From: Leptotrichia buccalis C-1013-b
Lineage (GTDB): Bacteria > Fusobacteriota > Fusobacteriia > Fusobacteriales > Leptotrichiaceae
Length of the DNA: 64,000 bases
Direction of reading: 5' to 3'
Assembly (NCBI RefSeq): GCF_000023905.1
Contig: NC_013192.1
Location: 1,116,001 to 1,180,000 of the forward strand
Below, piece after piece: positions 1 to 64,000 of the stretch. Both the position numbers and the translations under genes were made by a program. The notes under the pieces are model-generated. The model did not search any database. It saw nothing but the letters and a program-made list of their open reading frames with translations, and was not told the DNA's origin. Within the stretch, counting starts at the first letter, position 1, and each line of letters begins with the position of its first letter.

Positions 1-207
1 GTGCAATTTGTCGACTATATTTTTTTCAAAATCTATATTTAAGATTTTTTGAGAAACCGTATCATTCATAACATCCATTTTTTCATTAAGTTCCTGAATC
101 TCTTCAAATACACTTTTTTCTTCAGCATCCAATTTTACTGCTTCATTTTTTAAAGCTGGATGAAATATTTTTGATACGCCCCTTTTCTTAATTTTTTCTG
201 CTTCCAT
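1..207 (-). CDS. Hypothetical protein, 3' end cut by window edge
   Basis: Sixty-nine codons are visible and the frame is still open at base 1, so the protein is C-terminally incomplete. It starts MEAEKIKKRG and is highly charged and helical-looking, with no signal peptide or membrane segment. I chose the ATG at 205-207 because an AAAGGA ribosome site lies about 8 bases upstream; an in-frame ATG two codons earlier would be too close to it. A promoter-like pair is seen upstream at 296-324. I do not recognise a family. Confidence 0.5.
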   Translation of the reverse strand, partial: MEAEKIKKRGVSKIFHPALKNEAVKLDAEEKSVFEEIQELNEKMDVMNDTVSQKILNIDFEKNIVDKLH

Positions 208-295
208 AATCATTGTCCTTTCATGTATCCTTAATTTCTTACCAAATTATATTTAATATTAAATATGTTTTTAATACATTTAGACAATTTATTGT

Positions 296-324
296 ATTAT
301 AGCATATTTATCACTAAATTTCAC
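296..324 (-). promoter_or_regulatory. Candidate sigma-70 promoter for the gene at 1-207
   Basis: On the minus strand a GTGAAA (-35) is followed after 17 bases by a perfect TATAAT (-10). The -35 is weak. It would give a leader of about 80-90 bases before the ATG. Confidence 0.4.
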
Positions 325-342
325 TAACTTTTTCTGTGCAAT

Positions 343-2286
343 TTAAAATTCTTCTTTTATTTCCCTATAAGCCCTATTTTTATCCTTTACTATAACTTTC
401 CCGCTTGTCTCAATTATTTTAAAACTTTCTGGATCTGCACCTTTAATTTCCTGATTCCCACGATATACCTTGTTCTTATCCTTTGCATAACCAAACATTA
501 ACTGTACAAATGACGAAGTATCAGCACCTTCTACTTTTGAAAAAATATTATTTGGAGTTAATTTATCCAATTTAGACATGTCAAAATAATAAACTTCGTT
601 TTTGTCCTGAAAATAACCCTCAAATTTAGATCCATACGAATAATCAGCATTGGAATCTTTAAAAGAAGTTGCGTCAAAATTTAAAGGGACTATTTCGTAT
701 GCTTCTTTACCAGTTCTAGTTTTCAAGGCATAAACTTTATCTTTAGTTTTAAAAAAAGAAATAATATCTTCACCATTTTTAAAGTTACTATCCACAAACT
801 CTAATCCAACTGGACTTATACCTTTCATTTTATTTCCATAATAATAAACATTGTTTTTGTCTTTTGAAAATTCATCATTCAAAACCTCAAAACTGTTTCT
901 ATCTGCATCTGCTATTTTTTTCAAGCCCATTTTATACAATTCATTTTCATAATACACATTATTTTTATCACGGAAATAATTTTCCGAATAACTAAATATT
1001 TCAAAAGTTTTAGAATCTACTTTAGGACTTTTTACAACGGCTGTTTTTACACTTTTTAGCTCGCCAGTTTCTTCATCAAATACGTCAATAAGTTTGTATA
1101 TATTCTTATTGTCATTTAAAAAATTAAGTGGTATATTTCGTCTATTAACCAGCCTTATAACTTTAAAGCCATTTGGGCTTATATCATTTAGTTTTCTTCC
1201 TGCATAATAAACATTTTTTTTATCGTATGAAAAATCTTCATCTTCTACAATAGTAAAACTATTTTTATCTACATCCTGTAACTGCACAACATTATACCCT
1301 GCATAATAAACATTATTTTTATCTTTTGAATATCTGGTATCTTTCTCTATTACTTCAAAAGTATCTTTATCAGCATTTTTTACAACCTTGAAATATCCAT
1401 GCTTTTCATCTGACGTTACTGCATATACATTTTCATCATCTTTTCCATAAAGAATACGTTTATCATCTGAAACTTTTATTGGCTCAAATTTTTCAGGATT
1501 TTTTATATTCGCTTTTTCTCCCAAATAGTAGATTTCATTTCCATTTTTAATCAAATCACTATCCAAAACTTTAAAATCTTTTTCATTTATTTTCCCAAGA
1601 TTTTTAACATCTCCAAAGTAATAATACAGGTTATTCTTATCTCTGGCATAATTTGTTTCAGAAATTCTTCTAAAAGTTTGAGGGTCTGCACCTTTTATAA
1701 TGTCTACTGTCGCATACACATTTTTATCATCCTTTGAATACATTCCATCCGAAATTATTTTAAATGTTTTTGGATTTGCACCTTCAATTTTTTCTCCTGA
1801 ATAATAGACTGAATTCTTATCTTTTGCATAACTATGGTCTCCTTCCAGAACCACAAACGAATTTACATCTGCATTTAAAATTTTATCTGAGCCATAGAAC
1901 ACATTTTTATCATCTTTTGAATAAAAATAACCCAAAGCTTTTATTGTTTTTGGATTTGCTCCATTTATTTTGTGAATCCATTCATTAATTGGCCTATAAA
2001 CATTATTTTTATCTTTTGAATAATAGTTTGGCAGCACTTCAAAAGTTTTACTGTCCACATCTTCATACGATTTATTTCCTGAAAAATAAACACTTTTATC
2101 ATCTTTTGCATATCTATCATTCAATATTTTAAATGTATTTAAATCGACATTTTTTACTTTAATCCCTATATCGTCTTCTTTAGAATACTTATAATAAATT
2201 TCATTATTTCTTTTCACATATTCCGCCATTCCCAAATTAGCTAAAATAAATACCCCTAATACAACTTTAAAAAATTTACTTTTCAT
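343..2286 (-). CDS. DKNYY-repeat secreted protein
   Basis: A protein of about 647 residues made almost entirely of repeats of the type YxKDKNNVYYxG followed by an F-x-V/I segment. This is the DKNYY repeat family common in fusobacteria, whose function is not known. A Sec signal peptide (MKSKFFKVVLGVFILANLGMA) leads it, so it is exported and probably periplasmic or surface-exposed. I placed the start at 2286, where GGAGG stands just upstream; a longer open frame reaches 2367 but would put 27 residues before the signal peptide. It lies 34 bases downstream of the M48 protease on the same strand and is probably cotranscribed with it. Confidence 0.85.
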   Translation of the reverse strand: MKSKFFKVVLGVFILANLGMAEYVKRNNEIYYKYSKEDDIGIKVKNVDLNTFKILNDRYAKDDKSVYFSGNKSYEDVDSKTFEVLPNYYSKDKNNVYRPINEWIHKINGANPKTIKALGYFYSKDDKNVFYGSDKILNADVNSFVVLEGDHSYAKDKNSVYYSGEKIEGANPKTFKIISDGMYSKDDKNVYATVDIIKGADPQTFRRISETNYARDKNNLYYYFGDVKNLGKINEKDFKVLDSDLIKNGNEIYYLGEKANIKNPEKFEPIKVSDDKRILYGKDDENVYAVTSDEKHGYFKVVKNADKDTFEVIEKDTRYSKDKNNVYYAGYNVVQLQDVDKNSFTIVEDEDFSYDKKNVYYAGRKLNDISPNGFKVIRLVNRRNIPLNFLNDNKNIYKLIDVFDEETGELKSVKTAVVKSPKVDSKTFEIFSYSENYFRDKNNVYYENELYKMGLKKIADADRNSFEVLNDEFSKDKNNVYYYGNKMKGISPVGLEFVDSNFKNGEDIISFFKTKDKVYALKTRTGKEAYEIVPLNFDATSFKDSNADYSYGSKFEGYFQDKNEVYYFDMSKLDKLTPNNIFSKVEGADTSSFVQLMFGYAKDKNKVYRGNQEIKGADPESFKIIETSGKVIVKDKNRAYREIKEEF

Positions 2287-2320
2287 AAAAATCCCTCCAG
2301 CCAAATTTTTTTTAAATAAT

Positions 2321-3910
2321 TTAATATTTTTTATTATTCTTCTTTCTTTTAAAGATAAGAATTCCATTTGCGATAGCTGATATTAATAAAATAACATCAC
2401 ACAAATTATCTAAATTCTTTAAATCCATTATATAATAATAACTTGCTATTCGAATAAAAATACGCATACAGCTCCCAACTATTGCTGATAAATAATTTAT
2501 TCGTTTTAATTCATTTCCCCTGTTTTCTTTATTTAATTTTATAATTATTAGTATTGATAATAATATTAAAATTATATCACATGCTAAATATAATTCTCGT
2601 GTAAATAAATATATTATCTTATAAGTAATACTTATAGCTAAGTCATATAGCTGGAATTTATCACCAAATATAACTCCAACATTAAGTAACAAAAAAGCAG
2701 TCTTTGTCAAAATCACTGGAATAATTTGAATAAAACTTGAAGCAAATAATCCTATATAAAATATTCTATCATTATTATTTTTTTGACTTGAGCTAGTCAT
2801 GTCATTGGAATCAACTGAATATTTTGTCTCTTCTTTGTTAAAGGAAGCCATATCGTTTGAACTAGCTGATGAATAATCTGTTTTACTTGTATTATAGTCA
2901 GCTGTGTCAGTTTTGTCATTTGATGTTTGTGGCTCTTCATCTATAGATTTATTCAGATCATCGTCAAAATTTCCTGATAAATACATATTTAATTTTTCAA
3001 TTCTTAATGCTGTTTTAGGATGAGTTGCCATAAGGTTTGCTACAAAGCCTGTTGGCTTTTCAGTTTCTCCCTGCAATTCTACCAAAGCGTCTCTTAACTC
3101 CCTTCCATACCCCAAATTATACGCAAATTTATCTGCTGCAAATTCATGATTTCTGCTTGAATGACTTACTAAAATTATTCCTAATTTTGTATATAGTCCA
3201 ATTATCGCCACATAAATCATATCAAGACCTGCTGCCAAGACAAATCCTTTTAAAGCTCCACCTTTTTTTCTTTGTCGTCTTCCATAAGCATCATACGTTT
3301 CATATGTGCTGTTTGATTCAGAAAAACTTATCATAAGAAAACTTATTATAAAAAGTATGACTCTAAGAATAAGGAACATCAACGAAGCAAGTAAATTTCC
3401 TACATATATAAACAACGCAATATCTGTATCTTTATTTGACAAATGTGCAAACTCATGAGCAAAAATACCTTTTATTTCAGCATCATCCAGATGCAACAGT
3501 CCGTTTGTTACACAAACTGTATTTCTTCCAAGTGCAAAGGCATTTGGATAGGGCTGGTCTACCATGTACAGTTTAATGTTCTGTGACAAATTCGGATCTT
3601 TTAACTTAGCCTTTTCATAAATTTCATTAAACAATGGTGTCAATCGGTTAAGAATGGATGAATCAGCAATTTCTCTACATCCGTTCATTGACCTAAAAAT
3701 TGCCTCACCTATTGGAGATAATGCCAACGCTACAGAAATCGCATATACAATAACTCCTCGAATTATGGCTACTAATGCCTCAGAACCATTTGTGACTCCT
3801 TTAGTTGTTGGAAAAAAACTAATTATTATATATAAGTTTATTACCATCCATACAATTATCCCAATATTTTTTAACTTAAATACTTTTTTAAGAAAATCAA
3901 TAAAATACAT
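2321..3910 (-). CDS. M48 (HtpX-like) membrane zinc metalloprotease
   Basis: 529 residues. The zinc-protease motif HEFAH is at about residues 152-156, and a second HEFAAD block downstream supplies the likely third ligand, as in M48 peptidases. Hydrophobic segments lie near residues 15-33, 50-66, 165-200 and 220-245, and more follow in the last third, so it is an integral membrane protein. A serine/asparagine-rich linker of about 80 residues separates the protease from a C-terminal membrane region, making it longer than typical HtpX (about 290 residues). AGGAGA stands 7 bases before the ATG. It is the first gene of a two-gene unit with the DKNYY protein. Membrane protein quality control is the family role; the substrate is unknown. 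Confidence 0.85.
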   Translation of the reverse strand: MYFIDFLKKVFKLKNIGIIVWMVINLYIIISFFPTTKGVTNGSEALVAIIRGVIVYAISVALALSPIGEAIFRSMNGCREIADSSILNRLTPLFNEIYEKAKLKDPNLSQNIKLYMVDQPYPNAFALGRNTVCVTNGLLHLDDAEIKGIFAHEFAHLSNKDTDIALFIYVGNLLASLMFLILRVILFIISFLMISFSESNSTYETYDAYGRRQRKKGGALKGFVLAAGLDMIYVAIIGLYTKLGIILVSHSSRNHEFAADKFAYNLGYGRELRDALVELQGETEKPTGFVANLMATHPKTALRIEKLNMYLSGNFDDDLNKSIDEEPQTSNDKTDTADYNTSKTDYSSASSNDMASFNKEETKYSVDSNDMTSSSQKNNNDRIFYIGLFASSFIQIIPVILTKTAFLLLNVGVIFGDKFQLYDLAISITYKIIYLFTRELYLACDIILILLSILIIIKLNKENRGNELKRINYLSAIVGSCMRIFIRIASYYYIMDLKNLDNLCDVILLISAIANGILIFKRKKNNKKY

Positions 3911-4522
3911 TCTAATCTCTCCTAACTTAGTTATTTGTTTTATTATTCAGTTACAATCAAAAATTAATAATTTTAATATTTTTCATTATCAACACAATAA
4001 ATTAAATTTATTGGTAAAATTAAATTCCACAGCTCTAATCTCCTTTCTTAAATAATTTTTTACAAAATTTTCTACTTATAATAACATAATTTTATTTCTG
4101 TATTTTTATAAAGTAATTATAATATATATTTTAGAATTTGTCAACAATTTTATTTAAAATAATAAATTATTTTTAAATTTTTATACTTTTATTTCTTATA
4201 TAATACGCATAATTTAAATTATTCAAAATTTTAAAGAAATAATTAGAGTTATATAAAACTTAACTCTAAATAACTTTGAATAAAAAAAGATATCTTAGTT
4301 AGAAATTACAATAGTAACTACTAATAACGAAAATATCTTAAAAATTAAATATATAATTTTTTTTAATTCAAACCTTACATCAGTTATAATTATATGTTAA
4401 TTCATTATCTTTTGATTTATCAGAATAATTTTTGAAATATCAACTAAGTACTTTTTTAAAAAACTATGATATTCTGTATTTTCAGTAATATTTCCTATCA
4501 TTCTATAAATTAAAAAGATTCA
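3911..4522. other. Intergenic region, no gene seen
   Basis: About 610 very A+T-rich bases between the M48 gene and the S8 protease gene. It holds the promoter at 4116-4144 and a 9-bp hairpin (arms 4243-4251 and 4261-4269) without a clear T-tract. Open frames here are short, lack ribosome sites and look like chance frames. Confidence 0.6.
4116..4144 (-). promoter_or_regulatory. Sigma-70 promoter for the M48-DKNYY operon
   Basis: On the minus strand there is a perfect TTGACA, a 17-base spacer and a perfect TATAAT. Transcription would start near 4109 and give a leader of about 200 bases before the M48 ATG. Confidence 0.8.
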
Positions 4523-6790
4523 TTATTCTATCTTTTTAAATTTTCCTTGTACTGCCTGATAATCATACATTTTCCAGTCCTTACCTGTTGTTTTAAGATT
4601 TGGACTAAATCCCATGAACCACATTGTACCACCTAGATAGTATCTATAATTAAATCTTTCAGTGTCAGGATCCCTGTCAGCTGTAAATCCTCCATCTTTG
4701 TATCCTGGAATATATTCCCTGTTTGGAGAATCTGCATTTGTTTTGTATCTTTCCCTAATCTTCGCAAAAATTTCTTTCTTGTCTATATCATATATCCCTG
4801 AAGTCTTAGGGGAAGAGGAAAAATTATTCATAAAGTATTCATGCTTAATGTTTGCGACCTTCTTATTATTGATTGTCGCATTTACAGGCTCAAAATCCCT
4901 AAAAAACACTTTACCTATTTTAAGATTTTTCATTGACATGTACTTCTGTTTTTCTGCCTCATTTTTTACATAAAGGTTATTTATTGTGATATTTCCAGAA
5001 AAACTTATATCCCCTGAATCAATTCCAAAATGATTTATTGTCATGTTTCCATTAAGGCTCACTTTTCCTCCATCAGCAATTAAACTTTGGATATTCCTAT
5101 TTCCATTGATTTCCAGTGTTGCGTTTTTGAATACTCTTAGTTCACTATCAGAGTTTCCATTAAGGATAAACTTCCCTTGAAGAATCTGAGTTACTTCCCT
5201 GTATCTCAAATTTGCATTAAGCTCTAATATTCCATTTCCAGCCTTTCTTAATCCTGCTCTTGTTTCCATGTCATCTTCGTCATAGTAGAAGTTCTTTTCA
5301 TTAGGTACATATCTTGCAATATTTATCCCTTCAACAACAGAAGCATAACTCATTGCACTTGCCATTCTTCCATCAGGGCGCTCCCCTGTAAGAGCCGTGT
5401 CGAATATATCATATCCACTAGGTTTATCCTCAAATCCCGGAAATATGTCGTTGCTCCATTTCCACTTTGCTCCTTGCGGAACTTCAGCCCAAAAAAATTT
5501 AGTTCCATCTTTTGCCATTACTTTATCGTACATCCCTGTAAAAAATTTTTCTTCCTCAATAAGTCCTGCATTAAGCATAGAAGGACCATTCAATGCCTTA
5601 GTTTCATTAAGCGTACCCCACCCTATGAAACTCGATAATCTGTCTTCTGTTCTGTTTGCTGTCGTAAGTATCAGCTGTTTGATTTGATGATAGCTCATCC
5701 CTGGAAACTTCTCCTGTATCTTAGCTGCAAGTCCTGCAATCTTTGGAGCTGCAAAGGAAGTTCCATTTGTTACCCTATTTCCATTCCATACCTGTCCATT
5801 GGCAACCACAGTATGCGCTCTTGACAACAGGGGCAGTGAAGCAATATCGGTCTTTTCGGATGAAAGCACACATTCATTCTTTGCGTATCCATGTTCCACC
5901 ATTTTGGCAAGCTTTCCATTTCTCAATTTTTTTTCTTTGTCCAAAAAATCCAAGGTAGTTTCTCCTGAGCTTTGAGTGGTAACATTTTTCCAGCTGTTCT
6001 TGTAGTTGCCCCCCTGTTCCCATCCTCTACCCCATCCTCCGCAAATCTCCTGAATAACATGTATGCTTTCAGCCCTCATGAGTTTCTGAGCCTCTATTCC
6101 ATATCCGCTTGATACTGCCGTGTAATTATCAATATTCACAAGACCTGATTTTGTTCCTGATGTATTTTTCTGTAGTTTCACGGTATTTATTGGAGTTTCA
6201 TTTTCCATGGCTTGTATAAACAAGTTTCCGTTTTCAGTATAATCTTCATCAAGCATTCTTCTGCCTGTCATTGGCAATGCAGACATCTCGTTTATCACAT
6301 TTCCGTAATATGGAGCTTGCGAGGTCAAATGCCCGCTATAGTTGTTAGTAATCGCCAATGAGCTTTGTGCAATCCCATAAGGCATTACAGCCTGATTTTC
6401 CCCCTGCAATGAACTTGTATAAAGTCTTTCGTAATTTTGTGACCCCCAATCATTTCCTACCATCATTATGAATGCACGGAACATTGATGAAAGATGATTA
6501 TCACTGCTTTTATCCTTTTTTACCTTTTGAAACTCCTCGTTTTCTGCCCCTGGAAAGTACCATACTTTTGGAAAAGGAATTCCTGCCAGCTTCCTCACAT
6601 TATCCAAGTCTATTGTTCCATCAAAAAGTCCAATATAGTCATTTATTCCAGACTTTCTTGCCTCATTCTTTTTATATACTATATAATCATCTTTATTCCG
6701 AGTATATGTTTCACTGTTAACATATCTTAACTCACTCGCTCCATAGACAATAACTGAAATTAAATTTAACGTTATTATTAGTTTTTTCAT
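4523..6790 (-). CDS. S8 (subtilisin-like) secreted serine protease lacking a visible barrel
   Basis: 755 residues with a signal peptide at 1-18 (MKKLIITLNLISVIVYGA). The subtilase triad can be traced: Asp57 in IGLFDGTID, probable His99 in DNHLSSM and Ser345 in GTSFAAP. The His block departs from the usual HGT form, so that assignment is less sure. A beta-helix-like region follows (about 520-640), as in fusobacterial autotransporter proteases, but the chain ends in GKFKKIE with no C-terminal beta-barrel. It may be a released enzyme or a truncated autotransporter; no barrel remnant is seen downstream. G+C content looks higher than in neighbours. AAAGGAG lies 7 bases before the ATG. Confidence 0.75.
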   Translation of the reverse strand: MKKLIITLNLISVIVYGASELRYVNSETYTRNKDDYIVYKKNEARKSGINDYIGLFDGTIDLDNVRKLAGIPFPKVWYFPGAENEEFQKVKKDKSSDNHLSSMFRAFIMMVGNDWGSQNYERLYTSSLQGENQAVMPYGIAQSSLAITNNYSGHLTSQAPYYGNVINEMSALPMTGRRMLDEDYTENGNLFIQAMENETPINTVKLQKNTSGTKSGLVNIDNYTAVSSGYGIEAQKLMRAESIHVIQEICGGWGRGWEQGGNYKNSWKNVTTQSSGETTLDFLDKEKKLRNGKLAKMVEHGYAKNECVLSSEKTDIASLPLLSRAHTVVANGQVWNGNRVTNGTSFAAPKIAGLAAKIQEKFPGMSYHQIKQLILTTANRTEDRLSSFIGWGTLNETKALNGPSMLNAGLIEEEKFFTGMYDKVMAKDGTKFFWAEVPQGAKWKWSNDIFPGFEDKPSGYDIFDTALTGERPDGRMASAMSYASVVEGINIARYVPNEKNFYYDEDDMETRAGLRKAGNGILELNANLRYREVTQILQGKFILNGNSDSELRVFKNATLEINGNRNIQSLIADGGKVSLNGNMTINHFGIDSGDISFSGNITINNLYVKNEAEKQKYMSMKNLKIGKVFFRDFEPVNATINNKKVANIKHEYFMNNFSSSPKTSGIYDIDKKEIFAKIRERYKTNADSPNREYIPGYKDGGFTADRDPDTERFNYRYYLGGTMWFMGFSPNLKTTGKDWKMYDYQAVQGKFKKIE

Positions 6791-7276
6791 GTTTTTTCTC
6801 CTTTCATGTCCTTTATTCCTGTTTTTTTGATTTATCTTGTTTGGAATTTATTAAATATTGATAAATAAATCTCTAAGTTCTTTTGTACACTTAGAGATTT
6901 CTAAAAGACATAAATCTGATGTTTTTGTTAAATTTTGCAATTTATAATCTTAAACTATAAGCTGCTAAACATAGTCATTAACGCTTCTTAAAATTATAAT
7001 TATCTGCTTAACGCTAGTTTCTTTTTTAAAAAATAAGTTTTCATAACATTTATACTTTTCCTAAATTACAACAATTTTAATTTATTTTTACTACTTGAAC
7101 AAGAAACAGTATAACAATGATGAATAAAATTTAATTTGCTGTATTTTATTATACAATCTATCTGATACTAAATCTCATTAAAAAAATAGAAATTATATTT
7201 TATGATAAATCTAACAATATTTAATGAGAGATAGTATAAATTTTAGTAATTTATTACCCAAATTTTTATAAATTAA
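6791..7276. other. Intergenic region, no gene seen
   Basis: About 490 A+T-rich bases between the S8 protease and the small secreted protein. Apart from the hairpin at 6867-6900 I see no gene. A weak minus-strand TTTAGC-17-TATAAA pair near 6945-6975 could drive the protease gene but is not convincing. Confidence 0.5.
6867..6900 (-). terminator. Hairpin terminator after the autotransporter operon
   Basis: Perfect 11-bp stem: AAATCTCTAAG at 6867-6877 pairs with CTTAGAGATTT at 6890-6900. The minus-strand exit is T-rich but interrupted (ATTTATTTATC). It lies about 380 bases after the last gene of the operon. Confidence 0.5.
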
Positions 7277-7708
7277 CTAGTCTTTCCAATCACTTCTGCT
7301 AGGATACGAGTATTTATGTGAAAATATGAGATTGCTCTTACCATCATTAATATCGATAAAAAAATAACCAGCATCATTTGTAGATTTTACTGTGGCTTCT
7401 ACCACATGAATCTCTGAACCATCTTTAAAAAAAACATAGGGATAATTTTGTTTGACAATTTTGTCGTAAGTATTTTTATTTATACCAGGCACTACAATAA
7501 ATGTACCTTGATAATTAAATTTTTTTCCATTATTGTAACAATTTCTAAACGGAAATACTGTGCCAGTTCCAATTTCACCTATAGATGTAAACATATTTAA
7601 TTCAGATACAGGTTGTGTACAATAAGCATTCTTTGTTATAAAAGCATACTCTCTTCCAAAAACAAAACTTGAGATAATCAAACTCCCTAATAAAATCAAT
7701 TTTTTCAT
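7277..7708 (-). CDS. Small secreted hypothetical protein
   Basis: 143 residues with a clear signal peptide (MKKLILLGSLIISSFVFG). The mature part carries two cysteines (Cys30 and about Cys58) that could form a disulfide, and no known motif. It lies 39 bases downstream of the autotransporter gene on the same strand, so cotranscription is likely. The product is probably periplasmic. I do not recognise a family. Confidence 0.65.
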   Translation of the reverse strand: MKKLILLGSLIISSFVFGREYAFITKNAYCTQPVSELNMFTSIGEIGTGTVFPFRNCYNNGKKFNYQGTFIVVPGINKNTYDKIVKQNYPYVFFKDGSEIHVVEATVKSTNDAGYFFIDINDGKSNLIFSHKYSYPSRSDWKD

Positions 7709-7747
7709 AAATTAATCTTCCTTTCTATATTTTATTTTTTATTTCTT

Positions 7748-10700
7748 TTAAAACGAAACACCAAGTCCTACACCAACGTGTGAGTTCTTATCCTTCGTAT
7801 CATATCCACCATTTACTGTGAAATTAAAGTTTCCTGCTTCAAATCCTACTTTTACGTCGCTCTTGAAGTTTCCTCGTCTTTCGTATTTTGCACCTTTTAA
7901 GTTGATTTTAGTGCTTGTGTTCGCAAATTTAGCTTCGTTTGCCTTGCTTTCAACTTTTCCTAGTTCATGTTCATAGTCAAGTCCTAAAGATGCCTTGAAC
8001 TTAGTATTTTCTGTGATTGGAGCGGAATATCCAACTTCAACTCCTGCAGATGGTTTTACAGAATAGTAATTGCTTCCTTTAACTTCCATATTTAAAGTTC
8101 CATCTTTTTCCTTAATTTTTGAAAATTTACCATAACCAAGTTTTAGACCAGCGTAAGGTTTAACTGTAACATTTTCTCCAACTTGGAAAGTTTTTCCTAA
8201 TTCGTTCTTAATTGCAAATCCGTAAGCATTGTAGTTAGCCTTGTTTTCATAAACATTATTTCCGATTACAAATCTTCTCTTCATATCGTTTTTAGAAACA
8301 AATCCGTCTCCGCTTAAAGTCCACTCAAGATTATTCAAGTCAAATGTCTTGTAAGCACCTAATTTAAACATTGTTACATTTTCTTTTGATTTTCCGCTGT
8401 CTTTAAATTTGAAGTTGTTAATAACTGTTCCGGCATAAATTCCCTGTTTTGCATCAGCATTATTGAATAAGTATGAAATTCCGTAAGCTGAACTGTTTGA
8501 ATCTGCTAATTCTGGCGTTCTTGCCTCATGTTTATCCCTGTTAAAGAAAGTAGAAACATGATGTCCAGATTTATCAGCATTTTCTTTCTGTAAATCAGAA
8601 AGCTTTCTGTCTAAAATATTATCAGTCTGTGCAATTCTCTGCTGAACATTGATATATTGATTTCCGTTAATTTCACGGTAAGTTCTTGCTAATGCTTTTC
8701 TGTCGCTCAATGTATTTAAGTAGTTGAATACTTGCTTATCTTTTGAATCTGCCCTAGTTCCAGTATATTTCTCATCCAGTCCATTAGCTACTTCTGTAGA
8801 AGTTTCACTATCTGCAAATTTTGCATAGGATTGTTTTTTCAAAGTAACTTTTTCTACTTTGTTATTTTTAATTTCAGAATCAGCTTCCCAAACTAAAGAA
8901 CCTGTTTTTACATTCCAGTTCGCAATATTGCTTGATTGAATAGATTTGTTAAATGGATCAAGCACATCATTTCCAACTGTCACTTCTGTTGCATTAGTTT
9001 TTTCAGTTGCTTCAGCACCAATTAGTAAATCAGCATTTTTTAATCCTAAGTTAGAAAGTCCTTCAATTGGTTTTGTTCTTCCTAGAGTATCTACATAAAC
9101 TCCTAAGTCACTATCTACTGGCTTTACTCTATTTGATAAAACTTTTACAGTATATGTATTGTCAGTACGGCTTCTCACAGCTCCGCCACTAACTTCAATA
9201 TTTCCATAATTTTTAACTACACCACCAGCGATAACAATTCCAGCACCACCAGCAGAATCAATATGAATCGTTCCATTATTTGTAAATTCTGAATTTTTTC
9301 CAACAACTACACCAATTGCATTTTTTGGAGAGCCAACAGTAGTTATAGTTCCGTTGTTAGTTCCTGCTGCACCATCTCCCAGATACATTCCAACTCCACC
9401 ATCTTTAGTAATTTTGATAATTCCTCCAGCATCATTTAGTACAGTGCTCTTGGATCCAGCCATACCAACAGAGTTTTTCCCAATTTCAATAATCCCTTTA
9501 TTTATTAAAACCGCATTTTTATTATCGCTGTACATTCCCATGCTCGGATTCTTCTTTTCAAATGAATCGCCTATTTTAATTACGCCTAAGTTACCATACC
9601 GTTCATCATTGATTGCATTATAATTAGCATCTCCACCAGCATATATTCCAATTGATTTATCTCCATTTAAATTTATATTTCCATAATTTCTAATTACATC
9701 AACAACCCAAATAGGAGATGAAGAATCTTTTTTTTGATTACGAACATTTGCACTTATTCCAATAACATTATTAGAACTGCTTTCAATCTTTCCAAGATAA
9801 TCATTAAGAACACTGCCATTATAATCAATCCAACGTTTTTCATAATAAATACCCGTAGAACCTTCTCCCAGTTTGATAAGACCATCATTTTCTATTTCAC
9901 CTGCTGAATTTCCTAAAATATCATTATCTATTGAATAAATACCGATAGAATTTGTATTTACAGAAATCTTCGCGTCAGGGTAATTAGTAAAACCTGCACG
10001 TGTATTGTAAACTCCAACAGTATTATTTCCTTTTAATTCAATCATACCTTGATTCGAATTAATAAGCGTCCATCCTCCCCCATCAAATGACTCTGTACTT
10101 TTAATACCAATTTGATTATCCTTAGTTCCAGCAACTTTAATATCTTTCCAAACATAAGTATTTGTATTTGTAAAATCTATTTGATTGTATAAATCATTAG
10201 AATCATCCAAATTTACATCTTGATCTATAAAAAGTTTAGAATTATCAAATTTAAATATTTTATATCCTGTTCCATTAATTGTAGGTCTTGAATTTAAAGG
10301 CACTGCAGATAAAGGATTTTGAACATTAGCTTGAGATAATTTAATGCTTGCATCTTTAAATACAAATAAATATGAGTTAGGTTCCATATTAATTGTCAAT
10401 TTATTAGCATTCTTTACATATTCAGTCAAATATTTTCTCATAGCTTGTTGAGGAGTATCAACAAAATTTGTATAATTTTCATAAGCTCCTCCTATAGAAA
10501 AACTAAATGCCGCTCCACCAGCTTTTACATTCATTGTTGTTGACCTAACTACAGTAAGTGGCGTTGAAGAATTTCCCCTTAATTCAAACCCAATTTGACG
10601 ATTTCCAACATCATAACGAGTTCTAGTTGTATTTCGAGCACTTGGATCCCATTTTTCTCCAGCAACAGCATATTTAAAAATATCTGCATTATTAGCAAGT

Positions 10701-10900
10701 TTACTTAAATCTGTTTTTGAAAATCTCGGAAGATTACTTATTGTTGCCGCTGGATTTGTTGAGGGTGATGGTGTCACAGGAGCAGTAGGAGTTGCTGCTG
10801 ATGTACCACTTCCTGAATCACCGCTTTTACCTGCTTCTCCACAACTTACAATAGCAATTAACGAAAATATCGCTAGCATTAATTTTTTTGTTTTATTCAT
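7748..10900 (-). CDS. Autotransporter with lipoprotein signal and C-terminal beta-barrel
   Basis: 1,050 residues. The N-terminus is a lipoprotein signal with the lipobox residues AIVSC (Cys20), then a Gly/Ser/Pro/Thr-rich linker. Residues about 200-600 are a passenger of short repeats of the form N-x-G-x-I and G-x-G-x-T, as in beta-helices. The last 280 or so residues form an autotransporter barrel ending in VGVGLGVSF with terminal Phe, the usual outer-membrane assembly signal. I chose the ATG at 10900, with AAGGAGAG 7-8 bases upstream, over an ATG seven codons earlier, because it places the signal peptide at the start. Type V secretion is the family role; adhesion is possible but not shown. 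Confidence 0.85.
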   Translation of the reverse strand: MNKTKKLMLAIFSLIAIVSCGEAGKSGDSGSGTSAATPTAPVTPSPSTNPAATISNLPRFSKTDLSKLANNADIFKYAVAGEKWDPSARNTTRTRYDVGNRQIGFELRGNSSTPLTVVRSTTMNVKAGGAAFSFSIGGAYENYTNFVDTPQQAMRKYLTEYVKNANKLTINMEPNSYLFVFKDASIKLSQANVQNPLSAVPLNSRPTINGTGYKIFKFDNSKLFIDQDVNLDDSNDLYNQIDFTNTNTYVWKDIKVAGTKDNQIGIKSTESFDGGGWTLINSNQGMIELKGNNTVGVYNTRAGFTNYPDAKISVNTNSIGIYSIDNDILGNSAGEIENDGLIKLGEGSTGIYYEKRWIDYNGSVLNDYLGKIESSSNNVIGISANVRNQKKDSSSPIWVVDVIRNYGNINLNGDKSIGIYAGGDANYNAINDERYGNLGVIKIGDSFEKKNPSMGMYSDNKNAVLINKGIIEIGKNSVGMAGSKSTVLNDAGGIIKITKDGGVGMYLGDGAAGTNNGTITTVGSPKNAIGVVVGKNSEFTNNGTIHIDSAGGAGIVIAGGVVKNYGNIEVSGGAVRSRTDNTYTVKVLSNRVKPVDSDLGVYVDTLGRTKPIEGLSNLGLKNADLLIGAEATEKTNATEVTVGNDVLDPFNKSIQSSNIANWNVKTGSLVWEADSEIKNNKVEKVTLKKQSYAKFADSETSTEVANGLDEKYTGTRADSKDKQVFNYLNTLSDRKALARTYREINGNQYINVQQRIAQTDNILDRKLSDLQKENADKSGHHVSTFFNRDKHEARTPELADSNSSAYGISYLFNNADAKQGIYAGTVINNFKFKDSGKSKENVTMFKLGAYKTFDLNNLEWTLSGDGFVSKNDMKRRFVIGNNVYENKANYNAYGFAIKNELGKTFQVGENVTVKPYAGLKLGYGKFSKIKEKDGTLNMEVKGSNYYSVKPSAGVEVGYSAPITENTKFKASLGLDYEHELGKVESKANEAKFANTSTKINLKGAKYERRGNFKSDVKVGFEAGNFNFTVNGGYDTKDKNSHVGVGLGVSF

Positions 10901-10929
10901 ATTCGATCTCTCCTTACTCATTCTTTATC

Positions 10930-11265
10930 TTAAATTTGTTTTTTATTTTTTTCCTTTGGTTCTTTTGTAGTTTCTGTACTGCTTATCTTTTCAACATCTG
11001 TTTTTAAATTTTTACCTTTCTTTGTCTTTGTTTTTGTCTTTGTCTTTTTACTAACAGTTCTATTTCCATTAATATCCATATCAAGTACAATTCCAAGCAC
11101 CTTGCTAGATTCGTCAAATAATTTTTTACCTGTTTTATAAAAAGTACAAATTCTTTTTTTACTTGTATTCTTTCCTCCAGCCACTTTACAAAAATTAGAA
11201 AAATAGCTCACACAGTTTAAATTAATCGTAGTTACTAATAATATTAGTTTTAGTTTACTTTTCAT
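10930..11265 (-). CDS. Small exported, lysine-rich hypothetical protein
   Basis: 111 residues. The N-terminus is hydrophobic (MKSKLKLILLVTTINLNC) and may be a signal or lipoprotein peptide, with Cys18 as the possible lipidated residue. The C-terminal half is very rich in Lys and Thr, with a KT repeat encoded by a short hexanucleotide-like run at 11025-11050. GGAGGT lies 5 bases before the ATG. It is the first gene of the unit that continues with the autotransporter. No family recognised. Confidence 0.55.
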   Translation of the reverse strand: MKSKLKLILLVTTINLNCVSYFSNFCKVAGGKNTSKKRICTFYKTGKKLFDESSKVLGIVLDMDINGNRTVSKKTKTKTKTKKGKNLKTDVEKISSTETTKEPKEKNKKQI

Positions 11266-11900
11266 AAATACCTCCAGATTTATTCAATTAATTTTCCTTA
11301 TATCATACCCTTCTAACTTTTTTAAAAGTAAAAAATAGGGGGCATATTCTTTGTGTTTGAAAAATAAAAACTAAATTTTTTTATAAAATTTCTTTTTGTG
11401 TGCTAATTATGTAAAAATTTTTATTATTGTATTTCTAAATTTTTTATCTTATTTAAAAAATATCCTCTCTTTCTTTTTATATAGAGTTAAAATTTATAAA
11501 AATAAATATTTATTTGTACGAATTACTCTCATAAAAAATATTATTATTTCTAATTACAGAAATATTATACCGTATTTTATATAATATGTCAATATATTTT
11601 TTTAAAAATATTTATTTTTTTACATAAATATGATTACGTTTTTAAAAACAATTCAATAAATATAGTGTTTTATAGGTTTTTGAAATAAGTTATGCAAAGT
11701 GTTCTATTTTTATATTAATAAATTTTTTATGGAATATTTTAAAATATGTATAAATTAACCTAATATTTAATAAACTAAAAAAGCTATCCTAGGAAATAAG
11801 TATTATCCCAAAATAGCTTTTCTATATTTAAATGTATTTAAATTTTTCTAAAAATCCAAACGCTATAATTATTTCAACTTTTATAGCCAACACATGCCTG
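11266..11900. other. Intergenic region, no gene seen
   Basis: About 635 A+T-rich bases. It holds the terminator at 11779-11821 for the genes on its right. A minus-strand TATGATA element near 11300 could be the -10 for the autotransporter operon, without a good -35. A 62-codon plus-strand frame at 11396-11584 has no ribosome site and is not accepted. Confidence 0.5.
11779..11821 (-). terminator. Intrinsic terminator of the tandem paralogue cluster
   Basis: A 9-bp stem (AAAAGCTAT at 11779-11787 with ATAGCTTTT at 11813-11821). On the minus strand it is followed by a T-run, about 80 bases after the stop of the last paralogue. Confidence 0.75.
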
Positions 11901-12473
11901 CTAAAGAAAATTCTTCAATCTATAGTTTAAATTATTTACTTTGTCCCATCTGGTTGGTTCATAATAACACCCTGTCTCGCTTTCTATATCTTTATTTTCC
12001 ATTGTTAATACTGCTTGTTTTATTTGAGCTATCTTTTGCAAATATTCTTCATAGGAATCCTTTACTTGAGTATAGGCAGCTTGTGCAAAAGGAATATTTG
12101 TACCTGGCATTATTTTTTTATCAACTTTTTTTATTTCGGCTATCGCGGTGCAATATTCTGATTTTAGTTTACTATGGACTTCTTCTTTATTTACTGCTTC
12201 TGCAATCCTTTTTTCATAACCCAAGTTTCTTTTTAAAACTTTAGATTCTTTATCGCCTTCATTTCTATATCTATATCCGTAAATTTCATAACCAGCTTCA
12301 GTATCTCCATTATTTTTGTCATTATCTTTTATTTCATTTTTAGATTCTGCTGCATTTTTAGTCTGACTTTTATAAATATATACCCCTACACCATAAAAAC
12401 CTGTTAATAATAAACCTATTACAATCCCTTTTTTTATTTCTGTCAGTATTTTTTCAATATTTCCATTTTTCAT
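11901..12473 (-). CDS. Single-pass membrane protein, tandem paralogue 1
   Basis: 190 residues. A membrane segment lies at about residues 14-34 (KGIVIGLLLTGFYGVGVYIY), followed by a charged linker and a helical soluble domain with the conserved block PGTNIPFAQAAYTQVKDSYEEYL. It is clearly related to the two genes on its right, which share the membrane anchor, the YGYRYRN-type block and the LGYEKR block. It is the most diverged of the three. A Shine-Dalgarno-like AAAGGAAA sits about 40 bases upstream of the ATG with a 7-bp hairpin (12486-12509) between. Topology suggests an anchor with the domain outside the inner membrane. Function unknown. Confidence 0.6.
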   Translation of the reverse strand: MKNGNIEKILTEIKKGIVIGLLLTGFYGVGVYIYKSQTKNAAESKNEIKDNDKNNGDTEAGYEIYGYRYRNEGDKESKVLKRNLGYEKRIAEAVNKEEVHSKLKSEYCTAIAEIKKVDKKIMPGTNIPFAQAAYTQVKDSYEEYLQKIAQIKQAVLTMENKDIESETGCYYEPTRWDKVNNLNYRLKNFL

Positions 12474-12569
12474 TCTATATTTGATTATGATAATATATTA
12501 ACTATCATATTTTCCTTTCCGTAAATATACATAGTATTTTAAAACTTTTTATACCTTAAAATCAATGAA

Positions 12570-13211
12570 TTATTTATAATAGTCATTAACTTCTACACTA
12601 TAAAAATCTCTTGCTAAATATTTTTTATTGGCATTATTCCAATTAGTTCCTCTATATCTGCACTTTATATGATATTCAAAAGCTTCCTTGTTATCCGGCA
12701 ATATAGCACGAACTACCTGTCTTATTTGAGATATTTTTTGCAAGTATTCCTTATAGGCATCATCCACCTGTGTATAAGTTGCCTTTCTAAAAGGAATATC
12801 AGTTCCTGGAACTGTTTTCTGGTCAACTTTCTCAATTTCCTTTATTGCATCGCAATATTCCTTTTTTAAACCGTTTTCCAACTCTTCTTGACCTGCTGTT
12901 TTTGAAAACCTTTTTTCATACCCAAGGCTTCTTTTTACAAATGCAGATTTTTCATTATCTGACCATTTATATACATAGCCGTTTTTATGTCTATAGCCAT
13001 TAATTATCTTATCATTTTTATTTTGTGCGTCAATGTCTTTTACTGTATCTTCTTTACTTATTTCATTATTTTCTCTGTCTTTTATTTCAATTTTAGTTTC
13101 TATTTTATTTTTATTCTTATAAACATATACTCCTATGCCATAAAAACTTATCAATAGCAATCCTATTATTGTACCTTTTTTTATTTCACTTAGTATTTTC
13201 CCTATTTCCAT
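12570..13211 (-). CDS. Single-pass membrane protein, tandem paralogue 2
   Basis: 213 residues, with a membrane segment near residues 12-30 and a soluble helical domain. The central region (KRSLGYEKRFSKTA... through YKEYLQKISQIRQVV) is nearly identical to paralogue 3, so the duplication is recent. The start is ATG at 13211; as in paralogue 1, the purine-rich AAAGGAAG site is distant and separated from the start by a small hairpin (ATGATA at 13225-13230 with TATCAT at 13241-13246). No family recognised. Confidence 0.6.
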   Translation of the reverse strand: MEIGKILSEIKKGTIIGLLLISFYGIGVYVYKNKNKIETKIEIKDRENNEISKEDTVKDIDAQNKNDKIINGYRHKNGYVYKWSDNEKSAFVKRSLGYEKRFSKTAGQEELENGLKKEYCDAIKEIEKVDQKTVPGTDIPFRKATYTQVDDAYKEYLQKISQIRQVVRAILPDNKEAFEYHIKCRYRGTNWNNANKKYLARDFYSVEVNDYYK

Positions 13212-13314
13212 TTTTTACTTAGCGATGATAACAAACTAAATATCATATCTTCCTTTCTGTAAATATATTTTTATCTTCTTATAAATTTTCATACTTTACT
13301 TTAATATCAATGGA

Positions 13315-13962
13315 TTATTTATAATAGTCATTAACTTCCTCACTATAAAAATCTCTTGTAAAATGCTTGAATTTTGAATTGGTATTATTCCAGTTAGTTC
13401 CTTTATACCAACACTTTATACGAGTTTCAAAGTATATCTCTTTATCTAGGTTATCTGGTTTTATAATAGAAACCACCTGTCTTATTTGAGATATTTTTTG
13501 CAAGTATTCCTTATAGGCATCATCCACCTGTGTATAAGTTGCCTTTCTAAAAGGAATATCAGTTCCAGGAACTATTTTCTGGTCAACTTTCTCAATTTCC
13601 TTTATTGCATCGCAATATTCCGATTTTAATCCATTGTCCAGCTCTTCTTGACTTGCTGTTTTGGAAAATCTTTTTTCATATCCAAGGCTTCTTTTTACAA
13701 ATGCAGATTTTTCATTTTCTGACCATTTATATACATAGCCATTTTTATATCTATAGCCATTAATTATCTTATCATTTTCATTTTGTAAGTTCTGTGTATT
13801 AATTTCTTTTTCTGCATTTTCTTTACTTGTTTCATTATTTTTTCTGTTTTTTATTCCAATTTCAGTTTTCTTTTTAGCTTGACTTTTATAAATATATGCC
13901 CCTATACTGTAAATACACGTTAACAACAAACCTATTATTATTCCTTTTTTTATTTCATTCAC
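13315..13962 (-). CDS. Single-pass membrane protein, tandem paralogue 3
   Basis: 215 residues starting at a GTG. No ATG exists in frame before an upstream stop, and GTG places the membrane segment (IIIGLLLTCIYSIGAYIY) right at the N-terminus as in the paralogues. The soluble domain is almost identical to that of paralogue 2 and ends in the same EEVNDYYK-type tail. It is the promoter-proximal member of the cluster. An AGGAAAGGA tract lies about 15 bases before the GTG. Function unknown; tandem amplification suggests selection for dosage or diversity. Confidence 0.6.
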   Translation of the reverse strand: MNEIKKGIIIGLLLTCIYSIGAYIYKSQAKKKTEIGIKNRKNNETSKENAEKEINTQNLQNENDKIINGYRYKNGYVYKWSENEKSAFVKRSLGYEKRFSKTASQEELDNGLKSEYCDAIKEIEKVDQKIVPGTDIPFRKATYTQVDDAYKEYLQKISQIRQVVSIIKPDNLDKEIYFETRIKCWYKGTNWNNTNSKFKHFTRDFYSEEVNDYYK

Positions 13963-14126
13963 TTTATTACAGCTTTTCCTTTCCTGAAATTTATTTTCAC
14001 CATCTATATAAATAATTTAGTACTTATAAAATATTTGCTTTTTATCATTATTGCTTCTTTAAAATAAATATCTGTATTTAAAAAATATATTTTCATTATA
14101 TCATTAAAAAAAATTTTTGTAAAATA

Positions 14127-14155
14127 TTGAAAAAGTAGAAGAAATAAGGTAAACT
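14127..14155 (+). promoter_or_regulatory. Candidate promoter for the ROK kinase gene
   Basis: TTGAAA, 17-base spacer, TAAACT. It lies just upstream of the 23-bp tandem duplication, which would be in the leader. Confidence 0.5.
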
Positions 14156-14179
14156 TATATTGATAAAATAATTAATTTT

Positions 14180-14225
14180 AAAGATGTTTTACTATGTGCT
14201 ATAAAGATGTTTTACTATGTGCTAT
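14180..14225 (+). repeat. Perfect 23-bp tandem duplication in a leader region
   Basis: Two identical 23-base units (14180-14202 and 14203-14225), each beginning AAAGATGTTTTACTATG and ending TGCTAT. They lie 36 bases before the ROK gene, between its promoter-like element and its ribosome site. Such a unit can gain or lose copies by slippage, or be a doubled regulator site. Confidence 0.85.
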
Positions 14226-14260
14226 AAAAATGTAATAAAAATTACAATGAGGAGGAAAAT

Positions 14261-15205
14261 ATGAAATATTATGTAGGAATTGATTTGGGAGGAACTAATA
14301 CCAAGATTGGGCTTGTGGATGAAAAGGGGAATATTATTTTTACTACCATTGTAAAAACTGATTCAATGGAAGGTTTTTCTGAAACAATTCAAAGATTGTC
14401 AAAAATTTTAATTACTCAAATTGAAGGAAGTAATGTTAATTTTGATAATGTTGTGTCAGTTGGAGTTGGAGTACCAGGACCTGTGTTAAATTCCAGAGTT
14501 GTTAAGTTCTGGGCGAATTTTCCTTGGAAAAATGGAGTGGATTTGGCATTGGAATTTGAAAAAAATCTTGGTAAGCCAGTAAAAGCGGATAATGATGTTA
14601 ATGTAATTACACTTGGAGAAATGTGGCAAGGTGCTGCCCAAGGATACAAAAATGTTTTAGGACTTGCTGTTGGAACTGGAATTGGTGGTGGAATTATTGT
14701 TGATGGAAAACTTGTCAGCGGAGAACATGGAGCAGGTGGAGAAGTTGGACATATTAAAATTGAGCCGAATGGTAAATTATGCGGATGCGGGCAAAAAGGA
14801 TGCTGGGAAGCCTATGCTTCTGCTACAGGAATAATCCGTGAAGCAAACAGCCGTCTTGCAGTAAGTAAACAAAATTTACTTTATGAAATGACAAAAGGCA
14901 GAGAGCTGGAAGCAAAGGATGTATTTGATGCAGCTAAAAAAGGTGATGAATTTTCGCTTGACATTGTAGATTATGAAGCGGAAAAACTTGCTTTTGGTAT
15001 TGGAAATCTGCTTAACATACTAGATCCTGAAATTGTAGTAGTTGGTGGGGGAGTTGCACTTGCTGGAGACATTTTATTTGATCGTGTAAAAGAAAAATTA
15101 AAGGATGTGGCGTTCCCATCAACTTTAGAAAATTTGAAAATTGTTGCTGCAACTCTTGGAAATGATGCTGGAATTTTAGGAGCTGCATACCTTGGAATGA
15201 TGTAA
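14261..15205 (+). CDS. ROK-family sugar kinase (probable glucokinase)
   Basis: 314 residues, the usual length. The N-terminal phosphate-binding loop GIDLGGTNTKIG is at about residues 6-17, the catalytic Asp region ADNDVN at 109-114, and EVGH at 161-164. The ROK zinc signature CGCGQKGCWE at 174-183 gives three cysteines which, with His164, form the structural zinc site. These point to ATP-dependent phosphorylation of glucose or a related hexose in the cytosol. GGAGG lies 7 bases before the ATG. It appears monocistronic, closed by the hairpin at 15264-15308. Confidence 0.9.
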   Translation: MKYYVGIDLGGTNTKIGLVDEKGNIIFTTIVKTDSMEGFSETIQRLSKILITQIEGSNVNFDNVVSVGVGVPGPVLNSRVVKFWANFPWKNGVDLALEFEKNLGKPVKADNDVNVITLGEMWQGAAQGYKNVLGLAVGTGIGGGIIVDGKLVSGEHGAGGEVGHIKIEPNGKLCGCGQKGCWEAYASATGIIREANSRLAVSKQNLLYEMTKGRELEAKDVFDAAKKGDEFSLDIVDYEAEKLAFGIGNLLNILDPEIVVVGGGVALAGDILFDRVKEKLKDVAFPSTLENLKIVAATLGNDAGILGAAYLGMM

Positions 15206-15263
15206 ATGGATGTAAATGTAATTCAGTTTTAATTACAGTTTTAATTATCAATATAATTTAAAA

Positions 15264-15308
15264 AAAGACTATTTGAAATTTTATTTTCTTAAATAGTCTT
15301 TATTTTTT
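15264..15308. terminator. Bidirectional terminator between ROK kinase and PepSY genes
   Basis: An 11-bp stem (AAAGACTATTT at 15264-15274, AAATAGTCTTT at 15291-15301) is flanked by an A-run on the left and a T-run on the right. It can therefore end both the plus-strand kinase gene and the minus-strand PepSY gene, whose stop codon is in the T-run. Confidence 0.85.
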
Positions 15309-15664
15309 TATCTTTTGTTAAATTTTATAATTGAACCATTACTTGCATTAATATCAAACTCATATCTGGAATTATTTGCAATAAATTCGATTTCATAAAC
15401 GGATTTTCCATTTTTGTTGTCAAGTTTTATTTTTTTAAAATTGGCAGACGATTCTGAAACTCCAGCATGTGATAATGCAATTGCTTTTGCTCTATTTGGC
15501 GTTATTTGTCCATCGGTAGTCTTAATGCTAACAGCCACTAATATTGGTTTGTCAAAATTGATGCTATTTCCTTTTGCTTTTGCTGAAAAGCTAATAGAAA
15601 GAAGAAATATTATCAAAGTAATTGTATAATCAAAACATCCTTTTTTTATTTTTTTATTTTTCAT
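15308..15664 (-). CDS. PepSY-domain exported protein
   Basis: 118 residues with an N-terminal hydrophobic segment (about 13-29, ending SAKA) that looks like a signal peptide or anchor. One PepSY-like domain follows: ITPNRAKAIALSHAGV, then KIKLDNKNGKSVYEIEF, then YEFDINASNGSIIKF. PepSY domains are found as inhibitors or chaperones of secreted peptidases and as envelope stress sensors. It lies 38 bases after a second PepSY gene on the same strand, close to a two-component system. Confidence 0.75.
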   Translation of the reverse strand: MKNKKIKKGCFDYTITLIIFLLSISFSAKAKGNSINFDKPILVAVSIKTTDGQITPNRAKAIALSHAGVSESSANFKKIKLDNKNGKSVYEIEFIANNSRYEFDINASNGSIIKFNKR

Positions 15665-15702
15665 GTCATTCTCTCTTTTCTTCGTAAACTCTTTTTTAAA
15701 TT

Positions 15703-15987
15703 CTATTTATTTTCTTCTTCACTCCAACTTATTATTTTTCCATTATAAACATTTATTTCAAAATTATAAGCAACACCTCTATAGCTAATCTGTCCTTTAT
15801 AAAAGTCGCCGTCATTTGAATCATTAAATTCAAGAACATTTGCAAATGTCGCTCCAGGGACTTTCATTAAAGCTATTTGCTTGGCTTTAATTGCTGTTAT
15901 TCTTTTTCTTTGTTTAGTAGTTGAAAAACTTAGAGAGCTGATAATTAACATTCCGAGCAATGTTAGTTTTAAAACTCTGTTTTTCAT
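15703..15987 (-). CDS. PepSY-domain exported protein
   Basis: 94 residues with a signal peptide (about 1-22, ending SLSFS). The PepSY pattern is ITAIKAKQIALMKVPGA, then GDFYKGQISYRGVAYNFEI and NVYNGKIISW. It is shorter than its neighbour and related to it, so the pair may come from a duplication. In many bacteria small PepSY proteins are controlled by an adjacent OmpR-type two-component system, and one lies just upstream here. Confidence 0.75.
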   Translation of the reverse strand: MKNRVLKLTLLGMLIISSLSFSTTKQRKRITAIKAKQIALMKVPGATFANVLEFNDSNDGDFYKGQISYRGVAYNFEINVYNGKIISWSEEENK

Positions 15988-16407
15988 AGCTTATCATCCC
16001 TTTCTTTAATTTGAATATGTTTAAATGTATCTAATTTTTTCATTTTTCTTCACGATATACAATTACTTGATAAATTTTCTTTTCTCCTTTCATTTTTAAT
16101 ACTAAAATAATTTCCCCATTTTTCACTTTAAGAATTTTTGAGATTATCCAAAAAAACTTTATTTCTACTCGAGTAATATTTAGAATTTATGTTTCATCTC
16201 CCTTTCACAATTTAATAGTATCATACAAACATTAAAGAAAAATGAGAACTTTTAATTTTTTTGAAATTTTTTTATTTTTTTTGCAAAATTTATATTTTAA
16301 AATTTTGTATACCATGTTAAACATATGGAAAAATAGCTGAAAATCAGATGTTTAATAAATTTATTTGAAGTTTCAAATTTTATAAAAATTTTTTTGAAAA
16401 ATATTTT
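15988..16407. other. Intergenic region with a possible gene remnant
   Basis: 420 bases between the PepSY pair and the histidine kinase. A weak minus-strand TTCTCA-17-TATGAT pair near 16218-16247 could start the PepSY unit. An open frame without a standard start is described at 16040-16186. Otherwise only A+T-rich sequence is seen. Confidence 0.5.
16040..16186 (-). pseudogene. Possible remnant of a small gene
   Basis: A 48-codon frame between a TAA and a TGA. It reads like coding sequence in its last 30 codons (VKNGEIILVL... ending IYQVIVYREEK) but has no ATG at a sensible place. It could begin at an internal GTG (about 28 residues) or be the tail of a decayed PepSY-like gene. The pattern NGEIILVL...YQVIVY vaguely recalls a PepSY beta-strand pair. 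Confidence 0.25.
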
Positions 16408-17760
16408 TTATAGAATTATTGTAAAAGTAGTTCCTTTTCCAAGTTCACTTTTTACAAAAATTTTCCCATTATGTAATTCTATAATTTTTTTTACCATTGA
16501 AAGCCCAAGTCCAGAATTGTCTCCATTTTTGGAAGGGTCTACTTGATAGAAACGAAGCCATATTTTATCCAGTTGATCTTTTGCAATTCCTATTCCATCG
16601 TCAGAAATTTTAATAATGCTGTTTCCTTTTGAAAATAGCTCGACTGTTATTGTTCCATTTTCTTTTCCGTATGAAATTGCATTTGAAATTAAGTTGGTAA
16701 AAACTCTCATTATCATCATTTCATCAATATTTGCATAAACTTCTGGAGCAATTTTTGTAATAAATTTTATATTTTTAGATTTTGCACACGAAATTTGAGT
16801 TTCTACGCTCATTTCAAGAAGTTCGCTTAAATCAATATTTTCTAGATGTAATTTTTGTTTTCCACGCTCCATACGTGATAAAGTCAACAACTGTGAAACA
16901 AGCTTTGACATTTTCTGCCCTTCCTTTTCTATAATTTTAAAGGAATTTTGGGCTTCTTTTAAAGAATTTATGTACTCTTTTCCGTATTCAGCCTGTGTCA
17001 GTATAACTGTAATCGGAGTTCTTAACTCGTGTGAAACATCGGATGTAAACTGCACTTCGTTTTCAAAGGATTTTTGCAGCCTGTCAAACATTACGTCAAA
17101 AGTATTGGCGAGTGTACGAAGTTCATCAGCACCGTTTTCCAGATGAATTCTTTTGGACAAGTCATTTCCTTCGTTAATTTTTTCTGCAATCTCAGTAATT
17201 TTTTCCATTGGAGCAAAGGCATTTTTAGTAATAGTGTACCCTCCAATAGCTGAAAGTATTAGAAAAAAAGGCAGAATGATAAATGATATTTGAATAACTG
17301 TTTCAATTGCACTGGATTGACCGATATTTGGCATTACACCCCTAATCCAAACTTTTCCATAATTTCCAAGGTTAATCATTTTGTTGTAGACATACCATTT
17401 CTGGTTGTGGCTTCTTACTATGATGATTTTGTCATCCTTAGATTTTTTGTTATCCATTTCAAATCCGTTTGGAGAATTTCCGTAAAGAAATTTAAAATCC
17501 TTGTCGTAAATTGCTATTTCAACATTTTGAATCATTGTATCAAAGTTGCTGTCAATGATAATTTCTCCATTTTTTATTGTCAAATAATCAAGTCTATGAT
17601 TGACGACTTCTTTTAAATAGGTACGAACGCTTGAATGAATAATATTTTCACTTATATAAAAAACTATGGATAATGACGACATTACAAGTAAAATCATAGT
17701 TCCCATATACCACAGGCTGATTTTGAACTTTATTGAATTATTAAAAATTTTTTCTTTCAT
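16408..17760 (-). CDS. Two-component sensor histidine kinase
   Basis: 450 residues. Membrane segments lie at about 14-37 and 153-176, enclosing an extracytoplasmic sensor of about 115 residues. A HAMP linker (about 178-230) follows, then the dimerisation domain with phosphoacceptor His244 in SHELRTP. The ATPase domain shows the N box (NLISNAISYG), G1 (DDGIGI) and G2 (GLGLSMVKKI). It would phosphorylate the regulator encoded 24 bases upstream. The layout resembles CusS/ArlS-type sensors; the signal is unknown. Confidence 0.9.
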   Translation of the reverse strand: MKEKIFNNSIKFKISLWYMGTMILLVMSSLSIVFYISENIIHSSVRTYLKEVVNHRLDYLTIKNGEIIIDSNFDTMIQNVEIAIYDKDFKFLYGNSPNGFEMDNKKSKDDKIIIVRSHNQKWYVYNKMINLGNYGKVWIRGVMPNIGQSSAIETVIQISFIILPFFLILSAIGGYTITKNAFAPMEKITEIAEKINEGNDLSKRIHLENGADELRTLANTFDVMFDRLQKSFENEVQFTSDVSHELRTPITVILTQAEYGKEYINSLKEAQNSFKIIEKEGQKMSKLVSQLLTLSRMERGKQKLHLENIDLSELLEMSVETQISCAKSKNIKFITKIAPEVYANIDEMMIMRVFTNLISNAISYGKENGTITVELFSKGNSIIKISDDGIGIAKDQLDKIWLRFYQVDPSKNGDNSGLGLSMVKKIIELHNGKIFVKSELGKGTTFTIIL

Positions 17761-17784
17761 TATATTTTTTTAATTTCCTTATTT

Positions 17785-18465
17785 TTATTCTACTTTTAAA
17801 ACATAGCCAATTCCACGAATTGTATGAATTAGTTTTGGCTCAAATCCTTTATCAATTTTTCTTCTTAAATACCTAATATAGACATCAATAACATTTGTCC
17901 CGCCTTCATAGTCATAATTCCAGATGTGCTGTTCAATCTGTTCTCTGGAAAGGACACGCTCCTTATTTCTAATCATATATTCTAAAATTGTAAATTCCCT
18001 TGTTGACAGCTTGATGAACGTTTCATCCCGAAAAACATCGTGGGAATTGCAGTTCACTGTCAGATTTGCAATTTTAAAGACATTGCTTGCATTGGAGTTG
18101 CTGGTTGGATTTCTACGTAAAAGAACTCTTATTCTTGCCATAAGCTCGTCAAATGCGAATGGTTTTACCAAATAGTCATCAGCACCGTAATCTAGTCCTT
18201 TTACTCTATCTTCTATCCCATCTCTTGCAGTAAGCAGCAAAACGGGAGTTTTTATTCCATTTTCCCTTATTTTTTTCAAAATTTCAAATCCGTCCAATCC
18301 TGGCAACATAATATCAGAAACAATAACATCATATTCAGTTGAAAAAATATAGTTAAGGGCATCTGTTCCATTAAGACAGCTGTCAACGCCATATTTTTCC
18401 ATGGTTAATTTTTTTACAATTATATCATTTAAGTTTTCCTCATCTTCGATTACTAAAATTCTCAT
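17785..18465 (-). CDS. OmpR-family response regulator
   Basis: 226 residues. The receiver domain (about 1-118) has the acidic pocket IEDEE, phosphoacceptor Asp51 in VSDIMLPGLDG, the Thr of LLLTARDG, and Lys in LVKPFAF. The C-terminal winged helix (about 130-225) shows the typical LSTREFTILEYM and VDVYIRYLRRKID-type blocks. It is the partner of the kinase encoded immediately downstream and sits 14 bases after the GntR-type gene, so the three probably share a transcript. Confidence 0.92.
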   Translation of the reverse strand: MRILVIEDEENLNDIIVKKLTMEKYGVDSCLNGTDALNYIFSTEYDVIVSDIMLPGLDGFEILKKIRENGIKTPVLLLTARDGIEDRVKGLDYGADDYLVKPFAFDELMARIRVLLRRNPTSNSNASNVFKIANLTVNCNSHDVFRDETFIKLSTREFTILEYMIRNKERVLSREQIEQHIWNYDYEGGTNVIDVYIRYLRRKIDKGFEPKLIHTIRGIGYVLKVE

Positions 18466-18479
18466 ATTAAAAGAACCTC

Positions 18480-19184
18480 CTATCTTTTGGCAACTGTTGA
18501 AAATACAAATTTATCAGGACGGTATGAGTTTACGCCGTATTGAAATAAAGTTCCATTTGATAAGTAAGTATGGCTTTCAATTACAACGACTGCATTAAAA
18601 TCCTTTAAATCCATATGTTTCTTTTCTTCTTCAGTGGCATATCTAAATTTTATTTCACGCCGTGAATGTGAAATTTTTAAATGCAGCTTTTTTTCTAAAT
18701 AATCATAAATTGAATTTTCGACAATATCCTTGTCTAAAAACGGAACTATTCTCTTATCAAAATATGTAGTTTCATATTCAAGAGCTTCTCCGTCAAGTAC
18801 ACGGTTACGTGAGATTTTATAAAATGAAACGTCTTCAGAAACTTCAAAAATATCCATTATTTTTTTAATCCCTTTAATAATTGTCAAGCCTACTAGATTT
18901 GTAGTAATATCTATGTTTTCAATTTTATTAAGTTCCTTTGATGTTCGCAAGTTTGACAAACTATTTTTAAAACGTCCATTTTCCAGAACCATTGAATTTT
19001 TTCCTTTAATTTTTTGGATATATCCATCTAATTCAAGCATAGAAAGTGCTTTTCTTATGGTATCTTTAGAGTAGGAATATTTACGTGCAAGCTCTGCTTC
19101 ACTGCTTAAAAATTCCCTAGCTTTAAGTGTGCCGTTTGTAATTTTTTCTTTTATATCATTATAAACTTCCTTGTATTTGCTCAC
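18480..19184 (-). CDS. GntR-family transcriptional regulator with UTRA domain
   Basis: About 234 residues. The N-terminal winged helix (YKEVYNDIKEKITNGTL... to GYIQKIKGKNSMV) is GntR-type and the C-terminal half fits a UTRA ligand domain, as in TreR/YvoA-like sugar regulators. I placed the start at a GTG at 19184, 8 bases after AAAGGAG. An ATG six codons earlier overlaps that site and is less likely. It precedes the two-component genes by 14 bases. The effector is not evident, but sugar phosphates are common for this subfamily. Confidence 0.85.
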   Translation of the reverse strand: MSKYKEVYNDIKEKITNGTLKAREFLSSEAELARKYSYSKDTIRKALSMLELDGYIQKIKGKNSMVLENGRFKNSLSNLRTSKELNKIENIDITTNLVGLTIIKGIKKIMDIFEVSEDVSFYKISRNRVLDGEALEYETTYFDKRIVPFLDKDIVENSIYDYLEKKLHLKISHSRREIKFRYATEEEKKHMDLKDFNAVVVIESHTYLSNGTLFQYGVNSYRPDKFVFSTVAKR

Positions 19185-19216
19185 AGGTGTAGCTCCTTTC
19201 AAAAAATATCAATTTT

Positions 19217-19245
19217 ATTATATCCCGAAAAGTAGAAAATAGCAA
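19217..19245 (-). promoter_or_regulatory. Promoter for the GntR/two-component operon
   Basis: Minus-strand TTGCTA, 17-base spacer, perfect TATAAT, about 33 bases before the GTG start. Confidence 0.7.
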
Positions 19246-19350
19246 TGAAAATTGGACTAAATTTAATAATGTGTTCAAACCTTTTTAAATAAAATTGCAA
19301 AAAATAGTTTTTTAATTAACTGTAACATTTTATATGTAGAATATTTTTAC

Positions 19351-19379
19351 TTGTAAAAACTTAAATACTTTGCTACAAT
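19351..19379 (+). promoter_or_regulatory. Promoter for serA
   Basis: TTGTAA, 17-base spacer, TACAAT, 34 bases before the serA ATG. Confidence 0.65.
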
Positions 19380-19413
19380 ATTTTTATAAATTAAGCATAA
19401 CTAAGGAGGATAT

Positions 19414-21006
19414 ATGTATAAAGTATTAGTTGGAGAATATATAGATGATGAAGCGGTTGCTGGGTTACATAGTGCAAAAGATGTGAAAGTTGATGTAAAA
19501 GTGGGAATTTCACGTGAGGAAATTCTGGAAATAATTCATGAATACGACGCTCTAATTGTAAGAAGTGTCATAAAAGTGGATAAGGAGCTGCTGGATAAAG
19601 CTAAAAATCTAAAAATAGTGGGACGTGCCGGAAATGGAACAGATAACATAAATATCCCAGAAGCTACTGCACACGGAGTAATTGTTGCAAATACACCTGA
19701 CAGCAATACCGTTTCTGCTTGTGAAATCGCAATTGGGCTGATGATTGCAACTTCGAGAAATATTGTTGCGGCAAATAATTTTATAAGAAGTGGAAAATGG
19801 GAAAGGGAAATTTTCGTAGGAAATGAACTATTTGAAAAAACATTAGGAATTATCGGACTTGGAAGAATTGGTGGACTAGTGGCTACAAGAATGAAAGCGT
19901 TTGGAATGAAACTTGTTGCATATGATCCATATATTTCAGATGAACGTTTTAAAAGATACAGTTGTGAAAAAGCCAAAACATTGGATGAATTGATGGAAAA
20001 AGCGGATATAATAACAATTCATACGCCTAAAACAAAAGAAACTATTGATATGATAAACGCTGAAAACATTCGCAAGTTAAAAGATGGAGTAAGACTTGTA
20101 AATGCAGCACGTGGTGGACTTTTTAACGAAGATGCTGTTGCAGAAGGGTTAAGAAGTGGAAAAATAGCCAGTTTTGGATATGATGTTCACACTGTTGAAC
20201 CACGTACAGACTGTGTCTTATACGAATTTGACAATGTAGTTGCAACTCCGCATATTGGGGCGACAACTTATGAGGCACAGAGAAATGTAGGAACTCAAGT
20301 TGTAAGACAAGTACTAAATGGACTTCGTGGAGAAATAGTGGAAACAGCTGTAAACTTGCCTGCAATTGGAAGAGAAGAATTTTTAATTGTAAAACCTTTT
20401 ATAAATTTGGCTGAAAAATTAGGAAAAATATATTTTCAAATAGAAAAAACTCCAATTGCAAATGTAGTAATTAATTATTATGGGGAAATTGCTGGACAGG
20501 AAACTGCCCTAGTAGATTCAACAGCAATGAAGGGAATTCTGGAGCCTGTATTAAAAGAAGAAGTTAATTATATTAATGCAAAGCCGCTAGCTGAAAAAAG
20601 AGGAATCAATATTTCAATAAATAAAAAGGAACATAAATATAAAAATTATTCATCAGCAATAGAATTTATCATAACAAGTGAAGAAGGCAAAAAAATCTAT
20701 GTTGTCGGAACAATTGGAATGAATAACGAAGAAAGAATTATCAGCATAAAGAATCACGATGTGGATATGGCAATTTCTGACAATATGATTTATTTAGGAA
20801 ATGATGACGTGCCAGGAGTTATCGGAGCTGTAGGGGCAACTTTAGGAAAAGAGAACATAAATATTGCCACAATGAATGTTGGTAGACGTGAAAATAGTGC
20901 AATTATGCTGCTTACAGTAGATAGTGAAGTTGGAAGAAAGTCGTTAAATAAATTGAAAGGACTGAGTCAAATAAAATGGGCTCATTACTTGGATTTGACA
21001 ATATAG
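19414..21006 (+). CDS. serA: D-3-phosphoglycerate dehydrogenase
   Basis: 530 residues, matching the long bacterial form. Residues about 1-315 form the 2-hydroxyacid dehydrogenase core with the NAD-binding GLGRIGG and the catalytic His in PHIGATTYEAQ. An intervening domain follows, and residues about 450-530 form an ACT domain (DVPGVIGAVGATLGKENINI), which usually binds serine for feedback control. It oxidises 3-phosphoglycerate in the first step of serine synthesis. AAGGAGG lies 7 bases before the ATG. A membrane protein gene and thrB follow on the same strand. Confidence 0.95.
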   Translation: MYKVLVGEYIDDEAVAGLHSAKDVKVDVKVGISREEILEIIHEYDALIVRSVIKVDKELLDKAKNLKIVGRAGNGTDNINIPEATAHGVIVANTPDSNTVSACEIAIGLMIATSRNIVAANNFIRSGKWEREIFVGNELFEKTLGIIGLGRIGGLVATRMKAFGMKLVAYDPYISDERFKRYSCEKAKTLDELMEKADIITIHTPKTKETIDMINAENIRKLKDGVRLVNAARGGLFNEDAVAEGLRSGKIASFGYDVHTVEPRTDCVLYEFDNVVATPHIGATTYEAQRNVGTQVVRQVLNGLRGEIVETAVNLPAIGREEFLIVKPFINLAEKLGKIYFQIEKTPIANVVINYYGEIAGQETALVDSTAMKGILEPVLKEEVNYINAKPLAEKRGINISINKKEHKYKNYSSAIEFIITSEEGKKIYVVGTIGMNNEERIISIKNHDVDMAISDNMIYLGNDDVPGVIGAVGATLGKENINIATMNVGRRENSAIMLLTVDSEVGRKSLNKLKGLSQIKWAHYLDLTI

Positions 21007-21026
21007 TGTTTTATGAAAGTTGATAA

Positions 21027-21710
21027 ATGCAAATGAATATAAACAAATATTTAAAAGAATTAAGAAAATTGCTAAAAAAAATAGATCTTTTAAGTTATTT
21101 AAAAATAATTTTCATGATTATATCGGTAGTGTTATCTCAAAATAATTTATTTTTTATAACAAATGCAGCTTTAGTATTTTCCATTTTAAATTCTTTTGTA
21201 AGAAAAGAAAATGATAAATTTGAAAGGAAATTTATTTTTGATTTTGAAATTTTTACTTTTCAATGTTTTACTTTATTTTATTTGAATAGACAGACATTGC
21301 TAATGGGAATAAAATTATTCGACATTGAATATTTTTCAAAAATTATATTAAATGCAGGATATTTAAACGGCGAACTTATGTTTTTGATATTGTTTGGCTT
21401 GCTATATATATTTATAAGAAAAAAGAGTAAGGCATACAAGTCTTATGTTTGCATAATAGTTTTATATTTCTGTTTATTTGAAGATGTATTTTATACAGGA
21501 TTTTCATTATTAGGAATTCATTATTTGATAGGGCTATTATTTATTTTTGTAAATATAATATTTTTACCGGCATTTATTGATTTTGTAATTATTTCACTAG
21601 CTGTATTGTATTTTTTTATGAAAGAGAATAAAAATTATAAATTGGTGTATTTATTACTAGTATTTTGTTATATTTTTAGATTGAGTCTTGCAGTAAGAAT
21701 TTTCTTGTAG
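21027..21710 (+). CDS. Multi-pass membrane protein of unknown function
   Basis: 227 residues. After a basic N-terminus (about 1-18) come roughly six hydrophobic segments, at about 22-38, 42-56, 66-85, 105-127, 135-150 and 160-222. No motif is recognised. It lies 20 bases after serA and 31 before thrB, so it is probably cotranscribed, but nothing in it suggests amino-acid transport. The ribosome site is weak, and the second in-frame ATG (third codon) is an alternative start. Confidence 0.6.
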   Translation: MQMNINKYLKELRKLLKKIDLLSYLKIIFMIISVVLSQNNLFFITNAALVFSILNSFVRKENDKFERKFIFDFEIFTFQCFTLFYLNRQTLLMGIKLFDIEYFSKIILNAGYLNGELMFLILFGLLYIFIRKKSKAYKSYVCIIVLYFCLFEDVFYTGFSLLGIHYLIGLLFIFVNIIFLPAFIDFVIISLAVLYFFMKENKNYKLVYLLLVFCYIFRLSLAVRIFL

Positions 21711-21741
21711 AGATTCTGATGATAAGAAGAAAGGAATAAAG

Positions 21742-22635
21742 ATGGGTTTAAAATTTAAAGTAAAAGTGCCGGGAACATCGGCGAATATTGGTGTGGGATA
21801 TGACTGTCTAGGAGTTGCATTGGATTATTTTCTGGAACTGGAAGTGGAAGAAAGTGATAAAATTGAATTTTTGGAAAATGGGAAGCCGTTTTCGATTCCG
21901 ATTGAGGAAAATTTAATTTTTGAAGCGATAAAATATACGGAAAAGTATTTGGTAAAAAATATTCCTAGTTATAAAGTAAATATTGTGAAAAATAATATTC
22001 CAATTTCACGTGGGCTGGGAAGCAGTTCATCAGCTATTGTCGCTGGAATTTTGATTGCAAATAAATTTGCTGGTGATGTGCTGGATATTAATGAAGTAGC
22101 AAAACTTGCTGTAGAAATGGAAGGGCATCCTGACAATGTAGTGCCTGCAATCTTTGGGGGAATGGTACTTACTGCACACGATAAGGAAAACATCGTTCAC
22201 AGCTCATTAATAAATTCGGACGATTTATGTTTCTACGTAATGATTCCCGATTTTAAATTATCAACAGAAAAAGCAAGAAGCGTTTTACCAAAAATGTACC
22301 TAGTTTCTGACGCAATAAACAACATTTCAAAGCTGGGATTACTTGTAAACGCCTTTAACAAAGGTGAATACAACAACTTACGTTTTCTTTTAGGCGACAA
22401 AATTCACCAGCCTTACAGATTCGCATTAATAAACGATTCAGAAAAAATATTTGAAATATCTAAAAAATACGGTGCATTAGGTGAATATATAAGCGGTGCG
22501 GGGCCTACATTGATTTCCTTGAATTATGATAATGATGAATTTTTGGAAAATATGAAAAAGGAACTTTCGGAGTTATCGGATAACTGGACTATTGAGAAGA
22601 AGAAGATTAATTTGAAGGGTGCGGAAGTTTATTAA
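21742..22635 (+). CDS. thrB: Homoserine kinase
   Basis: 297 residues, the usual size. It is a GHMP kinase: the ATP loop PISRGLGSSSSAIVAG is at about 88-103, the N-terminal VPGTSANIGVGYDCLGVAL block is characteristic of ThrB, and a C-terminal GAGPTLISL strand-loop is present. It phosphorylates homoserine with ATP on the way to threonine. AGAAAGGA stands before the ATG. It sits in a run with serA, grouping serine and threonine synthesis. Confidence 0.93.
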   Translation: MGLKFKVKVPGTSANIGVGYDCLGVALDYFLELEVEESDKIEFLENGKPFSIPIEENLIFEAIKYTEKYLVKNIPSYKVNIVKNNIPISRGLGSSSSAIVAGILIANKFAGDVLDINEVAKLAVEMEGHPDNVVPAIFGGMVLTAHDKENIVHSSLINSDDLCFYVMIPDFKLSTEKARSVLPKMYLVSDAINNISKLGLLVNAFNKGEYNNLRFLLGDKIHQPYRFALINDSEKIFEISKKYGALGEYISGAGPTLISLNYDNDEFLENMKKELSELSDNWTIEKKKINLKGAEVY

Positions 22636-22659
22636 TTAATTTACAAATAATGATTTGAG

Positions 22660-22953
22660 ATGAAAAGGTTTTTAGAAATACTGTATAAATGTTTTAACCA
22701 AAAACAAAGCAAAGAAGATTTTTTTATTAATTTTGCAGTTTTTATGTCAATAGGTTTTATTTTTGATATACTAATAAAAATATTATTTATGAATACTGTT
22801 TTAGAAAATACGGGTATTGTAATTTATTTAAACATACTGTGTATGTTAATAGAATATTATAAATGCAAGTATTTAGGAAAAAGTAAATTAAAATTTTTTA
22901 TTAAAGTTTTATTGTCGCTTGTTATTACAGTATTATTTATGATAATAAAATAA
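22660..22953 (+). CDS. Small membrane protein of unknown function
   Basis: 97 residues with three predicted membrane segments (about 23-42, 50-64 and 78-96) and a basic N-terminus. The ribosome site is poor. It follows thrB by 24 bases and is closed by the terminator at 23020-23060, so it is the last gene of the serA run. No homology recognised. Confidence 0.5.
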   Translation: MKRFLEILYKCFNQKQSKEDFFINFAVFMSIGFIFDILIKILFMNTVLENTGIVIYLNILCMLIEYYKCKYLGKSKLKFFIKVLLSLVITVLFMIIK

Positions 22954-23019
22954 TAATTTTATTTGAAGGCGGGATGATAAATTATGAAATAAAATTATTA
23001 ATATAAATAAATTTGAAGA

Positions 23020-23060
23020 AAGATACTAAACTACAAAAATTGTTTTTAGTATCTTTTTTA
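23020..23060 (+). terminator. Intrinsic terminator of the serA-thrB operon
   Basis: An 11-bp stem (AAGATACTAAA at 23020-23030 with TTTAGTATCTT at 23045-23055) followed by a T-run. Confidence 0.85.
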
Positions 23061-23113
23061 TTTAGAAGGAAATAAATATCAATTCCAATAACAAAATTAA
23101 ATGGAGAAATTTG

Positions 23114-23132
23114 TTGTCAAACTCTTTGACAA
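23114..23132. promoter_or_regulatory. Palindromic operator candidate over a -35 box
   Basis: Perfect inverted repeat TTGTCAAA-CTC-TTTGACAA with 8-bp arms. Its right arm contains the TTGACA of the promoter at 23126-23154, so a protein bound here would compete with RNA polymerase. Confidence 0.55.
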
Positions 23133-23154
23133 ACCTGTAAAGATGTGTTATTCT
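23126..23154 (+). promoter_or_regulatory. Promoter for the small secreted protein gene
   Basis: Perfect TTGACA, 17-base spacer, TATTCT. It lies about 85 bases before the ATG at 23240 and overlaps the palindrome at 23114-23132. Confidence 0.7.
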
Positions 23155-23239
23155 AAATTTAGAATTAGTAATTATATTTGAAATGTTTTTAGGAATTACG
23201 TTCTTCAATAAGAGAAAATATTCACAAGGAGGTAGTTTT

Positions 23240-23614
23240 ATGAAAAAAGTTTTATTAGCTATACTATTAATGGGTGGGACAATTGTATTTGGACGTCCTG
23301 GAGAAGTGGGAATAAAGGATTTTGAAAGTGTTAGTGGTTTTTGTGAAGGTGGAAGGATAATTAGCACTAAAAAGGCTTCGACTGCAAGTGATGGAATAAC
23401 TGGATTGCCAGCTTCTGCTAGAGTAAAATATCCGCTTTGTAAAATAGATGGGTTAAAATACAGAAATATAACAGTTGTTATAAAAAGTTGGGATTATGAT
23501 TTTGATTCATCAAATGTACAAAATGTATCTTTGGATGGACAAAATATAGCAATAGATTATAATAAAAGAATAATTTATGTAAAGGGAGATATTTTTGTTG
23601 ATTATTCAAATTAA
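23240..23614 (+). CDS. Small secreted hypothetical protein
   Basis: 124 residues with a signal peptide (MKKVLLAILLMGGTIVFG). Two cysteines in the mature chain may pair. GGAGGT stands 7 bases before the chosen ATG; an earlier in-frame ATG at 23183 would place 19 residues before the signal and is rejected. It has its own promoter and a hairpin terminator (23638-23670), so it is monocistronic. The family is not recognised. Confidence 0.65.
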   Translation: MKKVLLAILLMGGTIVFGRPGEVGIKDFESVSGFCEGGRIISTKKASTASDGITGLPASARVKYPLCKIDGLKYRNITVVIKSWDYDFDSSNVQNVSLDGQNIAIDYNKRIIYVKGDIFVDYSN

Positions 23615-23637
23615 TTAAGTAATAAATTTAGTAATAG

Positions 23638-23670
23638 AAAGTTGCTTTAAAATTTTAAAGTGACTTTTTT
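23638..23670 (+). terminator. Intrinsic terminator
   Basis: A hairpin of AAAGT and CTTTAAAA paired with TTTTAAAG and ACTTT (one internal mismatch pair), followed by a T-rich stretch. It closes the secreted protein gene. Confidence 0.7.
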
Positions 23671-23712
23671 CTTTTTAAAAAATTTTCCTTTGCTAATTTT
23701 AAGTCAATATAA

Positions 23713-23741
23713 TTGAATTGTAAAGATTTTTTTAGTATAAT
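23713..23741 (+). promoter_or_regulatory. Promoter for the YkvA-like gene
   Basis: TTGAAT, 17-base spacer, perfect TATAAT, 38 bases before the ATG at 23780. Confidence 0.7.
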
Positions 23742-23779
23742 TAAGTATATTAACTTTAATATGTGAAAGGGGAAGGACT

Positions 23780-24187
23780 ATGTTAAAAAATGCGAAAAAA
23801 TTGTATGAAAAATATAAAAAAACAAAAATTACAGGTGAAGATTTAAAAAAAGCTAGTAAAATTACAAACAATTTAGGAAAAATTTCATCAAAATTTGGGC
23901 TTCTTGTGAGAATGTTGCAAGCGGACAAAAATGGGGAGTTTAAAATTCCGACGATGGATAAAGTCAAAATTATTGGAGCGATTGTTTATGTGATTACAAC
24001 GATTGATGCAGTGCCTGATCTTTTGCCAGTTATTGGATTTGGAGATGATATTGGGGTAGTGGCTTATGTGATTTCAAAACTGGGGTCTTTGCTTTCTGAA
24101 TATGAGAAATTTGAAATACAGAAAAAACAGGATGAAAAAGATAAAAATGTGGATTGGGATAATTTGAGAGTTGTAAATGAAGATTAG
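23780..24187 (+). CDS. YkvA family (DUF1232) protein
   Basis: 135 residues. The centre carries the DUF1232 pattern IGAIVYVITTIDAVPDLLPVIGFGDDIGVVAYVI, with the conserved D-x-x-P-D and GFxDD residues within a hydrophobic pair of helices (about 62-105). The family is membrane-associated and of unknown function. A second, shorter member is encoded at 38597-38911 next to the CRISPR locus. GGGGAAGG stands before the ATG. Confidence 0.8.
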   Translation: MLKNAKKLYEKYKKTKITGEDLKKASKITNNLGKISSKFGLLVRMLQADKNGEFKIPTMDKVKIIGAIVYVITTIDAVPDLLPVIGFGDDIGVVAYVISKLGSLLSEYEKFEIQKKQDEKDKNVDWDNLRVVNED

Positions 24188-24295
24188 TATAAAGTTTTAT
24201 ATTGTTTATAACATTATATATAACAAAATAAATTATCGGACATAAAAAATATTTAATATTTAAAATATTTTTATATTATATTTTTATTTTCATAG

Positions 24296-24333
24296 ATTAT
24301 ACAATATTATCATAGATTGTATAATATTTTTTC
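24296..24333 (+). terminator. Intrinsic terminator after the YkvA-like gene
   Basis: A 10-bp stem (ATTATACAAT at 24296-24305 with ATTGTATAAT at 24316-24325) followed by ATTTTTTC. The stem is all A+T except one pair. Confidence 0.55.
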
Positions 24334-24438
24334 AAACTTTCATTTATATGTAAAAATATATTTGAATTTTAATATTGAATGAGTTTATTTTCAAAAAGGA
24401 TTTATTATAATCAGAAATGAAATAAGAAGTGGAGAAAT

Positions 24439-25335
24439 ATGAAAAAAGAAAATTTTTTGAGGCAGTTTCCAAAAGAAATGGAGTATTTGGTTAGTAAATT
24501 GTATAATTGTTATGAAGTGGCGAAGGAATATGAGATTATGAGCTTTACTGAGGAGTTTTATACGCCGAATTTTTGGAAGAAGCTAGGGAAAAGGATGGAT
24601 AGACTTAATGTTATTTGTGATGGAGTTTTTGCGGATAGTGATAGACGGCAAATTGCATTTGTGCCTGATAGTTTTATAGCTGGAAATAGAGATGTTTATG
24701 ATAATTTTGCAAAAAATGGCAAAAGTTTGGTACAAGATGATGAAAAATTTGAAGAATATGCGGACTTTAATAATGAGTTTAATGAGAATAGTTTTCAATT
24801 TCCAAATAAATTGTTAAAAATATCAATAGATTCAAGATTTCGTGAATATTCACATAAAGATTTTTTGGGAAGCCTTATGGGGCTTAATATAAAAAGGGAG
24901 CTTATGGGAGACTTGATTTTGGAAAATGAGGGCAGGAAAATATCAGGGTATATTCCAGTATCAGAGAAAATTGCGGATTATATTATTTCGGAATTAAAGC
25001 AAATTGGAAAAGCCTCTTGTGAAATTGAAATTATTGACACAAAAAATAAAAATGTTCTTCCGCAATATAAATATGATAATAAGTTAATCACAGTTCCCTC
25101 CAAGCGTCTGGACAGCATCATTTCAACGATTACAAATTTATCTCGGACAAAAGTAATTGAGCCGATTGAAAAAGGAAAGGTTCTAGTTGATTATGTGGAA
25201 GAAAAGGATAAGTCTAGAATGCTTGAAATTGGGAGTTTGATTACGATTAGAGGGTTTGGGAAGTATAAATTGTTTTTGGATAAGGGGGAAACGAAAAAGG
25301 GGAAGGAACGCATACTTGTGAAGAAATACATTTAG
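24439..25335 (+). CDS. ylmH: YlmH-like S4-domain RNA-binding protein
   Basis: 298 residues. The middle carries the YlmH pattern of a GLNIKRELMGDLIL block followed by a domain of strands and helices. The C-terminus is an S4 domain (VPSKRLDSIISTITNLSRTK... to GSLITIRGFGKYKL, about 213-285). In Firmicutes YlmH sits in the division cluster and has been linked to rescue of stalled ribosomes; here it stands apart from division genes. A perfect TATAAT at 24406 with a weak -35 may be its promoter. Confidence 0.8.
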   Translation: MKKENFLRQFPKEMEYLVSKLYNCYEVAKEYEIMSFTEEFYTPNFWKKLGKRMDRLNVICDGVFADSDRRQIAFVPDSFIAGNRDVYDNFAKNGKSLVQDDEKFEEYADFNNEFNENSFQFPNKLLKISIDSRFREYSHKDFLGSLMGLNIKRELMGDLILENEGRKISGYIPVSEKIADYIISELKQIGKASCEIEIIDTKNKNVLPQYKYDNKLITVPSKRLDSIISTITNLSRTKVIEPIEKGKVLVDYVEEKDKSRMLEIGSLITIRGFGKYKLFLDKGETKKGKERILVKKYI

Positions 25336-25410
25336 AATCTTGGAATAATAAAAATAGATTTATTGATAACTTGATTTAAATGTTCTAAATTAAAGAAAGA
25401 AGGTAGAAAA

Positions 25411-25593
25411 ATGAAAGATGTTACACCAAAAAGTAATTTTGAAATATTGATAAGATGTCTTGTAATAGCAATTGGAATTGTGGCAGTGATTGCATTTCTG
25501 AAATTAGCACTTTCGGTATTTTTATCAGTTGCAGGTTGGATAATTCCGATTGCGTTGATATTATTTTTGTATGAAAAATTTAAAGAAAAATAG
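25411..25593 (+). CDS. Small membrane protein
   Basis: 60 residues with two adjacent hydrophobic segments (about 12-32 and 35-53) and a basic tail, starting MKDVTPKSNFEI. AGAAGG lies about 8 bases before the ATG. It is 75 bases after ylmH on the same strand. Function unknown; a real gene is supported by the ribosome site and the membrane pattern rather than by homology. Confidence 0.5.
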   Translation: MKDVTPKSNFEILIRCLVIAIGIVAVIAFLKLALSVFLSVAGWIIPIALILFLYEKFKEK

Positions 25594-25712
25594 TTTTTTT
25601 AAAAAATTTTTATCAAATTGATAATTAAGTAATTTTAGAGCTTGAAAATATGTAACTTTTACATTTAGATTTGAAAAAGTATTATTATAAAAAATAGAAA
25701 AGGAATGAAAAG

Positions 25713-27512
25713 ATGGAAAGAAGTGAAATAAAACAGGAATATAAATGGAATTTATCAGATATTTATGAAAATTATTCAGCTTGGGAAAAGGATTTTGAGA
25801 AAGTTAGTGAGTTGAAAAAAGAATTGGCTGGATTTAAAGGGAAATTTGGGAATGAAGGGAAGTTATTGGAGTTTTTTCAGAAGCAGGAGGAGATGGATAA
25901 GATTTCTTATAAATTGTATCGGTATCCTCAGCTTGCGAGGGATTTGAACTCGTTGAATAAGGAGGCTGTGGAGCATTTGCAGAAGGTGCAGTTTTTATTT
26001 GCGGAGGTTTCTACTGAATTGTCCTGGGTAAATTCGGAACTGGTTGATAATCGTGAGAATATTGAAAAATGGATTGAAAAAAAAGAATTTGATGATTATA
26101 GATTTGGACTAAAAAATTTATTTAGGTTGCAAAAGCATATTCTGGAAGAAAAGGAAAGCAAACTGTTGTCGTACTACAGCTCATTCTTTTCAGCACCTAG
26201 AAGCATTTATTCGGAAGTTACGGTTACGGATGTGGAGTGGCCTCAGGTTACGCTTAGTTCTGGAGAAAAAGTGGATGTAACGCCTGCCAATTATTCTAAA
26301 ATTTTGTCTACAAATAGAAATCAGGAAGACAGAAAACTGATGTTTCAGACGTTTTATACAATTTATGAAAAGAAAAAAAATACGATTGGGGCAATTTATA
26401 ACTCAATTTTGCAAAAGGGAATTGCTTCAAAGAAAGCCTACAATTACGATTCATTTTTGTTAAGCCATCTGGAAAGCGACAATATTCCAGAAGAAATTTA
26501 CTTAAATCTTGTCAATACGGCGAAAAATAATACAAAACCATTGCAAAGATATTTAAAATTGAGAAAGAAAATTTTAGGACTTGAAAAATACTATAATTTT
26601 GACGGCTCAATTAACCTAATAGAATTTGACAAGGAATATGAGTATGATGATGCGAAGGAAATAGTGTTAAATTCAGTTGCTCCACTTGGAAAAGATTACG
26701 TAGAAAAAATGAAAAAAGCGATTTCAGAAGGCTGGCTGGATGTATTTGAGGCGAAAGGAAAAAGAACAGGAGCGTATTCTGCAGGAGTTTATGGAGTTCA
26801 CCCATATATGCTTCTAAATTACAACAAGACTTTAGACAGCGTATTTACATTGGCACATGAACTGGGACATACCTTGCACACTCTTTATTCAGACGAAAAT
26901 CAGCCTTTCTCGATGGCAGACTACACAATTTTCGTAGCGGAAGTGGCTTCTACATTTAACGAAAGATTACTGCTTGACTATATGCTGGAAAATACCAATG
27001 ATCCAAAAGAAAGAATCGCACTGCTGGAGCAGGAAATTGGAAATATTGTTGGAACATTCTATTTTCAGGCATTACTAGCAGATTATGAATATCAGGCACA
27101 CAAGCTGGCAGAAGCTGGAGAGCCGATTACAGCCGAAGTTTTGAGCAAAATTATGGAAGACTTGTTTGACAAATATTACGGCGACATAATTGAAAAAGAT
27201 GATTTAATCTATATTTTCTGGGCAAGAGTTCCACACTTTTTCAACTCGCCATTTTACGTGTATCAATACGCAACTTGCTTTGCCTCATCAGCGATTTTAT
27301 ATGAAAAAATGATAAATTCAAGTGATGAAAGCGAGAAAAAACAAACACTAGACAAATACATTCAATTATTAAGCTCAGGAGGAAATGACTTCCCAATGGA
27401 ACAGCTAAAAAAAGCAGGAGTTGACTTATCAAAAATTGAAACAATCGAGGCCGTGGCGAAACAGTTTGATTTGCTGTTAGATAAATTGGAAGTGGAAATT
27501 GGGAAGTTGTAG
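25713..27512 (+). CDS. pepF: Oligoendopeptidase F (M3 metallopeptidase)
   Basis: 599 residues, the family length. The zinc motif is HELGH at 382-386, with a downstream Glu in the AEVASTFNE block as third ligand. The N-terminal all-helical PepF region (SDIYENYSAWEKDFEKV) matches the family. It hydrolyses peptides of roughly 7-17 residues in the cytosol. No signal peptide. AAAGGAATG stands before the start; a TTTACA-16-TATTAT pair upstream may be its promoter. Confidence 0.93.
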   Translation: MERSEIKQEYKWNLSDIYENYSAWEKDFEKVSELKKELAGFKGKFGNEGKLLEFFQKQEEMDKISYKLYRYPQLARDLNSLNKEAVEHLQKVQFLFAEVSTELSWVNSELVDNRENIEKWIEKKEFDDYRFGLKNLFRLQKHILEEKESKLLSYYSSFFSAPRSIYSEVTVTDVEWPQVTLSSGEKVDVTPANYSKILSTNRNQEDRKLMFQTFYTIYEKKKNTIGAIYNSILQKGIASKKAYNYDSFLLSHLESDNIPEEIYLNLVNTAKNNTKPLQRYLKLRKKILGLEKYYNFDGSINLIEFDKEYEYDDAKEIVLNSVAPLGKDYVEKMKKAISEGWLDVFEAKGKRTGAYSAGVYGVHPYMLLNYNKTLDSVFTLAHELGHTLHTLYSDENQPFSMADYTIFVAEVASTFNERLLLDYMLENTNDPKERIALLEQEIGNIVGTFYFQALLADYEYQAHKLAEAGEPITAEVLSKIMEDLFDKYYGDIIEKDDLIYIFWARVPHFFNSPFYVYQYATCFASSAILYEKMINSSDESEKKQTLDKYIQLLSSGGNDFPMEQLKKAGVDLSKIETIEAVAKQFDLLLDKLEVEIGKL

Positions 27513-27542
27513 AAAAACATTTATTTTTTGTATAACATTGTA

Positions 27543-27571
27543 TTTACAACGTAATTAGAAATTGATATAAT
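27543..27571 (+). promoter_or_regulatory. Promoter for the RelB/DinJ antitoxin gene
   Basis: TTTACA, 17-base spacer, perfect TATAAT. The -35 lies in the short inverted repeat TTGT-ATTT-ACAA, which could be a site for autoregulation by the antitoxin, as is usual in this family. Confidence 0.65.
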
Positions 27572-27594
27572 AAAGAAAAAAGAAGGTATTTGTT

Positions 27595-27870
27595 ATGGCA
27601 AATGCAAATTTAAGTATTAGAGTTGATAAAGAAACAAAAGAAAAAGCGAACGAATTATTTAACAAATTTGGCTTGACAATGACAACAGCAGTAAATATGT
27701 TTTTAAAAACTGCAGTTAGAGAAAATAGAATTCCTTTTGAACTGAAATTGGAAGAAGAGCCAAATGAAGTAACAATGAAAGCAATTGAAGAAGGAAGACG
27801 GATTGCAAAAGACGATAGTGTAAAGGGATATGACAGCATAGAGGAGTTGAGAGAGGCACTTGGTGTATAA
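27595..27870 (+). CDS. RelB/DinJ family antitoxin (no intact toxin partner)
   Basis: 91 residues. The N-terminal ribbon-helix-helix (ANLSIRVDKETKEKANELF... MTTAVNMFLKTAV) is typical of RelB/DinJ antitoxins, which repress their own operon and neutralise a RelE/YafQ-type ribosome-dependent RNase. No toxin gene follows: the next intact gene is an OmpA-like protein. A 14-codon frame overlapping the antitoxin stop looks like the start of a lost toxin gene (27863-27907). It may be kept as a stand-alone regulator or as protection against a similar toxin elsewhere. Confidence 0.85.
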   Translation: MANANLSIRVDKETKEKANELFNKFGLTMTTAVNMFLKTAVRENRIPFELKLEEEPNEVTMKAIEEGRRIAKDDSVKGYDSIEELREALGV

Positions 27871-27907
27871 AAAGGCTAGGCTCACATTCAAAATTGTTTT
27901 AGTATGA
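27863..27907 (+). pseudogene. Remnant of the toxin gene start
   Basis: A GTG at 27863 overlaps the last codons of the antitoxin gene, the usual coupling in DinJ-YafQ type pairs. It reads VYKKARLTFKIVLV before a TGA. The basic start with a TF-K pattern recalls the first strand of RelE/YafQ toxins, but after 14 codons nothing recognisable follows. Chance cannot be excluded. Confidence 0.35.
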
Positions 27908-27946
27908 TTATGAGTTTTGATATTATATATAAAGGAGTGAATTTTT

Positions 27947-28711
27947 ATGAAAAAAGTAATTTTACTTTTTACAATAATTTTAGGATTTAATTTATTTTCG
28001 GATAATTTAAAAAATAATGAGATACCTTTTATTTCTTCTTCATATGATGAATTTTTTCAAAAAGTAGAGAAATTAGAAGAAAAAATAAAAAATGGAGATA
28101 AAAAAGCGATTAATAATTTAGGGAATTTGTATGCGAAGGATGAAAATTCTCGAAATATTCCTAAGGCAAAAGAATATTATAGATTGGCGATTAAAAATGG
28201 TTCTGAAATTGCTAGGAAAAATTTGGAAATAGTAAATAAACTTCCAAAATTATGTCCTGAGAGATCAATATGTGAAAATTGGACAACAATTAGGTTTGTA
28301 GAAAAAGATGGAAAAATTGTGAAAATGATAATAAGAGGGTTTCCAATTGATAAGGAAGAAGTAAATAAAACTGAAAAACAGGCAATTAAAGAAGAAATAG
28401 AATACATGCTGAATGTTTTCTTTGAGAATGAAGAATTTGAAATTGTCGGATATGCTGATAAAACTGAGAATAATAAAAATAAATTATCTTTATTGAGAGC
28501 TGAAAAAATGTCAGAATTTCTGAAACAAAATGGATTGAGAAAAGATATAAAAATTACTAAAATGATTGGAAAAGGATCTGAAAATCCAATTGATACGAAT
28601 GATACAGTAGAGGGAAGATACAATAATCGTCGTGTTGAAATTTTATTAAAAAATGGAAAAGTTAAGGAAATTGATATTAGTAAATTACTAAATCAGTTAA
28701 GAGATGAATAA
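27947..28711 (+). CDS. OmpA-like peptidoglycan-binding protein with Sel1-type repeat
   Basis: 254 residues with a signal peptide (about 1-19, MKKVILLFTIILGFNLFS). Residues about 42-85 form a Sel1/TPR-like helix pair (AINNLGNLYAKDEN... AKEYYRLAIKNGS). The C-terminal half resembles the OmpA peptidoglycan-binding domain, with FEIVGYADKT, LSLLRAEKMSEFL and the closing NNRRVEILL. It would tether the cell wall in the periplasm. AAAGGAG stands before the ATG. Confidence 0.75.
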   Translation: MKKVILLFTIILGFNLFSDNLKNNEIPFISSSYDEFFQKVEKLEEKIKNGDKKAINNLGNLYAKDENSRNIPKAKEYYRLAIKNGSEIARKNLEIVNKLPKLCPERSICENWTTIRFVEKDGKIVKMIIRGFPIDKEEVNKTEKQAIKEEIEYMLNVFFENEEFEIVGYADKTENNKNKLSLLRAEKMSEFLKQNGLRKDIKITKMIGKGSENPIDTNDTVEGRYNNRRVEILLKNGKVKEIDISKLLNQLRDE

Positions 28712-28722
28712 ATTTAAAAAAG

Positions 28723-28751
28723 TTTCGATTTTAAAAAAAATGTGGTATAAT
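28723..28751 (+). promoter_or_regulatory. Candidate promoter for the secreted protein at 28788
   Basis: TTTCGA, 17-base spacer, perfect TATAAT preceded by TGTGG. The same TGTGGTATAA context occurs at the CRISPR operon promoter (39072). Confidence 0.55.
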
Positions 28752-28787
28752 TAATAGAGAAAAAGTTTGAAGGAGAAGGTGATTTTG

Positions 28788-29156
28788 ATGAGAAAAATTT
28801 TTAATAAAAAGATTGGTGTTTTGATTTTTTCTTTGGTATGTGCTGGATTGGCAAATGCAGCTCCTGTGAGAAATGCAAATGCGGCTGTAAAACTTGTACA
28901 AAATTCAATAATTAATCATGGATTTGGTGGCAGTCAAGGAATAAAATGCATGAAGTTTTATTTTGATGAAACTGATGATGAATTTCAAGTTGATGTGCAT
29001 AGTGATAATGCGAAATGTGGTGGGGATCCAAGTGTTGAGCCACGTTTATTCAGTTATACTGTGAATAAAATAACTGGAGAACTTGCGACAGATAATTTTA
29101 GTTATGCAGAAGATCAGGGAATAGACTGGGAAGGAGATTTTCTTCCGATAGATTAA
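28788..29156 (+). CDS. Small secreted hypothetical protein
   Basis: 122 residues with a signal peptide ending CAGLANA. The mature part has two cysteines (in IKCMKF and AKCGG), probably a disulfide, and an acidic tail. I chose the ATG at 28788 with GGAGAAGG upstream; a TTG seven codons earlier overlaps that site. The domain could be a distant PepSY-type fold (FSYTVNKITGELATDNF) but this is only a resemblance. Confidence 0.65.
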   Translation: MRKIFNKKIGVLIFSLVCAGLANAAPVRNANAAVKLVQNSIINHGFGGSQGIKCMKFYFDETDDEFQVDVHSDNAKCGGDPSVEPRLFSYTVNKITGELATDNFSYAEDQGIDWEGDFLPID

Positions 29157-29197
29157 CTTTTAATATTTTGAAACTATTAAGAAGTGGAGTCTGAAGT

Positions 29198-29743
29198 ATG
29201 AAAAAATTTATTTTAATGCTAATATTTGTTTTGGGAAGTTTTACTTTTGCAGAAATAACGGATAAAGATGTGGAGAGTTTTTTTTCACCTAAAACACAAG
29301 TTTATGTTTCAAATCAGAAAGATTGGTTTTATGGAATGTACCCAGCTAATGGAGAAGAAACTACATGGAAAAAGATTAATTTCTTTATTAATGTCTTGCC
29401 AGTAGGGAATAAATATAAAATTTCATATACGCCTTTTGAAAATGTAGAATCTTATGACAAAGAAGGTTATCCTGTGCTAATCTATAAAATTGATAAAGGA
29501 TATGTTGACGGAGAAGAAAAAGATATATCTACAACAGATTCGTATGAAATTACTATTTTAGGGTTAATACATTCAGGTACAGAGATTAAAAATGGTAAAA
29601 ATTATACAAGAAGTAGTTATCAGGTGCTTTCAAAAAATGAGCTAGATGCTTTATTGAAATCTAAAAATGCAAAAAAACTTGACTCTAGTACAGAAAAAAA
29701 TACAAAAGAATTTCTGAACTGGCTATTTCATAATGCTAATTAA
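29198..29743 (+). CDS. Secreted hypothetical protein
   Basis: 181 residues with a signal peptide (MKKFILMLIFVLGSFTFA). The mature chain is mixed alpha/beta, has no cysteine and shows no motif I recognise. It lies 41 bases after another small secreted protein gene and probably shares its transcript, which ends at the hairpin 29788-29833. Confidence 0.65.
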   Translation: MKKFILMLIFVLGSFTFAEITDKDVESFFSPKTQVYVSNQKDWFYGMYPANGEETTWKKINFFINVLPVGNKYKISYTPFENVESYDKEGYPVLIYKIDKGYVDGEEKDISTTDSYEITILGLIHSGTEIKNGKNYTRSSYQVLSKNELDALLKSKNAKKLDSSTEKNTKEFLNWLFHNAN

Positions 29744-29787
29744 ATTGTTTCAAGGAGTAATAAAAAATTTTATAAAATCAAGAAAAA

Positions 29788-29833
29788 AGAGTTATCTAAA
29801 TTCAATTGCAAATATTAGATAGCTCTATTTTTT
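29788..29833. terminator. Bidirectional terminator between converging genes
   Basis: A 12-bp stem (AGAGTTATCTAA at 29788-29799 with TTAGATAGCTCT at 29815-29826), with an A-run on the left and ATTTTTTG on the right. It serves both the plus-strand secreted proteins and the minus-strand OPT-PLD operon. Confidence 0.85.
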
Positions 29834-30583
29834 GTTTATTCTTTTTTTCAATTCTCTTAATGGAATAGGATTGGAAGTTTTCACTAAATCCTTGTAGACA
29901 TTGTTTAAATGTTTAATTACAGATTTGTCAGCAGTTTTTATGCAAGTTTCGTGATTTAGGAGAAATCCTGTGTCAGTACAGTTTAAGGAGCCTAGAAAGG
30001 CTGTTTTATTGTCAATTATGTAAATTTTACTGTGGAGATGGTAATCTTTATCTAAAATATGTAATTTCAGATTTTCTCTTTTGGAGTAGGTAAATTTAGA
30101 AGATTTTTTATTATTCAATATAAAATCTCTGAAAAATACAATAAAAAGAGAAAAAAGTATTGTGAGAATTAAAAAACTACTTTTGGACAATGAATTTCTC
30201 ATAAAGGAAACATTAAAGCCAAAAGATGTAAAAATTTCCAGTATTGCAAGCGATAAAATTATATAAAATACAATTAATAGAAATTTTCCAAGTTGAAAAA
30301 GCCATTCGTTTTGATTTGGTGAAGAATGTTTTTTTATAAATAATATTTTTTTTAAAAGTGGATAAATTCGTTCGTTGTCTTTTGAAATAATCTTTACTTG
30401 AACGTTTTTGTTTAATGCCTTAAAAATTTCTTCACCTATCATTCTTCCGCTTAAAAAAGGAGCAATTATTGTAATTGATTTTTTTGCATTTTTCATTGTA
30501 GCTCTTACGGCAATTCCTGCTTTTTTCCCAGCGTAAATATCACAGGAAATATCTTTTAAAAATGTATTTTCCATATTTTTCAT
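29825..30583 (-). CDS. Membrane protein with a phospholipase D-like domain
   Basis: 252 residues. A single HKD-type motif, HSKIYIID (His184, Lys186, Asp191), followed by GSLNCTDTG, marks a PLD-family catalytic half. Two membrane segments at about 100-122 and 135-153 split the domain. PLD enzymes need two HKD motifs, so this would have to act as a dimer or be non-catalytic. It is the last gene of an operon with a lipase-like protein, coaX and an OPT transporter. Confidence 0.7.
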   Translation of the reverse strand: MKNMENTFLKDISCDIYAGKKAGIAVRATMKNAKKSITIIAPFLSGRMIGEEIFKALNKNVQVKIISKDNERIYPLLKKILFIKKHSSPNQNEWLFQLGKFLLIVFYIILSLAILEIFTSFGFNVSFMRNSLSKSSFLILTILFSLFIVFFRDFILNNKKSSKFTYSKRENLKLHILDKDYHLHSKIYIIDNKTAFLGSLNCTDTGFLLNHETCIKTADKSVIKHLNNVYKDLVKTSNPIPLRELKKRINKK

Positions 30584-30596
30584 ATCTTAAATATTT

Positions 30597-31529
30597 TTAC
30601 TCCCTTTTTTCACTAAAATTTTCTATTTTTTTCTCTTCTGCTTTATTTTCTTGAATTGTAGTATTTTTCAAAAAGTTAGAAATTTCCTTCATCGTACGCG
30701 TATCTTTTAAAATACTTGTATGAGTGGTATTATCAATAATCTTGAAATTTTCAGATTTCATTTTTGCAGAGTCCACAGGTACCATTCCATCATCTTTTCC
30801 TGGAATTAGCATTGAATAAAAAGGATTATTTGTTTTATTCCCGATTAAAATAAGATAATTATAATCAGGTTCGCCAAGTTGATTTACAAAACTATCTTTT
30901 TTTGTGCTAAATTGCGGAACAACTTTTCCGAGAATAAATGGAAGTTTGTCTACAAATGGAATATCTGCCAGGTGGCTTCCATGCGATGGTGGAGAAATAA
31001 ACACTACTTTTCCAAGATTTTTAAGTGGATTTTCTTTTAAATAGTACCTTAAAATTCCCGTTCCCATCGAATGTGTCACAAAATTAATTTTTATATTTTG
31101 ATTTAAATTTTTATCAGCTGCTTGTCTATTTTTTCGATTTCCATTTTCATCAATTTCAAAATACTGATTTTCTATTTTATTGTAAAAATTTTGTGCATAA
31201 ATTTCTCCAATAATATTTTCAATACTTGGTTTTATATAAAGCTCTGTAATTTCTTGTGCAGTTTCCTTAGTTGTAGGATACTGGATATTTACAATTCTAT
31301 AGTCATTTTTAAAATACTGGGCAATATTTTCCATATCTGAACTTTTTCCGTAAATTCCGTGAAAAAGCACTAAAAAATCCTGATTTTCACGTTTTTTATC
31401 ATTTTTTTCATAATAAGTTTTTATTTTATAGTCGTGGTAAAGCAGTCCAGCCCAACTGTTTTTAGTTGTAGTAATTCCAACGGCAGTAATTGAGGTTCCA
31501 ATTAATATATTTTTTATTATTTTTTTCAT
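30597..31529 (-). CDS. Alpha/beta-hydrolase (lipase-like), exported or anchored
   Basis: 310 residues with a hydrophobic N-terminus (about 5-22). The nucleophile elbow is THSMG (Ser154), the oxyanion strand LVLFHGIYG is at about 53-61, and a late Asp (GKDDGMVPVDS) and His (NTTHTSIL) complete a plausible triad. It resembles the DUF915/lipase class of cell-envelope esterases. It is separated by 13 bases from the PLD-like gene and 12 from coaX, so it belongs to one transcript; pairing with a PLD-like protein hints at lipid turnover. Confidence 0.75.
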   Translation of the reverse strand: MKKIIKNILIGTSITAVGITTTKNSWAGLLYHDYKIKTYYEKNDKKRENQDFLVLFHGIYGKSSDMENIAQYFKNDYRIVNIQYPTTKETAQEITELYIKPSIENIIGEIYAQNFYNKIENQYFEIDENGNRKNRQAADKNLNQNIKINFVTHSMGTGILRYYLKENPLKNLGKVVFISPPSHGSHLADIPFVDKLPFILGKVVPQFSTKKDSFVNQLGEPDYNYLILIGNKTNNPFYSMLIPGKDDGMVPVDSAKMKSENFKIIDNTTHTSILKDTRTMKEISNFLKNTTIQENKAEEKKIENFSEKRE

Positions 31530-31541
31530 ATTTTTCCTTTT

Positions 31542-32315
31542 TTAATTATTAATTGTCAATTTATAAAATTCAAAAATACCAGTTTCCCCAAGTTTTGCCA
31601 CATATTCATCAATTTCTTCAATATATTCGGAAATTTTTCTTCCTTGTCCTCCAGTTGCAATAACATAAGCATTTGGAAAAAATTTTTTATATTGTAAAAT
31701 TAATTCCTTAACTGCTCCGACATTTCCGTAAAAAATACCTGTATTAATCTGAGAAACCGTATTTATTCCCAAAACTGTTTCAGGTTCTGTAAATTCAATT
31801 TTGGGTAAAGCGGCAGTATTGTTGAATAAGGCATTTATTGAAAGTGTAATTCCAGGGAGAATGCTTCCGCCCATATAAGTGGAATCTTTTATCATATCAA
31901 AAGTTGTAGCTGTTCCAAAGTCGATAATTAGAAGCTCCTTTTCTGGATGTAAATTTTTTGCCGCCAAAATATCGACAATTCTATCTGCTCCAAGTCCACG
32001 TTCCATATTTGGTAAAATTTTTATTTTATTTTCAACGTTGTCAAGATTTACAAAAACTGGATTAATGTCAAAATATTTTTTTCCAAGTCTTGAAAAATTT
32101 TCGTTAATATTCGGAACAACAGATGATACAATGATGTTTTCAACGTTTAAAATTTCCAAATTACTGTTTTTAGCAAATTCCTTTAACATTATAAAAAGGG
32201 TATCTTCAGTAAATTCAAGATGTGTAGGTATCCTAAATGTTGCCAGTATATTTCCTTTCATATCATAAAAAATTGGCACAATATGTGTATTTCCAATATC
32301 AAATCCTAAAATCAT
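31542..32315 (-). CDS. coaX: Type III pantothenate kinase
   Basis: 257 residues, the family length. The N-terminal ASKHA phosphate loop is FDIGNTHI, the second nucleotide motif is DFGTATTFD, the GGSILPGI block is typical of CoaX, and VIATGGQG closes the core. It phosphorylates pantothenate with ATP, the first step of coenzyme A synthesis. It lies 18 bases after the OPT transporter gene. Confidence 0.93.
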   Translation of the reverse strand: MILGFDIGNTHIVPIFYDMKGNILATFRIPTHLEFTEDTLFIMLKEFAKNSNLEILNVENIIVSSVVPNINENFSRLGKKYFDINPVFVNLDNVENKIKILPNMERGLGADRIVDILAAKNLHPEKELLIIDFGTATTFDMIKDSTYMGGSILPGITLSINALFNNTAALPKIEFTEPETVLGINTVSQINTGIFYGNVGAVKELILQYKKFFPNAYVIATGGQGRKISEYIEEIDEYVAKLGETGIFEFYKLTINN

Positions 32316-32333
32316 TGTTTTCTCCTTTCTTTT

Positions 32334-33959
32334 TTATTTCATAAATAATCCAATATAAGCTGCAACCGATAAAATAACACCGACAATTGCTTCTCCGCTC
32401 ATTAATCCGTTTGAGAGTAAAAGTAGATTAGAATGAAGTTTTTTTGAATGTCTGTTTGCAAAATAACTTATAAGGCCACCTAAAAATACAGTTGAAGTCA
32501 AATAAAATGGAACATAGATTCCAATTCCAAAAGTTAGTACTGGAAGATTTAACAGACTTAAAACCATACCGAAAATAAGTCCGGCAAAGAAAATTCCTAG
32601 AAATGGAATTCCATTTATTACTGTTGCGACAATGGAAGCCTGTAATGCAATTAAATCAGTATTTTCCACAGGGCCTATATTTTTGTAAATTCTAAAAAAT
32701 ACAAAAAATAAAAATGTTATTACAAATGAACTTACAATTGACCCGATTAATTCTCCAACAAGCTGATCTTTTGGATTTACATTCATTCTATATCCTGATT
32801 TAAAGTCATTCAGAATATCTCCAGAAAGTCCGCAAGCTACTGCAATAATACAGGCTAAAAGGAATAATGTCAAAGTTGTTAAGTCTGCAGAAAATTTTAT
32901 TCCAAAAATATTTAAGCCATTTAATATTTTGTTTAAAAATGAAATTAACAAAATTGTGATTATTGCATAAATTTCCATTGGATTGACTCCAGTTTTTCCA
33001 GTTGAATATCCTGCAATTATTGTACAAAGGATGGAAATTAGAATAAGAACTAATGCCAGAAATATTGGCAATTTGTATATTAAAATTATAATAATAATTG
33101 AAAAAATTGATAAAAATGATAACTTTTTAAAAATATTCTGATTATTTTTTTCATTTTTTGATTTATTTGAAAAAATAATTTTTAAAATCACAGCAATCCC
33201 AATTCCAATCATAAATCCCATTCCAAAGCTATTTTTCATAATAGCAAAGTCATTTAATTTAAAAATTTTAGCAAGTGGCTCTCCAATAAAAACAATAACT
33301 GCACCGCCTAAAAACCATACAAATGTATTTACAAATCCTAAAACATATCCAATCCCAACTAAAAGGGGTGATACATAAAGGCTAAGAAGGCCATTTTTTA
33401 GTGAAAGCAAAGCAGGAATAAATGGCGGTTTCCCTTTTGAAAAGCTGAAATCACGAAAAAGCGCGATAATTGAGCTAAATAATGTCCCAAAAGCCACATA
33501 ACGAATATTTTCCATATTTTCCCCTGATTTAACAAGATTATATGCCGCTTCTCCAATTGGGAATTCCAGTTTTTCCTCTTCAATTAATTTTGAACGAAAA
33601 ATATAGGATAAAAATGAACCAGCGATACTTCCAACCAAAATAGTTATGCAAAGTAAATATTGATTAATATCCGAAAGTTTTCCACCTAAAATAATATAAG
33701 CCGGCACTGTAAAGGCAACTCCCCCTGCCACCATTGACCCAGCACTCATTATTGTATGTGTAATCGTAATTTCCTTATTGTCTGTTCTTTTAAAAAATTT
33801 TAACGTTATCATCGACAAAAGCGTAACCATTATCGTTGGCCAAGGTAACGCTCCAAATTTTAATACAATGTAAAAAGAGCTTGCGGATACTAAAATTGCA
33901 CCTACAATTCCGATAAAAACAGCTGGAAATGTTATGTTTAATTTTTTTTCTTCTGTCAT
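32334..33959 (-). CDS. OPT-family oligopeptide transporter
   Basis: 541 residues with about 12-15 hydrophobic segments. The pattern FGALPWPTIMVTLLSM near the start, the EEEKLEFPIGEAAYNLVKSG block and the CGLSGDILNDFKSGYRMN block are typical of bacterial OPT transporters, which are proton-coupled importers of peptides or metal chelates. It is the first gene of the OPT-coaX-lipase-PLD operon and is divergent from zur. GGAGG stands before the ATG. Confidence 0.88.
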   Translation of the reverse strand: MTEEKKLNITFPAVFIGIVGAILVSASSFYIVLKFGALPWPTIMVTLLSMITLKFFKRTDNKEITITHTIMSAGSMVAGGVAFTVPAYIILGGKLSDINQYLLCITILVGSIAGSFLSYIFRSKLIEEEKLEFPIGEAAYNLVKSGENMENIRYVAFGTLFSSIIALFRDFSFSKGKPPFIPALLSLKNGLLSLYVSPLLVGIGYVLGFVNTFVWFLGGAVIVFIGEPLAKIFKLNDFAIMKNSFGMGFMIGIGIAVILKIIFSNKSKNEKNNQNIFKKLSFLSIFSIIIIILIYKLPIFLALVLILISILCTIIAGYSTGKTGVNPMEIYAIITILLISFLNKILNGLNIFGIKFSADLTTLTLFLLACIIAVACGLSGDILNDFKSGYRMNVNPKDQLVGELIGSIVSSFVITFLFFVFFRIYKNIGPVENTDLIALQASIVATVINGIPFLGIFFAGLIFGMVLSLLNLPVLTFGIGIYVPFYLTSTVFLGGLISYFANRHSKKLHSNLLLLSNGLMSGEAIVGVILSVAAYIGLFMK

Positions 33960-33997
33960 TAAGTTTCCTCCTAAATGTTTGAATGTTGTTTCTTAAA

Positions 33998-34027
33998 ATT
34001 TTACTTCATTTTCATAGTATTTGTCAA
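33998..34027 (-). promoter_or_regulatory. Promoter for the OPT-coaX operon
   Basis: Minus-strand perfect TTGACA, 18-base spacer, TAAAAT, 39 bases before the OPT start. Confidence 0.7.
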
Positions 34028-34108
34028 TGAATTTTTTATAAACTTCTTATTTAATTATAGAATTTATATTGAATATCAAATAAAATAATATTATTATCAT
34101 AAATTTAT

Positions 34109-34137
34109 TTGACAAAAGAAATATTTTGATATATAAT
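34109..34137 (+). promoter_or_regulatory. Promoter for zur
   Basis: Perfect TTGACA, 17-base spacer, perfect TATAAT, followed by the repeated TTTGCAAA elements. An A+T palindrome ATAATATTATTAT just upstream (about 34085-34097) recalls Fur-family boxes. Confidence 0.8.
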
Positions 34138-34145
34138 AAATCATA

Positions 34146-34164
34146 TTTGCAAATCATTTGCAAA
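34146..34164. promoter_or_regulatory. Candidate Zur operator
   Basis: The 8-bp palindrome TTTGCAAA occurs twice, at 34146-34153 and 34157-34164, separated by TCA. It lies at the transcription start of the zur promoter, a place where binding would repress. The whole block is itself close to symmetric. The protein that binds is not proven. Confidence 0.5.
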
Positions 34165-34193
34165 AGTGAAAACATTTTTTAGGAGATGTTATT

Positions 34194-34550
34194 ATGAAAT
34201 TAACTAAGAAAAGGCAGCAAATACTTAATCTTATACAGTCTTCAGACACTCCAATAAATGCCAAGTTTTTAAAATCAAAAGTAGATTTTGACTTATCGAC
34301 AGTTTATCGAGCTTTGGAATTTTTAGAGAAAAATAATTATATTTTTTCGTTTGACTTTGAAAATGAAAAATATTACTTTAAGGAAGAAAATGCCAATTTT
34401 TTTATTTGTGATTCTTGCAAGCATATTGAAACTATGCCTGAATTTTCAAATGAAGAAACAGAAAAAGAAAAAAGCGAATTAAAAAAACGAGGCTTTTCAC
34501 TATTGTCACATCTTTCGATTTTTAAAGGAAAATGCAACGATTGTGATTAA
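34194..34550 (+). CDS. zur: Fur-family regulator, probably the zinc repressor Zur
   Basis: 118 residues, short for the family. The winged helix (KKRQQILNLIQSSDTPINAKFLK... DLSTVYRALEFLE) is followed by the metal-binding half with the structural zinc cysteines CDSCKH and CNDC. It is directly upstream of a complete zinc ABC transporter, which supports zinc rather than iron or peroxide sensing. GGAGATG stands before the ATG. Confidence 0.85.
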   Translation: MKLTKKRQQILNLIQSSDTPINAKFLKSKVDFDLSTVYRALEFLEKNNYIFSFDFENEKYYFKEENANFFICDSCKHIETMPEFSNEETEKEKSELKKRGFSLLSHLSIFKGKCNDCD

Positions 34551-34692
34551 ATCTATGATTTATACTAGACTCTGTTTGAGAAATGAAATTATATTTTAAT
34601 TATTTAAAAATATTAAGTTTTTATCTTTTTCTAGAAAAGTTTTTAATAAATTCATTATTTTATTACAAAAAATACATATAGGAGGAACTAAA

Positions 34693-35634
34693 ATGAAAAA
34701 ATTATTATCATTACTTTTATTATCAGCTCTGTTTATTTTTTCTTGCGGAAATAAATCAGAAACTAAAAAAGAGCAAGGAACTACTACAGGATCAAAGGAA
34801 AAAATTGTAACAAGCGTGCCGCCTTTAAGATGGCTTGCTCAAAAAATTGCAGGAGATGATTTTGAAGTTATTTCAATTGTGCAGCCAAATATGAATCACG
34901 AACTATTTGAGCCGAAACCTTCAGATTTGAAAATTTTGGAAAATTCAAAGGTATTTTTCACTTACAATATGCTAGGATTTGAAGAAACAATTTCTAACAG
35001 CTTAAGTGATAAAAATAAAATTGTTAATGTTTTAGATGGTGTTGATAAAAATTTATTTATCAAAGGAGATCATGATCATGACCACGAACATGAGCATGGA
35101 CATGAACACGGTAAAAAGGAAGAACACGAACATCATCACGAGCATGAAGGACACGATGGGATTGATCCGCATGTTTGGTTCTCGCTTGACATGATGCCTA
35201 AAGTTGCTGAAAATATAAAAAATGAATTGTCAAAACTTTACCCAGACAAAAAAGAAACTTTTGAAAAAAATTACAATGCTTTCATTACAGAACTTAATCA
35301 GGTAAAAGCAGAACTTTCACAAAAAATGGCTTCAAAAACTAAAAAATCATTTATGATTTATCACCCTGCATTAAACTATTTCCTAAAAAACTATGCCATT
35401 GAAGAAATTTCAATCGAGCAGGAAGGAAAAGAGCCGTCAGCACAGCAAATAAAAGAAATTATTGATGAAGCAAAAGAACATAACATAACTACAATCCTAG
35501 TTCAGCCTCAATTTCCAAAACAAAGTGCTGAAGCCATTTCAAAAGAAATTCCTAACTCAAAAGTCGCTGAATTTAATGTTGACAAGGAAAATGTCTTTGA
35601 AAATCTAAAACAGTTTGTAGATTATTTAAATTAA
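34693..35634 (+). CDS. znuA: Zinc-binding lipoprotein of the ZnuABC importer
   Basis: 313 residues. A lipoprotein signal with lipobox FIFSC (about Cys18) anchors it. It belongs to the cluster A-I metal-binding proteins, with conserved ligands around NMNHELFEP and GIDPHVWFS. Between them is a very His/Asp/Glu-rich loop (about residues 117-155, repeating HDHEHEH), the hallmark of zinc-specific members. It captures zinc in the periplasm for ZnuB. AGGAGG lies before the ATG. Confidence 0.93.
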   Translation: MKKLLSLLLLSALFIFSCGNKSETKKEQGTTTGSKEKIVTSVPPLRWLAQKIAGDDFEVISIVQPNMNHELFEPKPSDLKILENSKVFFTYNMLGFEETISNSLSDKNKIVNVLDGVDKNLFIKGDHDHDHEHEHGHEHGKKEEHEHHHEHEGHDGIDPHVWFSLDMMPKVAENIKNELSKLYPDKKETFEKNYNAFITELNQVKAELSQKMASKTKKSFMIYHPALNYFLKNYAIEEISIEQEGKEPSAQQIKEIIDEAKEHNITTILVQPQFPKQSAEAISKEIPNSKVAEFNVDKENVFENLKQFVDYLN

Positions 35635-35688
35635 AAATTTTTATTCAATAAAAAAGAACGAGAAGAAAAACGAAAGGATAAAAATTTG

Positions 35689-36387
35689 ATGGCTAACGGA
35701 CAGAATAAAAAACTTGTGAGTGTACGAAATCTTAACTTTAAATACAACAATGACTATATTTTGAATGATATAAACTTAGATATTTTTAAAGGAAAAAATG
35801 TTGCAATTCTGGGAAGAAATGGTGGCGGAAAATCGACTTTGGTAAAAGTTATGCTTGGATTTTTAAGAAAAAATTCTGGCAGTATTGAGTTTTTTACAAG
35901 TGAAAACAAAATTGGGTATTTACCACAAATAAGGGAGTTCGACACTTCCTTTCCTATTAACATTTTTGATTTGGTAATATCGGGATTAACTAATAAAAAT
36001 AATCTTTTCAGAAGATTTAACAATGAAGAAAAAAAACGTGCTGAAATACTCTTGAAGGAATTTGATATTTTTCATTTAAAAAATAAATTAATAAACGAAG
36101 TATCTGGTGGACAGCTTCAAAGGGCATTAATTGCACGTGCCTTAATTTCTTCGCCAGAACTTATTTTTCTTGATGAGCCGGAATCATTTCTGGATAAGGA
36201 ATTTGAATTTAAACTTTTTGAAAAAATAAAGGAATTGTCAGATTCAACAATAGTTGTAATTTCTCATGAACTGGAAAAAATCTACGACTACATTGATTCC
36301 ATTTTTGTCGTGGAAGGCAATATTCGAGTTTATGAGAAAAAGGAAGATTACGTGTGCAGCAATCCTTATTTACATTCACACAAATAA
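35689..36387 (+). CDS. znuC: Zinc ABC transporter ATPase
   Basis: 232 residues. Walker A is GRNGGGKST, the ABC signature is VSGGQLQRA, Walker B is LIFLDEPES, and the switch His is in VVISHE. It powers zinc import together with ZnuB. I chose the ATG at 35689 over a TTG one codon earlier. It lies 54 bases after znuA and 42 before znuB, in one zinc operon. Confidence 0.92.
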   Translation: MANGQNKKLVSVRNLNFKYNNDYILNDINLDIFKGKNVAILGRNGGGKSTLVKVMLGFLRKNSGSIEFFTSENKIGYLPQIREFDTSFPINIFDLVISGLTNKNNLFRRFNNEEKKRAEILLKEFDIFHLKNKLINEVSGGQLQRALIARALISSPELIFLDEPESFLDKEFEFKLFEKIKELSDSTIVVISHELEKIYDYIDSIFVVEGNIRVYEKKEDYVCSNPYLHSHK

Positions 36388-36429
36388 ACTTTACAAAATT
36401 AAAGATAAATTATTAAAGATTGGGGAATT

Positions 36430-37272
36430 ATGGAATTTATAAAAATTTTTGAATATGCCTTTATGAGAAACGCCCTTGTTGTAGGCCTTCTTTCAAGTAT
36501 ATGCTGTGGAATAATAGGAACTTATATCGTAAATAAAAAAATGGTCTTTATTTCATCAAGTATCAGCCATGCCTCTTACGGCGGTATTGGAATAGGAATT
36601 TACCTGATTTATTTCTTTAACTTGCCAATAAAAGATCCATTATTTTTTGGACTGATTTTCTCAATATTATCAGGTGTGCTGATTTTGGTTCTAAAAGACA
36701 CTCTTCACGTTGACGGTGATTTGGGAATAGGTATCGTTATGTCAATGGGAATGGCTATCGGAATTATTTTCGCCTTCTTGACACCAGGCTATCAATCCGA
36801 TATGTCAACTTATTTATTCGGAAATATCCTTTTATCCAACACCCTAAACATAATTTTACTGCTAATACTGGACATCATTACAATCACATTTTTCATCATC
36901 TTCTACAAAAGCATCGTCTACACCAGCTTTGATGAAAACTTCTACAAAATCCACAGCGTCCCAGTAACCTTCATAAACTACTTTATGATAATCCTAATAT
37001 CCTCCGTCATAATAATAAACATAAAAACAATAGGAATCATCCTAATAATCTCAATCCTGACAATCCCGCAGGCAATCGCAGCCTCACTCGCAAGAAAATA
37101 CTCAGCAATCATAATTCTATCCATAATTTTCTCATTTATCGGAATACTATCAGGACTATATTTTTCCTACACACTAAATATTCCGTCAGGCCCTTCAATT
37201 ATTGTGTTGCTTACGATTTTATTGGCGTTAGTTAAGATTTGGGGATTTGTGAAAGGAAAATTTTTGAATTAA
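36430..37272 (+). CDS. znuB: Zinc ABC transporter permease
   Basis: 280 residues with about eight membrane segments. The ABC-3 family pattern is visible in SSSISHASYGGIGIGIYL near residue 42 and in the late ISILTIPQAIAASLARKYS coupling loop. It forms the channel for zinc with ZnuC as motor and ZnuA as donor. Terminated by the hairpin at 37293. Confidence 0.92.
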   Translation: MEFIKIFEYAFMRNALVVGLLSSICCGIIGTYIVNKKMVFISSSISHASYGGIGIGIYLIYFFNLPIKDPLFFGLIFSILSGVLILVLKDTLHVDGDLGIGIVMSMGMAIGIIFAFLTPGYQSDMSTYLFGNILLSNTLNIILLLILDIITITFFIIFYKSIVYTSFDENFYKIHSVPVTFINYFMIILISSVIIINIKTIGIILIISILTIPQAIAASLARKYSAIIILSIIFSFIGILSGLYFSYTLNIPSGPSIIVLLTILLALVKIWGFVKGKFLN

Positions 37273-37292
37273 TAAATTTTAATAACTATAAA

Positions 37293-37350
37293 ACACCTTC
37301 CTTTTAGAGTAATTTTTAAAGTTGCTATTACAATGGAAGGTGTAATTTTA
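37293..37350. terminator. Terminator between znuB and the ATPase fragment
   Basis: A 9-bp G+C-containing stem (ACACCTTCC at 37293-37301 with GGAAGGTGT at 37335-37343) plus an inner GTAAT/ATTAC pairing, with T-rich sequence on both exits. Confidence 0.75.
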
Positions 37351-38424
37351 TTATAAATTTGTATTTTTATTTTTTAGAATTCCTGTTATTTTCTTTTTTT
37401 CCAATTCATCTAGTTTTGCTTGATATTCTTCTATTTTTTTTCTGTAATATTCTTCAGCTTTTTCTTCATCTTTATTTTCAAACTTTGATTCAATCATTGA
37501 TTTTAACTTATTAGAAATTAATTTTTCTCCAATCTCTTCTATTATAAAATTAATTTCAAGATTGTCTTTTATCTGATAGTAATCTTTAGTATTATTTATT
37601 TCTTCTACTACCCCTTTAATCTTTTCAGTAGCAAATTTTCCAAAAGTCGATTCTAAAAACATAGTATTTTTAAACAAATCAATAATATTAGCCCCAAAAG
37701 TTTTCACATCATCTTTAATTTCAGCAATAATTTTTCCATTTTCATCTTTACTCAAATAAATACAATCTTTTGCTAAAACATCTGCTATCAGAAAAGGACT
37801 GTGTGTTGCAAAAATCAATTTAAACTTTTTATCTTCATACCTTCCTAATTCTTTTATTAATTCATATAAAAATCTTCTGCTCCATTCAGGATGTAGAAAA
37901 GTTTCTACTTCATCAAAAAAAAGTGTAATGTATTTTTTATCTTTAAATTCGCCATTTAAAACTCCATGAAGGGTTGAAAAATACTGTAATTTTATTTTTT
38001 CTCCATCACTTAATCCTTCTTCTTCTATTTTTATAAATTCCATTTCTCTGAATGAAGAATAATCAGAATGATATGCTTCTTCTATATTTGGAGTATGAAA
38101 AGTATCATATTTTTCTAACAACTCTATAATTTTTTTATTTTTCTTAAAATTAATTCTAAATTTTTTAATAATTTTAGTATCATCTTCATACTTCATATGA
38201 ATTTTCTTTTTTGGTATATCTTTTACAAGAATAGCAATATCTTCAATAATTTTATATTTTTTTTCATCATAGTCAATCCAATCATGTTCCTCTTTCTCAA
38301 TTTTTTCTAACAATGTTTTAATTTTTTCAAAAGGAGATTTATTTTTTAACAATCCCAAAATTTCTTTTTTTTCTTTTTGATTGAAACAATTTAATATATC
38401 CTGGATAAGATAATAATACATCAT
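37351..38424 (-). pseudogene. C-terminal half of an AAA (ABC-type) defence ATPase
   Basis: 357 codons containing the second half of a RecF/SMC-like ATPase: signature EGLSDGEKIKLQ, Walker B LFFDEVETFLHPEW and the switch LIFATHSPFLIADV. There is no Walker A, so it cannot bind ATP alone. The first codons (ATG ATG) have no ribosome site; upstream lies a CRISPR-like repeat that abuts the start. The missing half probably is the fragment at 52761-53662, which has Walker A and is broken off at an insertion sequence. Inverting the DNA between would join them in the same direction. In defence systems such ATPases pair with HNH nucleases. Confidence 0.7.
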
Positions 38425-38461
38425 GTTAAAGAAGTGAATCCATTAAAACAAGGATTGAAAC
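38425..38461 (+). repeat. Solitary CRISPR-like repeat A
   Basis: A 37-base element starting GTTAAAGAAG and ending GGATTGAAAC; the final ATTGAAAC is the classic 8-base tag left by Cas6. A related copy stands at 50732-50765 in the same orientation (29 of 34 bases identical). No second repeat at CRISPR spacing is present, so it is a lone remnant at the edge of the cas region, directly touching the ATPase fragment. Confidence 0.6.
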
Positions 38462-38596
38462 AGAATATAGAAAAAAATAACAACTTTTATAGGGTTGTTT
38501 TTTTATTTTTTTAGAAAAAATAAGTTAAATTGTCTTCTAAATAGGTTATTCGAATACTATATAATAAATTTATCAGAAATAATAGGAGTGATAAAA

Positions 38597-38911
38597 ATGG
38601 CAAAAAGAAGTATGAATTTTGATGAAATAAGAAAAGCAAAAAAATTAGCAAGATTTTTAGGAGAATTTTCAGAAAATTTTTTAGTGATTATTAGATTGGT
38701 AGAGGCAGTTATAAAAGGGGAATATCAAATAGAAACTTGGAATTTAATTAAATTAATTGGAGCTATAATGTATGTTATTTTACCGTTAGATGCAGTGCCA
38801 GATGCTATTCCAGTTTTAGGTTTTACAGATGATATAGCAGTAGTAGCAGAAATTTTGAAAAGTATGGCAGATATAATAAACGATTTTAAAAAGTGGGAAG
38901 AAAATAAGTAA
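38597..38911 (+). CDS. YkvA family (DUF1232) protein at the CRISPR locus edge
   Basis: 104 residues with the DUF1232 block IGAIMYVILPLDAVPDAIPVLGFTDDIAVVAEIL (about 53-87), including D-x-x-P-D and GFTDD. It is a clear relative of the protein at 23780-24187 but lacks the longer ends. AGGAG stands 8 bases before the chosen ATG; an earlier in-frame ATG at 38495 would add 34 residues without a ribosome site. Between a CRISPR-like repeat and the effector operon, it may be an unrelated passenger. Confidence 0.75.
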   Translation: MAKRSMNFDEIRKAKKLARFLGEFSENFLVIIRLVEAVIKGEYQIETWNLIKLIGAIMYVILPLDAVPDAIPVLGFTDDIAVVAEILKSMADIINDFKKWEENK

Positions 38912-38919
38912 AAAAATTG

Positions 38920-38977
38920 CTCGATAGCTTCTTAATAGAAATTATTAGATAATTTAGTAATTTGAGAAGTTGTCGAG
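38920..38977 (+). terminator. Possible terminator after the YkvA-like gene
   Basis: Arms CTCGATAGCTTCT (38920-38932) and AGAAGTTGTCGAG (38965-38977) pair with a 3-base internal loop; no T-tract follows, so efficiency is doubtful. Confidence 0.35.
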
Positions 38978-39048
38978 TATATTTATAAAAAATTGTGATA
39001 ATTTTTATTATTTTGATTAGATTTTTGTTAAAAAGGTCTAGTGAAAAA

Positions 39049-39077
39049 TTGTTATTTCTTACAAAATGTGGTATAAA
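39049..39077 (+). promoter_or_regulatory. Promoter for the radical SAM-cas6 unit
   Basis: TTGTTA, 17-base spacer, TATAAA preceded by TGTGG, 66 bases before the radical SAM start. Confidence 0.6.
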
Positions 39078-39143
39078 ATATATTATAGATTGATTTATTT
39101 ATAAAAATACTAGATAAATGAAAGAGCATTAAGGGAGGAAAAT

Positions 39144-40094
39144 ATGGAAATAAGTAAATCTCTAAGAATTTCATTAACAGAAAAATGTAATTACAGATGT
39201 TTCTTCTGTCATGAAGAAGGATTAGATATGAGCAAAAAAAGGATTTCTAAAACGAAGGAAGAAGTTTATGATTTGATTGAAATTGCTTTAAAAAATGGAT
39301 ATAATGATTTGACTTTTACTGATGGTGAACCGTTGACAAAAAAGAAAGATATTCAATGGTATTTTAAAAAATTAGATCATAAAAAGATGTATCCAGATAT
39401 TACAATTGTCACAAATGGATTTTTGATGGATGATGAATTGCTCGAGTGTGTATCAAAATATAAAGGGAATTTTAAATTTAATATATCGTTACATTCGTTA
39501 AATCCAGAAGATTATGAAAAAATTATTTGCTTAGCTGAGAATTTAAATTCAGAAAAAGTGATGGATGTTAGATTCAAGAAAGTGGTAGAAAATATACGAA
39601 AAGCTAAATTACGAAATTTGAATATAAAATTAAATTTTGTATTATTGAAGGGGATAAATACAGGAAAAGATAAAATAAGAGAAATTTTAGAATTTGCATT
39701 ACAAAATAATATAGACTATATTAAATTTTTGGAATTGTTGGTAATTGAAGGGAAAAAAGAATTATATAAATATTTTACTGAAATAGAGCAGATTGAAGAA
39801 GTTTGGAAGGATGAATTGAAACTTTTGTTGAAAGATATTCCTAGAAGAAAATTGTATTTGTATAAAGATAAGTTGAAAGTAGAATTACAAAAATGTACTT
39901 GCAGTTTTGGTTGTAGTAATTGTTTAAAAAATAGAGATGTGAATTTGACTGCTGAATTGAAATATTTTCCTTGTTTTATTTTATCGAATGAAAATTATGA
40001 AGTTAAAAGAGAGAATTTATTAGAAAAAGTTAAATTAGGAAATGAAAAAATAATGGATTTGTTAAGAAGTATGGAGAAGACAGTCCACTGCTGA
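39144..40094 (+). CDS. MoaA-like radical SAM enzyme in the CRISPR operon
   Basis: 316 residues. The radical SAM cluster motif CNYRCFFC has Cys15, Cys19 and Cys22 for the 4Fe-4S cluster, and TDGEPLTKK is the SAM-binding GGEP-like loop (with Asp in place of the first Gly). The C-terminus has a second cysteine cluster (KCTCSFGCSNC... then PCF), as in MoaA or SPASM-type enzymes. No molybdopterin genes are near. It is the first gene of the operon leading to cas6 and cas10, so a CRISPR-linked role is possible; the substrate is unknown. GGGAGG lies before the ATG. Confidence 0.75.
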   Translation: MEISKSLRISLTEKCNYRCFFCHEEGLDMSKKRISKTKEEVYDLIEIALKNGYNDLTFTDGEPLTKKKDIQWYFKKLDHKKMYPDITIVTNGFLMDDELLECVSKYKGNFKFNISLHSLNPEDYEKIICLAENLNSEKVMDVRFKKVVENIRKAKLRNLNIKLNFVLLKGINTGKDKIREILEFALQNNIDYIKFLELLVIEGKKELYKYFTEIEQIEEVWKDELKLLLKDIPRRKLYLYKDKLKVELQKCTCSFGCSNCLKNRDVNLTAELKYFPCFILSNENYEVKRENLLEKVKLGNEKIMDLLRSMEKTVHC

Positions 40095-40648
40095 TAAAGA
40101 AAAGAAAGTTTATACTAGAGAAAACAGAATTTTATTATAAAAGTAATTTAGATGTAAAAAATGTCATTGAAATATTAAAAGAAAATGGTTACAGATTATA
40201 TCAAACATTGGAAACAAAGGAAAGATATTATACTACTGAAAATGATTTTGAAATAAAAAAATATATATTCACTCTCATAATGATTCTAAAGTATACAGAA
40301 ATTATCCAAAATTATTCTTTAAATAATAATACAAAAGCAATGAAAATAAGATATATAAATAGAGGGATATATAATAAACCGAAAGAAGTAAATAATTTAA
40401 AAGAGTATGAAAATAATTTGGAAAATAAAAGAAGTCGTTTTTTGGAAGAATTAAACTGGCACATAGACATTTATAGAAATCATAATGATGAAAAAATAAG
40501 TATTGGAATAGAAAAAAATAATAATCAGACATTTATATTGTCATTTCAAAATGAAATAAAATCAGAAGAAATCTTAAAAAAGGCAGCATTAAAGAAAGTA
40601 AGTAATTTACCGCTTAAATACATTTTGAATAATAAAAATAAAAATTAA
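40094..40648 (+). CDS. Unknown protein translated from a probable ATA start or start-mutated
   Basis: An open frame of about 184 codons with coding-like composition (IKKRKFILEKTEFYYKSN... DVKNVIEILKENGYRLYQ). Its first sensible position is an ATA that overlaps the radical SAM stop in the form TGATA. That is where a TGATG overlap would be expected for translational coupling, so a G-to-A change in the start is likely. A TTG at 40208 would give 146 residues but has no ribosome site and cuts the domain. No family recognised; alpha-helical middle and basic ends. It lies 29 bases before cas6. Confidence 0.5.
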   Translation: MKKRKFILEKTEFYYKSNLDVKNVIEILKENGYRLYQTLETKERYYTTENDFEIKKYIFTLIMILKYTEIIQNYSLNNNTKAMKIRYINRGIYNKPKEVNNLKEYENNLENKRSRFLEELNWHIDIYRNHNDEKISIGIEKNNNQTFILSFQNEIKSEEILKKAALKKVSNLPLKYILNNKNKN

Positions 40649-40677
40649 AGAAATTTTTAATAAGGAAGGGAAAATAA

Positions 40678-41430
40678 ATGAATGGTGTAATTTTAGAACT
40701 TTCTGCGGTAGAAGATAAAATTATAGATAATAAAAAAATGTATAGTTTTGAGATTCATAAAAGAATGTCAGAAATACTGAAAATAGATAAGCGAGAGGAA
40801 TTGAGAGTTTCAAATATTTTTGGTGAATTTTTTAATGAAAGCATAAAATTGGAAAAAGGAGAAAAATATAAGATTAGAGTAATTCCTAAAACGCAAGAAA
40901 TTTTTTTAAAATTACAAGATCAATTGTTTCAATTAGCTATAAATAAAGAAAATCTTGTAATAGGAGATGGAATTTTTCAGTTAGTTGGAATTATAACCAA
41001 AAATGATACTTGGTGTGGTGAATATGATTTTGATAAAGAGATAAAAGCGTTAGATGTAGGAACACTGAGCTTTTATGAAAAAGTAAATTTAAAAATTGTT
41101 AATCCTATTTTAGTAAAAAGAAAGTCAATTTTTGGATTTGAAAAAATATTAAAAATTATTTTGCAGAATGTGGAAGAAGATACAGGTTTTAAAACACAGG
41201 AAATGGAAGAAAGTATTTTAAATTCAATTACAATAAAAAGAGAACTGTATAGAGAAAAAAGGGTAAATTTACTGAATGGTGAAATAAAAAAAGTTTATTT
41301 AGGAGATATAGAGCTTGTGTTACAAGGATACCATGGGAAGATACTTTTGATTCTTCTTCAGTATGTGAAATATGTTGGTGTTGGAGAATTTAGAGAGTAT
41401 GGATTTGGAGAAATTATAAGTAGAAGTTAA
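40678..41430 (+). CDS. cas6: Cas6 crRNA-processing endoribonuclease
   Basis: 250 residues. The RAMP fold is shown by the closing Gly-rich loop KYVGVGEFREYGFGEI, typical of Cas6. The first half (VILELSAVEDKII... SFEIHKRMSEIL) fits the first ferredoxin-like domain. It would cut CRISPR precursor RNA in the repeat. AAGGAAGGG lies before the ATG. A second Cas6-like protein is encoded at the other end of the operon (49800), which is unusual. Confidence 0.75.
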   Translation: MNGVILELSAVEDKIIDNKKMYSFEIHKRMSEILKIDKREELRVSNIFGEFFNESIKLEKGEKYKIRVIPKTQEIFLKLQDQLFQLAINKENLVIGDGIFQLVGIITKNDTWCGEYDFDKEIKALDVGTLSFYEKVNLKIVNPILVKRKSIFGFEKILKIILQNVEEDTGFKTQEMEESILNSITIKRELYREKRVNLLNGEIKKVYLGDIELVLQGYHGKILLILLQYVKYVGVGEFREYGFGEIISRS

Positions 41431-41455
41431 TTCCTAAACCTATTTAAAGTATAAT
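41427..41455 (+). promoter_or_regulatory. Weak promoter candidate before cas10
   Basis: A perfect TATAAT at 41450-41455 with a poor -35 (TTAATT) 17 bases upstream. It would let cas10 and the RAMP genes be made separately from the radical SAM-cas6 part. Confidence 0.35.
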
Positions 41456-41515
41456 TAATAATAAAGATTAAATTAAAACATAAAAATTATTTAAAATGAA
41501 TTTTAAGGAGGCAAA

Positions 41516-43441
41516 ATGAGCGAAAAAGATAAAACATTTGAAAATGTATTAAAAGAAAATAGAGTTTTAGTAAGTATTGAAACTGTAAAAATTAAAGATT
41601 TTATTTTTTCAACGAATAAATTGAAATTGATTAGAGGGGCAAGTTATCTTTTGGATTATATGAATCAAGTCGAAGTGCCAAGAATATTGAAGAAATATGG
41701 ATTAGAATATAAAACACATGAACTTGTAGATAAGATTTATAATATTAATGCCGACAAGGAATTTTTAGAAAAAGTAGATGAAGAAATAGATAAGACTATT
41801 GATAAAAGAATATTGTATATTGGAGCTGGAAATGCTAAATTTTTAGTTGATAGTAAAAAAACTGCTGAAAAGATATGTAAAGAGATAAAAGAAATATACA
41901 AAAGTTTAGCTCCAAGTGCAAAAGTAGTTGCAGAGTGTTATCCAATGAAAGAAAATGAAAAAATATGGACTGCAATTGATGAATTGGCACAGAAAACTGC
42001 TGAGAAAAAAAGTGAAGGATTTCCTATGTTGAATATTGACTTGCCATTTGCTGTGAAGTGCGATTTATCAGGGACTGAACCAGCTGTTGTAAGTTTGAAA
42101 AATCTAGAAAAAGATTTGGAAAACATAGAAATTCATAGAAGTGGTGAAGGTTCTGATGATGATAAACAGGTGGAAGATACTATAACTGCTATAAGAAATG
42201 TTATAAAAAAAGATAACATGAAAATTAGTGAAGAAAGTGCTGTAAAAATTAAGTATTCTAATAAAATGATAAAAGATGATGTGAATGAGATTGGATTTTA
42301 TTCGATTATAAAAAAGGCTCTTAATTATGATATTCATTTAAATACAGAGATTGATGATTATTCAGTAGGAGATAGTTTTATTGGATTTGTGTATAGTGAT
42401 GGAGATGGACTTGGAGATTTTTTGAAAAATGTAAAAAAAGTTTATACAATTGAAGAAGAATATTTAAAATTTATGAGAAAATTCAGTGTTATTTTGGATA
42501 GAAATACGAAATATGTGTTGAAAGAAGTTATTAAGGAAATGTATGAAAAAGGTAAATTTGTGAAGAAAAAACCGATTTTGAAAGATGGAAAATTTGTGAA
42601 AGATGAAAAAGGGGAAAATATTGAAAAATCTGTAATTGGAGAATTTCTTATTGTTGGAGGAGATGATGTTTGTGCAGTATTTCCAGCAGATTTAGCAATA
42701 GAAATTTCATATGAATTTCAAAAACAATTTGAAGAAAAAATGAAAAAATTTACTGAAATTGAAAATCAAAAAAATGAAAAGAAAAATCCAGAAAATATAA
42801 CTTCTTCTTGTGGAGTTGTAATTGCGAAAAATAAAACACCGATGTTTCAATTATTTGAACAAGGTCTTAAATTACAAAAATCTGCTAAAGCGAAAAGATA
42901 TCAAGAAAATAAAAATAGAGAAGGGGAAGTGCGAACAGGATATATTGATTTTCAAGTAATTGGTAATGAAGGAAATGTTGATATAAAAAAATATAGAAAA
43001 AAATGGTACGATAAATTTGATAAAAAAGATGAAAATGAGAGAAAACTGTATATTTCAAAAAGACCATACAGCATTAATAAATTAGATGAGAAAGTATCTG
43101 AAAGTATTGATAAACTCATTGAAAATGTAAAAAAATTGAAAAATAAAAATTTTCCAAATACAAAAATTAGATATATTTATGATTTGAAAAAAGATGAAAC
43201 AAAAACTGATAATGAAAAAATTATGGAATCAATAAATATTTTATCTAAAATGAGCCTGGAGGAAATTCAAGTTCTAGATGAAGTATGGAAAATAAAAGAT
43301 AAAATAAAATTAGATTTTGAAACTGGAAATGAGAAATTTAAAGAATTTTTTGATAATATTTTTGATATATTGGAAATTTATGATTTTATTCAAAAGGACG
43401 AAAAATCTTCAGAAAAGGAGGATAACAATAGTGGGAATTAA
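41516..43441 (+). CDS. cas10: Cas10, palm-type polymerase subunit without HD domain
   Basis: 641 residues. The start VSIETVKIKDFIFSTNKLKLIRGAS resembles Cas10/Cmr2 N-termini. Palm motifs are YSDGDGLGD (about 293-301) and GGDD (381-384), the cyclase site that turns ATP into cyclic oligoadenylate. There is no HD nuclease domain at the N-terminus, so single-stranded DNA cleavage is not expected. A helical C-terminal region of about 150 residues closes it. AAGGAGG lies before the ATG. The next gene starts inside its last codons (11-base overlap). It is the signalling core of this type III complex and the activator of the CARF proteins at 60-64 kb. Confidence 0.88.
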   Translation: MSEKDKTFENVLKENRVLVSIETVKIKDFIFSTNKLKLIRGASYLLDYMNQVEVPRILKKYGLEYKTHELVDKIYNINADKEFLEKVDEEIDKTIDKRILYIGAGNAKFLVDSKKTAEKICKEIKEIYKSLAPSAKVVAECYPMKENEKIWTAIDELAQKTAEKKSEGFPMLNIDLPFAVKCDLSGTEPAVVSLKNLEKDLENIEIHRSGEGSDDDKQVEDTITAIRNVIKKDNMKISEESAVKIKYSNKMIKDDVNEIGFYSIIKKALNYDIHLNTEIDDYSVGDSFIGFVYSDGDGLGDFLKNVKKVYTIEEEYLKFMRKFSVILDRNTKYVLKEVIKEMYEKGKFVKKKPILKDGKFVKDEKGENIEKSVIGEFLIVGGDDVCAVFPADLAIEISYEFQKQFEEKMKKFTEIENQKNEKKNPENITSSCGVVIAKNKTPMFQLFEQGLKLQKSAKAKRYQENKNREGEVRTGYIDFQVIGNEGNVDIKKYRKKWYDKFDKKDENERKLYISKRPYSINKLDEKVSESIDKLIENVKKLKNKNFPNTKIRYIYDLKKDETKTDNEKIMESINILSKMSLEEIQVLDEVWKIKDKIKLDFETGNEKFKEFFDNIFDILEIYDFIQKDEKSSEKEDNNSGN

Positions 43442-45302
43442 AATAGGATATGAAGTGAAATTGCTGACACCAGCAAATACAGCTGAAACTGGTACGATTG
43501 GAAAGGAAATTGATGTTGAAATAAAAAGAGATAAAAATGGAATGCCATATTTTTCAGCTAAACATATAAAAGGAATATTTAGAGGAAAAATTTTAGAATT
43601 TAGAAATGCTTTTGCTGGGATTAATGAAAATGTTTTTGAAGAATATTTCGGAGATAATTTAAATGGAGAAAAATTTTCAGAAAAATATTTTGGCAGCGAA
43701 GGGAATAATCCGAGTAAGATTAGATTTTCAGATTTAAAATTAAAAACCGAAAAAAATTTAGAGAAAATTAATCATAAAATTGGGGATAGATATGGTGTAA
43801 AAATTAACAGAAAAACAAGAGTAGCAGAAGACAACTCATTATTTAATTATGAATTTGTAAAATCTAAAAATATTTTTGTAGGAAATTTTGAGTTAAGTAA
43901 TAAGTTTTTTGAAAAAGAGGAAAATGAAGAAAATTTAGAAAAGAAATTAAAATTTTTGTTGGCTAGTTTTCTTCATATTGATAAAATTGGAGGTTTGAAA
44001 TCAAGAGGATTGGGGAAAGTTGAAATTCGATTTACTTCTGTAGGAATTGATGAAAAATGTGATTTGAATGAAAAGAGTAGTAGATTTGAAACAGTAAAAG
44101 AAATATCAGAAATTATATTAGAAGATAGATTAAAAAAATCAAACTTAAAGGAATTAGGAAAAGTAGAAAAATACAGTTATACTTTGAACTTTTTGGAAGT
44201 TTCAGTACTTCAAGGAAAAGTCAGACAAAATGCAGTTGGACTGAGAAATTCTTTGCAAGGATCTTCGATAAGAGGAGCTGTTATTCAGTATGGATTGGAT
44301 AATAATTTTAAAATTGAAGATTTATTGAAAATAAAAATTGCTGAAGTGAAAAAAATTGTGAAAAAAGGTGGAGATGAGAAAGAAGAATTCAAATTAGCAA
44401 GTGGATTTAAAACGAAATATCCTGTAAAAAATAATAAACCAGAAAAAATTGATAAAGCGATTAGTGTGATGAAAGAATACAAAACGTATTCTAAAGATGA
44501 AAGTGGAATAAAATTTGAAAGGGATTCATTGTCATTATTGAATGCGGAAGGGACTGAATTGAGCATAAAAATTGATGAAAAAACACGAACTACGAAAGAA
44601 AGTTATTTGTTTAGTACAGAATATATGGATTTGACTAATGTAGAAAAAGAGGAGGGAATAAGTTTTAAGGGGATTGTAGAAATTCCAGAAGGACTGTTTG
44701 AAATTGGGAAGGAATATGAATTAAAAATTGGGAAGTATAAAACAAAAGGGTTTGGAAAAGTAGAAATTAAGTTTGAAAAATATTCTAAAAAACAAGGTAT
44801 GAGTATTAGAGATAGAATCGAAAAATTGAATAATCAAATTAAAGAAGATTTTGTAAGATTTGATGATGAAAATAATAAAAAATCTGAAGAAGAAAGAGAA
44901 AAAGTCTGTTCTGGAGATGAAAAATTAAAAGAGGGGAAGCAAAAATTGATAACATTTGATTTTCTTTCAGATATGATTTTGCCATTTAATGAAGTTAGCA
45001 ATGTTGGAGATCAGATTTTAATATTATTTGATGAAAATTTTGGAGAAAAATTAACTTTAAATAATAGAAGAACTTTTGTGAATGTAGAGAAATTGAGAGG
45101 ATATAATATCATAAACAATTCAAGAAAAATGGATGAAATAGTTATAACTCAAGGAAGTGTAATTTCTTATTGTGTTGATAATGAAAATTTAGAGGGAATT
45201 TTGGGATATTTAGAAAAAATAGAGGAAAATGGAATTGGACTTAGAAGAAATGAAGGCTTTGGAAGAGTTAGAATTTGTAGTGAGAGAGAATGTGGAAAAT
45301 AG
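43431..45302 (+). CDS. Multi-RAMP fusion protein of the type III complex
   Basis: 623 residues from a GTG start, chosen because AAAGGAGG lies 9 bases before it inside the cas10 end. Three Gly-rich RAMP loops are seen: GGLKSRGLGKV (about 182), IGKYKTKGFGKV (about 435) and GIGLRRNEGFGRV near the C-terminus. FSAKHIKGIFRG and LQGSSIRGAVIQ are the matching phosphate-binding segments of domains 1 and 2. The third loop is on a shorter domain. Fused RAMPs of this type occur as Csx10-like subunits in type III-D relatives, which is my best guess. Confidence 0.7.
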   Translation: MGIKIGYEVKLLTPANTAETGTIGKEIDVEIKRDKNGMPYFSAKHIKGIFRGKILEFRNAFAGINENVFEEYFGDNLNGEKFSEKYFGSEGNNPSKIRFSDLKLKTEKNLEKINHKIGDRYGVKINRKTRVAEDNSLFNYEFVKSKNIFVGNFELSNKFFEKEENEENLEKKLKFLLASFLHIDKIGGLKSRGLGKVEIRFTSVGIDEKCDLNEKSSRFETVKEISEIILEDRLKKSNLKELGKVEKYSYTLNFLEVSVLQGKVRQNAVGLRNSLQGSSIRGAVIQYGLDNNFKIEDLLKIKIAEVKKIVKKGGDEKEEFKLASGFKTKYPVKNNKPEKIDKAISVMKEYKTYSKDESGIKFERDSLSLLNAEGTELSIKIDEKTRTTKESYLFSTEYMDLTNVEKEEGISFKGIVEIPEGLFEIGKEYELKIGKYKTKGFGKVEIKFEKYSKKQGMSIRDRIEKLNNQIKEDFVRFDDENNKKSEEEREKVCSGDEKLKEGKQKLITFDFLSDMILPFNEVSNVGDQILILFDENFGEKLTLNNRRTFVNVEKLRGYNIINNSRKMDEIVITQGSVISYCVDNENLEGILGYLEKIEENGIGLRRNEGFGRVRICSERECGK

Positions 45303-45325
45303 GAAATTTAATGTAGGAGAAAATT

Positions 45326-45835
45326 ATGTACAACTTTATACCTGAAAGAAAGAATAAAATAGAAAAAAGTGAAAGTTTAGAGAAGAATTTAAGTGTAGAA
45401 GAATTATTTTTAAAAGATATTGATGAAGAATTTGTGGATAATTTAGAAAAAGAGAAAACACTGAAAAAATTTTTAGAAAACGATAAATTTAAAGAAATAA
45501 TTTCTGATATAGAAACAGAAGAAAAAGGAATGTTAAATCTGGCTCAGTTTAAAAGATTTTACGATTTTATAAAAGAAAAAAAATTTGATCTTCATGATAA
45601 AGAAAAAAAAGTAAAAGATTTTATTGAGAAACAAAGAGAGAGAAAAATTGCAACAAAATTTTATGAGTTTGTAAAGGAAGAATTTATTGAAAAACCTTTA
45701 AAAACAAAAGAAAAAGAATTAACTGATGAATTTAGAAAATCAGAATCTAAAAAAAATAAACAAAATTTCCAAGTATTAGAAAAATATTTGTTGTATATTT
45801 TTGGGAAAAAAAGAATGGAAAAAGAATTTAGATAA
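45326..45835 (+). CDS. Small helical protein, candidate Cas11-like subunit
   Basis: 169 residues, charged and almost wholly helical, starting MYNFIPERKNKIEKS. No RAMP loop. Type III complexes have a small helical subunit (Cas11/Csm2/Cmr5) of about this size between the backbone genes, and position and composition fit, but I see no motif that proves it. GGAG lies before the ATG and the RAMP gene follows after 24 bases. Confidence 0.5.
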   Translation: MYNFIPERKNKIEKSESLEKNLSVEELFLKDIDEEFVDNLEKEKTLKKFLENDKFKEIISDIETEEKGMLNLAQFKRFYDFIKEKKFDLHDKEKKVKDFIEKQRERKIATKFYEFVKEEFIEKPLKTKEKELTDEFRKSESKKNKQNFQVLEKYLLYIFGKKRMEKEFR

Positions 45836-45859
45836 AGTAAAGGAAACGGAGGAAGAATA

Positions 45860-46675
45860 ATGGATTTTTCAACATTTAAAAATAAATATATCTTAACAGG
45901 GAAAATAGTTGTTTTGAATGCTCTACATATAGGAAGTGGAAGAGAAAAAGATGATAGAGATGCCCCTTTTATATCATTAGATGATGATAAAAATTTTTAT
46001 ATTCCTGGATCAACTTTTAGAGGATATTTAAGCACAAAATTAGAAAGATTTTTAGATAGTGGGAATGGATTTAAAATAAAAAATAATGGCGAAGAATTAA
46101 ATGAAGCTGATGTAAAATTGATATTTGGATATACTAACTTAGATAAAGAAAAAAATTTAGATGTAAAAAAAAGAGTTGTAGCGAAGTTTTTAAATAAAAA
46201 AATAGAAGAAATCGGAGAAGAAGAAGTTAATAAAAATCTAAAAGACTTGAAATCTTTGGCTGGAAGAATACATATATCTGACATGCCTGTATTAAAAGAT
46301 GTCAAATATGTAACAAGAGATGGAATAAAAATTGATAGAAATACAGGAGCTACTAAAAAAGGAGCAAAATTTGATTATGATGTAGTTCCCGCAGGAACAG
46401 AATTTGACTTAAATATTGAATTGGAAAATATAGAAAATTACCAATTGGATTTAATAGGATTGGCGTTAAATGATATTTTAAAAGATAACGGTGATTTATT
46501 TGGTGGTAAAACTTCAAGAGGAATTGGAAAATGTAGATTAAAAGATTTAAAAATGAAGTATGTAACATCAGATGATAAAGAAAAATTGAAAAAATATATT
46601 TTTGAAGGAAAATTTCCATATGAAATTAAAGAGCAAGAAAAAATATTTAAAACAGAGAATCTTAGTTTAGATTAG
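45860..46675 (+). CDS. Csm3-like RAMP (Cas7 backbone subunit)
   Basis: 271 residues. The start LTGKIVVLNALHIGSG and the loop YIPGSTFRGYLSTKL match Csm3. Asp residues in DDRDAPFI sit where Csm3 places its target-cleaving Asp, so this subunit may cut target RNA every 6 bases. The closing loop is FGGKTSRGIGKC. GGAGGAA lies before the ATG. With the next RAMP it would form the crRNA-holding backbone. Confidence 0.78.
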   Translation: MDFSTFKNKYILTGKIVVLNALHIGSGREKDDRDAPFISLDDDKNFYIPGSTFRGYLSTKLERFLDSGNGFKIKNNGEELNEADVKLIFGYTNLDKEKNLDVKKRVVAKFLNKKIEEIGEEEVNKNLKDLKSLAGRIHISDMPVLKDVKYVTRDGIKIDRNTGATKKGAKFDYDVVPAGTEFDLNIELENIENYQLDLIGLALNDILKDNGDLFGGKTSRGIGKCRLKDLKMKYVTSDDKEKLKKYIFEGKFPYEIKEQEKIFKTENLSLD

Positions 46676-46685
46676 GAGAAGAAAA

Positions 46686-47591
46686 ATGGAAAAAGAATTT
46701 TTAAAATTAGAAAATAAATTGGTTTTAGAATTAGAAATTGAACCTATTTCTCCTTTAATTATAAAATTGGGAGATGGTTCTGAAGAAGAAAATAGCAATA
46801 AAGAAAAAAGTGAAAGTGTAATATCATTTGTGACTTCAGATTCTCCAAGAGGGAATTTAGTGGAATATGATAAAAATAAAAAAAATAAAGATTCTAGAGA
46901 AGGAGAAATATTTATTCCTGGTTCTACATTAAGAGGATTATTTAGAGAAAAATTTAATAAAATTTACGATATAATAAAAGATGATGAATCAAATTTTAAA
47001 GAAAAAAACAAAAATCATAGAGAAGTTAATAATTTATTTGGTTGGATAGAAGGAGAAGAAGCTCAAAAAGGTAGAATTTTTATAGAAGATGCTTATCTTG
47101 AAAAAGAGGAATTGAGAAAAAATTTTTATTTAAAAAATATTGACGAAGCATTGAGTGAAGTGATAATGAAAAGAGACATAACTCCAATAGATCAGTTTAC
47201 TGGAAAAGCAGTTGTACCACTAAACTATGAATGTACAATGGAAAAATTTGAAACAGAATTGATTATAAATAATATTAGTTTGGAAGAAATGAAAAATATT
47301 TATTTTATTTTAAGAGATAGCTACTTAGGAGAAATTAGATTAGGAAATTCTAAAACAAGAGGATTTGGACAAGTAAAATTTAATATTAAAAGTATGGTTA
47401 TTGAAAATTATAGAGATAAAACAAAATTTGTAGTTAATTTAAAGAATTATTTCGAGATTGATTTTTTTAATTCAATAAAATTAGGAAATGAATTTTTAAA
47501 AGAAAATTTGAGGTTAAAAAAAGAATTTAAAGAAATAAATGTAAAAAATCCAAATGAGTTTATAAAGGCACTTTTTAGAGAGGTGGAATAA
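46686..47591 (+). CDS. RAMP protein, second Cas7-like subunit
   Basis: 301 residues. The segment FIPGSTLRGLFREKF and the Gly-rich end GNSKTRGFGQVKF define the RAMP fold. It is related to the preceding Csm3-like protein but has an acidic insertion (EEENSNKEKSES) after the first strand and a long C-terminal tail of about 60 residues. It overlaps the next gene by one base (TAATG). Confidence 0.75.
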   Translation: MEKEFLKLENKLVLELEIEPISPLIIKLGDGSEEENSNKEKSESVISFVTSDSPRGNLVEYDKNKKNKDSREGEIFIPGSTLRGLFREKFNKIYDIIKDDESNFKEKNKNHREVNNLFGWIEGEEAQKGRIFIEDAYLEKEELRKNFYLKNIDEALSEVIMKRDITPIDQFTGKAVVPLNYECTMEKFETELIINNISLEEMKNIYFILRDSYLGEIRLGNSKTRGFGQVKFNIKSMVIENYRDKTKFVVNLKNYFEIDFFNSIKLGNEFLKENLRLKKEFKEINVKNPNEFIKALFREVE

Positions 47592-48016
47592 TGGAATTTA
47601 AAAAATTTGATAAAGAGAAAATGAAAGAAGAATTACGAAATGATATTTATAATTTAGTTTATATAAACTATGAAAAAGAAAATGGAATAAAAATATTTAA
47701 AAATGAAGGAAATGCTTTAAATTTACTATCTGAAAGTGACTTTGAAAATTTTTATAAGATTTACCTTTTTAATAATAATTTTATGAAAACAATTTATCAA
47801 TTTGGAGAAGACGATTACAGGTATTCAGAAGTAAATTCAGAAGACTTTGATGAAAATACTAAAAAGTTTAGAGAAATATTGATAAAAATTAAAGAAAATC
47901 CAGATGGGAAAAAAGTTAATCGTTTAAAAGTTTTAACTGGAGAAAATAAAATTACTAAAAAAGAGATTGTTCAGTTTCTAGAATTTTTGGGAGGTGAAAA
48001 AAATGGGAAAAAATAA
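47591..48016 (+). CDS. Small protein of the type III operon, unknown role
   Basis: 141 residues, highly charged and helical. Its ATG shares one base with the previous stop, and its end overlaps the next gene by 14 bases, so translation is tightly coupled. It could be a second small subunit (Csx19- or Cas11-like) or a linker protein. No motif is seen to decide. Confidence 0.55.
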   Translation: MEFKKFDKEKMKEELRNDIYNLVYINYEKENGIKIFKNEGNALNLLSESDFENFYKIYLFNNNFMKTIYQFGEDDYRYSEVNSEDFDENTKKFREILIKIKENPDGKKVNRLKVLTGENKITKKEIVQFLEFLGGEKNGKK

Positions 48017-49766
48017 TGTGATTCCAATAAAACAATATCCATATAATTTTGTATCACTTGGAGAAAAAGTTATAGATAGAGGAAAAAGAGAAGTAGGAAC
48101 AAATACTGGAAAATTTAAATGTAAATTAATTACGAAAAGTCCTTTGTTTATAGGTGGGAAAAAAATAGATGACGCAGGTCATACTTTAGAATATTTTTAT
48201 AAAGAAAATGAAAGATTGACTATTCCAGCAAGTTCCTTAAAAGGAGCAATAAGGAATATAGTAGATGTTTTAACAAATAGTGTAATTAGAAATATTGAAG
48301 ATGAAAGATTGGAAGAAAGATTAAAACCTAATAGAGAAAGTATAGTTAAATATGGAATAATAGAATCCCTTCCTAAAGATGGGGAAGATGGTATTATTAG
48401 ATTGGCTCATAGGGTAAAAGTGAAAAAGGAAATTTTATCTAAAAAATCTCCTACTTATGATAAAAAAGGTAAGATATATAAAATTTATATGAAAGAAAAA
48501 ATAAAAAAAATTGATAAAATAGAAACAGAAAAAGAATACCAAGAATTATTAGGAAAAAAAGATGGGAAAGGTGTAATTACAGTAACAATATGGGTTGCTT
48601 CTGAAAGACCGAAAGAAAAATATGAAAAAATACTAGTCAAAACAAATGAAATATTATACCGTTTTACTAAGAAGGAACTTGAAGATATAGAATATCTCAT
48701 CAAACAAAGAAGTGATAGAGATAAAAAAGAAAATAAAGATTTTTATTATAAAAGTAGAAAAGGCGGAAGTGAGAAAAATTTTTTCAAGTTAAAAGTTGGT
48801 GATCCGATCATAATGTATAAAAAAAATACTAAAGATGATATGGTTCATTTAGTTTTTTCTGAAATACCTAGAATAAGATATAAATTTTCTCCATTAGATT
48901 TAGTCCCAAAAAAGTTTCAACCTAGTGATTCATTGGAAAAATTATCTTTTTCAGAAAAATTATTTGGAACAATAGGGGATAATACCAAAAAAGATAATAA
49001 TAAAGAGGGTGATTTAGTTGCTTTAGAAGGAAGAGTATTTTTTGAAGATGCTAAAATAATTAATAAAAATCCTAAAATAATAAATAATGGGAAATTAGTT
49101 ATATTAAAACCTTTTGGAGAACCTCATCCTACACAGGTATCTTTTTATTTAAATAGAAAAGATTACAATAGTAATGCAGAAGAAGGAATATTTATAAAAG
49201 GAAGAAAATTTTATTGGCATCATAGAGATAAAATAGAAAAAGATTTTAAAACATTTTCTAACTCAATAACAATGAATAGTAGAGAAAAATATAATTCAAG
49301 TTTAGAATTATTAGATTATGGAAATGAATTTGAATTTGATGTTCATTTTGAAAATTTAATGGATTCAGAGCTTGGAGTATTAATTTATGCTTTAGAACTA
49401 GAAAATGGATTATTACATAAAATAGGTAGAGGAAAAGCATTTGGATTTGGAAGTTGTAAAATAATAATTGAAGAATTTAATTTGGAAAATAGAAATAAAT
49501 ATAGTAATTTTTCAGAAAGTATATTTGAAAGTGGCAAAAAAGAAAAATATATTAATAAAGCAAAAGAAAAGTATATTAATGAAAGAGCTAATGTTGAAGA
49601 ATTAAAAATAATACTTTCACAAACAAATAATCTAGATTTTAGTAAAAGTCCTTTTCCAGAAGAAAATGGTAGAACTCCAGGGAAAAATACACTAAATTGG
49701 TTTTTAAACAAAAAATCAAAAGGAGAATTAATTTTAGAAGGAATATTAAAAATATCTGGAAAATAA
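48003..49766 (+). CDS. Large RAMP protein, TIGR03986-like
   Basis: 587 residues. I chose the ATG at 48003 behind GGAGGTG; a GTG three codons earlier overlaps that site. The opening PYNFVSLGEKVIDR and TIPASSLKGAIRNIVD recall the TIGR03986 CRISPR RAMP family, and the closing loop IGRGKAFGFGSCK completes the fold. A middle insertion of about 250 residues separates them. In related loci this protein is with Cas10 and fused RAMPs; its exact place in the complex is not known to me. Confidence 0.72.
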   Translation: MGKNNVIPIKQYPYNFVSLGEKVIDRGKREVGTNTGKFKCKLITKSPLFIGGKKIDDAGHTLEYFYKENERLTIPASSLKGAIRNIVDVLTNSVIRNIEDERLEERLKPNRESIVKYGIIESLPKDGEDGIIRLAHRVKVKKEILSKKSPTYDKKGKIYKIYMKEKIKKIDKIETEKEYQELLGKKDGKGVITVTIWVASERPKEKYEKILVKTNEILYRFTKKELEDIEYLIKQRSDRDKKENKDFYYKSRKGGSEKNFFKLKVGDPIIMYKKNTKDDMVHLVFSEIPRIRYKFSPLDLVPKKFQPSDSLEKLSFSEKLFGTIGDNTKKDNNKEGDLVALEGRVFFEDAKIINKNPKIINNGKLVILKPFGEPHPTQVSFYLNRKDYNSNAEEGIFIKGRKFYWHHRDKIEKDFKTFSNSITMNSREKYNSSLELLDYGNEFEFDVHFENLMDSELGVLIYALELENGLLHKIGRGKAFGFGSCKIIIEEFNLENRNKYSNFSESIFESGKKEKYINKAKEKYINERANVEELKIILSQTNNLDFSKSPFPEENGRTPGKNTLNWFLNKKSKGELILEGILKISGK

Positions 49767-49799
49767 AAATTAAGAAAAATATTGAAAGGATAGTTATCA

Positions 49800-50450
49800 G
49801 TGAAATACTCAATATTAAAATTCAAAAGAAACGAAAAGCATACAATGAGAGACCTAGAAAAATTAAGAGGTTTTTTGGCAGATAAATATAAAGAAAATGT
49901 GTTATTCCATAATCATTTATCAGACGGATATAATTATTCGTATCCTAAGTTGCAGTATAAATTGATTACTAATATGCTTTCTGTGATGGGAATTGGTGAA
50001 GATGTTACTGAGATAAATAAGAAACTTTTTGAAGAAATTGATTATTTGAATATTGATGGGAATTTGATTTTTGATATTCAGAAAGAAATTGAAATTTTTG
50101 ATGATGAAATAGAGTTTATGGGGGATAAAATGTATGAATATAGATTTGTGACGCCGTATTTACCATTAAATGACAAAAATTTTTCTAAATACTTGAGGAG
50201 AGAGTACACATTGGAACAAGCAATTACGAATAACATTTTAGAAGTATTAAAAGGTTTGGGAATTTGGCTTGAGAAAGAAAATAAAATTTATGTTTCGGCA
50301 GATTTGCAAATAACTTCAAGAGATTTGAAAAATGTAAATATGATAGCGTTTATCGGAAATTTTTATACAAACATAAAATTTCCAGATTATTTCTCACTTG
50401 GAAAAAGAAAAAATTTAGGTTATGGAACGTTTGTGAAAGTTGAGAAATAA
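49800..50450 (+). CDS. Cas6b-like protein
   Basis: 216 residues. The pattern LRGFLADKY...VLFHNHLSDG, YPKLQYKLI, then YRFVTPYLPLN and the closing SLGKRKNLGYGTFVKV fits the Cas6b-like group of crRNA-processing proteins. The His residues in FHNHLSDG are candidate catalytic or RNA-binding residues. The start is a GTG at 49800 behind GAAAGGA. It is the last gene of the operon, before the hairpin at 50502. Two Cas6-type proteins in one operon suggest two repeat types, or one that has become a structural part. Confidence 0.7.
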   Translation: MKYSILKFKRNEKHTMRDLEKLRGFLADKYKENVLFHNHLSDGYNYSYPKLQYKLITNMLSVMGIGEDVTEINKKLFEEIDYLNIDGNLIFDIQKEIEIFDDEIEFMGDKMYEYRFVTPYLPLNDKNFSKYLRREYTLEQAITNNILEVLKGLGIWLEKENKIYVSADLQITSRDLKNVNMIAFIGNFYTNIKFPDYFSLGKRKNLGYGTFVKVEK

Positions 50451-50501
50451 ATTTTTATGAAATTACATGAAACTAAATATTTTTAATTGATAAAACTAAA
50501 T

Positions 50502-50550
50502 AGATATGGTAAAATGAATATGGTTATTATTACCATATCTTTATATTTTA
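50502..50550 (+). terminator. Terminator of the type III effector operon
   Basis: An 11-bp stem (AGATATGGTAA at 50502-50512 with TTACCATATCT at 50530-50540) followed by TTATATTTTA. A second partial copy (ATATGGTTA) in the loop allows an alternative fold. Confidence 0.6.
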
Positions 50551-50731
50551 ATTGTAATTTCTTTTACTTGCAAAGTAGCTAAAATAAAGGAATTGGGAAA
50601 TAAAAAAGTTACGGAAATAAGTGGAAAAACAATAAAAATCTTGTCATATATCTGTTAATTTTAATAGAGTTAGATTCTCAAAAAAACTCTATAAGAGTTG
50701 AAAATAAAGAGTCTGCTCTGTAGAACGGATA

Positions 50732-50765
50732 AAAGAAGAGAATCCAGTAGAATAAGGATTGAAAA
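50732..50765 (+). repeat. Solitary CRISPR-like repeat B (degenerate)
   Basis: AAAGAAG, GAATCCA and AAGGATTGAAA match repeat A (38425-38461) at 29 of 34 positions in the same orientation. Its 3' end is ATTGAAAA instead of ATTGAAAC, so it would be a decayed copy. With repeat A it flanks the effector operon, 12.3 kb apart. Confidence 0.5.
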
Positions 50766-50839
50766 AAGAAAAGATTTGGAAATTTGGATTGAAAAAAATA
50801 AAGCGAAATATACTGATGAAATTTATGGAGATTTAATCT

Positions 50840-51571
50840 ATGAAAATTATAATATCACCAAGCAAAACTAAAAAAATTAACAATTTTCCAATAAAAGATA
50901 GTGGCTCTTTGACTGAAAAAGAGCCTTTTTATCTAGAAATAACAAAGGAAATTATTGAAAAAATAAAAACCTTTTCTGTAGAGGAAATTGAGAAAAAGTT
51001 TAAATTAAAAAATGAAAAGGCACAAAAGTTATTGGAATTTTATAAAAATTATGAAAACGAGAAAAGTGGAAATGCTTTGACAAGCTATACTGGTGTTGCG
51101 TATAAGGCTATAAAGATTGAAACACTTGATAAAAATGATTTTGAATATTTGGAATCGCATCTGGTTATTTTGTCTGCTTTGTATGGGGTTTTGACGCCTT
51201 ATACAAATGTGAAGGAATATCGGCTTGATATGACAAATTCAATTTTTGAAAGTAAGTCGCTTTATGAGGTTTGGAAATCAAGTGTAAATGAATATTTTGA
51301 AAAGGAAGACATTATTTTAAATCTTGCCTCAAAGGAATATTCTAAACTTATAAACCCTGATAAATTGATTAATTTTGAGTTTTGGGAAGATTCAAATGGG
51401 AAATTAAAGCAAGTGAGTACAAACTCGAAGAAAATGAGAGGCTTTACTCTAAATTATATTGTGAAAAATAAGATTAGTGATGTGAAAAAATTGAGAAATA
51501 TTACTTTGGATGGATATGTTTTTGATGAGAATATGTCGGATGAGAGAAAATTTGTTTATGTGAAGAAATAA
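50840..51571 (+). CDS. yaaA: YaaA family (DUF328) protein
   Basis: 243 residues, the usual size. The start MKIIISPSKTKK, the LDLTPYTNVKEYRLDM-type block (here VLTPYTNVKEYRLDM) and the end MRGFTLNYIVKNKI are diagnostic. In E. coli YaaA protects DNA from peroxide damage and can bind DNA. It lies between the CRISPR operon and a broken HNH-ATPase pair and has its own terminator at 51581-51612; it is probably not part of either system. Confidence 0.9.
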   Translation: MKIIISPSKTKKINNFPIKDSGSLTEKEPFYLEITKEIIEKIKTFSVEEIEKKFKLKNEKAQKLLEFYKNYENEKSGNALTSYTGVAYKAIKIETLDKNDFEYLESHLVILSALYGVLTPYTNVKEYRLDMTNSIFESKSLYEVWKSSVNEYFEKEDIILNLASKEYSKLINPDKLINFEFWEDSNGKLKQVSTNSKKMRGFTLNYIVKNKISDVKKLRNITLDGYVFDENMSDERKFVYVKK

Positions 51572-51580
51572 TAAATTTGA

Positions 51581-51612
51581 AAAAAAGAGGATTTTTATTT
51601 TCCTCTTTTTTT
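51581..51612 (+). terminator. Intrinsic terminator after yaaA
   Basis: Stem AAAAAAGAGGA with TCCTCTTTTTT around an 8-9-base loop, followed by more T residues. A strong classical terminator. Confidence 0.88.
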
Positions 51613-51714
51613 GTTAATAGTAATAGAAATTATTGATGAAATATAGTATACTGGATTAAGAAAAATTAGAAATTATAAAATTGTAGATTTTTAAATTTTG
51701 TAAATGGATAAAAG

Positions 51715-52748
51715 ATGATAAAAATAGACATAGATGAGAGAAAGTGGAAGAAAATAAAAGAAGAACATTCGGAATGGTATTGTAAAAAAATATTTCCTAG
51801 AATAAAAAAAGCATTTGAAGAATTAAAAAAACTATATGAAGATAAATTTTCTGACTATGAAGAGTTCGAAAGACATATAGAAATGCTAAAAAAAATAGTA
51901 GCAGAAGAGAAAGAGTTTGTTATAAAAGAAGAATTATTTTTGGATTATAAAATTAACGAAATAGAAAAATTAAGAAATTTAATGCAAAAAGTAGGAAAGA
52001 AAAAAAGTGTTTTAGAAGTATGTTTTGATAAATTAAAAATACCTAAAAAGTATTTGCCGAATCAACTTTTTTGTTATAAGAAATTATACGAAGAAGGAAA
52101 ATGGAGTAGACATAAGTTATTATCATTAATGGGAATAGAAGTATGTCCATATTGTCAAAGAAACTATATTAGTAGTTATGGCAAGAAAACAATAGCAGAT
52201 TTGGATCATTTTTATCCAAAATCATTATATCCCATTTTTAGCTTTGTCTTTGTATAATTTCATACCTAGTTGCCAAGTTTGTAATAGCAGATTTAAAGGA
52301 TATAAAGACAAGGGTGTTTCTGTATATCCGTATAAGGAAAGTTTTGATGAATTAGGAGTAAAATTTAAGACTTCAAAAGAAGTTATATATGAAATTTTAG
52401 GAGAAAAGGATTCCGATTTTTATGTAAAAATTGACTATGAAAATCTTAAAAATAAAGAAGACGTAGAAAAAAGTAAAGAATAGTATTGAAAATTTGGGAT
52501 TGGATAGAGTATATAAAAAATCGCATAATCAGTATATTCAAAATTTACTATATAATATTGAAAAATATCCAGAAAATTATTTGGAAAATTGTGTAGAAAT
52601 GTTTGAAAGTAATGTTGATAAGAAAAAACAGCTTGAAGAATATTTTAAAGATATTGTGAAAGAGCCGTATAGAAAAAGAATAGAAAATGGAGAGCCTTTG
52701 GCAAAATTAACTAAAGATATCTTAGAAGAATTTGATATAAAAATTTAA
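51715..52748 (+). pseudogene. HNH endonuclease gene of an HNH-ATPase defence pair, two frameshifts
   Basis: Three consecutive frames read as one protein of about 344 residues. Frame 1 (51715-52235) has CPYCQRNYI and ADLDHFYPKSLYPIF. Frame 2 (from about 52236) has LALSLYNFIPSCQVCNSRF. Frame 3 (from about 52470) has NSIENLGLDRVYKK. Two CxxC pairs around DH and N form a zinc-HNH site as in PtuB-like nucleases. The shifts fall in a T5A stretch at 52235-52240 and an A6 run at 52467-52472, each consistent with one extra base. It is followed after 12 bases by the ATPase, so the pair resembles Septu-like systems with reversed gene order. Confidence 0.7.
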
Positions 52749-52760
52749 GGAGGATATGAA

Positions 52761-53662
52761 ATGTTTCCGATATATATGTGGGTAAAAGGATATAAAGGGC
52801 TAGAAAATTTTGGAATTACTTTTGATAATAATTATAAAATTACTTTTGAAGATAGAATAATAATTAATAAAGCAAAAACTGATAATAATATAGAAAATTT
52901 TTATTCTATTGATAAAACAATAGGAAATATAGATAGTGTTAATTTGTTGATTGGGAAAAATGGGAGTGGGAAGACAAGTATTTTACAAGTATTAGGCTTT
53001 GGAGATTCTAAATTAGGAATTTTAGAAGGAGATGATTTAGATGAAGAAGACTTCCTTCCCTATAGAAATAGTACGAATAGTATGATTCTCTATAAATTTA
53101 CGAATGACAAAAATTTTATTCTTGAAATACGTGAAAAAGATGGGTTTAGAAAATTAATCTTTATAAAGGTAGGAAAAGATAAAAAAATAACAATAGAAAA
53201 CAAAACAGAACATTATTATGATAACATAAAAAAAATAGGAATGATAAAGTTTTCATTAAAAAAGAAAATTATGAACACTGATTTAAGAAGATTGAATTTT
53301 ATTAGTGAGTATCGAAGAAAAGATAGTATTCATAAATTAAATATGGGATTTGGAAATGGAAGTAAAAAAAATATATATAATTATTTAACCAATATAAATC
53401 GAAAAAATAATGATAATTTTGAAAATGCATATCTAGTACTACTAATTCCTAATTTATATGAAAAATTTAAAGAATATTTAGAAAATATAGAGTATTCAGA
53501 TATAGATTTAAATATAATTGATGATACTTTTAAGTTATATAATATAAACAAAAGTAATTCAAAGGATATTATTGTAAATAATTATTTGAATTTTCTTTAT
53601 TTAGCAAAAATATTGAGAGATTTTGATAAAAAATCAAAAAAAAAAATTATTGAAAAAAGAAA
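52761..53662 (+). pseudogene. N-terminal half of an AAA defence ATPase, cut at an insertion sequence
   Basis: About 300 native codons. The N-terminus MFPIYMWVKGYKGLENFGI and Walker A LLIGKNGSGKTS (about residue 70) are typical of SMC/RecF-like defence ATPases. The chain goes on through a helical region to KKIIEKRKD, where the ISLre2-type element starts; a further 36 codons come from the element. No signature, Walker B or switch follows after the element. These parts exist in the fragment at 37351-38424. GGAGG lies before the ATG. Confidence 0.75.
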
Positions 53663-55183
53663 AGACAGAGTAAAAAATATAGGGGCAGTCATTAAATACG
53701 ACAACAAATCTTTTTTGACTGCTTTTTTTAAAATATTTTACTTTGTGATATTTCTTTCAAAATTTCCCTAATCGGACATTCTCCTCTTCACAAATATGGC
53801 ATATTTGTGTTTTTTCCTGTTTCATTAACAATTTCTGGCAAGTATTCCATCTCTATTACCTTTTCTAGTGAACTCGTTCTTTTGCCGCTAAAGTACAATT
53901 CATACGCCTTTTCCCTGTCTTTTCCATAGTTTGCAAAGAAAGTGTGGTATAACGCTCTTGCCTTTATCTTTCTTTTCGAAAATGCTTTTGGTCTACTTGA
54001 TAGAAATCTTGAGCATTCGTGGGATACTAGGGCTTCCGTCCTTGAGCCTATGTAGTCCTCCTCCGTGTATATTCTTCTTATCTTCTCATACTGGTTAAAC
54101 AGCATCTTCGTCTGGTCTTTTCTTCTCTGGCTTACATTCTCCTTTTCCTTGAAATTTTCATAAAAGTTTTCAAGTTCTGCAAAGTTATCTTTCTCAAGCC
54201 ACCTGTAAAGATTTTTTGATATTTCCTTGTCCCTTTTAGAAATTTCAGCTATGGCTTTTACTAAATGGAACTTGTCATAAATGTGTATTGGCTTGTAAAT
54301 TCCAAGCTCTCTTACAAAGCTGTCTATCCATATTCCTCCATCAGAGTTCACAATTAGTTTCTTTTTGTCCATATTGTATCTTTTTTCAAGATAGTTAAGT
54401 ACATACTCCGACACTTCCTCAAGCGATACGGATGTAGGAAACATTATTGTGTGTTTGTCAATGAGTTTGTTCCTGTCTGTGCAGATTTCCTCAATTCCAC
54501 GATGTATTACAACCATCCTCATATATGTATTTTTACTTCTTCTGCACTTCATATGGTCTTCATCAATCTCCATATATACTGGCGAATCGTCATCCCTTTC
54601 AAATCTTTCAATATCAAGTTTTGGCATTTGAAAAGAATTGACAAGATTATACACGGTAGCCCTTGAAACACCGTAAGTTTTTGCAAGAAATGAAGCTGTA
54701 GTATACTGATATTCAAAAAGTATAGTAAAAATCATTTCCTCAGAAAGCCGCCTATACCGCTTAAGTCCAATTTTTTCATCAATGTAATAGTGAATGCCTG
54801 TTTTCTTGTCTACATATTTTCGACGTTCAAAAGTTACATCCCCGAAGGCAGTGATAACAGTTCTTTTAACAAATCCTTTGCTTTTAAACTTATTTTTTCT
54901 TTCGTTGGAATGAAAGAAGTAATCATCAACTCTTTTGACATAAACTCTAAACAGCGTTTCAAAAGCTTTTGTGACAAACAGCTTAAACTGCTGCTCAAAC
55001 GGAAGTCTGAAAGAAAAAATATTTTTAAAAAAAATCTTTACAAGCGAGGAAAAATTTGATACTCTAATCATAGAGGGAACCACCTTTCAATAGAGTTTGG
55101 CGATTATATTGTAACTGGTTTCCTCTTTTTTGTTAATTTGAAATTTAATTAAATTTATTTGCCCTATATTTTTTACTCTGTCT
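53663..55183 (-). mobile_element. ISLre2-type insertion sequence, 1521 bp
   Basis: Perfect 22-bp terminal inverted repeats: starting AGACAGAGTAAAAAATATAG at 53663 and the reverse complement at 55162-55183. The element encodes one transposase and its size fits ISLre2. I see no target-site duplication: the flanks are AAAAAGAAA on the left and GATTTTTTG on the right. That suggests DNA next to one end was exchanged after insertion. Confidence 0.88.
53788..55071 (-). CDS. ISLre2 family transposase
   Basis: About 427 residues and apparently intact. The motif EIDEDHMKCR, the VNSDGGIWIDSFV block and the IHIYDKFHLVKAI block are typical of this UPF0236/ISLre2 group and carry the acidic residues expected for the catalytic site. 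The N-terminal basic region (KRTVITAFGDVTFERRKYVDKKTG) is the DNA-binding part. I chose the ATG at 55071, with AAAGGTGG upstream. G+C content looks higher than in the neighbouring defence genes. Confidence 0.88.
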   Translation of the reverse strand: MIRVSNFSSLVKIFFKNIFSFRLPFEQQFKLFVTKAFETLFRVYVKRVDDYFFHSNERKNKFKSKGFVKRTVITAFGDVTFERRKYVDKKTGIHYYIDEKIGLKRYRRLSEEMIFTILFEYQYTTASFLAKTYGVSRATVYNLVNSFQMPKLDIERFERDDDSPVYMEIDEDHMKCRRSKNTYMRMVVIHRGIEEICTDRNKLIDKHTIMFPTSVSLEEVSEYVLNYLEKRYNMDKKKLIVNSDGGIWIDSFVRELGIYKPIHIYDKFHLVKAIAEISKRDKEISKNLYRWLEKDNFAELENFYENFKEKENVSQRRKDQTKMLFNQYEKIRRIYTEEDYIGSRTEALVSHECSRFLSSRPKAFSKRKIKARALYHTFFANYGKDREKAYELYFSGKRTSSLEKVIEMEYLPEIVNETGKNTNMPYL

Positions 55184-55262
55184 GATTTTTTGCAAAAAAA
55201 GGGAAAATCTATTTATGATAATTTTACTAAAAAATGCTTTCCTCTATTTTTATTTTTTAATA

Positions 55263-55907
55263 CTATCTTCCACAAATTTTTTTGTAATAGCAATCTCGGC
55301 ATTTTGTACCGCCTTCTATTTCTATTGGGTATCGCTCAGTTTCAATTATTTTTAATGCTTCCGCAGCACTTTCTTTTACTTTTTCCAAATTTTTATTTGT
55401 ACATTCTATTTTCTTTAATGATAGACCATTTAAAAACAAAATATACCCTTTTTGAGATTTAATTTTATACTTTTCTTCAATTAATATTAAAAACATGGCT
55501 ACTATATATTTGTATCTATTTTCTTCTCTTGCTGTATATTTAGCATTATAGTAATAAACTGGAACTATTGTTTTGTCTTCTAAAAGAAGTATGTCGTCTA
55601 ATTTTCCATAAAAATGATATTTTTCTGAAGACAACTCTTTGTTAAATTCTCTATTATACCAGTATAGTATGTTTTCTTGTGAATTCATCATTTTTTCTAT
55701 ACTTTGTTTTTTTAATTTCAGTCTATCCCATATCCATTTCCTATTTATACTATTTTTTCCTTTCACCCTTTCCTCTTCTTTCTTGTTAGAATCTTCTTTT
55801 TTTTCTCCAAACATTTTTAGCACATTTTCATAATATATTATTCTAGGACAAAAAATATAGTCCAAAACTTCAAATATTGATATTTTCTGAGATTTAATAA
55901 CTTCCAT
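55263..55907 (-). CDS. cas4: Cas4 adaptation nuclease, catalytic motif altered
   Basis: 214 residues. The N-terminal Cys (FCPR, about residue 20) and the C-terminal CRDCYYKKIC supply the four iron-sulfur cysteines. The RecB-type core is GKLDDILLLEDKTIVPVYYYNAKYT; where other Cas4 proteins have an acidic residue and Lys (PVDYK-type), this one reads VPVYYYNAK, so the nuclease site looks degraded or shifted. An insert of about 60 charged residues (residues 35-95) is also present. It lies 15 bases after cas2. Confidence 0.8.
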   Translation of the reverse strand: MEVIKSQKISIFEVLDYIFCPRIIYYENVLKMFGEKKEDSNKKEEERVKGKNSINRKWIWDRLKLKKQSIEKMMNSQENILYWYNREFNKELSSEKYHFYGKLDDILLLEDKTIVPVYYYNAKYTAREENRYKYIVAMFLILIEEKYKIKSQKGYILFLNGLSLKKIECTNKNLEKVKESAAEALKIIETERYPIEIEGGTKCRDCYYKKICGR

Positions 55908-55922
55908 TTTTATTCACCTCTT

Positions 55923-56213
55923 TTAAAAAAATAATACTGGCTTTTCATCTTTAACAATATCTTGTTCAAAAGATAATCCCAGTAATGTTGCCTTTTTATA
56001 ATCTGCTTCACAAACAGGGAAAATATATACTGAATCTTCTCGTAAATCAATTGCTTTTTTTGTTTCCACTATAATTTCATCAACTTCATCTTTTTCCATA
56101 TTTCCTAAAAATACCGACTTCTGAACTCTATATAATCCATGTTTTTGTGCTATTTTAATAATTTCTCTTCTATTTCTATCATCTGTTATATCGTATATTA
56201 ACCAAGTCATCAT
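55923..56213 (-). CDS. cas2: Cas2 adaptation protein
   Basis: 96 residues. The first strand LIYDITDDRNR has the conserved Asp (Asp8) and the chain continues with YRVQKSVFLG as in most Cas2. It bridges two Cas1 dimers during spacer capture. I chose the first ATG of a pair (56213), with AAGGTG 7 bases upstream; a TTG two codons earlier is too close. Confidence 0.92.
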   Translation of the reverse strand: MMTWLIYDITDDRNRREIIKIAQKHGLYRVQKSVFLGNMEKDEVDEIIVETKKAIDLREDSVYIFPVCEADYKKATLLGLSFEQDIVKDEKPVLFF

Positions 56214-56272
56214 TTTCAATCACCTTCTATAAATAATTCAAAAATAGTCCTCAAGTCCCCAAAATTTTAATT

Positions 56273-57244
56273 TTACTTTGATATCAAAAAATTTGCTAAT
56301 TCGTGGCATTCAAACTGTAACTTATCTAAACTTGAAATATTTCTGTTATTGTAACGCACCTTTTTTTCCAATCTGTTATAAAAACTCTCAACCAAAACTT
56401 TTTTTCCATCGCCTACCAACATAACACTATTTCCTTCTCTTTTGAAAAAATATTTTTGAACTCTTTTTTGTGTAAAAAGTGAAAATACCGTTCTACTAGC
56501 TAAATGTCTGTAACTTTCTATTAAATCAAAAACAAGCGATTTTTTTCCATAATTATCTGTATGAATTATTCCGACATAAGGATCAAGTCCCGCAATAATA
56601 CAAGCTTTTTCAACTTTACTGTACAATATTCCAAAAGCATAGTTTAACATTGCATTAAATTCATCTTCCGCAGGGTGCATACTTCTTTTTTCAAATTTAA
56701 ATCCTTCTGGTATCAATTCCGACAATGTTTGGTAGTATATTTTTGCTGCATTTCCTTCGTACCCCATCAAAGTCCCTCTTTTTTCACTAACATTTCCTTC
56801 TACTAATTTTATTTGATAAATATATCTTTTCATTTCTTTTATTTGTTTATCCAAAAATGCTTTTTTCGCTTCTCTTTTTATCTTCAAATCTTCCAAATGT
56901 TCTGCACAATTTTTAATTTTCTGTATCAATATCTGTTTTGCCAATTCAATTCCCTTTTGAGTCCCAAATATTTCCAACTGTTTTCTTCTAATATTAGCTG
57001 TTGAACCAAATTTACTTTGCCAAAATCTTCCATACGGATTTCCAAAATCATCAACAATCACTATATCAATATTATTATCCACTGCCAATTTTATTACATC
57101 TGTTGTCAAAAAAATCCCTTTAGATAGCACTAATGATTTTATCTTCTGTGGAGCCACCGCTACCTTTTTCTCACTCGTAGTTATCTCAAACAAATCATCT
57201 CTCTTTTTTACCACTGTCCCCAAATCTGTTATATATAGTTCCAT
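56273..57244 (-). CDS. cas1: Cas1 integrase
   Basis: 323 residues, the usual length. Catalytic residues are Glu163 (GYEGNAAK), His228 (GIIHTD) and Asp240/Glu243 (VFDLIESYR). The N-terminal beta domain (ELYITDLGTVVKKRDDLF) and the helical C-terminal domain are complete. It would insert new spacers together with Cas2 and Cas4. AAAGGA lies 9 bases before the ATG. The gene order cas1-cas2-cas4 runs leftward; no array is visible next to it, only the insertion sequence. Confidence 0.95.
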   Translation of the reverse strand: MELYITDLGTVVKKRDDLFEITTSEKKVAVAPQKIKSLVLSKGIFLTTDVIKLAVDNNIDIVIVDDFGNPYGRFWQSKFGSTANIRRKQLEIFGTQKGIELAKQILIQKIKNCAEHLEDLKIKREAKKAFLDKQIKEMKRYIYQIKLVEGNVSEKRGTLMGYEGNAAKIYYQTLSELIPEGFKFEKRSMHPAEDEFNAMLNYAFGILYSKVEKACIIAGLDPYVGIIHTDNYGKKSLVFDLIESYRHLASRTVFSLFTQKRVQKYFFKREGNSVMLVGDGKKVLVESFYNRLEKKVRYNNRNISSLDKLQFECHELANFLISK

Positions 57245-57304
57245 AGGTTTTTATCCTTTCTTAGATGTTTTTTTATTTTAAATCCATTTCCAAATTTAAC
57301 TCAA

Positions 57305-57344
57305 ACTCTTGATTCTTACCCCTTAAAAAACTCCTTTCAAGAGT
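57305..57344 (-). promoter_or_regulatory. Hairpin between the EcsC-like gene and cas1
   Basis: Arms ACTCTTGA (57305-57312) and TCAAGAGT (57337-57344) can form an 8-bp stem with a 24-base loop. No T-tract follows on the minus strand, so it could be an attenuator or mRNA-processing site rather than a terminator. Confidence 0.3.
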
Positions 57345-57382
57345 CCAAGTTACATTTGGCATTAATTTTTACAATTACTTTA

Positions 57383-57997
57383 CTATTCCGAAAATACTTT
57401 TTTTGCTATATTCCCTATCGTTAATGTCATCCCTGTGTCAAATACTCCACCTACTACTCCGCCTACTAATGGCATCATTTTTATGACATTCACCAAACCT
57501 TTTTGTCCAAATTTTGTAACTAATCTGAATCCCACTTGTTGATTTATTTTTATCAATATTGCTCCTGGAACTCTTTTTAACGCATTAACTGCCACTTTTT
57601 CACTAATTTTTATTCCCACATTTTTTAATATATTTGCTGCTGAACTTCCTGTTAAACCCGTATAAGCTATTGTTCTTACTTGATCGCTGTAAATATCATA
57701 CCCATTTATGTGTGCTATTGCTGCTATCATTCTTAATTGTACATAAATCACACCTGCTACATTTGTTGGTATTGCCACTGGTAATACTAATAATCCACCT
57801 AATCCTGTTATAAATCCATTTGTTCCACACAATACTGTTTGATATCCTATTAAATTGTCTATTGCTTTTTCTCTACTGCTGCTTTTTGCTAAATAATCTT
57901 CTACCAGCTCCACAACTGTTCTTTCTCTAGGTAATACCCCTTCCAGTGCTTTATTATAGCAGTTTTCCAGCAAGTTCATCATTTCTCTTTCCAACAT
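57383..57997 (-). CDS. EcsC family protein
   Basis: 204 residues. The pattern of a Gly-rich hydrophobic hairpin (NGFITGLGGLLVLPVAIPTNVAGVIYVQLRMIAAIAHINGYDI) and the closing VGGVVGGVFDTGMTLTIGNIAKK is typical of EcsC-type proteins, which are membrane-associated and of unknown activity. AGGAGGAG stands before the ATG. It lies between nrdD and cas1 on the same strand, so it is part of the locus by position. A membrane-acting ancillary protein of the type III system is conceivable. Confidence 0.75.
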   Translation of the reverse strand: MLEREMMNLLENCYNKALEGVLPRERTVVELVEDYLAKSSSREKAIDNLIGYQTVLCGTNGFITGLGGLLVLPVAIPTNVAGVIYVQLRMIAAIAHINGYDIYSDQVRTIAYTGLTGSSAANILKNVGIKISEKVAVNALKRVPGAILIKINQQVGFRLVTKFGQKGLVNVIKMMPLVGGVVGGVFDTGMTLTIGNIAKKVFSE

Positions 57998-58083
57998 AGG
58001 TTATCTCCTCCTAATATTTTATTTCCACAAGATTATAGTACCATTTTCCCTTAGCTTATTTTCTCGATTTAATAACTTACTTT

Positions 58084-59688
58084 TCATTCACATTTAAAAT
58101 GAGATTTTCTTAATTTTTCTTCTGCCTTTTTCCCGCCTTTTAATGTCTCTTTATATGACAAATATCCCGATACTCTTCTCAATTTTTTTATTTCAGCGCT
58201 TCCACAGCAGCTGCATTTTTCTTCAAATATTCCAGTAGTTTTACAATTTCCACAATAATCTAACGGGAAATTTATTCCTAAATAAATTACTCCATTTAAA
58301 ATTCCATATTTTATAACATCCATAATTGCTTCACTATTATTTAATACAGGTGTAGAAAATTCAACATACGAAATTGAACCACCATTACAGTATTCAACAA
58401 ATTTTGATTCTAATTCTAATTTTTTAAATGCGTCTAAATCTAAGTAAACTGGAATATGAAATGAGTTAGTATAAAATTCTTTAGTTTCTTCATCTTCACA
58501 AAATCTTCCACTAATTCCTTCACCTGGAGTTGCCAATACTGAAAAATTCAAACTGTATTTTTTTGTCCATTCATCTGTCAATTCTCGTATAAATTTTAAT
58601 ATTCCCTTTGATAATTCTAAATTATTCTCAATCATTTCCAATGATATTTTTTCATTCATCAAATAACTTACACAATCGAATAAACCAATAAAACCAATTG
58701 AAAGTGTTCCATTTTTAAAACTATTTTTCATATTATTATTCTCTATTGATGTTTCGGAATTTTCATAAAAATTATTTTCTAAAATATATTTAAAGTTATC
58801 AATTTCCAATTTACATAACGCTTCATATTTTTGGATTAAAATATCTTTTGATTTATCGCAAATTTCACTCAATTTTTTATAAAAATCATCTAAATCCATA
58901 CTTTCTCGTGCAATTTTTGGTAAATTTATTGAAATTGATGCAATATTTCCTCTTTTTAATGCTCCCTCTTCTCCATTCACATTTCTTGCTACCAATGTTC
59001 TACATCCCATTATTCCGACTTTTTTCTCATTAATATCTTTTACCAGGATACTGTCACAATTAAAATACGTCGGATTCATTCTCTTCCCTGTTACTCTTGC
59101 CGCTAATGAAAATAAATCATAATTTTTGTCACCGAAATCAAAATTAATCCCTTTTTTCACTTTAAAAATTATATTTGGAAAAACAAAAGGCAATCCATTC
59201 AAAACTTCACCGTGTTCAAACGCTTTCAAAAAACATCTAGTTACTTTTCTGCCATTTTCACTCGTATCTAATCCCAAATTAAACGAAACATATGCCTTTT
59301 CATAACCATTTCTCAACGGTAAATTCAAATTTTTATACAATCTTCTAATTTTTGTTATTAATTTTTCTTCAGAAATTTCTTGTACAAACTCCGCCAAATC
59401 ACTGTCAATATTAATAAATCCTATTCCACCTGACTGATCATTCGTTAAGCTCACAATAACTTGAAAAACATAGTCTAATGCCTCATCAATTTCGATTTCG
59501 CCTAAATTTTTTTTCAATTCATTCAATTTTTCTCTTAACTCAATCCCAATACAATTGTACGAAACTCCTGTATATTCCTTGTCATGAATATGAATGTATC
59601 TTTCCTCATGTAATTGATTTTTAAATTCCTCATTTTTCAAAATTCTGTATGCCGCATTTGTATTTGCGTTTGCTTGATTAACTCTCAT
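58084..59688 (-). CDS. nrdD: Short anaerobic ribonucleotide reductase (NrdD-like)
   Basis: 534 residues, against about 700 for ordinary NrdD. The N-terminal ATP-cone is absent. The C-terminus has the zinc site CGNC and CSCC, followed by RRVSGYLSYK, where the Gly would carry the glycyl radical; the usual RVCGYLG has Cys where this has Ser. The core blocks (HIHDKEY, GGIGFINIDSDL, NPTYFNCDS, MGCRTL) match NrdD. It would reduce NTPs to dNTPs anaerobically when activated by a partner. The partner gene next to it (59685-60143) is frameshifted. Confidence 0.8.
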   Translation of the reverse strand: MRVNQANANTNAAYRILKNEEFKNQLHEERYIHIHDKEYTGVSYNCIGIELREKLNELKKNLGEIEIDEALDYVFQVIVSLTNDQSGGIGFINIDSDLAEFVQEISEEKLITKIRRLYKNLNLPLRNGYEKAYVSFNLGLDTSENGRKVTRCFLKAFEHGEVLNGLPFVFPNIIFKVKKGINFDFGDKNYDLFSLAARVTGKRMNPTYFNCDSILVKDINEKKVGIMGCRTLVARNVNGEEGALKRGNIASISINLPKIARESMDLDDFYKKLSEICDKSKDILIQKYEALCKLEIDNFKYILENNFYENSETSIENNNMKNSFKNGTLSIGFIGLFDCVSYLMNEKISLEMIENNLELSKGILKFIRELTDEWTKKYSLNFSVLATPGEGISGRFCEDEETKEFYTNSFHIPVYLDLDAFKKLELESKFVEYCNGGSISYVEFSTPVLNNSEAIMDVIKYGILNGVIYLGINFPLDYCGNCKTTGIFEEKCSCCGSAEIKKLRRVSGYLSYKETLKGGKKAEEKLRKSHFKCE

Positions 59689-60143
59689 TTATAATCTCTC
59701 CTTTTTCTCTCTAATGAATAAAATTTTTGATTACTTGATCCATAAAACTTTTCTTGTATTCTCAATGCATTTATATATTTTCCAACTTTTAAATACTTTA
59801 TTTTTCTAAAATGTTTTTTGGAACTTTCTCTAAGTCATATAAAGTATAAAGTGCAGTTTCAAAATTCTTCTTGTACAAGTTCATTAATAAATTCTTCTAA
59901 GGCTTCTTTTTGCATCATAGGCTCTCCACCCGAAATAGTAATTTTTTTTACTGGCAAATTATACGCTAATATTTTTTCACATAAATCTTTTACTTCATGC
60001 TCTTTTCCGTATCGTATATCTTGTATTCTTTCATTGTGACAACCTCTACATTTTACATTACAATCTTGAAAAAATATTGTTGTTCTAATTCCAGGTATAT
60101 CTTCATATCTGCTTTTCTTAATGGATGCAATTTTTACTTTCAT
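59685..60143 (-). pseudogene. nrdG: NrdG-type radical SAM activase, two frameshifts
   Basis: The first frame (60143-59866) encodes residues 1-94 with the radical SAM cluster CNVKCRGC and the SAM loop ISGGEPMM, then stops. A one-base shift in the A-run at 59861-59864 (plus strand) restores ETALYTLYDLEKVPKN, and a second shift in the T-run at 59801-59805 restores YLKVGKYINALRIQEKF and FYSLERKRR up to a TGA that overlaps the nrdD ATG by four bases (ATGA). The original protein of about 153 residues therefore was complete and coupled to nrdD. As it stands it lacks the C-terminal third. Confidence 0.75.
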
Positions 60144-60284
60144 TGTATACCTTCATTTATTATCTCTTTACATCAACAATTTTAACAAATATTTTTCTCC
60201 TATTTTTCTCTAAAAAAACTCATTTTTTTTAGTATTTACTTTATTATAAAATTTGATAATATCATTTTTTTAGTTATACGATTG

Positions 60285-60325
60285 CTAAAAAACCATCTTA
60301 AATTTTAATTTCAAGATGGTTCTTT
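60285..60325. terminator. Bidirectional terminator before the CARF protein gene's end
   Basis: A 9-bp stem (AACCATCTT at 60291-60299 with AAGATGGTT at 60313-60321), with an A6 run on the left giving a T-tract on the minus strand and CTTTTTG on the right. It ends the two-gene CARF unit and separates it from nrdG. Confidence 0.85.
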
Positions 60326-60333
60326 TTGTTGAT

Positions 60334-62430
60334 CTATCTATATTTTAAATTTATCTTTAATCCATTTTCATAAATAATAAAATCTTCAATTTCATCTGCT
60401 TCAGGAAATTTTTCTTCAATTTTTCTTCTAATCACTTGGTTTAATCCTGTAATAATCTTTTTTAATTTAGTAACATTTTGATCTTTTATCCTAAATCTTC
60501 CCTCCATATCTTTTTTAGAAATTTCAAATTTATTTTTTTCAATATTATTAAATAATTCTACTATTGGAGCATTAATTATAGCATCTGGATTATGAAAAAA
60601 AATTTTTTCAATTTGTGTTTTTCTATCAGTTTTAGTGACTACTTTTTTTGTTTTATTCTGAATCTCGACTATATCTGATTTTTCCGATATTTTAAATGGT
60701 AATTCTATTTCACCTTTATCATATTTATCACATATTTTTTCTAATGTAAAATCGACTTCTATTTTTTTCTTCAATTTCTTTCTATCTTTTTCGTTAGAAA
60801 TATCAAATTCATCTCTTTTATCTTTTTTTCTTATAAAAGATTCTTCTTTAAGATTAATTTTTAGCATTTCTAATTTCCCTTCATCTTCAAAAGGCACATC
60901 CAACACACCTCCCTTATATCTAATTAATCCTATATTCATATCTGCCAAATTTGGTATTTCAAATTCTTCTAATTCATATTCCATACTAAATTCATCAAAT
61001 AAAATTCCTTTTATCTGTTTTATTTTTTCATTTGTCTTTTTATCTTTTGAATTTACTATACTAATTATTTTTTCTACTTTTTCTTCTTCATAGTAATCTT
61101 TCAAAATGTTTTTCACATTTTCAAAATAATAACTAGAGACCTTTTCAAAAACAGCTTGTTTTAATAACAGATAGAAAAAATAATCTGTACCATCAATTGA
61201 AATTTCTTCATCATCAATTTCAGAATCTTCATAATTTAAATCTAAATCAAAAGTTTCTTTTCCCTTTCTCTCGAGGGCTCTTTTTGCTTTTTCCTCTTCA
61301 TCATTTATTATTTCATTTTCTGTTATCCCAAAAATATTTTTACTAAATTTTAACCAATTTATATTATCATTTTCTACTCTGTACACTATTCTTAAAAGAT
61401 ACTTCACATATTCTCGCAATCTTGAAATATTTTCTGGTAAAAATTTATATTCAAATATTTTTCTCAATCCTTTGTTTAAATCATTATAAAAATCCTCAAT
61501 ATCTTCATTGTATTCTAACATTTTAAAATAATTAAATAGTTTTCCAATTTCTTCATAAAAAAATCTTAAATCATCAATCCCTACTACCTCATACAAATCT
61601 GAAACAGTTTGACAATTTGCTTTCATAATGTTTTCATTTATTTTTCTATATATTCTGTTCGATTCTTCTAATGGATCCTTCATTAAATTTAATTTAGTAA
61701 CTAAACTCATTCTAGGTCCTTGTCCTTTTTCAATTACAAACCTGTCTTTGTTATTTTTATCAACTGGTTTATAGTTAGATAACATTGTTTCTCGCCAGTT
61801 TATTGATTTTATTTGTTTTTCAACTGAAATTTTATAAAATACAATTCCTATCTCTTTCAAACCAAGTGTTGTATCTAAAACGGTATTATTTTTTGAGATT
61901 TTTCCTTCTAAAATTAAATTTATTACTTTTCTGTATAATGTATCTATACCAGTATCAATCAAAACTCCTTCTATTTTTACTATATCTTTATATTTACTAG
62001 TTTCTTTATATTCCAAAAATTTATTTTTAGTTTGCTCAGTGTATAATAAATATAATGTTTCTATGTTAGGAAATATTTTTAAATCTTTTTCAAATGGTAA
62101 GTCTTCAAGAATAGATTTTTTTTCACCAAAGCTATGACTGAAAGCTGAAACTATCTTTGTTATTTTATCTGTATCTACTCCCTCTTCTTCTAGTAATTTT
62201 TTCTCATTTAATAAATGTCTTTTAAAATCTTCTTCAAAAAGTTTTAAATCAAAATTATCTTCTTCTATTTTTATTCCTGTTTTATTATTTTTTTTATCAT
62301 AATTATCAAAATAATAATCTATTAAAAAATTGTCATCTATTTTTTCATATTTCTGAATATTTCGATTATCAATCATTAATTTCCTTATTTTTTGTGCTAA
62401 TTCTGTTCTTGAGATTCCAATTTTTTCCAT
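60334..62430 (-). CDS. Large CARF-like protein, probable cyclic-oligoadenylate sensor
   Basis: 698 residues. A Rossmann-like segment at about 115-215 has ETLYLLYTEQT, GVLIDTGIDTLYRKVINLI and NNTVLDTTLGLKEIGIVFYKI; the D-x-T-x-G-x-K block resembles motif II of CARF domains. The N-terminal 110 residues are charged and helical, and the 480 residues after the CARF-like part are unlike any effector I recognise: no HEPN Rx4-6H, PD-(D/E)xK or protease motif is evident. It follows the Csx1-like gene by 23 bases, so it is a likely second ancillary effector. Confidence 0.55.
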   Translation of the reverse strand: MEKIGISRTELAQKIRKLMIDNRNIQKYEKIDDNFLIDYYFDNYDKKNNKTGIKIEEDNFDLKLFEEDFKRHLLNEKKLLEEEGVDTDKITKIVSAFSHSFGEKKSILEDLPFEKDLKIFPNIETLYLLYTEQTKNKFLEYKETSKYKDIVKIEGVLIDTGIDTLYRKVINLILEGKISKNNTVLDTTLGLKEIGIVFYKISVEKQIKSINWRETMLSNYKPVDKNNKDRFVIEKGQGPRMSLVTKLNLMKDPLEESNRIYRKINENIMKANCQTVSDLYEVVGIDDLRFFYEEIGKLFNYFKMLEYNEDIEDFYNDLNKGLRKIFEYKFLPENISRLREYVKYLLRIVYRVENDNINWLKFSKNIFGITENEIINDEEEKAKRALERKGKETFDLDLNYEDSEIDDEEISIDGTDYFFYLLLKQAVFEKVSSYYFENVKNILKDYYEEEKVEKIISIVNSKDKKTNEKIKQIKGILFDEFSMEYELEEFEIPNLADMNIGLIRYKGGVLDVPFEDEGKLEMLKINLKEESFIRKKDKRDEFDISNEKDRKKLKKKIEVDFTLEKICDKYDKGEIELPFKISEKSDIVEIQNKTKKVVTKTDRKTQIEKIFFHNPDAIINAPIVELFNNIEKNKFEISKKDMEGRFRIKDQNVTKLKKIITGLNQVIRRKIEEKFPEADEIEDFIIYENGLKINLKYR

Positions 62431-62453
62431 TTTTTATTCCTCTTTCATTTTAG

Positions 62454-64000
62454 TTATTTTATTTTACCGTATTTTTTTGAATATTTTTCAATGTCTTGTA
62501 ACGTAAATTTATTCATAATTTCTATTACGTTATTTAATAAATTTGAGCAATATGTTGTATCATTTCTTTCTCTAGTGTTAATATGTCCTGCATCATTTCT
62601 TATTTCATTCAATTTATTTATAGAATTTATTAATTCATCTATTTTATTGTCAATATTCTTAGTTTTTAGTTTTTCCACTTTTTTATAAAAATTTTCACTT
62701 TTTTCTTTCGAATCGATTTTAAAAATTTTATATTTATAAATATCAATCAAAAAGAACAGTGCCAGTGCATAATTTTTAGAATCTTTTTGTTTTCTCACAA
62801 ATTTTATTAATTCTTCATATGTTTCATTTTTTATTAATTTTACTTCTATAATTTCATATACTTTTTTATTTATTAAATCTAGTTCTTTATTATTTATTTT
62901 TTCAAATTCTTTAGATATCTCTATAATCTTTTTATATTCATTATATGTATATGCTTCTGAAATTTTTCTCATAATTTTTGATAATTTTTCATCTATCATT
63001 TTAGTATTTTCTAAAGCATTTGTATATTTTGTATAATCTTTAAATTCTGCTATTGATTTATACAAATTAATTATTTTTAAAATAGGTATTTTATAAATAC
63101 TTCCATACTCCGAGTTTAATATTCTTTCTCCATAATAAATCGAATGAATGATAACATTATCATTTAATAATTCAAACAATCTCAACGAAGTCAATAAATT
63201 AAATGGAATATCTCTAAATGAATGGGTAATATCCATATCTATTTCTATTATTTCTCGTTTTTTTACTTCTATTTCATTTTTTATTTTTAAATATAACTCG
63301 TCTACATCTCCAAAATTATCAATTTGAACATATTTTATTTTTTCATTTGGTAACATTATACCTTTATTTTTAAAATTTTCTGTTAAAATATCCCATTTCC
63401 CTGTTTCAAGTCCAAAAATATAAATTTGATTATAATCCTCTATGTAAGGCTCAAATGTGTATTGTGTTTCTATAATTTCTTTTTTTCCTTCGTTATCTAA
63501 ATACTCATAAAATATTTTTTCATATCCTTTTCCTGATTCACCTGACCCTAAATTCCAAATCAATATTTTTCTTTTTGATGAATTTCTATATTCATCGTTA
63601 TTTTCTATATATTTCCCTGATTTATTTAAAGGATGAACAATTTTATCTCTTTTATCCTTTAAATTTTTATATTTTTTATTATCACTTTCATACTTATTCA
63701 CTATTTCTAAGCCATAATTTTTTACTTTATTATGATATTTTTCATTCTTTAGTGATTTTACTTCTTTAATTTTTTCTTTTAAAATATTTTCATATTCATT
63801 TTTTAAATTTATTTTAGTTATTTTTTTATAAATATCATCAATACCTTTTAAATTAAATTGTAATTTAATATAAAATTCATCTAGTTTATTCAATAAATCC
63901 CTATTCCCAATTTCTCTTAATTTATCAATACTTCCATATTTTGTAAAAGAACTAACAGCGTCTACAAAATCCAATTTTTCTAGCACATTTGTTATATCAA
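62454..64000 (-). CDS. Csx1/Csm6-like HEPN-CARF-HEPN protein, 5' end outside window
   Basis: 510 residues from a GTG at 63986, but the frame stays open to the window edge, so the true start is probably outside. The middle (about 138-300) is a CARF domain: RKILIWNLGSG then EIDMDITHSFRDIPF, the DxTHG-type ligand motif. The C-terminus (about 380-510) is a HEPN RNase with RNDAGH (Arg463, His468). Before the CARF another helical domain ends in RDKIVH (113-118), also of HEPN form, so the protein could be a tandem of two CARF-HEPN units. Cyclic oligoadenylate would activate RNA cleavage. Confidence 0.75.
   Translation of the reverse strand, partial: DITNVLEKLDFVDAVSSFTKYGSIDKLREIGNRDLLNKLDEFYIKLQFNLKGIDDIYKKITKINLKNEYENILKEKIKEVKSLKNEKYHNKVKNYGLEIVNKYESDNKKYKNLKDKRDKIVHPLNKSGKYIENNDEYRNSSKRKILIWNLGSGESGKGYEKIFYEYLDNEGKKEIIETQYTFEPYIEDYNQIYIFGLETGKWDILTENFKNKGIMLPNEKIKYVQIDNFGDVDELYLKIKNEIEVKKREIIEIDMDITHSFRDIPFNLLTSLRLFELLNDNVIIHSIYYGERILNSEYGSIYKIPILKIINLYKSIAEFKDYTKYTNALENTKMIDEKLSKIMRKISEAYTYNEYKKIIEISKEFEKINNKELDLINKKVYEIIEVKLIKNETYEELIKFVRKQKDSKNYALALFFLIDIYKYKIFKIDSKEKSENFYKKVEKLKTKNIDNKIDELINSINKLNEIRNDAGHINTRERNDTTYCSNLLNNVIEIMNKFTLQDIEKYSKKYGKIK

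Follow-up and report, generated by a model that had tools for sequence, protein, structure and literature searches.

A short class III ribonucleotide reductase beside CARF and type III CRISPR genes of Leptotrichia buccalis: a possible optional part of defence loci

Introduction

Defence systems known to act on the nucleotide pool destroy or modify nucleotides by means of deaminases, triphosphatases or viperins, and phages themselves carry ribonucleotide reductase to raise their dNTPs. To our knowledge, ribonucleotide reductase is not recognized as a defence component, and none was found in this role in PADLOC or in a full-text literature search. The same kind of search gave no report tying the class III enzyme NrdD to CRISPR or defence, with the surveys Shah 2019 and Shmakov 2018 beyond its reach, in which a prior listing is possible. 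The closest described enzymes are the class III reductases of Prevotella copri (8p2s/8p23), phage T4 (1hk8) and S. thermophilus (9d3x). The P. copri NrdD is turned off by dATP bound on its ATP-cone, its hairpin 185-192 contacts the specificity effector, Asn114 bonds the gamma-phosphate and Gln309 contacts the substrate (PMC11226230). The short NrdD of Leptotrichia buccalis described here shares with these enzymes the fold (TM 0.87 to 8p2s) as well as the residues for catalysis, zinc binding and the glycyl radical; however, it has no cone, the hairpin is deleted, substitutions affect the NxN flap at its first Asn as well as the equivalent of Gln309, and its gene is without an NrdR box.

With regard to its genomic company, the short NrdD is found among the accessory genes of type III CRISPR systems (Csx1/Csm6, Csx20 and CARF proteins) in the same locus of four genomes. 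Unlike the CARF proteins, it carries no CARF or other cyclic-oligoadenylate-binding domain, and CARF genes also occur without short nrdD. Juk and Leo/dynamin-type genes as well as EcsC (PADLOC JukA, LeoA/LeoBC, PDC-S29) are neighbours of short nrdGD in Leptotrichia (GTPases, EcsC) and in a clostridial genome, G434 (GTPase, JukA); a ribonucleotide reductase as part of Juk, Leo/dynamin or EcsC systems was found neither in PADLOC 2.0.0 nor in the literature searched. The prokaryotic viperin (pVip) resembles the role proposed below for the short NrdD, because it would also change the nucleotide pool via radical chemistry. The activase NrdG matches the pVip models weakly via its radical SAM domain (36 bits); it modifies no nucleotides itself. 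The Leptotrichia CRISPR survey, which also assigned L. buccalis to type III-D, names no more than "putative accessory genes" (PMC6914741).

Results and discussion

The CRISPR locus of L. buccalis

The window, i.e. the whole stretch of 64,000 nucleotides that was analysed, covers C1:1116001-1180000 of the 2,465,610-bp single-contig genome of L. buccalis C-1013-b (G000); positions without a prefix refer to it. An earlier note on this DNA had placed nrdGD between CARF genes and cas1. This order is borne out by the gene calls (Table 1), whereas the EcsC gene between nrdD and cas1 had been missing from that account.

Table 1. Features of the L. buccalis locus in window positions, or in contig (C1) and L035 positions where indicated
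Feature	Position	Strand	Remarks
Short class III ribonucleotide reductase NrdD	58084..59688	minus	534 aa, without ATP-cone; intact
nrdG pseudogene	59686..60143	minus	open 94-aa N-terminal part at 59859-60143, three indels after it
Second nrdG, intact, same family	C1:1183688-1184179 (L035:7688-8179)		163-aa ORF, about 7.5 kb away, same locus
Intergenic stretch between CARF gene and nrdG	60144..60333	minus	hairpin then T at 60291-60321
CARF-family protein (PADLOC PDLC01165)	60334..62430	minus	upstream neighbour of nrdG pseudogene
CARF-HEPN-CARF-type effector	62454..63998	minus	PDLC01841 family via G009 homologue; 721 aa, extends past window end
EcsC-family protein (PADLOC PDC-S29)	57383..57997	minus	204 aa, between nrdD and cas1
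cas1	56273..57244	minus	
cas2	55923..56219	minus	
cas4	55263..55907	minus	64.8 bits, slightly below cut-off 65
Type III-D effector genes (Cas6, Cas10, Cas5-IIId/Csx10, Csm3/Cas7 proteins)	40678..50450	plus	

Several other elements were observed in and around the locus. A Septu-like pair on the plus strand between the III-D effectors and cas4 (51715-53771; PADLOC PDC-M62B, PDC-M62A) is made up of a split HNH-type first gene, broken into several ORFs, and an AAA ATPase gene. Beside the III-D genes, a MoaA-like radical SAM protein is encoded (39144-40094, plus strand), which gave a 56-bit match to prokaryotic viperin models and is probably not a viperin. Single CRISPR repeats in opposite orientation flank the 34-kb locus (about 38438-38460 and C1:1188542-1188564); arrays with the same repeat are located elsewhere (C1:1403073, C1:1616841 and smaller ones), and within the locus the repeats, if any, are degenerate. 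Finally, two related transposase-type ORFs (about 92% identical), one inside the locus (53788-55083, minus strand) and a broken one at its far side (L035:12892-14026), may have been helpers of locus duplication or movement.

A compact reductase with changed substrate contacts

The earlier description of the protein as a 534-residue NrdD without ATP-cone is confirmed by scores above the cut-offs of NCBIfam TIGR02487 (361 vs 326 bits) and Pfam NRDD (PF13597; 374 bits, cut-off 26). Its Pfam matches comprise NRDD and YjjI-like glycyl-radical models only, and a cyclic-oligoadenylate sensor or CARF domain was not found in the Pfam search. Cys46, Met227, Cys229, Asn248, the zinc ligands Cys479/482/492/495 and the radical Gly508 are kept in all complete members of the short clade defined below, Met227-Cys229-Asn248 representing the formate-type signature. 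The Ser beside the radical Gly is present as previously noted, but it is not unusual: canonical enzymes have Thr or Cys, and Ser occurs in every complete short-clade member, hence it was rejected as a mark of altered chemistry.

Other differences concern regulation and substrate binding. The protein starts at the NxN flap, the ATP-cone being missing, and the specificity-site hairpin is shortened or missing in the short NrdDs. Three positions that are invariant in 27-30 canonical sequences are changed in seven of seven short NrdDs, namely N5 to Q or L, Q130 to E and F133 to Y. N5 and Q130 correspond to Asn114 and Gln309 of the P. copri enzyme, when equivalences are taken from the alignment with an offset of four. 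An AF2 model reached a pLDDT of 89 with a 39-row alignment (55 with a six-sequence input), and its best Foldseek matches were all NrdD, including P. copri 8p2s with dTTP and GTP. The short NrdD is hence predicted to be a working reductase with altered substrate reading and without dATP feedback, the latter because the ATP-cone is absent. Its dN/dS of 0.08-0.10, compared to 0.11-0.13 for housekeeping NrdD, points to strong purifying selection without a sign of relaxed constraint. Together with the full conservation of catalytic residues, this value disfavours the former suggestion that the enzyme is now inactive.

A separate housekeeping reductase

The genome contains a second, full-length NrdD (772-aa open frame at C1:2104666), which is followed by its own NrdG and preceded by tandem NrdR-like boxes (15/16 each, 32 bp apart). 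Hence, the short nrdD does not encode the housekeeping enzyme and is not the only copy, a point on which the earlier note had made its interpretation depend. A comparison of six of the seven short-nrdD hosts found the second full-length NrdD in G000, G002, G009, G013 and G062, and as frameshifted draft sequence in Fervidicella metallireducens. NrdR boxes of comparable quality are absent in the 300 bp upstream of short nrdG in G000, G009, G002, G062 and G434, and the one 12/16 match upstream of the Fervidicella gene is at chance level; judged by these upstream regions, short nrdGD is outside the NrdR regulon. The hairpin followed by a T stretch behind the CARF gene, which is also present in G009 and G002 (three genomes in all), suggests that nrdGD has its own promoter and is not expressed by read-through from the CARF gene. 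Scans of the nrdGD upstream region for promoter and terminator consensus sequences remained at chance level.

Decay of the adjacent nrdG and an intact second copy

The nrdG gene next to the short nrdD is broken as stated before, but instead of two one-base shifts three indels (+1 near 59879, -1 near 59801 and +4 near 59710) became visible once the gene was aligned to its second copy in this genome and to the intact nrdG genes of three relatives. The reported ATGA coupling of nrdG and nrdD likewise exists as a junction, but it is a by-product of the frame shifts, and the genes overlap by 11 nt (ATGAGAGTTAA) in the intact relatives. Moreover, two hallmark glycines that are kept in all other copies are lost (DGPGIR to DIPGIR and QGC to QDC), and the dN/dS against intact copies is 0.42-0.57 over the first 94 codons. 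The three indels, the lost glycines and the raised dN/dS indicate decay rather than sequencing error. An ordinary anaerobic reductase with sequencing errors in its nrdG, as considered in the earlier note, could draw on the fact that one indel falls in an A/T run; however, it is contradicted by the same three features and by the separate full-length NrdD-NrdG pair with NrdR boxes, and we regard it as extremely improbable.

The second nrdG of the locus has a dN/dS of 0.16-0.18. It is followed by about nine codons of nrdD and then by sequence that normally comes after nrdD. Hence, the genome once had two nrdGD pairs, of which one is now without a working nrdG and the other without nrdD. Compared with G009, dS is 0.74 for the surviving NrdD, 0.68 for the surviving NrdG and 0.19 for the dead nrdG. 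These values suggest a long-standing partnership of the two survivors, with the dead nrdG acquired through recombination. An intact NrdG directly adjoins the short NrdD in G009, G013, G002, G062 and G434, and in G000 only the second copy, 7.5 kb away, is intact. Activation in trans by another NrdG, one of the possibilities raised before, would fit this arrangement: with the adjacent NrdG being dead, the short NrdD of this genome would be activated by the intact one 7.5 kb away. That the short NrdD is an inactive remnant, no longer activated in this strain, might be concluded from the clear pseudogene state of the adjacent activase. Yet an intact NrdG of the same family is encoded in the locus, its divergence from G009 matches that of NrdD, and relaxed constraint is not seen in NrdD, which makes a remnant very unlikely.

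An optional cassette in type III loci

Short nrdD is intact in the type III loci of four genomes (G000, G009, G013 and G002) and represented by remnants in a fifth (G014). The gene order in G009, G013 and G002 is GTPase, GTPase, Csx1-Csx20, Csx20, CARF-HEPN-CARF, CARF, nrdG, nrdD, GTPase, a 151-aa ORF (in two of the three), EcsC, cas1, cas2, cas4 and type III effectors; G000 and G009 have effectors of type III-D, G013 and G002 III-A-like ones. Among the 33 genomes of the family, seven encode the CARF protein that adjoins nrdG, and strong EcsC matches are found in exactly the five genomes with short nrdD or its remnant. One weaker EcsC match, in G022, is situated beside gyrase-type genes in a non-defence context. 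CARF genes and type III effectors are present without nrdGD, GTPases and EcsC in G010 and G016, which indicates that the latter genes form an optional cassette. In G014, nrdD was deleted except for a 33-codon remnant and nrdG is damaged, while the rest of the locus is kept. Between G009 and G002, the dS of nrdD is 0.13 for the short but 1.27 for the housekeeping gene, hence the locus moved recently between genera.

These data support the recruitment of nrdGD to the locus that had been proposed from the L. buccalis sequence, given the intact pairs in three more genomes and their position outside the NrdR regulon in addition to the housekeeping copy. The short nrdD is linked to the GTPases and EcsC, not to CRISPR itself. 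As a side observation, at least two of the three IRG/Leo-like GTPase genes of L. buccalis (L035:5579-9324; C1:1181579-1185324) are split by frame breaks, though intact in relatives, and the cassette appears to be decaying in this strain except for nrdD and one nrdG.

Distant members and their neighbours

Three further members were found, in G062 (Fusobacteriota, 61% identity), in Fervidicella metallireducens (48%) and in the clostridial genome G434, the nrdD of which carries one internal stop; in the draft contig of Fervidicella, nrdG has a frameshift. The seven short NrdDs, from a sample of Fusobacteriota and Clostridia-type Bacillota with four or five independent contexts, form one clade with a support of 100/99 in a tree without the phage row and 96/94 with it. 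Members are rare: a class-wide sample of 391 genomes yielded two, and 226 genomes from a single order and 398 sampled across a phylum added none. The two small classes and the plasmids searched contained no clade member, and a single-sequence scan of genome contigs gave no relative. Five Bacillota matches just over the threshold turned out to be NrdDs of the canonical type, of which four have a cone and one is truncated.

Type III cas genes accompany short nrdD in the four intact loci and the one with remnants; in contrast, cas genes are absent in the stretches read around the G062, Fervidicella and G434 members. The short nrdGD of G062 adjoins a WYL regulator and a HEPN protein, which is merely suggestive of defence. 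The neighbours in G434 are an XRE-dynamin-type GTPase, JukA and a DUF262-type protein, and those in Fervidicella are a WYL regulator, a helicase, a PIN protein, an AAA ATPase and a second radical SAM protein. The Fervidicella genes (L065:6427-14355), in which an SF1 helicase, PIN, coiled-coil, ClpB-like AAA ATPase and NrdG-like radical SAM protein are encoded behind the WYL regulator, represent an apparently uncharacterised cluster. The link of short nrdGD with defence across about five independent contexts is suggestive. Defence islands collect cargo, hence neighbourhood is weak evidence of function.

A phage relative and the likely origin

The gut phage NatCom_17901 (Ca. Heliusvirales, PV036423.1) encodes at L077:3457-6164 an NrdG, a cone-less NrdD of 564 aa and then a thymidylate kinase. 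Its NrdD was placed as sister of the short clade with a support of 100/100, on a long branch. The phage genes resemble the clade in having nrdG before nrdD with an overlap, no cone, a shortened hairpin region, the RVSGYL motif and Tyr133. On the other hand, the phage NrdD shows 38% identity, retains Asn at the first position of NxN but has Ala at the second, and carries Thr at position 130 in place of the Glu of the clade; moreover, the phage pair sits in a dNTP gene group, unlike the clade in its defence-type loci. With this one phage and its long branch as the basis, a phage origin of the short nrdGD type is likely. A search of viral contigs with a five-row alignment gave no relative, and a six-row alignment gave distant relatives only, the closest four having canonical cone-type NrdD genes.

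The phage sister is also what one would expect if nrdGD were a phage-derived passenger that hitchhikes on a mobile defence locus and aids general DNA synthesis or nothing particular. The recent movement of the locus between genera (dS about 0.13 vs 1.27) and the loss of nrdD in G014 point in the same direction. However, the strong purifying selection on the short NrdD, the survival of an intact copy each of nrdD and nrdG after the duplication and the repeated occurrence beside defence-type genes in distant hosts argue against a passenger, which we therefore consider unlikely. Similarly doubtful appears a role in supply, in which the short NrdD would provide the dNTPs needed to repair DNA, to integrate spacers or to recover from damage by CARF nucleases or other effectors. 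Such a role is consistent with the proximity to cas1-cas2-cas4, the fully conserved reductase chemistry, the ability of a cone-less enzyme to still work at high dATP, and the thymidylate kinase next to the phage sister as a dNTP-supply context. Nevertheless, the companions of short nrdD are GTPases and EcsC and not the cas genes: it is missing from two CARF/type III loci, and no cas genes are seen in three distant contexts. In addition, a housekeeping reductase is already there.

Possible function in defence

The reading that we prefer, and to which we give roughly even weight for and against, is that a feedback-free, compact class III reductase of the phage type was taken up into defence loci as an optional component and would skew nucleotide pools there. 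With its base pocket modified and no feedback by dATP, the short NrdD might reduce one or a few NTPs unbraked. The NTP/dNTP pools would then shift during infection, and phage replication could be hindered or the cell arrested. We favour this skewing of pools over dNTP supply and over a passenger, because a base-contact residue is changed and the regulation is missing; the data do not decide between them. An altered nucleotide supply during infection or adaptation, as proposed in the earlier note, may likewise be the function. A more specific version, which we put forward tentatively as possible but rather less probable, is that a phage nrdGD was turned against phages. Free of dATP control, with the Gln309 equivalent changed to Glu and an altered NxN flap, it would serve the infected cell as a catalytic effector of defence directed at a particular nucleotide, under the control of CARF/type III, JukA-GTPase or WYL sensors.

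If this is true, defence would make use of the opposite enzyme of nucleotide metabolism, taken from the phages. Moreover, the changed residues of the short NrdD provide a direct test of substrate choice in class III reductases.
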